From contig CAILKQ010000192.1 of assembly GCA_903834825.1 (NCBI GenBank), forward strand, positions 1 through 36,733: DNA of 36,733 bases, written 5' to 3'. Of this stretch, positions 1 to 36,733 are shown piece by piece. The stretch's first letter is position 1. Each line of letters opens with the position of its first letter. The notes below the pieces were generated by a model. The model was not told the DNA's origin, did not search any database, and worked only from the letters and a program-made list of their open reading frames with translations. This stretch comes from an uncultured bacterium (GTDB lineage: Bacteria; Bacteroidota; Bacteroidia; Chitinophagales; Chitinophagaceae). The position numbers were made by a program, and so were the translations under genes.

Positions 1-287
1 ACGCCTGGCAAACCATCCAGCGCAGCCATGCCATTGCCAACGGCGTACATGTGGTAAGTGTGAACAGGGTAGGATTTGAGCAGGATGCTGCCATGAAGTT
101 CTGGGGCGGGTCCTTTGTTTCCAATCCCTTTGGAACCCTGCTATCAAAAGCATCTCACGATAATGAAGAAGTGGTGGTAACTGAAATTGATCTTGACAAA
201 ACCGACAGCTACCGCACCCACTGGCCCTTCCTGCGCGACAGAAGAATTGATAGCTATGGGGAGATTGTTAAGCGATTCATTGATTAA
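1..287 (+). CDS. aguB: N-carbamoylputrescine amidase, C-terminal part (partial)
   Basis: The reading frame is open from base 3 to the TAA at 285-287, so the gene begins outside the window. The visible ~94 residues match the C-terminal end of carbon-nitrogen hydrolases of the N-carbamoylputrescine amidase type: a Trp followed by QRSHAIANGVHV, then VNRVGFE, the FWGGSFVSNPFG strand-turn, and a final IDLDK...WPFLRDRRIDSY tail. The catalytic Cys, Glu and Lys lie in the missing part. The enzyme hydrolyses N-carbamoylputrescine to putrescine, CO2 and ammonia in the cytoplasm. The next gene, on the same strand 129 bp on, is agmatine deiminase, which makes its substrate; this strongly supports the specific name over a generic nitrilase. 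Confidence 0.88.
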   Translation, partial: AWQTIQRSHAIANGVHVVSVNRVGFEQDAAMKFWGGSFVSNPFGTLLSKASHDNEEVVVTEIDLDKTDSYRTHWPFLRDRRIDSYGEIVKRFID

Positions 288-344
288 AGTTGAAGGAGTT
301 GAGCTTGGTAACCAACTATTGTTTGTAAATCTCTCCACCTCCAA

Positions 345-416
345 ACCCTCACCCCTCATCATTTTGCCTCACCCCTCATCCCTTTGTCTTTCCCTTACCC
401 CTCATCCCTTTGTTCC
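345..416. repeat. CT-rich degenerate tandem repeat before aguA
   Basis: The gap between the two agmatine genes is filled by short, imperfect repeats on the CCCTCATCCCTTTG theme (about three copies, with CCTCACCCCTCATC variants). The same words reappear, in both orientations, between yggS and the M20 gene at 3951-4167, so this is a dispersed family. The repeat runs directly into the aguA ATG at 417. No known element was recognised. Confidence 0.6.
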
Positions 417-1457
417 ATGACTCCCAAATCCCTCGGATACTATTTCCCCGCAGAATTTGCACCACATAATGCCACCTGGTTGAGCTGGCCACATAAAGAA
501 GCTTCATGGCCAGGCAAAATCGATGCCATCTTTCCATCTTATATAGCTTTCATCAAAACCTTGACTAGGTTTGAAATGGTGAAAATCAATGTTGTTGATG
601 CGGTTATGCAACAGCGTGCAACAGCAATGCTTCAGGTGGCAGGAGTTGACATGAGCAAGGTGGGTTTCTTTTTGCATCCCACCAATGACGCTTGGTGTCG
701 GGATCATGGCCCTGCTTTTCTGCTCAACAAAACGGATAGCAGTAAAAAAGCGATTGTTGATTGGAACTACAATGCCTGGGGGAACAAGTATCCTCCTTTT
801 GATCTGGATGACGTGATTCCAACCTTGATTGGTAGGCAGCTCGGCTTGCCAGTTTTTAACCCAGGAATCATCATGGAAGGCGGTTCTGTAGATTTCAATG
901 GTGCTGGAACGGTCATTACTTCAACGGCCTGTTTATTGAATCCGAACCGCAATCCAGAACTGAGCCAAGCCGAAATAGAGCAATACCTGATGGATTATTA
1001 CGGCCAAGAGCAGGTATTGTGGGTAGATGAAGGCATCATCGGAGATGATACCGATGGGCATATTGATGATACCGTACGTTTTGTGAATGAGGATACGGTC
1101 CTTACGGTGGTTGAAGAAAATACAAGCGATGACAACCATGCTTTGCTCCAGCGTAACCTGAAGCAGCTCAAATCTATGCGTTTGTTGAACGGAAAGCAGT
1201 TGAACATTGTAGCATTGCCTATGCCAGATCCTGTGATTTGGGAAGAACAGATGTTACCTGCTTCTTATGCTAATTTTTATATTGCCAACAACCAGGTTGT
1301 TGTTCCAACATTCAGGGCTGATAAAGATGATAAGGCGCTGCAGATCATCCAAAGCTGTTTTCCTGATCGGGAGATCGTGGGCATCGATTCAACCGATATC
1401 ATTTGGGGATTGGGGAGTTTTCATTGCCTCAGTCAACAAGAACCCAATGGAAAATAA
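417..1457 (+). CDS. aguA: Agmatine deiminase (Porphyromonas-type PAD family)
   Basis: A 346-residue cytoplasmic enzyme that converts agmatine to N-carbamoylputrescine and ammonia. Family motifs are clear: NDAWCRDHGP near residue 92, the EGGS stretch, a DTDGHIDD stretch (substrate-binding Asp/His), and the C-terminal GSFHCLSQQEP, where Cys337 is the catalytic nucleophile. Length fits the family. The frame is open upstream to a TTG at 384, but that extension is translated repeat sequence; the ATG at 417 (MTPKSLGYYFPAEFAPH) matches the usual N-terminus and is chosen. It follows the amidase that uses its product, so the two probably form an agmatine-to-putrescine operon. Confidence 0.92.
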   Translation: MTPKSLGYYFPAEFAPHNATWLSWPHKEASWPGKIDAIFPSYIAFIKTLTRFEMVKINVVDAVMQQRATAMLQVAGVDMSKVGFFLHPTNDAWCRDHGPAFLLNKTDSSKKAIVDWNYNAWGNKYPPFDLDDVIPTLIGRQLGLPVFNPGIIMEGGSVDFNGAGTVITSTACLLNPNRNPELSQAEIEQYLMDYYGQEQVLWVDEGIIGDDTDGHIDDTVRFVNEDTVLTVVEENTSDDNHALLQRNLKQLKSMRLLNGKQLNIVALPMPDPVIWEEQMLPASYANFYIANNQVVVPTFRADKDDKALQIIQSCFPDREIVGIDSTDIIWGLGSFHCLSQQEPNGK

Positions 1458-1471
1458 ATACTGATGCCAAA

Positions 1472-1699
1472 TTAAGTGAATAATGAGGAAGGATTGATTT
1501 TTAGGGAATTGCTGATGTCAATTAAATCTTCAAGAGAAATCGTTTTGACGCCTGATTCAATTGCTAACAAGTCTTCTACTGATATTTTTGCAATTTCAGA
1601 AAAATATTCTATCGATATTTCTTGTGCTACCCTAATCTCTTTTATTTTGTTTCCCAGGGTATAAAAAAAAGCTTTTTCTAGGGGCATATAAAATTTCAT
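1472..1699 (-). CDS. Small XRE-family helix-turn-helix protein
   Basis: About 75 residues from the ATG at 1699 (another Met lies four codons in; an upstream TTG at 1744 is less likely). The segment GNKIKEIRVAQEISIEYFSEIAKISVEDLLAIESG followed by LEDLIDISNSLKINPSSLF has the five-helix layout of the Cro/C1 fold: turn helix EYFSEIAK, recognition helix SVEDLLAIESG, and the closing LxINPSxLF. It is probably a DNA-binding transcription regulator; target unknown. It lies tail to tail with aguA and is the first gene of an AT-rich patch that holds a second XRE gene. Divergence from the classic sequence is considerable, so DNA binding is inferred. Confidence 0.65.
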   Translation of the reverse strand: MKFYMPLEKAFFYTLGNKIKEIRVAQEISIEYFSEIAKISVEDLLAIESGVKTISLEDLIDISNSLKINPSSLFT

Positions 1700-2061
1700 A
1701 ATTTGGCCCAAAGGCACAGTAACTAGAACTATTGCTAAAAACAAATTGAAAATTAATCAAATATGAATTTATATTACATTTATGTTTAATGTTTAATATT
1801 TTTATATATAAGTATTTAAACAGAATTCACTTAAAACTACTAACTTACGGGTATCTCATCTCTGATTGATTGGCAAGCGTTTCAATGGATATCGTTTTAA
1901 ATGACATCTACAAATCAAAACCTGCGGACATAGTTGACAAAAAAAGTAGGCAAGAGCATAAATGCTCTAATTAGAAGATTTGTGACTAGATTATGGCAGA
2001 TATGACATAAAAAGGTATTTGAAAGTTTGTAATTTTAAGCGATTAAATTTTTGTAATTTTT
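1700..2061. other. AT-rich intergenic region between two XRE genes
   Basis: A 362-bp non-coding stretch, strongly AT-rich compared with the flanking housekeeping genes. It contains a short palindrome at 1953-1968 (7-bp arms AGAGCAT/ATGCTCT around AA) and the first copy of the 16-bp repeat described at 1993-2008. A weak half-site ending in ATGACAT lies near 1901-1907. It must hold promoters for both flanking genes, but no full TTG-N19-TAnnTTTG promoter was found. Confidence 0.55.
1993..2008. promoter_or_regulatory. Candidate operator, copy 1
   Basis: ATGGCAGATATGACAT, 53 bp upstream of the XRE gene at 2062. It shares 12 of 16 positions with the perfect-arm copy at 2347-2362. Position in front of the regulator's own gene suggests autoregulation; this is inference. 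Confidence 0.45.
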
Positions 2062-2313
2062 ATGCTGCCTTCCAAAAAACATGAAATTGCACTTTTAGTT
2101 GGAAGTAGAATTCGAAAAATACGTCAAAACAAGGGTTTGACTATCGAGCAACTTGCTTTTGAGATTGGTATTGAATATACTCAATTGAGCAGAATTGAAC
2201 GAGCTTGTATAAACACTTCAATTTTCCAACTTTTTCTTATTTGCAGGGCATTGGACACATCTTTTTCAGATTTGCTTGACGGACTAGATGATGTTAAGTT
2301 TGATTCTAATTAA
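2062..2313 (+). CDS. XRE-family regulator, controller-protein-like
   Basis: An 83-residue protein that is almost entirely one Cro/C1-type HTH domain: VGSRIRKIRQNKGLTIEQLAFEIGIEYTQLSRIERA, with recognition helix EYTQLSRIER, then the dimerisation part QLFLICRALDTSFSDLLDGL. Size and layout resemble the small dimeric controller proteins of restriction-modification systems and similar autoregulators, but no methyltransferase or nuclease is nearby. A 16-bp imperfect palindrome recurs before this gene, before the small ORF at 2397 and before the gene at 2814, so it is the obvious candidate to bind it. The ATG at 2062 is the only sensible start. Confidence 0.85.
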   Translation: MLPSKKHEIALLVGSRIRKIRQNKGLTIEQLAFEIGIEYTQLSRIERACINTSIFQLFLICRALDTSFSDLLDGLDDVKFDSN

Positions 2314-2346
2314 TAATACTACAAGTTTAGAAATATTTGTTGCGTA

Positions 2347-2362
2347 ATGTCAAATCTGACAT
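2347..2362. promoter_or_regulatory. Candidate operator, copy 2 (perfect palindrome)
   Basis: ATGTCAAATCTGACAT has perfect 6-bp inverted arms (ATGTCA/TGACAT) around AATC. It lies 34 bp upstream of the small ORF at 2397. A -7-like TAGTTTTA follows near 2385, so the palindrome would sit just above or over the -33 region. Confidence 0.5.
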
Positions 2363-2396
2363 ATGCCAACTCTCCTGAATGTACTAGTTTTAAAAG

Positions 2397-2528
2397 ATGC
2401 AAGTTTTTAACAACCAACAAGGAAAAAGGAATGATCAAACTAGATTTTCTTCTGCAGTTATAGTTGTTTGCTTGACATTATTTTTTTTAATGATAATTTT
2501 CTTGAAATTAAACGAGCTATTGAAATAA
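2397..2528 (+). CDS. Candidate 43-residue single-pass membrane peptide
   Basis: ATG at 2397-2399 to TAA at 2526-2528. The peptide has a polar, basic start (MQVFNNQQGKRNDQTR), then an uninterrupted hydrophobic segment at about residues 18-36 (SSAVIVVCLTLFFLMIIFL), and a short charged tail KLNELLK. This is the layout of a small membrane peptide with a positively charged N-terminus. It is framed by a perfect operator palindrome 34 bp upstream and a hairpin terminator about 80 bp downstream, which argues for a real transcription unit. No family was recognised. AT-rich DNA readily gives hydrophobic codons, so a chance ORF cannot be excluded; a toxin-like or regulatory peptide would be speculation. 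Confidence 0.38.
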   Translation: MQVFNNQQGKRNDQTRFSSAVIVVCLTLFFLMIIFLKLNELLK

Positions 2529-2609
2529 CTTATGAAAAATACTGTGCTCAGTAATTTGTGTTAAGATCCACGATGTCTATCGTCAGATCGATGAAATAGG
2601 TTTTAAATG

Positions 2610-2642
2610 AGAATGCCCACGAAAGTGGGCATTCTGGTTTTT
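2610..2642 (+). terminator. Hairpin terminator with GAAA tetraloop
   Basis: Arms AGAATGCCCAC (2610-2620) and GTGGGCATTCT (2625-2635) pair perfectly over 11 bp around a GAAA tetraloop and are followed by GG and a five-T run. It fits the end of a transcript covering the small ORF at 2397. Confidence 0.75.
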
Positions 2643-2739
2643 CAAGGATTGATTTTAAAACGGCTGTTTGTATGTCGCATAAAATTCATCCTCAGCTAAA
2701 TTGGATATTTAAAGTTCATTATAATATTTCAACCCTCCC

Positions 2740-2755
2740 ATGTCTTATCTGACAT
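2740..2755. promoter_or_regulatory. Candidate operator, copy 3
   Basis: ATGTCTTATCTGACAT, with 5-bp inverted arms, 58 bp upstream of the gene at 2814. It matches copy 2 at 14 of 16 positions. Confidence 0.48.
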
Positions 2756-2762
2756 CCATCTT

Positions 2763-2778
2763 GAGTCTTATTTGTCAT
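2763..2778. promoter_or_regulatory. Candidate operator, copy 4 (degenerate)
   Basis: GAGTCTTATTTGTCAT matches copy 3 at 12 of 16 positions and starts 23 bp after it, close to two helical turns. This suggests a tandem weak site for cooperative binding, as seen with many small XRE regulators. Confidence 0.35.
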
Positions 2779-2813
2779 AATTTCATGATTACAATTTTTC
2801 GATATCATTAACT

Positions 2814-3077
2814 ATGGAAAATATTCCTCTTAAAGATTTAGAAACCTGGGAGATCCTTCATTATTTAAGGGTCCAAAGATTTCAACATGTCTTGGTCAAT
2901 TTCAACAAAGACATGTATGCTACAGAGTTAAATGTTTATTTTTCAGATGAAAATTGGAAAGATTTTTTGATGTATTGTGATGGGGTTGACAACCAGGCAA
3001 TGTTCTCCCGTGCAGAAAAATACATAAACCAATGGAAGGGCAATCGCCTCCTCAATGATTTTTTGGATAAAGAATAA
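2814..3077 (+). CDS. Hypothetical protein in the XRE patch
   Basis: An 87-residue soluble protein, MENIPLKDLETWEILHYL to NDFLDKE, with a mixed acidic and aromatic composition and no signal peptide or membrane segment. I do not recognise a family. It is preceded by two copies of the 16-bp palindrome, so it probably belongs to the same regulon as the XRE gene at 2062. The ATG at 2814 is the first in frame. The 201 bp behind it, up to 3278, show no gene I can support. Confidence 0.55.
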   Translation: MENIPLKDLETWEILHYLRVQRFQHVLVNFNKDMYATELNVYFSDENWKDFLMYCDGVDNQAMFSRAEKYINQWKGNRLLNDFLDKE

Positions 3078-3278
3078 ATTTTCTAAATTTTTTATTGCCA
3101 TTCCGGTATCCAGTTTTTGGATGACATGGGGACGTTCTTTGTCTCTGGGCTTTGAAGCGATGTACAGGCTGTAAAGGCTTGGGATGAATATATCAAAATG
3201 CATGCTGTCCAAAAACTTATTCGCTGATTTCCTGTTTAATTTTATGGTAATCCATAAATTGTTTGAATATTCGCAACC

Positions 3279-3950
3279 ATGGGAGTAAATAAGGAAGCTT
3301 ACGGATCACTGCTGGCTGCAATGCAGCCGTCAGGAGCAACATTGATTGCGGTCTCCAAGACCAAGCCATCAGAAGATATTATGGAACTGTATGCTCTGGG
3401 GCACCGCGATTTTGGCGAAAATTATGTGCAGGAATTGGTCAAGAAACAGGCTGAACTGCACAAGGATATCCGCTGGCATTTCATAGGCCATTTACAATCC
3501 AACAAAATCAAGATGATTGCGCCTTATGTTCACCTGATCCATGGGGTTGACAGCATCAAGTTGTTGGAAGCCATTGACAAGGAGGGGAAGAAGATCAACA
3601 AGAAAATCAATTGCCTATTGCAGGTTCATGTCGCCAAGGAAGAGACCAAGTTCGGCTTTGATCTGACAGAAGCCCGTCAGGCCGCAGCCATTTATTTTCT
3701 TGAAAAAAAATATCCATTTGTGCAGCTCTGTGGTATCATGGGCATGGCCTCTTTCTCTGAAGATGAGGCACTGCTCAACCAAGAGTTTGGTGCTTTGAAA
3801 ACCTTGTATGATGAAATCAAAACGCTCTATGCAGCAGAAGCCACTGGTTTCAATACCCTTTCAATGGGCATGAGCGGAGACTATCCACTCGCTCTTGCAT
3901 GCGGAAGCAACATGATAAGGGTGGGGAGTCTTTTGTTTGGGGCTAGATGA
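3279..3950 (+). CDS. YggS/PLPBP family pyridoxal-phosphate homeostasis protein
   Basis: A 223-residue single-domain PLP-binding TIM-barrel protein. LIAVSKTKPSEDI holds the PLP-binding Lys27; other family signatures are HRDFGENYVQEL, RWHFIGHLQSNKIK, the MGMASFSED stretch and the final LSMGMSGDYPLALACGSNMIRVGSLLFG. Members have no known catalytic activity; they buffer PLP and affect vitamin B6 and amino-acid balance in the cytoplasm. Length is normal for the family. The gene is monocistronic here, with an intergenic repeat block starting immediately after its stop codon. Confidence 0.93.
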   Translation: MGVNKEAYGSLLAAMQPSGATLIAVSKTKPSEDIMELYALGHRDFGENYVQELVKKQAELHKDIRWHFIGHLQSNKIKMIAPYVHLIHGVDSIKLLEAIDKEGKKINKKINCLLQVHVAKEETKFGFDLTEARQAAAIYFLEKKYPFVQLCGIMGMASFSEDEALLNQEFGALKTLYDEIKTLYAAEATGFNTLSMGMSGDYPLALACGSNMIRVGSLLFGAR

Positions 3951-4167
3951 AAGGCAGAGGGGGAAAGGCAGAGGGGGAAAGGGATGAGGGAAAGGCAGAG
4001 GGATGAGTGGAATACAGAGGGATGAGTGGAAAGTGATTCAAAAAATTTCAACCTTTGTTCGGACGATGAAAACAATATTTTCAAGCAGCACATTGATTTG
4101 CCCTATATGTAAACCTTTAATCCCTTCTCCCTCTGCCTTTCCCTCTGCCTTTCCCTCATCCCTTTCC
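3951..4167. repeat. Inverted GA/CT-rich repeat block between two stop codons
   Basis: The whole gap between the convergent yggS and M20 genes is a repeat structure. GA-rich units (AAAGGCAGAGGG, AGGGATGAG, GAGGGATGAGTGGAA) fill 3951-4032; CT-rich complements fill 4117-4167. Bases 3976-4003 and 4140-4167 form a perfect 28-bp inverted repeat separated by 136 bp; the right arm ends at the base next to the M20 stop codon. The same words occur before aguA (345-416). It could act as a two-way terminator or as a mobile extragenic repeat; no transposase is present. Confidence 0.65.
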
Positions 4168-5460
4168 TCACTTCTTCCCAGCATAATCCATCACCAAATT
4201 ACAAAAAGCCTTAACCCCTACATCCAGCATGCTGTCATCAATGAAAAAGTCTGGTGTATGGTGTGGCGCTGCTTTTGAAGGGTCCATGCCTTTGGGCATG
4301 CCACCGAGGTTAAAGAAAAATGCGGGTGCTTTTACGCCGAAAAAAGAAAAATCTTCTGCACCGGTTGTCCAGATGCCTGCTGTTGCATTTCCCTTACCGG
4401 CAGCCCTTTCTAGGGAAGGAACCATGGCGGCAACCAGTGCCGGATCGTTATAGGTTACAAGGGTCTTGGTATCAATATTTACTTCCACTTCTGCACCCCA
4501 AGCTTCTGCCACATTCTTTGCAACCAATTTTATTTTTTCATGCACATCTTTCTGCATTTTGCTGTCAAGGGTTCTGATGGTGCCTTCCAGTTCTGCTGTT
4601 TCAGGAATGATGTTGGCCCTTACGCCGCTGTGAAACTTACCAACGGTGATCACCACAGGGGCGATGGTCAGGTCTTGCTGACGGCTCACAATGGTTTGAA
4701 GGTTGTTGATGATTTGTGTGCCCACAACAATGGGGTCTATGCCAGTCCATGGCGTGGAACCATGGGTCTGCTTTCCTTTGATTTTGATGGTAAACCAATC
4801 AGAAGAGGCCATCATCGATCCGCTTTTGTATTTTATTTTGCCAATTTCAAGGTCAGATGAAATATGGAGTCCGAAAACGGCATCCACTTTTGGATTGTCC
4901 ATGACCCCTTCTTTGATCATCAACGGTGCTCCACCTTCCTCATCACCGGGAGGGCCTTCTTCTGCTGGTTGGAAAAAGAATTTAACCGTACCGGAAATAT
5001 CCTTTTTCATGCCTGCCAATACTTCCGCAGTGCCCATCAGGATGGAAGTATGTGTATCATGGCCACAGGCATGCATCACAGAAACAGGTGTTCCCATATA
5101 ATCTGCCGTCACCGTTGATTTATAAGGAACATCAACCCTTTCCTTTACTGGAAGTCCGTCGATGTCCGCGCGCAGCGCGATAACCGGTCCTGGCTTTCCG
5201 CCACGCAGGACACCCAAAACGCCGGTCTTTGCGAGAAGGGTCACTTCAATTCCCAGGCTTTTCAGATGGTTGGCAATATATTGCTGTGTTTTAAATTCCC
5301 TGTTTCCCAACTCCGGGTTTTGATGGAGATGCCTTCTCCACTCGATGAGTTTTGGTGAGATGGCCTTGGACTTGCTTTCAATGGCCACTTCCATGGGGGA
5401 TTGAGCCTGGCTAAAAATGGCAGAAAGAAGCAATGCAGTCAGAAGGAGATATCGGCGCAT
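4168..5460 (-). CDS. Exported M20-family amidohydrolase
   Basis: A 430-residue metallopeptidase of the M20D (amidohydrolase/carboxypeptidase) type that cleaves N-acyl amino acids or small peptides. Residues 1-20 (MRRYLLLTALLLSAIFSQAQ) are a Sec signal peptide, so it acts in the periplasm. Metal-site motifs: HACGHD (Cys132, His134), PAEEG (Glu167/168), FGLH (His199) and the late APHHTPDFFID (His400/401). The RRHLHQNPELGNREF start is typical. The dimerisation 'lid' domain is present between about 210 and 330. The exact substrate (hippurate-, indole-acetyl- or aminobenzoyl-type amide) cannot be told from sequence. It converges on yggS across the repeat block. Confidence 0.9.
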   Translation of the reverse strand: MRRYLLLTALLLSAIFSQAQSPMEVAIESKSKAISPKLIEWRRHLHQNPELGNREFKTQQYIANHLKSLGIEVTLLAKTGVLGVLRGGKPGPVIALRADIDGLPVKERVDVPYKSTVTADYMGTPVSVMHACGHDTHTSILMGTAEVLAGMKKDISGTVKFFFQPAEEGPPGDEEGGAPLMIKEGVMDNPKVDAVFGLHISSDLEIGKIKYKSGSMMASSDWFTIKIKGKQTHGSTPWTGIDPIVVGTQIINNLQTIVSRQQDLTIAPVVITVGKFHSGVRANIIPETAELEGTIRTLDSKMQKDVHEKIKLVAKNVAEAWGAEVEVNIDTKTLVTYNDPALVAAMVPSLERAAGKGNATAGIWTTGAEDFSFFGVKAPAFFFNLGGMPKGMDPSKAAPHHTPDFFIDDSMLDVGVKAFCNLVMDYAGKK

Positions 5461-5530
5461 ATTCTTAAATTATGTCCGTAAATTAAGCATTTTCATCCAT
5501 CCCAACCCCATAACTCACGCGCATTTTCCA

Positions 5531-5538
5531 TAACTTTG
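5531..5538 (+). promoter_or_regulatory. Bacteroidota -7 box (TAACTTTG) of the ABC-F gene
   Basis: TAACTTTG fits the TAnnTTTG -7 consensus and lies 30 bp before the ATG at 5569. No good -33 TTG is seen at the expected spacing. Confidence 0.45.
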
Positions 5539-5556
5539 CACCCTTTCAGTAGATAA

Positions 5557-7191
<1,635 letters not shown>

Positions 7192-7292
7192 TAAGGATCA
7201 TTGGTTTGATTGATGCCTTGAGTGAGCATATTGATGAAATGGATCTCGTTCCTGCGGTGAGCAATCGCCTTGATGTGAGGGTTCTTTGATCC

Positions 7293-8849
7293 TTACTGGC
7301 GGTATTCTCCAAACACATTCCTGAGCTTTTCTGCAATTTCCCCAAGCGTGCAATAATTTTCAACGGCATCAAGAACTGGGGGCATGAGATTGTTGCCATT
7401 GATAGCAGCATCCTCAATAGCGTTGAGGCATTGCTGGGCGCGTTGCTCGTCTCTGCTTGATTTCAGTTTTTTCAATTTTTCAGATTGCAGGTCCCTGATG
7501 GAGTCATCGATTTTCAGCAGTGTTGGCTCAGGATCTTTGGCTCCTTGAAATTTGTTGACGCCCACAACAATCTTGGTCTGTTGCTCCACTTCCCTTTGAA
7601 ATTTGTAGGCGCTTTGGGCAATCTGTTCCTGCATAAACCCTTCTTCAATGGCGCGGACACTTCCACCCATTTCATCAATATGGGCCATGATCTCATTCAC
7701 AGCAACTTCCATTGATGCAGTAAGGGATTCAACATAGTATGAGCCTCCCAGCGGGTCTGCTGTTTCAGCCACACCGCTTTCGAAAGCAATGATTTGTTGG
7801 GTTTTCAGGGCCACCTGCGCTGCCTCCTCTGTGGGCAGGCTCAGGGCTTCATCGTAGCCATTGGTATGCAAGGATTGGGTGCCACCCAATACTGCCGAGA
7901 GGGCCTGCAGGGTAACCCTGGCGATGTTGTTGAGGGGTTGTTGCTGCGTAAGGGTGCTGCCCCCAGTTTGTGCATGAAAACGCAGCATCATGGCCTTGGA
8001 GTCTGTTGCGCCAAGCGATTGCATGGTTTCAGCCCAGATCTTTCTTGCTGCACGGAATTTTGCCACTTCCTCAAAAAAATTGTTGTGGGCGTTGAAAAAA
8101 AAGGAAATTCTTTTGCCCAAGGTATTGATGTCAATTCCTTTTTCCATGGCAGCCTTTACATAGGCTTTTCCATTGCTCAGCGTAAAGGCGACTTCTTGTG
8201 CAGCCGTGCTGCCGGCCTCCCGGATATGGTATCCTGAAATGGAAATGGTATTCCATTTGGGCATGGCTGTGCTGCACCATTCAAACAAATCGGTGATAAT
8301 GCGCATGGATGGGGCAGGAGGGTAGATATAGGTACCACGGGCTGCATATTCCTTGAGAATATCATTTTGTATGGTGCCTGTCAGTTGGGAAATATCAGCG
8401 CCTTTTTTTCTCGCTACTGCTGCATACAATGCGAGCAAGATAAAGCCAGTAGAGTTGATGGTCATGGAGGTGGAAACTTTTTCAAGGTCAATCCCATCAA
8501 AAAGAATTTCCATGTCTTCAATGCTGTCGATCGCCACACCTACTTTTCCGACTTCACCTTCAGCAAGGGCATGATCACTGTCATATCCAATCTGGGTTGG
8601 GAGGTCAAACGCAACGCTCAATCCTGTGACCCCTTGGGATAGCAGAAAATGGTAGCGTTTGTTGCTTTCTTCAGCTGTAGAAAATCCTGCATATTGACGC
8701 ATGGTCCAGTGCCGACCCCTGTACATGTCTTCCTGTATGCCTCTTGTGTAAGGGAATGTTCCTGGACTGGGCTGGGGAGGTACAGCGTCTTCTGCTGAAT
8801 AAACTTTTTTTATGGTGATGCCTGAGTCATTCCTGATGGGGGTATCCAT
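7293..8849 (-). CDS. Acyl-CoA mutase large subunit, B12 domain absent (methylmalonyl-CoA mutase type)
   Basis: A 518-residue TIM-barrel mutase chain. Nearly the whole family core is recognisable: [153 protein letters not shown]. The Tyr in [12 protein letters not shown] is the residue used by succinyl/methylmalonyl-type mutases. The cobalamin-binding domain found at the end of one-chain mutases is missing; the chain ends normally after NVFGEY. A separate B12-binding subunit is therefore needed and is not in the window. ATG at 8849 is preferred to an upstream in-frame start that would overlap the previous gene. Confidence 0.88.
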
Positions 8850-8859
8850 GTTTTTTTTT

Positions 8860-9264
8860 TTAGAGCCTTGAAAGGTTATTCCTGGCTTCTGTTTTGAGCA
8901 GCTCAAGGACAATGGGCTGGATTGATGCATTGGGGTCTGCTGCCAGAAATGTTTTTAAAGCATCCACCAACAGATCGCCGGGAGCATCGATGGGTAAGGT
9001 CATCACCAGTTGTTCGAGGACAAAACACTGTTGCTCTTTCATGTCTACCACTGCTTGCCATGCGCTTTCAGCCACATAGATCTGTTGAGAAAGATTGTGT
9101 TCAAATTCCTGGGTAATGGCTTGTTTGAGCACATCTACAAGCTGATTCGCACCCAGGCTTCCTGCTGGAAAACGGGAAATCAGCGCAGGGAAACCGGAAC
9201 GGTCTGCAAAAGTTACCAGGCGTTCATAGGCCTGTACACTGAGCATGGAACTGATGTCTGACAT
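8860..9264 (-). CDS. Conserved Bacteroidota protein of unknown function
   Basis: A 134-residue soluble, Leu-rich and probably all-helical protein from the ATG at 9264 ([17 protein letters not shown]); a longer in-frame start at 9294 would cover the -7 box. It resembles small proteins I associate with this position upstream of mutase genes in related bacteria, but I cannot assign a function. It ends 10 bp before the mutase start, with an A-run of 11 on the coding strand between them, so the two genes are likely cotranscribed. Role in mutase assembly would be a guess. Confidence 0.7.
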
Positions 9265-9280
9265 ATATGTTTTGTTAAAA

Positions 9281-9288
9281 CAAATGTA
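9281..9288 (-). promoter_or_regulatory. -7 box (TACATTTG) of the 9264 gene and mutase
   Basis: On the minus strand TACATTTG fits the TAnnTTTG consensus and lies 16 bp upstream of the ATG at 9264. It is arranged divergently from the iscA-like promoter 40 bp away. Confidence 0.5.
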
Positions 9289-9303
9289 CACCAATGGTAT
9301 GGA

Positions 9304-9333
9304 TTGCCGGTTTATGATTTATTATTAATTTTG
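9304..9333 (+). promoter_or_regulatory. Full Bacteroidota promoter of the IscA-like gene
   Basis: TTG at 9304-9306, a 19-bp spacer, then TAATTTTG at 9326-9333, an exact TTG-N19-TAnnTTTG layout. Only four bases separate the -7 box from the ATG at 9338, so the transcript would start at or next to the start codon. Confidence 0.6.
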
Positions 9334-9337
9334 CATA

Positions 9338-9682
9338 ATGGAAATGCAAACAGAGATACCGGTAAAATTTACAGATACATCGATCATTGAGATCAGGCGT
9401 TTGTTTGAGAGCAGGCTTGTCGGCAGTGAAAAGTTACTTCGGGTAGGGGTTAAAGGAGGCGGATGTTCTGGCCTTAGTTATTTGTTGGAAATGGATGAGA
9501 AGACTGAAAGGGATGAGATTTTTGAAGTGGGCGGAATCCCATGCATCATTGATCCCGCCCATTCAATGTATTTGTTTGGAATGGAAATTGACTGGAAAAA
9601 TGGTCTGGATGCGAGGGGGTTCATTTTCAACAATCCCAATGCTTCAGCGACCTGCGGTTGTGGCAGTTCGTTCGCTGTATAA
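9338..9682 (+). CDS. HesB/IscA/ErpA-type iron-sulfur carrier
   Basis: A 114-residue A-type Fe-S carrier that takes up a cluster from the assembly scaffold and passes it to apo-proteins in the cytoplasm. The three cluster-binding Cys are present: Cys43 in VKGGGCSGLSY and Cys106/Cys108 in the C-terminal SATCGCGSSF. Length is normal. Two ATGs are possible, 9338 and 9344; if transcription begins where the promoter predicts, the 9344 start or leaderless translation becomes relevant. It stands alone, with a strong terminator 18 bp behind it. Whether it is IscA, ErpA or SufA cannot be decided here. Confidence 0.93.
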   Translation: MEMQTEIPVKFTDTSIIEIRRLFESRLVGSEKLLRVGVKGGGCSGLSYLLEMDEKTERDEIFEVGGIPCIIDPAHSMYLFGMEIDWKNGLDARGFIFNNPNASATCGCGSSFAV

Positions 9683-9699
9683 AACTGATTTGATAGCAT

Positions 9700-9731
9700 A
9701 AAAAAAGGCATTCTTTCGAATGCCTTTTTTT
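9700..9731. terminator. Bidirectional terminator, IscA-like / secDF
   Basis: A perfect 14-bp stem (AAAAAAAGGCATTC, 9700-9713, with its complement at 9718-9731) around loop TTTC. Each strand ends in a run of seven T, so it serves the plus-strand IscA-like gene and the minus-strand secDF gene. Confidence 0.92.
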
Positions 9732-9748
9732 ATGTCGATGCAATGCTA

Positions 9749-12700
9749 TTATTTTTTCTTTCCTTTCTCGGAATCAGCTTCACCCAAAGGCTTGTTTTTT
9801 GCCATGTCCACCAATACTGGTGCGGCAACAAAGATGGATGAATAGGTTCCGGTTACCACACCAATCAACATAGCGAAAGCGAATCCCCTTGTTACTTCAC
9901 CACCAAAGATGAAGAGGATGAGGAGGGTAATGAATACCGTGAGGGAAGTCATGATGGTTCTGCTCAGGGTATGGTTGATGGCTTTGTTGATGATGCTGCT
10001 CTTGGTTTCACCTTTCAGCTTTTGGCTGTATTCCCTGATCCTGTCGAATACAATAACCGTATCGTTCATTGAGAAGCCGATAACAGTCAGGATCGCAGCA
10101 ATAAAGTGTTGGTCGATTTCCAGCGGGAAAGGAACAACACCTTTCAGGAAGGAGAATACGGCCAAGGTAACAAACACGTCATGGAGCAAGGCAATGATGG
10201 TTCCCATTGAATACCTCCAATCGCGGAAGCGAAGGAAGATATAAAGGAAGATGGCAATCATGGCAAAAATGGTAGCCTTTACTGCGCCTTTTTTCAGGTC
10301 ATCAGAAATAGAAGGCTGAACCGTTTGGGAGCTCTGTTTGTAGCTTTTTTGGAAGTCGGCATAGGCCAATCCTTCAGGAAGGCTTTCTTTCAATCCTTTG
10401 AACAATGCACCTTCTACAGTAGAATCTGCACTCTTGCTTGGATTGTCGATCATGAAAGAGGTAGTAATGTTCAGGGTCTTGTTGTCTCCAACTGTTTTCA
10501 ATACTGGGGACTCTCCAAAAACAGTTTTCAATGATTCCCTGATTTTCTCATTATCCGTAGCCTTATCAAATCTTACAGTATAGCTTCTTCCTCCTTTGTA
10601 TTCAACGCCTTGGTCAAAGCCATTGAAAAGCGCAGCAACACCACCGATCAATACAACTACTGAAATGATGTAGGCAACTTTTCTGTATTCGATGAACTTG
10701 AAGTTGGCATGCTTGAATACATTGCGGCTGGTAGCAGTAAAGTACTCAAAATGCCTGTTTTTCTTTGTCCAGAAATCTGTAATCAACCTGGAAATCAGGA
10801 TACCACAGAACAGGGAAAGAAGAATACCGAGGATCTGTGTTGTGGCAAATCCAAGTACTGGTCCCAGACCGAAGTAGAAAAGGATGATGGCCGTCAATAG
10901 GGTAGTGATGTGTGCATCAAGTACCGGTGCCATGGAGCGCTTGTATCCTTCTGAAACGGCCAATTGATAGCTCTTGCCAAAGTTCAGTTCGTCTTTGATC
11001 CTTTCAAATATGATTACGTTTGTATCAACCGCCATACCGATTGTCAATACAAGACCTGCGATGCCCGGAGCAGTCAATGTTGCACCCAAGGCACTAAGTA
11101 CACCTACGGTGAACAGAAGGTTGAGGATAAGGGCGATGTTGGCCACCCATCCGCCTGTGTTATAATACACAAGCATGAGGATGAAGATCACAATGAATGA
11201 GATACCAAAAGCCATTGATCCTCCTTGGATTGCAGAAGCACCAAGGGTAGGTCCTACAACCTGCTCTTGAACAATCTTTGCAGGTGCTGGAAGTTTACCA
11301 GACTGCAATATGTTGGCAAGATCCTGCGCTTCTTCAATAGTGAAGTTCCCGCTGATCTCAGAATTTCCTGTAGTGATCGGGTTGATTACATTGGGGGCAG
11401 AATAAACGTTGTTGTCCAGAACAATGGCAATCGGCTTGCCTACATTGTTGGTTGTAAGTTCTCCCCAGATTCTCTCACCTTGCTTGGTCATGATCATTTT
11501 GATAGCAGCCCGACCACGGTCGTCATAGTCCTGAGAGGCTTGCTGTACGCCATCACCCTCAAGCCTAGCTTTGTCAGAACCTTCAACAGTTTTAAGGGCA
11601 TACAAAGCAACGATATCGCTCTTTACACCTTTATCATTTGTTTCTGGAATGCCAAAAGCAAAACGGACATTTCCTGGAAATTGGCTTCTTACATTCTCCA
11701 GTGCCATGTATTCATTGAATAAAGCAGTGTCTCTTCCTGCGATATAACCCAGGTTGGGAGCGAAGCTCATCCTGCCTTGTTCATCCTGTTGGGGAGGAAT
11801 GGGCTGGAAGATGGTGAAGAAGGATTTGCCTGATATTTTGCTGCTGTCTGCCTTGGTAGGTGTTTTGGCCTTCACCAGTTCGCCAATGGTGGCAGACTTG
11901 GTTGTGTCGGTAGCCTTTGCTGCTTCAGGGGCTGCAGTGGCAGTATCTTTTGTAACAGGAGCGCCGGCATAGTAATCTTTCAATGCTTTTTCAGCATCGG
12001 TGAAAGACTTGTCCAGTTCGCCAATGTTGTAAACCTCCCAAAATTGAAGGTTGGCAGTGGCTTGTAGGTACTTCCTTACACGCTCAGGATCATCCTTAAC
12101 CCCAGGAAGTTCAACGGTGATGATGCCTTTGGTTTTGTCCAGCTGAATATTGGGTTGTGCCACTCCAAACTGGTCGATACGCTTTTGCAGTACGTTAAAA
12201 GTATTGCTGATGGCACCTTCTGCTGAAGCCTTCAATTTGGTGATGACAGTATTGTCGTTGTCTTCGATTTTGACAGTCCTTCCACCGGTACCCGCAAACA
12301 AAGTTGCAAGACGGCCGTTCGGATTTTGTGCCTTGTATGCATTGGCAAACAATGTAATAAAGTCATCATCGCTGTTTGACTTCTGGCGCATGGCCTCATT
12401 GATCGCATTGTTAAGACCAGGATCTTTGGAATTGTTGGCAAGGGTTCTGATAAGGCCTTCCAATTCTACTTCTAATGTTACACTCATCCCACCTTGAAGG
12501 TCAAGACCAAGATTCAATTCTTGTTCTTTGGCTTTTTGGTAGCTGATGGCACCTGTAATGCCATACGTTACAGTGGTTTCCCTGGTACTGTCAAGAAGCC
12601 TCCGGTATCTTTTGTTGAATTCAAGATCCTTCAACTCTGTATCAGCGTTGGGGAAGTTGGCTTTTACAAAAGCCTGGGCTTTGGACTCTTGCTTTTTCTC

Positions 12701-12793
12701 ATAGCTGCGAACAACCCATGTGAAATGCAGTTGGTACAGGGAGATCAGGATCAGTGCAATCGCAAAAAAACGAACCAAACCTTTCAGTTGCAT
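9749..12793 (-). CDS. secDF: Fused protein translocase subunit SecDF
   Basis: A 1014-residue inner-membrane protein of the Sec pathway, the SecD and SecF halves in one chain as usual in Bacteroidota. It uses the proton gradient to pull exported proteins out of SecYEG. The N-terminal membrane helix is at about 7-27, followed by the conserved LNLGLDLQGGMSVTLEV and a long periplasmic part with a low-complexity Ala/Thr/Lys stretch. SecD's membrane block begins with VVGPTLGASAIQGG and contains GMAVDTNVIIFERIKDE, with the functional Asp. The SecF half starts near residue 690; KYISVVVLI-like helix, FDQGVEYKGGRSY, then SMNDTVIVFDRIREY. The Lys-rich C-terminus is typical. Confidence 0.96.
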   Translation of the reverse strand: MQLKGLVRFFAIALILISLYQLHFTWVVRSYEKKQESKAQAFVKANFPNADTELKDLEFNKRYRRLLDSTRETTVTYGITGAISYQKAKEQELNLGLDLQGGMSVTLEVELEGLIRTLANNSKDPGLNNAINEAMRQKSNSDDDFITLFANAYKAQNPNGRLATLFAGTGGRTVKIEDNDNTVITKLKASAEGAISNTFNVLQKRIDQFGVAQPNIQLDKTKGIITVELPGVKDDPERVRKYLQATANLQFWEVYNIGELDKSFTDAEKALKDYYAGAPVTKDTATAAPEAAKATDTTKSATIGELVKAKTPTKADSSKISGKSFFTIFQPIPPQQDEQGRMSFAPNLGYIAGRDTALFNEYMALENVRSQFPGNVRFAFGIPETNDKGVKSDIVALYALKTVEGSDKARLEGDGVQQASQDYDDRGRAAIKMIMTKQGERIWGELTTNNVGKPIAIVLDNNVYSAPNVINPITTGNSEISGNFTIEEAQDLANILQSGKLPAPAKIVQEQVVGPTLGASAIQGGSMAFGISFIVIFILMLVYYNTGGWVANIALILNLLFTVGVLSALGATLTAPGIAGLVLTIGMAVDTNVIIFERIKDELNFGKSYQLAVSEGYKRSMAPVLDAHITTLLTAIILFYFGLGPVLGFATTQILGILLSLFCGILISRLITDFWTKKNRHFEYFTATSRNVFKHANFKFIEYRKVAYIISVVVLIGGVAALFNGFDQGVEYKGGRSYTVRFDKATDNEKIRESLKTVFGESPVLKTVGDNKTLNITTSFMIDNPSKSADSTVEGALFKGLKESLPEGLAYADFQKSYKQSSQTVQPSISDDLKKGAVKATIFAMIAIFLYIFLRFRDWRYSMGTIIALLHDVFVTLAVFSFLKGVVPFPLEIDQHFIAAILTVIGFSMNDTVIVFDRIREYSQKLKGETKSSIINKAINHTLSRTIMTSLTVFITLLILFIFGGEVTRGFAFAMLIGVVTGTYSSIFVAAPVLVDMAKNKPLGEADSEKGKKK

Positions 12794-12824
12794 GTTAATT
12801 CTAGTTTATGCTTAAAAATTGAAA

Positions 12825-12840
12825 CCCCGATTTATCGGGG
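12825..12840. other. CCCCGA/TCGGGG hairpin in the secDF leader
   Basis: Arms CCCCGA and TCGGGG around TTTA, 32 bp upstream of the secDF ATG. On the minus strand it is followed by a T-rich stretch (TTTCAATTTTT). It could be an attenuator-like hairpin in the leader or just the end of a short transcript; no leader peptide or riboswitch was recognised. Confidence 0.4.
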
Positions 12841-12976
12841 GTGGGCAAAGATAGGGATTTTGAGGTCAAAATTTGTTTTAGGCATTTGATTTTTACGGCT
12901 GGCTGCTGGGGTAATGTTACTAACTTTCAATACCATTTATTCAAGGACTTTTTTAACTTCGCCAAAATTTTACAGC

Positions 12977-14167
12977 ATGAAACTTTCTTCTCGCCTCGAG
13001 CTCTTTGCAGAACCGGAAACATTGAAAATGGCCAAACTGGGCAGGGAATTGAGGGAAAAAGGAATTGATGTGATCGATCTCTCCCTTGGAGAGCCTGATT
13101 TTGACACCCCTGACCACATCAAATCTTCATTAAAAAAGGCGGTTGATGATAATTATAGTCACTATACACCGGTAGCAGGCTATCCAGACCTCAGACAAGC
13201 GGTGTGCACAAAATTAAAGCGCGACAACAACCTTGATTACAAACCTGAAAACATTTTGGTGTCTACAGGAGCCAAGCAGAGCTTGGCCAATGTGGTGATG
13301 GCCATCGTCAACAAAGGGGACGATGTGGTTATCCCAACCCCATATTGGGTAACCTACTCAGAAATTGTGAAGCTTGCCGAAGGGAAAGTTACCCTTGTGC
13401 GTACTTCTATCGAAAATAAATATAAGCTGACAGCAGAACAGCTGGATGCTGCACTGACCTCAACTACTTCACTTTTCCTTTTTTCGTCCCCGTGTAATCC
13501 GAGTGGCTCTGTCTATACCAAGGACGAGCTGGCTGCTTTGGCGGGTGTTTTCAGGAAATACCCCGATGTGTTCATCATCTCTGATGAGATCTATGAATAC
13601 ATCAATTTTGTCGGCAAGCACGAGAGCATTGCCCAGTTTGAAGACCTGAAAGACAGGATCATCATCATCAATGGCCTCAGCAAGGGATATGCCATGACCG
13701 GATATAGGCTGGGATACATTGCTGCACATCCCAACATAATCAAAGCTTGTGAGAAGTTGCAAGGTCAATATACAAGTGGAGCCAATGCAGTGACCCAACG
13801 TGGCGCCATTGCAGCCCTCACCGGCGATCTGGCCCCCAGCATTGAAATGAACAAGGAATTTGGCCGCAGAAGAGAGCGCATGCTAGGCCTTTTAAAGGCC
13901 ATCCCTGGGATCGAGATAGCCGAGCCAGATGGAGCATTTTATGTGTTTCCTGTGGTTACAGCCTATTTTGGGAAGAAAAATGGCGAGGAGCTGATCAAGG
14001 ATGCTGACGATTTGTGCATGTACCTCCTGAATACCGCTCATGTGTCTACCGTTACTGGTAGGGCCTTTGGAGAACCAACCTGTATCAGGATTTCATTTGC
14101 CAACAGCATGCAGAAAATTGAAGAGGCAATGTCAAGAATAACTGCAGCTTTGGCGAACCTTGGTTAA
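12977..14167 (+). CDS. Class I pyridoxal-phosphate aminotransferase (aspartate-type)
   Basis: A 396-residue cytoplasmic fold-type I aminotransferase close to the bacterial aspartate/prephenate (Igamma) group. Motifs: SLGEPDFDTPDHI near the start, STGAKQSL (98-105), PCNPSG (Asn174), ISDEIYE (Asp203, Tyr206), NGLSKGYAMTGYRLGY with PLP-binding Lys236, and the substrate-carboxylate Arg in TCIRISFANS near the end. It transfers the amino group from aspartate (possibly also aromatic or prephenate substrates) to 2-oxoglutarate. The ATG at 12977 gives the standard N-terminus MKLSSRLELFAEPETLKM; the upstream in-frame start at 12914 adds 21 atypical residues. Confidence 0.9.
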   Translation: MKLSSRLELFAEPETLKMAKLGRELREKGIDVIDLSLGEPDFDTPDHIKSSLKKAVDDNYSHYTPVAGYPDLRQAVCTKLKRDNNLDYKPENILVSTGAKQSLANVVMAIVNKGDDVVIPTPYWVTYSEIVKLAEGKVTLVRTSIENKYKLTAEQLDAALTSTTSLFLFSSPCNPSGSVYTKDELAALAGVFRKYPDVFIISDEIYEYINFVGKHESIAQFEDLKDRIIIINGLSKGYAMTGYRLGYIAAHPNIIKACEKLQGQYTSGANAVTQRGAIAALTGDLAPSIEMNKEFGRRRERMLGLLKAIPGIEIAEPDGAFYVFPVVTAYFGKKNGEELIKDADDLCMYLLNTAHVSTVTGRAFGEPTCIRISFANSMQKIEEAMSRITAALANLG

Positions 14168-14213
14168 TGTTTTTAACACAATTTATTGAGCACAAGTGCG
14201 TTAAATGTTTTTC

Positions 14214-14249
14214 CTTTGCAAATATGTCTATTTTGACATATTTGCAAAG
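14214..14249. promoter_or_regulatory. 15-bp perfect inverted repeat overlapping a promoter-like sequence
   Basis: CTTTGCAAATATGTC (14214-14228) and its exact complement (14235-14249) flank TATTTT. The left arm carries TTTG and the right arm CATATTTG, 18 bp apart, close to the -33/-7 layout, ending 20 bp before the ATG at 14270. It lacks a T-run, so an operator or symmetrical promoter is more likely than a terminator. Confidence 0.5.
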
Positions 14250-14269
14250 TTTAACAGAATGTACTTGGA

Positions 14270-17200
14270 ATGATGCCTAGAAGTTTTCTCTTTCTTCTTT
14301 TGCTATTCATCAATGTGGTTGTCCTTGGGCAGGGTCAAACTGTAAAGATCACTCCGGGTGATAGTGCTATTTGCAAGGGTCAGTCCATTCCTTACAATGC
14401 CTATTTATACAAAGGCAGCTTCCAGTTTATAGGTTCTTTTGACGGCAAAGATTATTTTATGGACACCATTTCAAGGAGTTGGACCGATGCAAGGTTGGCT
14501 GCACAAGGAAATGGAATGGATCTTTGGGTGATTGACAGCATCCAGGAGAACGATGCGGTGTATAACATGATTCCCCGCAGGGGACAGACCAATACTTTTT
14601 TCTGGTTTGGTCTTTTTCAAGATCCGGTTTTAGAGGCAGCGGGCACTGCTGCCAGTGGTTGGAAATGGCTGGATGGGAGGGCACTGGATACTACATTTAA
14701 ATATTGGTACAACAGCCCGCCTTTTGTTGAGCCAGATGATGTGTTCCAATCTTCCATAGGGGCAAATCATGCTGCTTTGGGTTTAAATAACTCAGGCGCT
14801 AGGTGGAGCGATATGACCAATATCTTTTCATCTATTTTCAAGGGCCATGCCATTGCAGAGGTAAATAAAAGTACCCTTATTCTTGAATGGTCTACTGGAG
14901 AAACCAATACAGGATCCATCAATGTTACCCCTCTTTCAACCCAATCCTACTTTCTCGACATTACTTATGGGGGGAACAAAACAAGAAGCAATACCTCATT
15001 GGTGACGGTAAATCAGGCAATGGCCACAGCGTCATTTGATGTACCTGCCAGTTCAGATACCTGTCTCATTAGCAATAATGTTGTATTGACCAATACATCT
15101 GTTTCTACTGATCCTTCTAATACCACCTACGAATGGAATTTTGGTGATGGCAGCAAATCAACCCAATTTTCCACAACTTACCAGTTCAGGGCTGCACAAA
15201 TTTTCACAGTCATTCTTACTGCGAAAGACATCAATGGCTGTGAAACCTACGCTTCCAGGCCTGTAACAATAAAGTCCTCACCTTTAATACCTGTCATCAC
15301 TTATCCGACAGGGTCCAATATTTTTTGTACTGGAGATTCTGCATTTTTGAATACTGTTGTTGTGCAGCCCGATCCTGCTGCTGGGTTTGTTTGGTATCGA
15401 AATACTGTTCTCGCCGGGAATGGACGAAGCTTGGTGGCAAAAACCAGTGGTACTTATATGTTGGAATGCACAAATGTCAACGGATGTTCAAACAAAACCT
15501 CCGTCAATATAACAGTCAACCCATTGCCTGCAAAACCTGTACTTTCCATTGTGAGTGGCTTTTCAAATGTTGTTTGTCAGCTCGACAGCAGTTATCTGCA
15601 GTCTTCAACTGCTATCAACATAACCAAATTCAATTGGTATACTGGGGAGGCTCAGTCTCCATCTCTGATATCCAATGCTTCACTTAGAAATCATTATGTA
15701 AAGGCTCCAGTCTCCATGGGCAACAGCCTTGTAGTTACAAGTTTTTTCGTAAGGTCAATTGACGACAATGGTTGTATTTCGCCATTGTCTGATTCCGTTG
15801 TGATTACTTTCAAGCCATCTCCAGTTGTTGCTCTAAGTGTCCTGTCTGGCAAAACCATCTTTTGTGAGGGCGATTCAACAAGACTGATTGCCATTTCAAA
15901 GTCAACTGGCAATACCTATCAATGGAGGCGTGACCTCACTAACCTGGTTTCTCCTGATTCCTTTTTTGTAGCAAAAATTACAGGGTCTTATGGCCTGTTA
16001 CTTACAAATTCTTTTGGATGTTCTGCTTCATCTAATTTGATAACAATATTGGCAAATAAATATCCAATTGTTCCAGTGATTATTCCAGATGCAAATGCTG
16101 CAGAAGTGTTAACTGATGGAACAGTCAATATTTGTACTGGATCGAACCTTAATTTACGGACAGCCAATATTGTAGGTGGAATATATCAATGGTTCAGAAA
16201 TGGAGTAGCCATGTTCCCCCCTGGAATCAATTCAAGTATAATTGTAAATGCGGCAGCAAAATACCAAGTATTGGTTTCTGCAAATGGATGTACCTCTACC
16301 TCAGCAGAAACACTTGTTGAATTACTGCCACTGCCAACCGGTTCTTTAATTGCCCCTTCAACCAATTCAATTTGTGAAGGGTATACCGTAAAGTTGGATG
16401 CAACCGGCGCATTTGGGTACCAATGGTATTTCAACAACAGCAAGCTTGCTGGTGCGGTGCAGTCTTCATACATTGCCAACGGTCCGGGTTTGTACAAGGT
16501 TGAATTTTCAACCAATAAGGGGTGTAAAAAAATGAGTACCAATTTTGTTAACCTGGTTACAATCAAAAAGCCAACAGTGCTTTTCACCAATGATTTGTAT
16601 TGTATCAATGTTGCTTCCAGTTTTACCAATAAATCAGAATCTTCCAACAGTGGTTCGGTAGGCTATTCCTGGAGATTTCAAAATGGTAAGGTTGACACCA
16701 ATTTTAATGTTGTTCATGTTTTTACTGGATCTGGAAATTACCGTGTTTCCCTCACGGTGAAACCAAAGGATTGTCCTCAATTGTCAGATTCTAGCATTGT
16801 ATTGGTAAAGGTTGATGCTCCTCCCAAAGGTATTTCTTATTTCCCCATCAATGCAATGGCGGGGAAACCAATTAGCCTTGTTGCCCGTGCAATTGGTGAT
16901 GTATACCAATGGAGACCCTCAACAGGCTTAAACAGCGCATTTATTCGTTTGCCCATATTGAATCCAACCACAGAGCAGTTGTATACAGTCAATATCACCA
17001 ACCGTGCCGGATGTAATGTGATAGATTCACAATTGGTGAGAGTTTTTGATGAATCAGATATCTATGTTGCTGGCGGGTTTACTCCCAACCGGGATGGTAA
17101 AAATGACAGGGTTTATCCGATTGCAGTTGGCGTATCCGTTTTCTACTCAATCAAGATATTCAACCGATGGGGTAACCTGGTTTTTGAATCCAATTCGCTG

Positions 17201-17335
17201 GATGCAGACCTGGGTTGGGATGGCTCTTTTAAAGGAAAAGATCAGCCAGCCGATACCTATACATGGGTAGTTTATGGCATTGGTCAAACAGGTAAACCCA
17301 TCAGCAAATCAGGATCGGTGGTATTAATCAGATAA
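14270..17335 (+). CDS. Type IX-secreted multidomain adhesin with C-type-lectin-like insert
   Basis: A 1021-residue cell-surface or secreted protein. Residues 1-22 are a signal peptide. Residues 24-44 (KITPGDSAICKGQS) and 200-249 (LEWSTGETNTGSINVTPLSTQSY) look like the two halves of one Bacteroidota Ig-like repeat; between them, about 45-199, is a C-type-lectin-like domain (SWTDARLAAQ, LWVIDS, WFGLFQD, WKWLDG, ARWSDM). A PKD domain follows at about 265-335 (YEWNFGDGS), then several Cys-containing Ig-like repeats (IFCTGDS, NVVCQLDSS, IFCEGDS, SICEGYT), a second PKD-like domain at about 780-845, and a C-terminal sorting domain, about 935-1021 (GGFTPNRDGKNDR...FNRWGNLVFES...GWDGSFKGKDQPADTYTWVV), of the gliding-motility-associated type. 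One base separates it from the PorP/SprF gene. Confidence 0.9.
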   Translation: MMPRSFLFLLLLFINVVVLGQGQTVKITPGDSAICKGQSIPYNAYLYKGSFQFIGSFDGKDYFMDTISRSWTDARLAAQGNGMDLWVIDSIQENDAVYNMIPRRGQTNTFFWFGLFQDPVLEAAGTAASGWKWLDGRALDTTFKYWYNSPPFVEPDDVFQSSIGANHAALGLNNSGARWSDMTNIFSSIFKGHAIAEVNKSTLILEWSTGETNTGSINVTPLSTQSYFLDITYGGNKTRSNTSLVTVNQAMATASFDVPASSDTCLISNNVVLTNTSVSTDPSNTTYEWNFGDGSKSTQFSTTYQFRAAQIFTVILTAKDINGCETYASRPVTIKSSPLIPVITYPTGSNIFCTGDSAFLNTVVVQPDPAAGFVWYRNTVLAGNGRSLVAKTSGTYMLECTNVNGCSNKTSVNITVNPLPAKPVLSIVSGFSNVVCQLDSSYLQSSTAINITKFNWYTGEAQSPSLISNASLRNHYVKAPVSMGNSLVVTSFFVRSIDDNGCISPLSDSVVITFKPSPVVALSVLSGKTIFCEGDSTRLIAISKSTGNTYQWRRDLTNLVSPDSFFVAKITGSYGLLLTNSFGCSASSNLITILANKYPIVPVIIPDANAAEVLTDGTVNICTGSNLNLRTANIVGGIYQWFRNGVAMFPPGINSSIIVNAAAKYQVLVSANGCTSTSAETLVELLPLPTGSLIAPSTNSICEGYTVKLDATGAFGYQWYFNNSKLAGAVQSSYIANGPGLYKVEFSTNKGCKKMSTNFVNLVTIKKPTVLFTNDLYCINVASSFTNKSESSNSGSVGYSWRFQNGKVDTNFNVVHVFTGSGNYRVSLTVKPKDCPQLSDSSIVLVKVDAPPKGISYFPINAMAGKPISLVARAIGDVYQWRPSTGLNSAFIRLPILNPTTEQLYTVNITNRAGCNVIDSQLVRVFDESDIYVAGGFTPNRDGKNDRVYPIAVGVSVFYSIKIFNRWGNLVFESNSLDADLGWDGSFKGKDQPADTYTWVVYGIGQTGKPISKSGSVVLIR

Positions 17336-17336
17336 A

Positions 17337-18344
17337 ATGAAGATGATAAAACACTACATATCGCTGGTTTTCATTTTTCTGCTTCCTTTTGCTTCAGAGG
17401 CACAGGATGCACATTATTCACAATATTTCAACGCTCCGCTTTCCCTGAATCCTGCATTCACAGGGTATTATGATGGGAAGCACCGTCTTGCCACCAATTT
17501 TAGAAACCAGTGGATGGGGGCTGGTGATCCCTTTACAACTGCAACCGTTGGTTTCGATACAAGAATATTGGCGCAGCAAATGGACAAGAGTATGCTTGGT
17601 GTTGGCCTTGTGTTGATGGGTGACAGAACAGCTACAGGTGCTTACAACAGCAATTATGCCAGCTTGTCAACTGCCTATCACCAGGCATTGGACGAGGAAG
17701 GGTTTCAACACCTGGCGGTTGGTTTTCAGGGAAGTATAGGTACGAGGATGCTTGATTACAACCGGGTCTCATTCAACAATCAATTTGCCAGCAGGGGATT
17801 TGATCTTTCGCTCTCCAACAACGAAAATTTTGTTACCAGGAGAAGTGCTTATGTTGATTTCAATGTTGGATTGATGTACAATTACCTGAAAGACAGAAAC
17901 AGGTTTTTCATTGGTACGTCCTATTACCATATCAATCAACCCAAGATGAGTTTTTTGGGCAATGATGAATATATGTTGCCTGCAAGAGCGACCGTTCATG
18001 CAGGCGCATCATTTTTGGTTGGAGCACAGGGGGAATTGTTTCTCAGTGGGCAATTCATGAATCAAGCCGGTGTAAACAGTACCACTTTTGGATTTGCTTA
18101 TGGATTTAGTCCTTATCAAATGGATGATAACAATGTATTCTACGCAGGGTTGTTTTATAGAAACCAGGATGCTGTTTACCCTTATCTGGGATATCTGTTA
18201 AATGATGTCCAGATTGGATTGAGCTATGACATCAACACCTCTGGCATTCAAACGGGTAACCGCAGGAACAAGAGTTTTGAACTTTCTGTAATTTATCACT
18301 TCTTTGATCCCAATTCTACCAGAAGGGTCATGCCCTGGTATTGA
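17337..18344 (+). CDS. PorP/SprF family type IX secretion outer-membrane protein
   Basis: A 335-residue outer-membrane beta-barrel protein with signal peptide MKMIKHYISLVFIFLLPFASEA and the family start QDAHYSQYFNAPLSLNPAFTGYYDGKHRLATNFRNQW. The barrel runs to FELSVIYHF near the end. PorP/SprF proteins help type IX secretion of surface adhesins, often of the single large protein encoded next to them and carrying a type B sorting domain. Here the adhesin stop and this ATG are one base apart, so the two are cotranscribed and probably a dedicated pair. Another Met two codons in (17343) is an alternative start. Confidence 0.93.
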   Translation: MKMIKHYISLVFIFLLPFASEAQDAHYSQYFNAPLSLNPAFTGYYDGKHRLATNFRNQWMGAGDPFTTATVGFDTRILAQQMDKSMLGVGLVLMGDRTATGAYNSNYASLSTAYHQALDEEGFQHLAVGFQGSIGTRMLDYNRVSFNNQFASRGFDLSLSNNENFVTRRSAYVDFNVGLMYNYLKDRNRFFIGTSYYHINQPKMSFLGNDEYMLPARATVHAGASFLVGAQGELFLSGQFMNQAGVNSTTFGFAYGFSPYQMDDNNVFYAGLFYRNQDAVYPYLGYLLNDVQIGLSYDINTSGIQTGNRRNKSFELSVIYHFFDPNSTRRVMPWY

Positions 18345-18350
18345 TGTTTT

Positions 18351-20240
18351 TTACCAAGCAATGCCATAATCTTCTCCGTGGTTGCTTGATCCACCCCAAA
18401 GACTTCCATGTTTCCAGTCAAATTTAATCGCATTGATTGGTCCTGATGTCCTTTCCGTGAAGCTTAAGGTATAGCCCATCTTTTTCAAGGCTGTCCTAAC
18501 CGATTCAGGTGTTTTATCTTGCAATAAAATGCTTCCTGGCCTGGGTTTTCTCTCCTCCGTTTTGGTGCCACCCAGGGATAGCCATAACTGGTTTGAATTG
18601 ATGTTGGCGGCTTCAGAAGCCTGTTGAACGGTCATGCCAAATTCAACCACATTCAAGAAGAATTGCAAAAGGTTCTGGTCTTGTGTATCTCCACCTTGAA
18701 CGGCAAATGCAAGAAATGGTTTGCCATCCTTCATGGCGAAACTTGGGGTAAGCGTAACGCGTGGTCGTTTGCCAGGGGCAACCACATTGAATGGATTGAG
18801 GGTGGAGTCAAGCACAAAACTTTGCATCCGCTGGCTCATGCCAACGCCAGTTTTCCCCGCAATGCAGGCAGGGATCCATCCTCCGCTGGGGGTAATGGAA
18901 ACAACCCAGCCCTCAGCATCGGCTGCTTCTACAGAAGTTGTCCCCCTCCATAAACGGTCCTGATAATCCAGTTCAGCCATGGCAATGGCTCCTGAATCGT
19001 GTGCTGGAACAAAGCTTCTTTTGCTGCTGTCAAACCCTGCGAAACCTCTTTTGGCAAGCAGGCTGAGGTAGGGGTTTGTTCTTCCCTCAAATGGATATGG
19101 GTCTCCGGGGCCAATGTTGGGATCATTTTTATCTGGGTTGATCTGTGCTGCCCTCATTTTGGCGTATTCCTTGCTGAGCAAACCTTTGATGGGTTGTTTG
19201 GGTCCAAAATAAGGATCACCGTAATAAAAGTCGCGGTCTGCAAAGGCCATGCTCATTGACTGGTAAACAGTATGGATATAGCGTGTGCTGTTGTATCCCA
19301 TTGATTTCAGGTCAACATTTTCAAGGATATTCAAGGCTTGCAACATAGAAGGCCCCTGTGTCCAGGGCTGCAGTTTGTACACGTCAATTCCTTTGTAGTT
19401 GGTATGGGTTGTTTCTTCTTCAATGGGTTTCCAGTTGGCCAGGTCTTGTTTGGTGATCAATCCACCTTGTTCCTGACAGCCCCTGACAAATTCAGTGGCA
19501 ATATCACCCTTGTAAAACCTGTCATAGGCAGCCATGATGGCTGCTTTCCTTGACAACCCTTTTTTTAGGGCAAGCTGCTCTGCTTCAACCATCTTGGAAA
19601 GGGTAATGAAAAGTTCCTCCTGTTTGAAGATTTCACCTGCTTCAGGGGCTTCTCGTTTTTCTCCGGCATGGGGAAGAAATACTTTTTTACTGTAGGGCCA
19701 TTCTTTGATTCTTTCCTTTCCTCTTTCAATGCTATTGGCGGTTTGGGCATCAATCGGATAGCCTGATGCAAGCTGCATGGCTGGTGCCAGCACCTGTTTC
19801 AAACTCATGGTACCATAGTTGGCCAGCATATGACAAATGCCACCAGGGGTTCCTGGAGTGGTTGCAGCCAATGGTCCAAATTCTGGTGGGAAATTGTACC
19901 CTTTCCCTTTGAAAAAAGCTGGGGTTGCACCAGTTGGCGCCACTCCCATCGCATTCAGGGCAATGACTTTTTTGGTTTTGGGATTGTAAATGATGGCCTG
20001 TGTTTCTCCTCCCCAGCTCAATACATCCCACATGGTACAGGTTGCAGCAAGCATGGCACAGGCAGCATCAACAGCATTTCCACCCTTGTTGAAAATGGTG
20101 GCTCCGGCAGTTGCCGCCAGGGGCTTTCCGGTAATGGCCATCCAATGTTTCCCATGCAACGGGGGTTTCTGTGTTTGTTGTGCAAATGCAGTTCCAATAA
20201 GCATTGCAGCAATACAGCCTGATACGATTTGTTTTTTCAT
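18351..20240 (-). CDS. Exported gamma-glutamyltransferase-family protein
   Basis: A 629-residue Ntn-hydrolase of the gamma-glutamyltranspeptidase family with signal peptide MKKQIVSGCIAAMLIGTAFA, acting in the periplasm. The core GGNAVDAACAMLAATCTMWDVLSWGGE is typical. Self-cleavage is expected before Thr434 in RGTTSVEAADAEGW, giving a large and a small subunit. The stretch corresponding to the classical oxyanion motif GSPGG reads AVQGGDTQ, and the His after the double Thr is replaced by Ser, so this is a divergent subgroup closer to acylase-like members; glutathione may not be the substrate. It converges on the porP/sprF gene with a six-base gap. Confidence 0.85.
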   Translation of the reverse strand: MKKQIVSGCIAAMLIGTAFAQQTQKPPLHGKHWMAITGKPLAATAGATIFNKGGNAVDAACAMLAATCTMWDVLSWGGETQAIIYNPKTKKVIALNAMGVAPTGATPAFFKGKGYNFPPEFGPLAATTPGTPGGICHMLANYGTMSLKQVLAPAMQLASGYPIDAQTANSIERGKERIKEWPYSKKVFLPHAGEKREAPEAGEIFKQEELFITLSKMVEAEQLALKKGLSRKAAIMAAYDRFYKGDIATEFVRGCQEQGGLITKQDLANWKPIEEETTHTNYKGIDVYKLQPWTQGPSMLQALNILENVDLKSMGYNSTRYIHTVYQSMSMAFADRDFYYGDPYFGPKQPIKGLLSKEYAKMRAAQINPDKNDPNIGPGDPYPFEGRTNPYLSLLAKRGFAGFDSSKRSFVPAHDSGAIAMAELDYQDRLWRGTTSVEAADAEGWVVSITPSGGWIPACIAGKTGVGMSQRMQSFVLDSTLNPFNVVAPGKRPRVTLTPSFAMKDGKPFLAFAVQGGDTQDQNLLQFFLNVVEFGMTVQQASEAANINSNQLWLSLGGTKTEERKPRPGSILLQDKTPESVRTALKKMGYTLSFTERTSGPINAIKFDWKHGSLWGGSSNHGEDYGIAW

Positions 20241-20362
20241 AACCTTATGCTTCTTTGTAGAATTTACCTTTTTTCATGATCAAGTCAACTTAAAGTAAGA
20301 ATACAAGTTATTGAAAATTGCAATGTGTTGCTTCTCTTGTTGAGCTTGGTTCGGGATTGTTG

Positions 20363-20382
20363 TTACGGGAACGATTTCGTAA
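20363..20382. promoter_or_regulatory. Candidate LacI-type operator before kduI
   Basis: TTACGGGAACGATTTCGTAA has outer arms TTACG/CGTAA and a central CG, typical of LacI-family operators. A related sequence lies at 33629-33646 in the divergent control region of the other uronate genes. The regulator encoded at 35063 is the natural candidate; this is inference. Confidence 0.35.
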
Positions 20383-20421
20383 AAAGATGCCTTGAAAACC
20401 CATGCACCACCCGTGTTTTTG

Positions 20422-20429
20422 TATATTTG
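20422..20429 (+). promoter_or_regulatory. -7 box (TATATTTG) of the kduI operon
   Basis: An exact TAnnTTTG match 18 bp upstream of the kduI ATG. No -33 TTG lies at the best spacing, which would suit an activated or regulated promoter. Confidence 0.45.
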
Positions 20430-20447
20430 AATCCTTAACTATAACAT

Positions 20448-21278
20448 ATGGACATCAGGTTTGCTATCGGGAAAAACGAAACAAAAACTTTGGATACGAA
20501 CGGGTTGCGGGACAATTTCTTGGTCAGCGAACTTTTTCAGGAAGACAAACTGAAGCTTACCTATTCCCATTATGACAGAATGATTATTGGTGGCGTTTTA
20601 CCCCTCAAAAAATCAATTGCCCTTTCCAATCATTCCGAGTTGCGTGCAGAATATTTTTTGGAGAGAAGGGAATTGGGGATCATCAACATTGGTGGCAAGG
20701 GTGAGGTTGTGGTAGACGGAAAAAAACATGGTCTGAAAAAACTCGAATGTTTGTATGTGGGAAAGGGTGCTAAAAAAGTAACCTTTAGCTCGGTGGATAA
20801 AAAAGACCCAGCCAAATATTATTTGCTTTCTGCACCTGCTCATCACACACATCCCACGAAGAAATTCACCAAGGAGCAGGCTTCTCCAGTAGCATTGGGA
20901 GATGCTGCCACATCCAACAAAAGAACTGTTTACAAGTATATCCACAGGGAAGGCATCCAAAGCTGTCAGCTGGTCATGGGATTGACCGTTTTGGAAAAAG
21001 GGAGTGTTTGGAATTCGGTTCCTCCACATACCCATACCCGCAGGATGGAAGTTTACCTTTATTTTGACCTTGATGCATCCCAGCGCCTATTCCATTTCAT
21101 GGGAGAACCGCAGGAAACAAGGCATATCGTCATGGCCAATGATGAGGCAGTGATTTCTGCTCCATGGAGCATGCATTTTGGAAGCGGCACATCCAACTAT
21201 TCATTCATCTGGGGCATGGCGGGTGAGAACCTGGATTATACCGACATGGATCCGGCCCCCATCACTACATTGAAATAA
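20448..21278 (+). CDS. kduI: 5-dehydro-4-deoxy-D-glucuronate isomerase
   Basis: A 276-residue cupin-fold cytoplasmic isomerase that turns 4-deoxy-L-threo-5-hexosulose uronate (from unsaturated uronates released by lyases or unsaturated glycuronyl hydrolases) into 2,5-diketo-3-deoxygluconate. Zinc ligands line up: His194 and His196 in PPHTHTRRME, Glu201, and His243 in APWSMHFG. The C-terminal FIWGMAGENLDYTDMD is the family's signature end. Length is normal. It opens a five-gene plus-strand operon with kdgK, yhcH/yiaL, eda and an esterase. A KduD reductase would come next in the pathway; none adjoins it, though the SDR at 27284 could cover this step. Confidence 0.95.
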   Translation: MDIRFAIGKNETKTLDTNGLRDNFLVSELFQEDKLKLTYSHYDRMIIGGVLPLKKSIALSNHSELRAEYFLERRELGIINIGGKGEVVVDGKKHGLKKLECLYVGKGAKKVTFSSVDKKDPAKYYLLSAPAHHTHPTKKFTKEQASPVALGDAATSNKRTVYKYIHREGIQSCQLVMGLTVLEKGSVWNSVPPHTHTRRMEVYLYFDLDASQRLFHFMGEPQETRHIVMANDEAVISAPWSMHFGSGTSNYSFIWGMAGENLDYTDMDPAPITTLK

Positions 21279-21309
21279 TCAATCAACAAGAACCATTAAA
21301 TACATCACC

Positions 21310-22335
21310 ATGTCAAAGAAAGTTGTAACCCTTGGAGAGATCATGCTCCGTTTGTCTACACCCGATTTTAAGCGATTTGTTCAGGCCGATACATTTGATA
21401 TCACCTATGGTGGTGGTGAAGCCAATGTTGCCGCTGCCTTGTGCAATTATGGACTGAACGGAACATTTGTAACCAAAGTTCCCAACAACCCAATCGGTCA
21501 GTCTGCCATCAACCATCTTCGCCGCTATGGTGTAGATACACAATTCATTGCCAGGGGTGGTGACAGGCTTGGCATCTACTTCCTCGAGACAGGAGCTTCC
21601 ATGAGGGCTTCACAGGTTGTGTATGACAGGGCTGGCGCATCCATTGCAGATGTTGATGCTTCAGAATTTGATTTTGATAAAATTCTTGATGGGGCAGACT
21701 GGTTCCATACAACTGGTATTACACCCGCCTTGTCAGACAAGGCAGCAGCATTGACCGAAGCGGCTTTGAAAGCAGCCAAGGCCAAAGGCATTACCACCAG
21801 CATCGACCTGAACTACCGCAAGAAATTGTGGAGCAAGGAAAAGGCAAGAGACGTCATGACAAGGCTGTGCCAACATGTTGACGTTTGCATCGGAAACGAA
21901 GAGGATGCTGATACAACACTTGGCTTCAAAGCAAAAGATACCGATGTTACCAAAGGTGAATTAGACCTTGATGGTTTCAAGGACGTTTTCAAACAAATGA
22001 AAGAGAAATTTGGATTCAAATACATCGCTTCATCCCTGCGTGAAAGCCATAGTGCCAGCGACAATGGATGGAGCGCATTGTTGTATGATGGCAATGAGTT
22101 CTACCATACAAAAAAATACAATGTGCGCATTGTAGACCGTGTGGGCAGTGGCGATAGCTTTGCCAGCGGACTGATTTATGGACTGGTTACCGGAATGCCA
22201 ATGCCTGAAGCAGCAGAGTTTGGTGTTGCCGCCAGTGCCATCAAACATACCATTCCCGGAGACCTCAACCATGCAACATTAGGAGAAGTAAAGGACCTGA
22301 TGAAGGGTGATGGTAGTGGAAGGGTTCAGCGTTAA
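21310..22335 (+). CDS. kdgK: 2-keto-3-deoxygluconate kinase (PfkB family)
   Basis: A 341-residue ribokinase-fold sugar kinase that phosphorylates KDG to 2-keto-3-deoxy-6-phosphogluconate using ATP. The sugar-binding GGGEANVAAAL lies at 34-44; the ATP-site/anion-hole motif RVGSGDSFASGLIYG holds the catalytic Asp282. The stretch IDLNYRKKLW near 165-174 is shared with KDG kinases. It starts 31 bp after kduI and is followed by yhcH/yiaL and eda, so substrate and product enzymes flank it; this fixes KDG over fructose or ribose as the substrate. Confidence 0.92.
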   Translation: MSKKVVTLGEIMLRLSTPDFKRFVQADTFDITYGGGEANVAAALCNYGLNGTFVTKVPNNPIGQSAINHLRRYGVDTQFIARGGDRLGIYFLETGASMRASQVVYDRAGASIADVDASEFDFDKILDGADWFHTTGITPALSDKAAALTEAALKAAKAKGITTSIDLNYRKKLWSKEKARDVMTRLCQHVDVCIGNEEDADTTLGFKAKDTDVTKGELDLDGFKDVFKQMKEKFGFKYIASSLRESHSASDNGWSALLYDGNEFYHTKKYNVRIVDRVGSGDSFASGLIYGLVTGMPMPEAAEFGVAASAIKHTIPGDLNHATLGEVKDLMKGDGSGRVQR

Positions 22336-22364
22336 TTCATTCAATTAGGATAAAATAAAAAATC

Positions 22365-22814
22365 ATGATCATTGATTCAGTGCAGAATGCAAGCAAATAT
22401 TGCAGCATCCATCCTCTTTTTACAAAAGCTTTTGAGTACATCAATACAACAGACCTGGCTTCGTTGGAAGTGGGTAAGTATGATATTGCAGAGGGATTGA
22501 AGGCCATCATTTCAAATAAATCAGGAATGACGGCAGAGGAGTCTGCTGCAAAATTTGAGTGCCACAATGCCAACATTGATATCCAGCTCTGCATCAAAGG
22601 AGTTGAAACACTGGGATGGAAACCCCGCCAAGACTGCAAGTCTGAGCGGGAGCCCTACAATGCTGAAAAGGATGTTTTGTTTTTTACCGATAAGCCCGAT
22701 ATGTTTTTCCAGTTGACTGATGGTCAGTTTGCGATCTTCTTTCCAGAAGATGTACATGCGCCCATGATTGGAGAGGGAGAAATCAAAAAACTGGTGATAA
22801 AGGTTAAAATCTAA
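22365..22814 (+). CDS. YhcH/YjgK/YiaL family sugar-processing protein
   Basis: A 149-residue cupin-like cytoplasmic protein. The family core is visible: FEYINTTDLASLEVGKYDI near residues 23-41, FECHNANIDIQLCIKGVETLGW, and FAIFFPEDVHAPMIGEGEIKKLVIKV at the end, which carries the metal-binding Glu/His positions. Members accompany uronate, sialate and rare pentose operons and are thought to act on sugar anomers or open-chain forms, but the reaction is not firmly established. Here it sits between kdgK and eda, 30 and 42 bp away. Confidence 0.88.
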   Translation: MIIDSVQNASKYCSIHPLFTKAFEYINTTDLASLEVGKYDIAEGLKAIISNKSGMTAEESAAKFECHNANIDIQLCIKGVETLGWKPRQDCKSEREPYNAEKDVLFFTDKPDMFFQLTDGQFAIFFPEDVHAPMIGEGEIKKLVIKVKI

Positions 22815-22855
22815 ATGACTTTCAACATTACATTGATTCACGTAAACATCTTATT

Positions 22856-23518
22856 ATGACAAGTGCTAAAATAGTTATGGACGCCATTGTGGCGCAAGGA
22901 ATGCTCCCCCTTTATTTCAATCCTGATGAAGCCATCAGTATTGGGGTGCTGCGCGCTCTTCACCGTTCAGGTGTTGTAGCCGTGGAATATACCAACAGAG
23001 GCGATGCAGCTCTTCAGAATTTTAAAAAATTGGTTGAGGTGCGCAATGCAGAAATGCCTGGTATGTTGTTGGGTGTGGGGACCATCAAGAACATGCAGCA
23101 TGCTACCGATTACCTGGCTGCTGGTGCTGACTTTCTGGTCAGTCCTGGTTATGTTGCAGAGGTTGCGGCGCATTGTATAAAACATGATATTTTCTTTGGC
23201 CCCGGTTGCATGACACCCACCGACATCATTGCTGCAGAAAACGCAGGAATCAAATTCATCAAATTGTTTCCAGGAAACCTTCTGGGGCCTGAATTCATGA
23301 GCAGCATCAAGGAAATCTTTCCAAAACTGGTATTCATGCCAACAGGTGGCGTAGATACAACCCGTGAAAGCATTGAAGGTTGGTTCAAAGCTGGCGTAAG
23401 TGCAGTGGGAATGGGCAGCAAGTTGGTGAGCAAGAAACTCATGGAAGCCCACGATTATGATGGGATTGAGCGCAGCGCAAAACAGGTTTTTGAATTGATC
23501 AAATCTATCAGGGGGTAA
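22856..23518 (+). CDS. eda: KDPG aldolase
   Basis: A 220-residue class I aldolase that splits 2-keto-3-deoxy-6-phosphogluconate into pyruvate and glyceraldehyde-3-phosphate. The Schiff-base lysine is Lys136 in IKFIKLFPG and the general base is Glu44 in VVAVEYTNRG. GVGTIKN, FLVSPGY, FFGPGCMTPTDI and the phosphate-binding MPTGGV and GVSAVGMGS follow in normal order. Together with kdgK it completes lower hexuronate catabolism within this operon. Confidence 0.94.
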   Translation: MTSAKIVMDAIVAQGMLPLYFNPDEAISIGVLRALHRSGVVAVEYTNRGDAALQNFKKLVEVRNAEMPGMLLGVGTIKNMQHATDYLAAGADFLVSPGYVAEVAAHCIKHDIFFGPGCMTPTDIIAAENAGIKFIKLFPGNLLGPEFMSSIKEIFPKLVFMPTGGVDTTRESIEGWFKAGVSAVGMGSKLVSKKLMEAHDYDGIERSAKQVFELIKSIRG

Positions 23519-23528
23519 ATAACAAATC

Positions 23529-24440
23529 ATGCAACAATCTTTTCTTGCCACCGTCACTTTAGCGCTTATGATTTCATTTTCTGCAACTGCCCAATATGAA
23601 CCTTTGTATAAAAAGAAGGTTCCCAATTTCATTGAAGCAGCCAATGAAGAAACTGAAGCGGTAACTGGAGGTATCCTGAGGATATCAAAAGTTTCAATCC
23701 CCGGGTACGCTTTTTTCAGTGCTGGTGACGATGGAACAAAAAAGCCTTGTGTAATCATTTGCCCAGGTGGTGGCTATGGTATTCTTGCCGCCCAACATGA
23801 GGGAACAGATGTTGCGAAGTTCTTCAACAGCATCGGGGTTCATGCAGTGGTACTCAAATACAGAATACCCTCTGCCAAGCACCAGGAGCACAAAGAAATC
23901 GCTCCCTTGCAGGATGCACAACAGGCCATCTTCATGGTCAGAAAAAATGCAAAGAAATGGGGCATTGATCCTGATAAAATTGGCATCATGGGATTCTCAG
24001 CCGGAGGGCATTTGGCTTCTTCCCTTGGCGTCCATTACAATGACCCAAAGCTTAATTTTAAAGGGAAAACATCATTGAGGCCTGATTTTCAGGTATTGAT
24101 TTATCCCGTAATCTCCTTCAGTAATCATGCACATTTGGGGTCAAGAAATAATTTGTTGAGCCCCGATACCACTGCAAGCCTCATCAACTATTATTCCAAT
24201 GAACTTCAGGTAAATGCCCAAACGCCTCCTGCCTTTTTGGTGCACGCCAAAGATGACAAGGCTGTTCCCATCGAGAATTCAGAAATGTATTTGGCTCAGC
24301 TCAAAAAATTTGGGGTGGCTGGTGAATTGTATGTGTATGAAAAGGGGGGACATGGTTTTGGTATGATCAACAAAACCAGTGATGTGAAATGGACAGACCT
24401 GCTGACAAAATGGATGCAGCAGATGAAAATTATTCTATAG
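23529..24440 (+). CDS. Exported alpha/beta-hydrolase, carbohydrate esterase type
   Basis: A 303-residue secreted esterase with signal peptide MQQSFLATVTLALMISFSATA. It has the hormone-sensitive-lipase-like/acetyl-xylan-esterase layout: PCVIICPGGGYGILAAQHEG (oxyanion region), nucleophile Ser157 in GFSAGGH, acid Asp242/243 in HAKDDKAVP and His275 in GGHGFG. Such proteins remove acetyl or other ester groups from plant polysaccharides. It starts 10 bp after eda, so it belongs to the uronate operon, which suggests decorated pectin, xylan or alginate-like material as the source; the precise ester is unknown. Confidence 0.88.
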   Translation: MQQSFLATVTLALMISFSATAQYEPLYKKKVPNFIEAANEETEAVTGGILRISKVSIPGYAFFSAGDDGTKKPCVIICPGGGYGILAAQHEGTDVAKFFNSIGVHAVVLKYRIPSAKHQEHKEIAPLQDAQQAIFMVRKNAKKWGIDPDKIGIMGFSAGGHLASSLGVHYNDPKLNFKGKTSLRPDFQVLIYPVISFSNHAHLGSRNNLLSPDTTASLINYYSNELQVNAQTPPAFLVHAKDDKAVPIENSEMYLAQLKKFGVAGELYVYEKGGHGFGMINKTSDVKWTDLLTKWMQQMKIIL

Positions 24441-24458
24441 CAGATTTTTTCTTTAAAA

Positions 24459-24490
24459 ATAATGGCGGCCGCAAGAGCGGCCGCCATTAT
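24459..24490. terminator. GC-rich bidirectional terminator between the two uronate operons
   Basis: Perfect 14-bp arms ATAATGGCGGCCGC and GCGGCCGCCATTAT around loop AAGA. The minus-strand side is followed by T-rich sequence, the plus-strand side only weakly so. It lies between the esterase stop (24440) and the stop of the convergent oxidoreductase (24513). Confidence 0.85.
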
Positions 24491-24512
24491 CATATTAACA
24501 GGCTGTGAATGT

Positions 24513-25868
24513 TTAGTACTTGAAGATTTTTCCACCGGCCATTACCTCTTGGGTCTTTTCATCGAAGGTTACTTTTTCTCCTGTTCTTGCTGCCGCATTG
24601 GACATGATGGTAGCAATGGAATGGCTATATCCCGCTTCAACAGGGGCATTGGTTTGTTTTCTGCTCCTGATGCATTCCATCCAGTTGCGCACATGTGCAG
24701 ATGTAAGGGGATCTCCTCCGGTGTTGGCACCCGATTCAACTTTTACAACTTTTTCTGTGAGGTTCATCTCAGGAAGAAGGACTGGCTTCATTCCCATTGG
24801 CTTGGCAAATCTTTCTATGAGTCCACCTTTGGGTGATACCTTGTTGTTGATGAGGTTGAGCTCACCACCAACACTGTAATAGACTTCACTGGCGTTGTCA
24901 TCACCATTGTGCATCCTGGACATGAAGACAACCTGGAATCCTTTGGAAAGATCATCCGTCGGGCCATAATCAAAAACGGCTGTTGTGGTATCCCAGTTCC
25001 TTCTGCCATCTTTCCACTGGTAAACGCCTCCGTTGGCAACCACACTTCTTGGATGTGCAAGCCCGGTAAACCAATGCACTGTATCAATTTGATGGCTCAT
25101 CCACTGACCAGGCATGCCTGATGAATATGGCCAGAACAAACGGTATTCAAGGTATTTGCGGGGGTCGAACTTTTCAAAGGGCCTGTTCATCAAATAGCGC
25201 TTCCAGTCAAGATCCTCTTCATGGCATTTGGCCACAAGGTCTGGCCTGCGCCACCTGCCTGGTTGGTTTACATTCCATGTCAATTCAACCATGGTAATGT
25301 CTCCGAACTGTCCGGATTTGATAAACTTCTCTGCTGCATGGTAATTGGCTCCTGATCTTCTCTGAGATCCAATCTGGATGATCCTGTCAGAGGCCTTTGC
25401 AGCCTTTAATGCTGCACGGTTATCTTCCATGGTTTCAGCAAAAGGTTTCTCTACATAGATGTCTTTGTTGGCTTTCAGCGCTTCAATGGTATGCAAAGCA
25501 TGTTGAAAGTCTGCGGTAGATATCATCACAGCATCAATGTCTTTGAGTGCATACAATTCATCATTGTTTTTGCAACCGATGATGTCGTGCTCAAACTTAT
25601 TTTTCAGGAAATCCACCCCTTCATTCCTGCGTACTTTCCAGATATCGGAAACGGCAACAATGTCGAAATTAAGTTCTTTGTAATGCTGCATGAAAGCGGG
25701 GATATGAGACTGCTTGTGTCTGTCGGAAAATCCTACTACACCAACCCTTACGCGGTCATTGGCGCCTAAAATGTTTCCATACGATTTGGCTGTCCATCCC
25801 ATGGATGCCAGAGCAGTGGCTGCTGTAGCCTGTGCTGTTTGTCTGATGAATGTTCTGCGATGAGTCAT
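24513..25868 (-). CDS. Gfo/Idh/MocA oxidoreductase, Tat-exported (third in operon)
   Basis: A 451-residue NAD(P)-dependent sugar oxidoreductase. The start MTHRRTFIRQTAQATAATALASMG is a twin-arginine signal, so it is exported folded, presumably with its cofactor bound. The Rossmann fold begins at VRVGVVGFSDRH; the catalytic-site motif VEKPFAET is at 139-146, and FWPYSSGMPGQWMSHQIDTVHWFTG carries the His pair typical of the C-terminal domain. Substrate is not predictable; neighbours (DUF1080, uxuA) suggest a glycoside or sugar acid oxidised to a keto form. It is the last gene of the eight-gene minus-strand operon, 21 bp behind the DUF1080 gene. Confidence 0.87.
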   Translation of the reverse strand: MTHRRTFIRQTAQATAATALASMGWTAKSYGNILGANDRVRVGVVGFSDRHKQSHIPAFMQHYKELNFDIVAVSDIWKVRRNEGVDFLKNKFEHDIIGCKNNDELYALKDIDAVMISTADFQHALHTIEALKANKDIYVEKPFAETMEDNRAALKAAKASDRIIQIGSQRRSGANYHAAEKFIKSGQFGDITMVELTWNVNQPGRWRRPDLVAKCHEEDLDWKRYLMNRPFEKFDPRKYLEYRLFWPYSSGMPGQWMSHQIDTVHWFTGLAHPRSVVANGGVYQWKDGRRNWDTTTAVFDYGPTDDLSKGFQVVFMSRMHNGDDNASEVYYSVGGELNLINNKVSPKGGLIERFAKPMGMKPVLLPEMNLTEKVVKVESGANTGGDPLTSAHVRNWMECIRSRKQTNAPVEAGYSHSIATIMSNAAARTGEKVTFDEKTQEVMAGGKIFKY

Positions 25869-25889
25869 GTTTGGGGTTTAAGAGGTTGA

Positions 25890-27266
25890 CTAAAGTTCCT
25901 TGATCTTCATGCTTCTAAAACTAACTTTATCATTATGGTCTTGGATGAGGATTCTGCCTTTGGGCGCCATTCCAAAATTTTCAGTTTTTGCATACTTGCT
26001 TCTTGCCACAAGTGCATTATAAATAGGTGTTCCCCTTTTGTATTCTACCATCTTGAAGCCATTGAGCCAATGTTCAATCATGCCATTGGGGTGGGCTATG
26101 ATTCTTGCACGGTTCCATTCACCAATGGCAGTCCTGTCTCTTCTGTTGGCATTGGGGTCAAGCCCGGTAGCAGCAGGAATCAGGTCATACAAAGATGCCA
26201 TTGTTCTGTTTCCTCCTACGCCCATTTTGGCATCAGGATGTTTTGCATCATCGAGGATTTGGAACTCCGGACCAACTCCTGCTTTTTTGTCTTTGCTTGG
26301 AACAATAAAATATTTGATTCCAGAATTGGCACTATCGGTGATTTTGAATTCAAATTGAAAGTCGAAAGCACCAAATTCCTTTTCGGTAATGATGTCGCCA
26401 CCATCTACACGCTCTTCGTTACCCGCATTCCGAATAGACAACTCACCATTGGCGATTTCCCATCCTTTTGATGGAAAGGCAGACATATTTGCTGACTGCC
26501 ATCCTGTGGATGATTTACCATCCCACAGCAGAGAATAACCCTGCTTTTTTTCTTCATCAGATACAGTGTTGTTGAGGAGATTAACAACAAAGATATTGTC
26601 TGAAGGGGATGGCTTCAGGTTGGTTGTTTTGATCTTGATGTTTTTCCAATGGATTTCTTTTCCTTCATCTTCCTTGTTTTTAATGGCATGAACCTGAAGG
26701 GCAATAAAGCCTTGGGGTGTGAGGTCATCAATGAGATAGGAGCAAGCCACACCATTGATCCAGGTCCTGATGGTATTGCCAATACACTCAATCTTGTAGT
26801 GGTTCCAATCCGTTTTTTTAAATGCTTTTTGGGCAGGTTGATTATAATCAAGTGGGTAGAGCCATCCACGCCTTGCTTCATCATAAATTCCGCCACTCCA
26901 GGCCCTTTCAGACGGATCTACTTCTGCCTGGTAACCCCTTACCCTGTCTGGTACCTTGTTGTTGGCGCCTTCATTGGAAGTGATGCTCCTGAACTGGATG
27001 CCCGAATTCATGTCGGCAAACATTTTCAGGTCAAGCTCCAAAATGAAATCACCATACAGTTTTTCCGTAGCCAGGAATGAGTTGGGCTCTCCGTGCACAG
27101 TTGTGCCAACGATTTCTCCATTTTTTACTGCGTATTTGGCTTTTCCATTCAATTGCTTGAACCCGCTGAGGTCTTTGCCGTTGAACAGGGAAGTCCATTC
27201 GCTTTTTTGTTGTGCCATTGCCATTGTAAACAAAAGGCAAGACAGCATTGTCATTTTGATCTTCAT
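25890..27266 (-). CDS. Exported protein with two DUF1080 (3-keto-glycoside hydrolase-type) domains
   Basis: A 458-residue periplasmic or surface protein with signal peptide MKIKMTMLSCLLFTMAMA. Two concanavalin-like DUF1080 domains follow: residues about 22-215 (WTSLFNGKDLSGFKQLNG, GDFILELDLKMFADMNSGIQFRS, WNHYKIECIGNTIRTWINGV) and about 240-458 (YSLLWDGKSSTGW, FGAFDFQFEFKITDSANSGIKYFI, GPEFQILDD, EWNRARIIAHPNGMIEHWLNG). DUF1080 enzymes in Bacteroides cleave glycosides after C3 oxidation by partner oxidoreductases. The second copy keeps the most typical sequence. It lies between the SDR (17 bp) and a Gfo/Idh/MocA gene (21 bp). Confidence 0.88.
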   Translation of the reverse strand: MKIKMTMLSCLLFTMAMAQQKSEWTSLFNGKDLSGFKQLNGKAKYAVKNGEIVGTTVHGEPNSFLATEKLYGDFILELDLKMFADMNSGIQFRSITSNEGANNKVPDRVRGYQAEVDPSERAWSGGIYDEARRGWLYPLDYNQPAQKAFKKTDWNHYKIECIGNTIRTWINGVACSYLIDDLTPQGFIALQVHAIKNKEDEGKEIHWKNIKIKTTNLKPSPSDNIFVVNLLNNTVSDEEKKQGYSLLWDGKSSTGWQSANMSAFPSKGWEIANGELSIRNAGNEERVDGGDIITEKEFGAFDFQFEFKITDSANSGIKYFIVPSKDKKAGVGPEFQILDDAKHPDAKMGVGGNRTMASLYDLIPAATGLDPNANRRDRTAIGEWNRARIIAHPNGMIEHWLNGFKMVEYKRGTPIYNALVARSKYAKTENFGMAPKGRILIQDHNDKVSFRSMKIKEL

Positions 27267-27283
27267 ATATGTAATTGTAATTT

Positions 27284-28105
27284 TTATACTCCTCCAAACG
27301 CCACAAACCCACCATCAACGCCAATATCCGTTCCATTCACAAATTTAGATGCATCACTCAATAGATAGATCAATGCGCCTATCAACTCATCGGGTTTCCC
27401 CATCCTGTTGTCTGGTGTTTTTTTGATAACCAGGGTTCCTCGTTCAGTGTAGGAGCCATCTGGGTTGGTCAGTAAGGTTCTGTTTTGTTCTGTCAAAAAG
27501 AATCCTGGCATGATGGAGTTGATGCGGATCTTATCGCCATGTCTTTTTGCTGTTTCAACGGCCATCCATTTGGTAAAGCAATCTACACCAGCCTTTCCAA
27601 TGCTGTAGCCAAGCACTTTTGTAATGACTTGTTTTGCACTTACAGATGAAATGTTGACGATGCTTCCCCCATTTTGTTTGGCCATGGCGGAGCCTATAAT
27701 TTTGGTTGGGATGATGGTGCCCATAAGATTGAGGTCGAGCACTTGTCTCAAGCCATCAATGTTCATGTCAAATACATCTTGGTCTGGCTGGATAACACCC
27801 TGGGGCATGTTGCCGCCAGCGCCATTGACGAGTCCGTCAATGCTGCCGAATTTTTCGAGTGTAATGTCCCGGACTTTTTCCATGTCTTTTTCATCCAATA
27901 CATTTCCTTTGATGAAAAGGGCCTTTCCGCCATTGGCATTGATTTCTGCCGCACGCTTGTTTCCTTCCTCCTCATTTCTTCCAACAATTACTGCAGTGCC
28001 TCCAAAGGAAACGATGCCTTCGATGAAGGCCTTTCCCAGGATACCAGTTCCTCCGGTAACAACAATCACTTTGTCTTGTAATGAAAACAATGTTGAATAA
28101 CTCAT
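27284..28105 (-). CDS. SDR oxidoreductase, likely D-fructuronate reductase (mannonate oxidoreductase)
   Basis: A 273-residue classical short-chain dehydrogenase: cofactor motif TGGTGILG (17-24), NGAGG (94-98), catalytic Ser153/154, Tyr167 and Lys171 (YSIGK). It has no signal peptide, so it is cytoplasmic. The operon has uxuA directly upstream (121 bp), and no UxuB of the polyol-dehydrogenase type is seen; an SDR of this kind commonly fills the fructuronate-to-mannonate step in Bacteroidota. A KduD-like role (2,5-diketo-3-deoxygluconate to KDG) would also fit, because kduI is present without kduD. The sequence alone does not settle which. Confidence 0.85.
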   Translation of the reverse strand: MSYSTLFSLQDKVIVVTGGTGILGKAFIEGIVSFGGTAVIVGRNEEEGNKRAAEINANGGKALFIKGNVLDEKDMEKVRDITLEKFGSIDGLVNGAGGNMPQGVIQPDQDVFDMNIDGLRQVLDLNLMGTIIPTKIIGSAMAKQNGGSIVNISSVSAKQVITKVLGYSIGKAGVDCFTKWMAVETAKRHGDKIRINSIMPGFFLTEQNRTLLTNPDGSYTERGTLVIKKTPDNRMGKPDELIGALIYLLSDASKFVNGTDIGVDGGFVAFGGV

Positions 28106-28226
28106 TTTTTATTTTTTGATCAAACTGTTCATGATGCCAAGCATCTTTCAACAGCATATTTATAATGTCTTGTTCAGTACAATGGATAATCAGCGAATCA
28201 ATACAATTGGCGCTGAAGCCATTTCA

Positions 28227-29399
28227 TCAAAGTCCACTTCTCAAAATCCCCAATTGCAATCCGCGCAGTTCGGCCAGTCCCCTCAATCTTCCAATGCAAG
28301 AGTAGCCGGGGTTGGTGACTTTTTTCAGGTCATCAATCATTTGGTGTCCATGGTCTGGTCTGAAAGAAATTTGGTTGGGCACATCCTGCTGAATTTTCAA
28401 CAATTCCTTCATCACAGCATACATGTCTGTATTGCCTCCCAAGTGATCATCTTCAAAGAAATTGCCATCTGCATCACGCCTCGTGTTTCTGAGGTGTATA
28501 AAGTGAACGCGGGACCCCAATGCTTTAGCCATGGATGGCAGGTCATTGTTGGGGTTTGCGCCAAAAGATCCAGTGCAGAAACAGACGCCGTTGCTTTTGT
28601 TGGGAACCGCATTGATGATGAACTCAACATCCTCCAAGTTCTTTACAATTCTTGGAAGTCCAAGGATATCGATTGGCGGATCATCTGGGTGTATGGCCAA
28701 TTCAAGACCCAATGCATCACAAAGGGGTGTAATCTGTTGAAGGAAATAAACCAGGTTGCTACGAAGTACATCGGCATTGATGTCGTCATAACGGGAAAGC
28801 TTTTCCCTCATGTCTTCAACCGTAATTTTCTTTTCGCCAGGGATGCCAAACATCACAACGCCTGCAATCTTATCCAGTTCTTCTTGTGTGTAAGCCGCAT
28901 GACGGGTTTCCGCTTCTGCCACAACGTTGGCAGGGTAGGAGGCTGCAGCATTTTTACGCTGGAGGATATAAATGTCAAACACTGCCAGATCCACCCAATT
29001 GAAATAAAGGGCTTTTGATCCGTCAGGCATTTCATAATCAAGATTGGTCCTTGTCCAGTCGTTGACCGGCATGAAATTATAGGTAATGACCCTTAACCCG
29101 GCCTTGGCCAGATTGCTGAGGCTTTCTTTGTATTTTTCTATCCAAGATTGAAAATTGCCAGTCCTGGTTTTGATTTCTTCGTGTATGGTCACACTTTCTA
29201 CCACGTCCCAGGTAAGGCCATAAGATTCAATCAAGGCCTTTCTTTCCATGATTTCTTCATAGCTCCATACTTCACCATGCGGTACATGGTGCAATGCGGT
29301 AACAATGCCAGCTGCGCCTGTTTGTTTGATGTCTTGAAGGCTGACGGGATCATTGGGGCCAAACCATCTCCATGTTTGTCTCAGTTCTTTCATGTTCAT
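28227..29399 (-). CDS. uxuA: D-mannonate dehydratase
   Basis: A 390-residue TIM-barrel metalloenzyme that dehydrates D-mannonate to 2-keto-3-deoxygluconate. Signatures: MKELRQTWRWFGPNDPVSLQDIKQTGAAGIVTALHHVPHGEVW at the start, VVESVTIHEEIK, RVITYNFMPVNDWTRTNLDY, LAIHPDDPP, GVCFCTGSFGANPNNDLP, HFIHLRNTRR and FRPDHGHQM with the metal-binding His. Length is typical. The ATG at 29399 overlaps the stop of the plug-protein gene by four bases (ATGA), so translation is probably coupled; a second Met is two codons in. Confidence 0.95.
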   Translation of the reverse strand: MNMKELRQTWRWFGPNDPVSLQDIKQTGAAGIVTALHHVPHGEVWSYEEIMERKALIESYGLTWDVVESVTIHEEIKTRTGNFQSWIEKYKESLSNLAKAGLRVITYNFMPVNDWTRTNLDYEMPDGSKALYFNWVDLAVFDIYILQRKNAAASYPANVVAEAETRHAAYTQEELDKIAGVVMFGIPGEKKITVEDMREKLSRYDDINADVLRSNLVYFLQQITPLCDALGLELAIHPDDPPIDILGLPRIVKNLEDVEFIINAVPNKSNGVCFCTGSFGANPNNDLPSMAKALGSRVHFIHLRNTRRDADGNFFEDDHLGGNTDMYAVMKELLKIQQDVPNQISFRPDHGHQMIDDLKKVTNPGYSCIGRLRGLAELRGLQLGILRSGL

Positions 29400-29980
29400 T
29401 GTGTTATGATCTCTACTTTTTCGATATTTTTTTTGAGTATTTCTTTTTTTCTCAACAAAATGCTGCTGTCGGTTTCTTTGGTAATGACGCCATTGGCAAT
29501 GCTCTTCCCATCTTTTCCGATAATCTTCAATTCAATGCCTTTGCTGATGAAGTATTGATAGGCTGACTTCTCATAAGTACTCACAGCAGCGGGGGGTGTT
29601 CCTGAACCATTTTTAGTGGTGATGACAATGACTCCTCCAAATCCACGACCTCCATAGGCAGCAGTGGCCGCTTCATCTTTCAACGCAGTCATGGATGCCA
29701 CATCCATGGGGTTGATCATGGAAATGTCACCATCATAAATGGCCTTGTCCACAACGAAAATGGCAGGTACCTTTCCTTTCATATTTCTTGCATCCCTGAT
29801 GTATACCTGCTGTTGGGTTTTGAGGCTGCCGGAATTCATTGAAATTTCTACACCAGGAATTGTGCGCAGGAGGTCAAAAATATTTCTCACTGCACCACTG
29901 CTGATGTCTTGTGTGGTTTGGGCTATTGATCCCATAGCACACAAAATTGCCAATAAAAATCCAGTTGATGTGGTGATCAT
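29396..29980 (-). CDS. Stand-alone TonB-plug-like protein without a barrel
   Basis: A 194-residue exported protein with signal peptide MITTSTGFLLAILCAMGSIA. Residues about 30-128 match the plug domain of TonB-dependent receptors: NIFDLLRTIPGVEIS, QQVYIRDARNMKGKVPAIFVVDKAIYDGDISMINPMDVASMTALKDEAATAAYGGRGFGGVIVITTK. No beta-barrel follows; instead there is a short charged tail (about 130-194) ending KKNIEKVEIITQ, and the frame closes with a normal TGA. Four-base overlaps link it to the genes before and after, so this is an intended small protein, not a fragment. Function unknown: perhaps a receptor partner or periplasmic adaptor. Confidence 0.8.
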   Translation of the reverse strand: MITTSTGFLLAILCAMGSIAQTTQDISSGAVRNIFDLLRTIPGVEISMNSGSLKTQQQVYIRDARNMKGKVPAIFVVDKAIYDGDISMINPMDVASMTALKDEAATAAYGGRGFGGVIVITTKNGSGTPPAAVSTYEKSAYQYFISKGIELKIIGKDGKSIANGVITKETDSSILLRKKEILKKNIEKVEIITQ

Positions 29981-31323
29981 TTTTTGGTATTGGCGAGTTC
30001 TTTTGCTTTTGTTGTGGTATAATATTTGGCAATCATGTTGGGCACTTCCCAGGCTGGCATGTTGTTGTTTTGAAGATAATCCAGGTATTTTTTGGTAACC
30101 TGTGCAAAATGGGATTCATGTCCGTCATTGTATTTTTCAGGAACGCTGATGGTCCAACCATTGCTGATCTTCACCAATGCAATGCCAGGGAATGTTTGGC
30201 TGATTTTTTGGATGCTTGCTTTCAATTTGTCTTCAAATGCAGCATCCTTCTGCCTTTGCTCAATATAAAGGGTAGGCTTGAAATTCTCTTCCTTGCCTTG
30301 CTTGATGATCAGAGAAGCCTTTGTTCCACGCATCAAGGAATAATGGGTGTCTCCGGTGCCTTCAGGGGCCTTGTAGTTCCAGACCACTGAAACCTTGGCA
30401 TGAACACCATTGATGTTGTAGGTGAACGCTCCGTTGCAATTTACCTGGATATCCCCTTTTGCATCACTGATGGCCTTGAGATAATCAGGAACGGCTTCCT
30501 TTGTTACCAATGTAAAATCAGCTGTGGTTACCGGAGTTGTCCAACTCTTTGCCTCGAGGATGCGCACGTTCTTCTTGTAGTCAATTACCTGGCCTGGGAA
30601 ACATTCCCATTGGATAAGGTCTACAAGGTGTGTTGTAACATCCACGATTCCTGCTCCCTGTTGGTTATCATCAAAGAACCATGAAGGCCTTGTCAGCACA
30701 CTTCCTGATACATACTTGTAAAAATGATGAACACTGATCTTGGTGACAGAAGGATCTTCAGGAGTTCCTTTTTCAAGGGTTCCAAAAAATTCAGTGTCCA
30801 AGGAGAAGGCACGTTGCAATTGGGTGGTGATTTCAAAACGTTCAGTCATGATATCATAGAGCTGAACCCCTTTTTTCTTGGCCTCGTTGAACGCCAGTTT
30901 CAGCTGCTCAAATCCTTTGGTATCAACCGCCATGGGCTTGTCTGCAAAAACATGGAATCCATTGCGCACAGACTCCAGGATATAGTTTGTTTTCAACCGG
31001 TTGTTGCCTGCCAGTACCACCACATTGCCTTTTTTTTCTGCAATCATCTTGGCAAAAAAATCCTTGCCTGTATACACATTTTCTTTCCATGCAGTAGGCT
31101 CGGCTGTCCTTTTGTTGTAACCATCGATTTTTTCAAGGTGCAACTTGAGGTCCCTGCTATCTTCAGCATAAACATGCACTGTTGGGTCTACCTGGGGGTA
31201 CATGGATTTTTGGATCAATGCTGCATGAAAATGTCCGGGATCAAGGGTGATCAGTTTGATGTTCTGTGCCTTCATCATCAATGGGCATGCAAGGAGTAAA
31301 AATGAAAAATAATTGCGTTTCAT
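29977..31323 (-). CDS. Gfo/Idh/MocA-type oxidoreductase, Sec-exported (second in operon)
   Basis: A 448-residue periplasmic protein. Residues 1-19 (MKRNYFSFLLLACPLMMKA) are a Sec-type signal, unlike the Tat signals of its three relatives in this locus. It starts with IKLITLDPGHFHAALIQKSMYPQVDPTVHVYAED instead of a plain GxGxxG, and the EKP motif is VFADKPMAVD. The C-terminal part (DFTLVTKEAVPDYLKAISDAKGDIQVNCNG, HYSLMRGTKASLIIKQG) is of the putative oxidoreductase C-terminal type. A Sec-exported Rossmann enzyme must acquire its nucleotide outside or hold none, so dehydrogenase activity is less sure than for its neighbours. Overlaps the plug gene by four bases. Confidence 0.83.
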   Translation of the reverse strand: MKRNYFSFLLLACPLMMKAQNIKLITLDPGHFHAALIQKSMYPQVDPTVHVYAEDSRDLKLHLEKIDGYNKRTAEPTAWKENVYTGKDFFAKMIAEKKGNVVVLAGNNRLKTNYILESVRNGFHVFADKPMAVDTKGFEQLKLAFNEAKKKGVQLYDIMTERFEITTQLQRAFSLDTEFFGTLEKGTPEDPSVTKISVHHFYKYVSGSVLTRPSWFFDDNQQGAGIVDVTTHLVDLIQWECFPGQVIDYKKNVRILEAKSWTTPVTTADFTLVTKEAVPDYLKAISDAKGDIQVNCNGAFTYNINGVHAKVSVVWNYKAPEGTGDTHYSLMRGTKASLIIKQGKEENFKPTLYIEQRQKDAAFEDKLKASIQKISQTFPGIALVKISNGWTISVPEKYNDGHESHFAQVTKKYLDYLQNNNMPAWEVPNMIAKYYTTTKAKELANTKK

Positions 31324-31330
31324 GTGTAAT

Positions 31331-32725
31331 TTATGATAGTCCTTTTACCAAATAGGGGAATCGATGTTGTCTGTTGAGCAAGGCATTGGCCTCGTCGTCA
31401 TTGATAAAGCGTTCGTTCAAAGGATCCCAGTGCAGGGGCCTTGGCAGGCGCATGGCAATGTGGTGGATCAGGCAGGTAGAGCATCCGCGATGACCAACTT
31501 CTACAGGGGTGATGGGTTGTTTTCTGGTGGTAATGCAATCCAGCCAGTTTCCATGGTGCTCATCACTGCGGTAAAGATTGATTTCATTGGCGCCAATCAC
31601 TGATTCGATGATTTTGGGGTTGCTGGCAGAAAGTGCTTTTTGGTTGGGCACTGCAGGTTCGTTAGCGCTGGCCTTGTAATTGCCACGGGTAACAAAGATC
31701 CAGCCCTCTGATCCAACAAATTTCACGCCATTGGGCAATTCCGTGCTGATGGTCATTGTAACACCATTGGCATATTTGCCATGGGTGGTAAAGGATCCAT
31801 GGACATTCCAAAGGCCTGATTTAGGGAATTCTGCCTTGCCCCAAACCTCAACGGGGCCGGTATATTCCGTATCCATGCCCCAATGGGCTATGTCTACGTG
31901 GTGGGTACCCCAGCCGGTGATCATGCCTGCGCCAAACTGCTCACAACGCAGCCAACCTGGTCTGCTGTAGTCATTTTGTGGGTGCACGCGTTTTTCTGTA
32001 TAATAACTATAAGGGGTTGAACCCAGCCATGCATCATAATTCAATGTTTTGGGGATGGGCATTTCTGGCTCTACCTCTCCACCAGGATCGCTGGGCAATC
32101 CAATGAATACTTCTTTGAGCGCACCAATGCGTCCGTTCCTAACCAGTTCTGCAGCATACCTGAATTGTGGGGATGATCTTTGCTGACTGCCAATCTGAAG
32201 AATTTTACCATTCCTGTGAACGGCATTGCTCAAGGCCCTTCCTTCTGCAATGGTCAGGGATGCTGGCTTTTGCAAGTACACATCTTTTCCTGCCTCCACT
32301 GCATGAATCCCCAAAAAGGCATGGGAATGGTCAGGCGTACTGATCAACACGGCATCAATGTCCTTGTTCAGCAACATTTCCTGATGATCTCCATACATGC
32401 TGACACCATCATAGGCCTTCCCGGTTTTTTTGGTATAATACTCGTTTACATATTGTTTTCCTTCAGCGAGTCGCTTGGAATCAACATCGCATACAGCCAT
32501 GATCCTGGCATGGTCATATTTGAGTGTTTCTGCCATGTCATGGTCTCTTGAAATCCTTCCCACGCCGATGGCACCGATATTTATTTTGTTGCTTGGCGCA
32601 TCCTTGCCCATCACATGGGCTGGAACGATGGTAGGAAATCCAAGAGAGGCGATCCCGGTAGCGACGCCAGTCTTGACGGTGGATTTCATGAAATCCCTTC
32701 TGTTGAATCCTTTGTTGTCAGGCAT
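31331..32725 (-). CDS. Gfo/Idh/MocA oxidoreductase, Tat-exported (first in operon)
   Basis: A 464-residue exported oxidoreductase from the ATG at 32725, whose start MPDNKGFNRRDFMKSTVKTG is a twin-arginine signal; a longer frame to 32851 would overlap the ThuA gene by over 120 bases and has no signal. Rossmann start INIGAIGVGRISRDH, AVCDVD, ISTPDHSHAFLGIHAVEAGKDVYLQKPASLTIAEGR: Gln replaces the Glu of EKP, a known variant. GAGMITGWGTHHVDIAHWGMD carries the conserved His residues of the second domain. It is four bases behind the ThuA gene. ThuA next to a Gfo/Idh enzyme recalls ThuAB, which makes 3-keto-trehalose in rhizobia. Confidence 0.88.
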   Translation of the reverse strand: MPDNKGFNRRDFMKSTVKTGVATGIASLGFPTIVPAHVMGKDAPSNKINIGAIGVGRISRDHDMAETLKYDHARIMAVCDVDSKRLAEGKQYVNEYYTKKTGKAYDGVSMYGDHQEMLLNKDIDAVLISTPDHSHAFLGIHAVEAGKDVYLQKPASLTIAEGRALSNAVHRNGKILQIGSQQRSSPQFRYAAELVRNGRIGALKEVFIGLPSDPGGEVEPEMPIPKTLNYDAWLGSTPYSYYTEKRVHPQNDYSRPGWLRCEQFGAGMITGWGTHHVDIAHWGMDTEYTGPVEVWGKAEFPKSGLWNVHGSFTTHGKYANGVTMTISTELPNGVKFVGSEGWIFVTRGNYKASANEPAVPNQKALSASNPKIIESVIGANEINLYRSDEHHGNWLDCITTRKQPITPVEVGHRGCSTCLIHHIAMRLPRPLHWDPLNERFINDDEANALLNRQHRFPYLVKGLS

Positions 32726-32729
32726 GGTC

Positions 32730-33557
32730 TTATTTTTTAATTTCTTCGTCCCTGTTGGTTGCATAGGCTTTTGTGTAATCAATACCCTTGTACAAAGAGA
32801 TGATGTATTTAAGCCCTTGTACCAGATGATTTTTATAAACAGGGTCAGCATAGGTTTCCTTGCTGTGCCCCAGGGTGCTTACCCAAACATGGCCACCCTG
32901 GAAATCATTGTACCATACGGCTGGGTAAAACTCAGCATAGGTTCCTGCATTTTTGGTGATCAAGTCTTTCTGTGATTGGTCAAGGGTTGTAAACTGATGA
33001 GACATCAGTACGTTGGTGACAGGGTAGAGCTCCTTGCCAAAATACAATTCGTCCTCCCTTTCCCAAATCAATGGAACGCCATTCATGGAAGGATGGCTGG
33101 GGTCTGTTTTCCGCACGGTGAATTTCTGGAATTTTGCATGCCAGGCAAAGGTACATCCTAACATCATTTTGAACCATTTCCAGTTGCGCTCTGTGCCTGT
33201 TACAGAATGCAATCCCACGAAACCACCACCTGCTTCCATGTAACGCCTGAACGCCAAGCGTTGTGCATCTGTATCAAATACATCATTGTTGGTGCTGGGG
33301 AAAACAAGGAGGGTAAACTGTTTCAGGTTTTCTTCAGTAAAATTCGCCGGATCGTCACTTACCGTAATTTTCCAATTCTCCTCCTTGGCAATTCCTTTTA
33401 GCGCCTCTACAGCTGAGGGGATGTTGTCGTGGATGAAACCTTTTCCATTTTTGGTGTAAACCAACAGGGAGATATTTTTAGCGTTTTTTTTGCTTTGTGC
33501 TTCAAGGTTGAATGTTGAAAACAGTACAAACAGTGGCAGTAAAATAAGATACTTCAT
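32730..33557 (-). CDS. Exported ThuA-domain protein
   Basis: A 275-residue protein with signal peptide MKYLILLPLFVLFSTFNLEA, then a class I glutamine-amidotransferase-like ThuA domain: ISLLVYTKNGKGFIHDNIPSAVEAL, ENLKQFTLLVFPSTNNDVFD, AFRRYMEAGGGFVGLHSVTGTERNWKWFKMMLGCTFAWHAKFQ, ELYFGKEL, FPAVWYNDFQGGHVWVSTLGHSKETYADPVYKNHLVQGLKYI-like end. ThuA domains lack the usual amidotransferase Cys, and their reaction is unsettled; genetic data from rhizobia link ThuA to 3-keto-disaccharide metabolism. It is the first gene of the minus-strand operon, so its upstream region (33558-33765) holds the operon promoter, shared divergently with the gene at 33766. Confidence 0.87.
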   Translation of the reverse strand: MKYLILLPLFVLFSTFNLEAQSKKNAKNISLLVYTKNGKGFIHDNIPSAVEALKGIAKEENWKITVSDDPANFTEENLKQFTLLVFPSTNNDVFDTDAQRLAFRRYMEAGGGFVGLHSVTGTERNWKWFKMMLGCTFAWHAKFQKFTVRKTDPSHPSMNGVPLIWEREDELYFGKELYPVTNVLMSHQFTTLDQSQKDLITKNAGTYAEFYPAVWYNDFQGGHVWVSTLGHSKETYADPVYKNHLVQGLKYIISLYKGIDYTKAYATNRDEEIKK

Positions 33558-33628
33558 GTGGGGCTGTTTCGTTGATTGTTTAATAGACGGTAATTTACAT
33601 AAAAATCATACGTGTTCTGCCATGGCTT

Positions 33629-33646
33629 TTACGAAAACGTTATAGG
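33629..33646. promoter_or_regulatory. Candidate LacI-type operator in the divergent control region
   Basis: TTACGAAAACGTTATAGG contains a central AACGTT and agrees with the site before kduI (20363-20382) at 12 of the first 16 positions. It lies between the divergent ThuA and Gfo/Idh/MocA genes. A second short palindrome, GGGTCTTTGACCC, is at 33732-33744, close to the plus-strand start. Confidence 0.33.
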
Positions 33647-33765
33647 GAAAAACAAGTTTTTGCCCCTTCTGTCCTGTTATTTTAACTAACTTGAAACAGT
33701 ATTCATCAATATTGTACCATTTAACAATTCCGGGTCTTTGACCCAAATGGAAAAAACTTCTATTT

Positions 33766-35061
33766 ATGAGCTCGAATCAACGCAGAAAATTCCTCAAACA
33801 AACCACTGCTGCTGCTTTGGCTTTTTCTATTGTGCCAAGATTTGTGATTGGAGGCCCCGGCTTTACTGCCCCCAGCGACATGATCAATCTTGGATTTATC
33901 GGCACAGGTAAACAGTCCCGCAGCCTGCTAAATAGTTTTAAAGATAAGGCCAACATCATTGCTGGCGCAGATGTTGATGCACTCAAACTCAACTATTTTC
34001 TTTCCCTTTTGTACAAATATTATACCAACGCCAGAAAAGACGGCAAAGGCCCTGATTACAAAGGATTCACTGCCTATGAAGACTACAAAGAGATCCTGGG
34101 CCGAAAAGACATTGACGCAGTGGTGATTTCAACCCCTGACCATTGGCATGCTGTTCAAGCCATTCAAGCTTCCAATGCAGGGAAGCATGTCTACTGCGAA
34201 AAGCCCCTTGCGCACAGCGTTGAAGAGGGAAGGGCCATGGTTGATGCTGCAAGAAAAAACAAGATTGTTTTCCAGACAGGCAGCATGCAGCGCTCATGGA
34301 AAAATTTCAGGCATGCTTGTGAACTGGTCAGAAACGGATATTTGGGAAAAATAACTGAGGTATTGGTAGCAGTTGGCGATCCTTCCATAAAGTGTGATCT
34401 TCCGGCGAAGCCAGTAAGAGCTGGATTGAATTGGGATCAGTGGATTGGGCCTGCGCAATTCCGTGAATTCAGTCCGGTGCTTGCTCCTCCTGTTGAAGAG
34501 GATATTTTCCCTAATTGGAGAAATTATAAGGAATACGGCGGAGGGATGGTTTCAGACTGGGGTGCTCACATGTTCGACATCGCCCAATGGGCGTTGGGAA
34601 TGGACGAGAGCGGCCCTGTCAAGTTTATTCCATCGGAAGGAACAGCCAAGAGAGGCTTGCAGATGGTCTATGAGAATGGCATTGTCATGAAACATCAGGA
34701 TTTTGGCAGGAGCAATACTGTACGCTTCATCGGTGAAAAAGGACGTTTAGATGTAAGCCGGTCCATTCTTGACAGCGATCCTGCCAATATTGTTTCTGCT
34801 ACCATTCAGCCCAATGAAACCAGGCTGTATGAGTCCAACGACCATTACCTGGATTGGCTTGACTGCATCAAAACAGGAAAGAAGCCTGTTTGTGATGTGG
34901 AGATCGGGCACAGGACTAGTTCTGTTTGCAACGTGGCCAACATTGCTTATGCCTTGCGCCGTCCGCTAGAATGGAATCCCACCAAAGAAAAATTCAAAAA
35001 CGATAAAGAGGCCAACGCCCTCTTGGCGCCAAACTTCAGGGAAGGATGGAAACTGGGTTAA
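33766..35061 (+). CDS. Gfo/Idh/MocA oxidoreductase, Tat-exported (divergent copy)
   Basis: A 431-residue exported oxidoreductase with twin-arginine signal MSSNQRRKFLKQTTAAALAF. Rossmann motif INLGFIGTGKQSR, AGADVD, ISTPDHWHAVQAIQASNAGKHVYCEKPLAHSVEEGR with a standard EKP, then TGSMQRSWKNFRHACELVRNGYLG and GGGMVSDWGAHMFDIAQWALGMDE. It resembles the protein at 31331 more than the other two, and the closing HRTSSVCNVANIAYALRRPLEWNP matches that protein's end. It is followed after one base by the LacI-type regulator, so the two are cotranscribed. Confidence 0.88.
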   Translation: MSSNQRRKFLKQTTAAALAFSIVPRFVIGGPGFTAPSDMINLGFIGTGKQSRSLLNSFKDKANIIAGADVDALKLNYFLSLLYKYYTNARKDGKGPDYKGFTAYEDYKEILGRKDIDAVVISTPDHWHAVQAIQASNAGKHVYCEKPLAHSVEEGRAMVDAARKNKIVFQTGSMQRSWKNFRHACELVRNGYLGKITEVLVAVGDPSIKCDLPAKPVRAGLNWDQWIGPAQFREFSPVLAPPVEEDIFPNWRNYKEYGGGMVSDWGAHMFDIAQWALGMDESGPVKFIPSEGTAKRGLQMVYENGIVMKHQDFGRSNTVRFIGEKGRLDVSRSILDSDPANIVSATIQPNETRLYESNDHYLDWLDCIKTGKKPVCDVEIGHRTSSVCNVANIAYALRRPLEWNPTKEKFKNDKEANALLAPNFREGWKLG

Positions 35062-35062
35062 A

Positions 35063-36073
35063 ATGAATGGAATAAGCATGATCCAGCTTGCAAAAGAGCT
35101 GGGATTGTCGGTATCTACCGTTTCTAAAGCAATTGGCGACAGCCATGAAATCAGTGCGTCTACCAAAAAACGGGTGCTAGAACTGGTAAAAAAGTACAAG
35201 TACAAACCCAACCCTTTTGCCAGCAATCTCCGAAAGAAGAAAGGAAAACAGATTGCTGTGATCATCCCTGATATTGTCAATAACTTCTTTGCCTTGGCAG
35301 TTGATGGGATAGAAAGTGTCACCATGTCTAAACATTACGACACGTTCATTTACCTCACCCATGAAAACCTTGAGAGGGAAAAAGCGGTGCTGGAGCACCT
35401 TGAGTCTGGGCTCATCTCCGGACTGATCATTTCTGTTTGTACCGGCAGGGAAGGGTATTCCCATTTTCAAGAATTCTACGAAGCCACCAAACTGCCCCTT
35501 GTTTTTTTTGACAGGGTACCCGATCTGTTGCAGTTCCCGAAAGTCATTACCAACAATTATGAAAGTTCCTTTGATGCTACAGTCAGGCTCATCAAGGCTG
35601 GGAGCAAAAGGCCGGTATTGATTACCACTACAGAGCCGATGTTCACATCAATGGAAAGAAGAAGGGGTTATCAGGATGCCTTAGAAAAGCAAGGGATTGT
35701 TTTTACAGATGAGATGATCATCCATTGTACAGACGACATGGAGTTGAATTATACCATTCTCCGGAAAATATTTTCTCAAAAAAAACGACCTGATGGCATT
35801 TTTGCTTCTATCGAAAAATATGCCATTACCAGTTACCAGGTTTGCAAAGACCTGAAACTGGTAATACCCAAGGATGTTAAGGTGATTGGAATGACCAACC
35901 TGCGCACTGCCGCCTTGTTGAACCCATCGCTTTCAACCCTTTCCCAGCCAGCATTTGACATGGGAAAAGAAGCTGCAGGACTGCTGATCAAGATGATTGA
36001 AAAGAAATCTTATGCAGCTGCCAATGACATCATCGTGCTGCCCAATGAACTTACCATCAGGGATTCAATCTAA
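35063..36073 (+). CDS. LacI-family transcriptional regulator
   Basis: A 336-residue regulator. HTH and hinge at 1-58: ISMIQLAKELGLSVSTVSKAIGDSHEISASTKKRVLELVKKYKYKPNPFASNLR; the ligand-binding periplasmic-binding-protein-like domain follows from IAVIIPDIVNNFFALAVDGIE to the end (GIFASIEKYAITSYQVCKDL, ALLNPSLSTLSQPAFDMGKEAAGLLI). Lying amid uronate genes, it probably senses a uronate intermediate and controls the kduI, ThuA/uxuA and uxaC transcription units; this is inference. Candidate operators with a central CG lie at 20363 and 33629. It starts one base after the oxidoreductase gene. Confidence 0.93.
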   Translation: MNGISMIQLAKELGLSVSTVSKAIGDSHEISASTKKRVLELVKKYKYKPNPFASNLRKKKGKQIAVIIPDIVNNFFALAVDGIESVTMSKHYDTFIYLTHENLEREKAVLEHLESGLISGLIISVCTGREGYSHFQEFYEATKLPLVFFDRVPDLLQFPKVITNNYESSFDATVRLIKAGSKRPVLITTTEPMFTSMERRRGYQDALEKQGIVFTDEMIIHCTDDMELNYTILRKIFSQKKRPDGIFASIEKYAITSYQVCKDLKLVIPKDVKVIGMTNLRTAALLNPSLSTLSQPAFDMGKEAAGLLIKMIEKKSYAAANDIIVLPNELTIRDSI

Positions 36074-36177
36074 GCTTCCAGAGATGCTTTCTTGACCGGT
36101 TTCAGTGCATTTTACTTTAGCCCATACCAAGGGCACAGAAATGTCTCTGTATTTACTGTTGTTATTCGCTGAATCCA

Positions 36178-36196
36178 GCAATGCGAAAAGCATTGC
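36178..36196. other. Short hairpin between lacI-type gene and uxaC
   Basis: Arms GCAATGC and GCATTGC (7 bp, perfect) around GAAAA, 71 bp upstream of uxaC and 105 bp after the regulator stop. No T-run follows. It could be an operator or leader hairpin. Confidence 0.4.
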
Positions 36197-36266
36197 GTAA
36201 ATAAATTCCCTCTCCATGCGCTGAATGTAAAAATCCATTGCGAAATTTAAATACTAAACCTATCGT

Positions 36267-36733
36267 ATGTCATCATCGACCAATGGCTTTATCCAGGAGA
36301 ATTTCTTGCTGCAATCATCCCTTGCTGAAAAACTCTATCATGATGTTGCTGCAAAACAGCCTATCATTGATTATCATTCCCATCTTTCTCCTTTTGAAAT
36401 TGCGACCAACAGGAAATATGAAAATATTACCCGGATTTGGTTGAGCGAGGACCATTACAAATGGCGTGCCATGCGTGGAGCTGGTGTCAATGAGCGTTTC
36501 ATCACGGGTGATGCAACGGATGAGGAGAAATTTCAGGCTTGGGCTGAAACCGTTCCACAAACAGTAAGGAATCCATTGTTTCATTGGACCTACCTTGAAT
36601 TGAAGAATTCTTTTGGGATAACTGAATACCTGAATCCTGCTTCGGCCTCCCGGATTTACAGTCAATGCAATGAATTGCTTTCCGGAGAGGAACATACGGC
36701 AAGAAAATTCCTCGAGCAATACAACGTGGTTTA
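36267..36733 (+). CDS. uxaC: Glucuronate isomerase, N-terminal part (cut by window end)
   Basis: The frame from the ATG at 36267 stays open to the end of the window (155 codons seen of an expected ~465). It starts MSSSTNGFIQENFLLQSSLAEKLYHDVA and carries the uronate-isomerase hallmarks: IIDYHSHLSPFEIATNRKYENI with the metal-binding HxH, WLSEDHYKWRAMRGAGVNERFITGDA, and FQAWAETVPQTVRNPLFHWTYLELKNSFGI. The enzyme converts glucuronate to fructuronate and galacturonate to tagaturonate in the cytoplasm. Its product feeds the SDR and UxuA encoded on the minus strand. It lies 193 bp after the regulator, so it may have its own promoter. Confidence 0.93.
   Translation, partial: MSSSTNGFIQENFLLQSSLAEKLYHDVAAKQPIIDYHSHLSPFEIATNRKYENITRIWLSEDHYKWRAMRGAGVNERFITGDATDEEKFQAWAETVPQTVRNPLFHWTYLELKNSFGITEYLNPASASRIYSQCNELLSGEEHTARKFLEQYNVV

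Follow-up and report, generated by a model that had tools for sequence, protein, structure and literature searches.

Genes of the locus

The window analysed here, the whole stretch of 36733 bases, is one entire contig, and it holds two divergent transcription units in which genes for proteins predicted to be exported stand among those of hexuronate catabolism. The minus-strand operon opens with a ThuA-family protein carrying a Sec-type leader (PF06283; 32730-33557; Pfam 9.8e-57, 193 bits, cut-off 33.4), followed by the Gfo/Idh/MocA oxidoreductase GFO3 with a Tat leader (31331-32725), the Gfo-like protein GFO2 of PF16490 with a Sec-type leader (29977-31323), a plug-only protein of 194 aa (29396-29980), the D-mannonate dehydratase UxuA (28227-29399; TIGR00695, 477 bits, cut-off 199.55), an SDR of the D-mannonate oxidoreductase type for the UxuB role (27284-28105; NCBIfam NF006132 (PRK08277), 326 bits, cut-off 281), a double DUF1080 protein of the 3-keto-disaccharide hydrolase type with a Sec-type leader (25890-27266) and GFO1, again a Gfo/Idh/MocA oxidoreductase with a Tat leader (24513-25868). 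The divergent plus-strand unit comprises GFO4, a further Tat-leader oxidoreductase of this superfamily (33766-35061), a LacI-family regulator assigned by family match and the glucuronate isomerase gene uxaC. The first 155 codons of uxaC are present (36267-36731) before it runs off the contig end; its homologues in relatives encode 472-482 aa. The LacI gene (35063-36073) stands between GFO4 and uxaC.

The listed reading frame of GFO3 opens at 32851; we moved its start to the ATG at 32725, 4 bp past thuA, because the Tat leader begins there. The plug-only gene, which encodes a leader, a SusC-type plug and a predicted C-terminal Hfq/Sm-like small beta-barrel, overlaps the GFO2 and UxuA genes by 4 bp each. 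A third unit, on the plus strand at 20448-24440, holds KduI (20448-21278; Pfam PF04962, KduI/IolB), a PfkB-family kinase which context identifies as KdgK (21310-22335), an aldolase of the Eda type (KDPG/KHG; 22856-23518) and, at its end, a BD-FAE-type esterase with a Sec-type leader (23529-24440). All five steps UxaC-UxuB-UxuA-KdgK-Eda thus have a candidate gene on the contig, with UxaC partial and KdgK assigned by context.

A preliminary description of this DNA had named four Gfo proteins (three with Tat leaders, one with a Sec leader), the double DUF1080 protein, ThuA, uxuA, the SDR and uxaC, and Pfam and NCBIfam matches together with the leaders confirm every one of them. It had put uxaC within 24513-35061, and the gene lies past that interval; the two divergent units exist as described, with the plug-only gene between GFO2 and UxuA to be added to the earlier list.

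Families and leaders of the predicted exported proteins

All four Gfo proteins score above the Pfam cut-off for PF01408 and each has a C-terminal domain match above its cut-off, which places them in the superfamily. The EKP-type lysine and the HxxD motif have catalytic roles in Gfo/Idh/MocA enzymes, and K-P and HxxD are kept in at least 95% of the GFO1 (n=17), GFO2 (n=54), GFO3 (n=42) and GFO4 (n=14) family sequences. The GxGxxG nucleotide motif is partly retained in GFO3 and GFO4 and corresponds to a degenerate region in GFO1; GFO2 has PGHFH where it is expected. Among the solved relatives of GFO1, GFO3 and GFO4, 8tdf/8tdh rank first and glucose-fructose oxidoreductase comes behind them; GFO2 resembles 4oo3 (520 bits). 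None of the proteins reaches the equivalog models of the Bacteroides enzymes: against the BT_2158 glycoside 3-dehydrogenase (BT_2158_fam, NF058561, cut-off 750 bits) GFO4 scores 179, GFO3 131 and GFO1 86, all aligning across the N-terminal half of the model, and against the BT_2159 disaccharide 3-dehydrogenase (NF058563, cut-off 650 bits) GFO1 scores 33, GFO4 28 and GFO3 26, with GFO2 absent from the matches listed for both models. Single-enzyme glycosidases of the GH109 type were considered as well, and no GH109-named family appears among the Pfam or NCBIfam matches listed.

GFO1, GFO3 and GFO4 are predicted to be Tat-exported, since an RR-x-[FLM] leader is conserved in their families (15/17, 39/42 and 14/14 sequences, compared with 1/54 for GFO2; leaders were called from the RR pattern and by visual inspection) and the genome contains TatC.

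The double DUF1080 protein matches PF06439 in two stretches (6e-81; 271 bits, cut-off 26.8) and is akin to solved members of this family: it aligns to 4jqt over its full length (485 bits), its C-terminal half resembles 8v31, 8tda and 8rr2, and its N-terminal half has strong likeness to 4jqt alone, with weak matches to 3u1x, 3imm and 3hbk. For ThuA one solved relative was found, 4jqs/4pxy. Seven genes (GFO1, DUF1080, UxuA, plug-only, GFO2, GFO3 and ThuA), compared with close relatives at unsaturated dS, are under purifying selection, because their dN/dS lies at 0.01-0.14. A decaying SusC remnant was considered for the plug-only gene and rejected, its dN/dS being 0.07-0.14 where measurable.

Linkage with uronate genes in other genomes

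The coupling of 3-keto-type families to the uronate pathway is real, is kept by selection and extends well beyond one strain. Among the best 80 of 325 UxuA loci, all 20 close loci hold part of the gene set, and at least 18 of the 60 distant ones hold Gfo, ThuA or double-DUF1080 genes; the sampled loci span just 3.0-21.2 kb, so that these neighbour counts are lower bounds. The preliminary description had said that an occurrence next to uxuA in this strain only would count against its proposal, and the linkage is evidently no such peculiarity. In the phylum sample, PF16490 occurs in 13 of 198 genomes, all 13 of which have UxuA (52/198 overall). Of 32 other genomes, five have a double DUF1080 gene no more than 12 kb from UxuA, against 0.25 expected; the count becomes three when one genus is counted once (P=0.002, kinship ignored). 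Both families are co-located with UxuA more often than under random placement; most sampled copies of either are distant from uxuA, and the co-occurrence tests ignore phylogeny.

Fifty genomes have a double-DUF1080 match, three of them to one half of the protein only, and 20 regions around such matches were examined, five picked for UxuA proximity and 15 mostly top-scoring others; in one of the 20 (L168) the DUF1080 gene had been missed by the gene caller. In five loci from other lineages (L151-L155) the double DUF1080 is joined to UxaC-SDR-UxuA; in four of the five the accompanying Gfo has only distant similarity to GFO1/GFO4, and in L154 TRAP genes lie between uxuA and DUF1080. The parts of the set also occur separately: L026-L028 and G053 have DUF1080 without the ThuA-GFO3-GFO2 trio, the G053 genome being without any PF16490, and L022, L029 and L030 have GFO3-GFO2 and GFO1 without DUF1080. 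Cultured relatives in which the module with GFO3-GFO2 adjoins uxuA are Fibrella forsythiae (L071), Agriterribacter humi (L072) and Pollutibacter soli (L040); it is missing from the locus of Foetidibacter luteolus (L033). Judging from the gene tree of DUF1080 (30 of 37 sequences, near-copies omitted), on which six gains or losses of UxuA linkage are required, the linkage appears to have been gained or lost several times among related bacteria. The GFO2 tree was built without eight of the close loci and without copies that were short or scored low.

A LacI-type operator-like site, TTTACGAAAACGTT (33628-33641, plus strand), lies in the divergent ThuA/GFO4 promoter, and a second copy, TTTACGAAATCGTT (20370-20383, minus strand), lies upstream of kduI; these are its only two occurrences, with 0.01 expected, and ACGAWWWCGT describes the site. 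The site recurs at the ThuA/GFO4 promoter in 12 of the 12 close loci that hold this promoter. It was not found in the kduI promoter of L024, nor in the intergenic DNA of seven more distant loci examined. In this clade, the divergent promoter and the KduI-KdgK-Eda unit have a putative operator in common, and the likeliest signal for the LacI protein is an intermediate of the pathway.

The same modules keep other company as well. The GFO3-GFO2 pair is found in xylan loci, and modules stand beside GH10, GH51, GH3, a CE15-type esterase (PF22244), GH67 or GH115 (L117, L122, L123, L127, L130); GFO2 homologues lie beside NagA/NagB (L126, L132, L141), and the DUF1080-GFO1 pair occurs in loci without uronate genes. 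The substrate therefore has to be judged from gene company. Of the route first proposed, dedicated to glucuronides, the coupling to the uronate pathway is borne out; action on glucuronides would be a probable reading, and this wider company speaks against dedication to them, as do the figures for GH67 and the GH88 and GH2 genes given below. GH67 is commoner in genomes with PF16490 (11/19 against 16/60 other sampled genomes), as is GH115 (10/19 against 18/60), which rules out the PF16490 Gfo as a simple replacement for these enzymes across the family. The present genome has one GH10; GH67 and GH115 were looked for in it and in the same-genus genome G053 and found in neither.

A candidate glycoside-opening route and its alternatives

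We lean, on balance, towards a single uronate regulon that includes a set of exported proteins for opening glycosides, acting on uronic-acid-bearing oligosaccharides. Outside the inner membrane, the Tat-exported Gfo proteins with a bound nicotinamide cofactor would oxidise C3 of the oligosaccharide, the double DUF1080 protein would open the activated glycoside, with the ThuA-GFO3-GFO2 module doing likewise in parallel, and a Gfo protein would re-reduce the 3-keto sugar, so that the proposed cycle would be redox-neutral. Bound cofactor and redox neutrality are known from Gfo relatives. The free uronate would be imported by an MFS transporter, whose gene is present in at least 8 of the 20 close loci among the best 80 of 325, or by TRAP in L154, and would then pass through UxaC, SDR/UxuB, UxuA, KdgK and Eda. 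The 3-keto chemistry is known for these families; the specificity for uronosides at this locus is what we infer. The likeliest substrates would be (methyl)glucuronate-bearing oligosaccharides, for example from glucuronoxylan or algal polysaccharides.

The neighbouring xylan enzymes and NagA/NagB can also be read as a sign that the targets of the exported modules are neutral residues (xylose, glucose or an amino sugar) of uronic-acid-containing glycans and that GH2, GH88/105 or GH67/GH115 free the uronate, the coupling reflecting a common polysaccharide and not a common residue. The genome has five GH88-family matches (two strong) and three GH2 matches (one strong), and the characterised DUF1080 members in the accessible part of PMC9007349 use neutral sugars. 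We nevertheless regard this reading as unlikely: L128, L142, L152 and L153 combine the modules with UxaC or UxuA and lack every glycoside hydrolase of the reference set, some reading frames there being unannotated, and the operator-like site and the transcription units are common to modules and uronate genes. It is improbable that the Gfo proteins act on free monosaccharides, by oxidoreduction between aldoses or by epimerisation, in the manner of glucose-fructose oxidoreductase, readying unusual uronates, for instance 4-O-methylglucuronate, for UxaC with no glycoside opening. The solved relatives of GFO4 do include glucose-fructose and aldose-aldose oxidoreductases, and in L123 GFO3-GFO2 adjoins alpha-glucuronidases, which would release 4-O-methylglucuronate; against this, 8tdf/8tdh outrank glucose-fructose oxidoreductase for three of the four proteins, and a hydrolase-type double DUF1080 adjoins the GFO1 orthologue, as it often does, even in 7/14 called loci of the non-uronate kind. 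That generic accessory genes of polysaccharide loci stand close to uxuA by chance, in genomes that are sugar-rich, is very improbable. Thirteen DUF1080-family matches in the genome, the many copies far from uxuA and tests blind to phylogeny would suit such a coincidence, but the excess over random placement, genes that overlap or nearly abut, the operator-like site kept at one promoter and the several gains or losses that the DUF1080 tree requires all speak against it.

If the uronoside-opening route is generalised, Bacteroidota may repeatedly have assembled a non-classical, redox-neutral 'uronidase' that works outside the inner membrane and in which swappable modules (double DUF1080 with Gfo; ThuA-GFO3-GFO2, elsewhere with DUF6807) free glucuronate or 4-O-methylglucuronate by C3 oxidation into UxaC-UxuB-UxuA-KdgK-Eda under one LacI, so that small-genome lake bacteria with GH10 manage without GH67/GH115; we put this forward tentatively, as a possibility that falls short of even confidence. 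DUF6807 in the DUF1080 slot is only a lead from gene company (its predicted fold, from two usable alignment rows, has a mean pLDDT of 44). Were the proposal true, an oxidation-based route could remove the glucuronate side chains that form a bottleneck in the degradation of xylan and of many polysaccharides from algae and bacteria, and the absence of GH67/GH115 would not imply inability to use glucuronoxylan. It would also give testable substrates for PF16490, exported ThuA, DUF6807 and two-domain DUF1080 proteins, for which we found little or no characterisation.

Several known systems share parts of this route. A 2024 Nature paper reportedly describes a broad alternative route of glycan breakdown. 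In rhizobia, ThuA/ThuB serve trehalose use and ThuA adjoins a Gfo dehydrogenase, as here, whereas the present ThuA carries an export-type leader and is surrounded by uronate genes. The Bacteroides BT_2157-2159 3-keto-glycoside pathway uses the same families (a DUF1080 hydrolase of PF06439 with the Gfo dehydrogenases BT_2158/BT_2159), but the proteins here fall far below the BT_2158 equivalog cut-off, lie within a uronate gene group and include a two-domain DUF1080 in place of a single-domain one. The accessible text of PMC9007349 proposes for Caulobacter periplasmic oxidation by LacABC followed by hydrolysis by the DUF1080 protein CCNA_01705, the same order as in our route; there, LacABC is membrane-bound and the substrates are lactose and similar glycosides, not uronosides. 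An Agrobacterium operon, in the part of PMC10628242 at hand, combines C3 oxidation, elimination, proposed hydration and Gfo re-reduction; these steps are akin to our proposed route, and it differs in a TIM-barrel Mn eliminase and in acting on natural-product O-glucosides. In the open PubMed Central subset, no title or abstract start among the matches listed couples 3-keto enzymes to uronate catabolism. We know of no classical hexuronate operon with exported Gfo, DUF1080 or ThuA genes; the five steps of those operons, from UxaC to Eda, are the same as those with candidates here.

Recurrent linkage with the uronate pathway

As the preliminary description had proposed, exported Gfo/Idh/MocA proteins, a double DUF1080 protein and ThuA share a hexuronate operon, and the proteins it named are present by Pfam and NCBIfam matches. 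The coupling of these 3-keto-type families to the uronate pathway is supported, as is its generality, since it recurs in other lineages; the uronic-acid substrate it assigned to the opening enzymes is unproven. Its account of the locus needs two corrections: uxaC lies beyond the end of the interval assigned to the operon, cut by the contig end but full length in relatives, and a plug-only gene lying between those for GFO2 and UxuA had been overlooked. Candidates for the remaining steps of the route lie in a third unit (20448-24440) encoding KduI, Eda, an esterase and a PfkB kinase whose KdgK role is assigned from gene context. The window spans an entire contig of 36,733 bases in an assembly of 2.63 Mb (205 contigs, 93.5% complete).

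A genome survey shows that the linkage is not confined to one strain. The best 80 of 325 UxuA loci comprise 20 close relatives and 60 others, the nearest coming mostly from Chitinophagaceae metagenome assemblies (several bearing what we take to be lake names). Part of the gene set is carried by all 20 close loci, and Gfo, ThuA or double-DUF1080 genes by 18 of the 60 others, Flavobacterium, Fibrella, Fibrivirga, Adhaeribacter and Agriterribacter among them; GFO3 with GFO2 occurs in 13 of these 60, and the full ThuA-GFO3-GFO2 trio in 11. PF16490, the family of GFO2, was found in 13 of 198 genomes of a phylum sample, all 13 with UxuA, against 52 of 198 overall (Fisher 8e-9, own genome counted and kinship ignored). 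With the own genome excluded, its distance to UxuA is at most 12 kb in 2 of 12 phylum-sample genomes (0.08 expected, P 0.003) and in 2 of 16 of a family sample, one a partial UxuA match (0.13 expected, P 0.008), and at most 40 kb in 4 of those 16 (0.43 expected, P 0.001); PF16490 copies are thus mostly away from uxuA, yet adjacency is far above chance. Double DUF1080 matches are present in 50 of 247 phylum genomes (three over one half only). Setting the own genome aside, 32 genomes have both double DUF1080 and UxuA, and in 5 of these the two are no more than 12 kb apart, where 0.25 would be expected (P 6e-6); one genus supplies three of these five, and counting it once gives P 0.002. Loci L151-L155 have the double DUF1080 gene beside UxaC, SDR and UxuA; four of these loci also carry a Gfo that resembles GFO1/GFO4 only distantly, and L154 carries TRAP genes. 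On the DUF1080 tree the uronate label requires six changes, even on well-supported branches alone, implying repeated gains or losses of the linkage; the GFO2 tree forces at least four.

No report tying 3-keto glycoside enzymes to the uronate pathway was found among the matches listed from open-access PubMed Central full text; subscription literature lies mostly outside it, which limits the claim of novelty. Excerpts of one source (PMC5673643) connect DUF1080 genes with growth on the glucuronate-bearing polymer xanthan but assign them to its glucan backbone.

Putative opening modules and route

All four Gfo proteins keep the catalytic lysine and HxxD motif, to which roles in this family are generally ascribed, and the best solved relatives of GFO1, GFO3 and GFO4 are 8tdf/8tdh, presumably glycoside 3-dehydrogenases. 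The DUF1080 protein resembles 4jqt over its whole length, and its C-terminal half resembles 8v31, 8tda and 8rr2. In excerpts of the literature, BT2157 is a characterised 3-ketotrehalose hydrolase and CCNA_01705 a proposed 3'-ketolactose hydrolase (PMC9007349), and C3 oxidation followed by elimination is described, with preliminary evidence for subsequent hydration and Gfo reduction (PMC10628242). Motifs, solved relatives and published chemistry together lead us to infer that uronic-acid-bearing oligosaccharides may be opened outside the inner membrane in a redox-neutral cycle, the product of which would be imported via an MFS or TRAP transporter and would then pass from UxaC to Eda. An MFS gene lies between GFO4 and thuA in 8 of 20 close loci, and SusC/SusD in L020; the window's gap (33558-33765) holds no transporter gene. 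In 9 of 20 close loci the gene after GFO1 encodes an EamA-type transporter; the window has none at this place (24441-24512).

Of 14 called non-uronate loci, 7 have a GFO1 orthologue (646-784 bits) beside the double DUF1080 gene, so the pair counts as one module. GFO3 and GFO2, in many cases accompanied by ThuA or DUF6807, form a second, found in uronate loci (L120, L128, L142, L078) and in loci with xylan genes: L122 and L127 (PF22244 esterase, GH10), L130 (GH51) and L123 (GH67, GH115). Amino-sugar loci L126, L132 and L141 have GFO2 without GFO3. In the window's own clade, L026-L028 and the same-genus genome G053 have DUF1080-GFO1 without the trio, PF16490 being missing from the entire G053 genome; L022, L029 and L030 carry GFO3, GFO2 and GFO1, with no DUF1080 found on these loci, tblastn included; and L020 and L023 have ThuA, GFO2, DUF1080 and GFO1, with no close GFO3 at the locus. 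These swaps, seen at locus level, fit two partly interchangeable opening modules.

DUF6807 (PF14100) adjoins GFO3-GFO2 in many loci outside this clade (L114-L150; e.g. L120:2565-3803, L128:5565-6815) and is a candidate glycoside-opening partner. The own genome holds a second cluster of this type, L172 (G000:C58), with GH10, GH20, a SASA-type esterase, DUF1080 and an RR-leader Gfo.

Relation to alpha-glucuronidases

The modules could stand in for an alpha-glucuronidase in the own genome, which fits its having one GH10 xylanase and neither GH67 nor GH115, the latter two also being absent from G053. Against this, GH67 occurs in 11 of 19 PF16490 genomes of the family sample versus 16 of 60 others, and GH115 in 10 of 19 versus 18 of 60; moreover, the own genome has GH88 and GH2 matches. 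Elsewhere, GFO3-GFO2 lies within a locus with GH115 and GH67 (L123, genome G004) and GFO2 within a GH115 locus (L117, genome G048), company that suggests work beside, not instead of, alpha-glucuronidases.

Shared operator-like site and plug-only protein

Allowing up to one mismatch, the motif TTTACGAAAWCGTT has two copies in the window, where 0.01 would be expected: one at the divergent promoter of ThuA and GFO4, the other upstream of kduI. By this common operator-like site, the ThuA/GFO4 units and the kduI unit probably form one regulon, with the LacI protein as putative binder. In a scan of the window and 28 loci, the core ACGAAAACGT was found at the matching promoter in all 12 close loci holding it (L014, L015, L018, L020, L023-L030); a copy also precedes kduI in L017, L019 and L020 but not in L024. 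A variant, ACGATAACGT, occurs at the thuA/SusC promoter of L146. The site looks clade-specific, as it was not found in the intergenic DNA of seven more distant loci.

The plug-only protein (29396-29980, minus strand), between GFO2 and UxuA, has an export-type leader and is encoded in 13 close relatives and L146, with dN/dS of 0.07-0.14 where measurable. Its residues 141-190, which have no Pfam match, are predicted to form an Hfq/Sm-like small beta-barrel (mean pLDDT 85-91; whole model 72); the Hfq/Sm-like Foldseek matches (TM by target at most 0.80, E between 1e-3 and 8e-3) rank behind those to SusC plugs. It would be unusual for a protein outside the cytoplasm to join a plug to an Sm-like barrel. 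A 300-aa open frame antisense to uxuA (28116-29018, plus strand) has no family match and is probably spurious. Further off (14270-18344, plus strand), a PKD/CHU_C type IX secretion substrate is followed by PorP/SprF.
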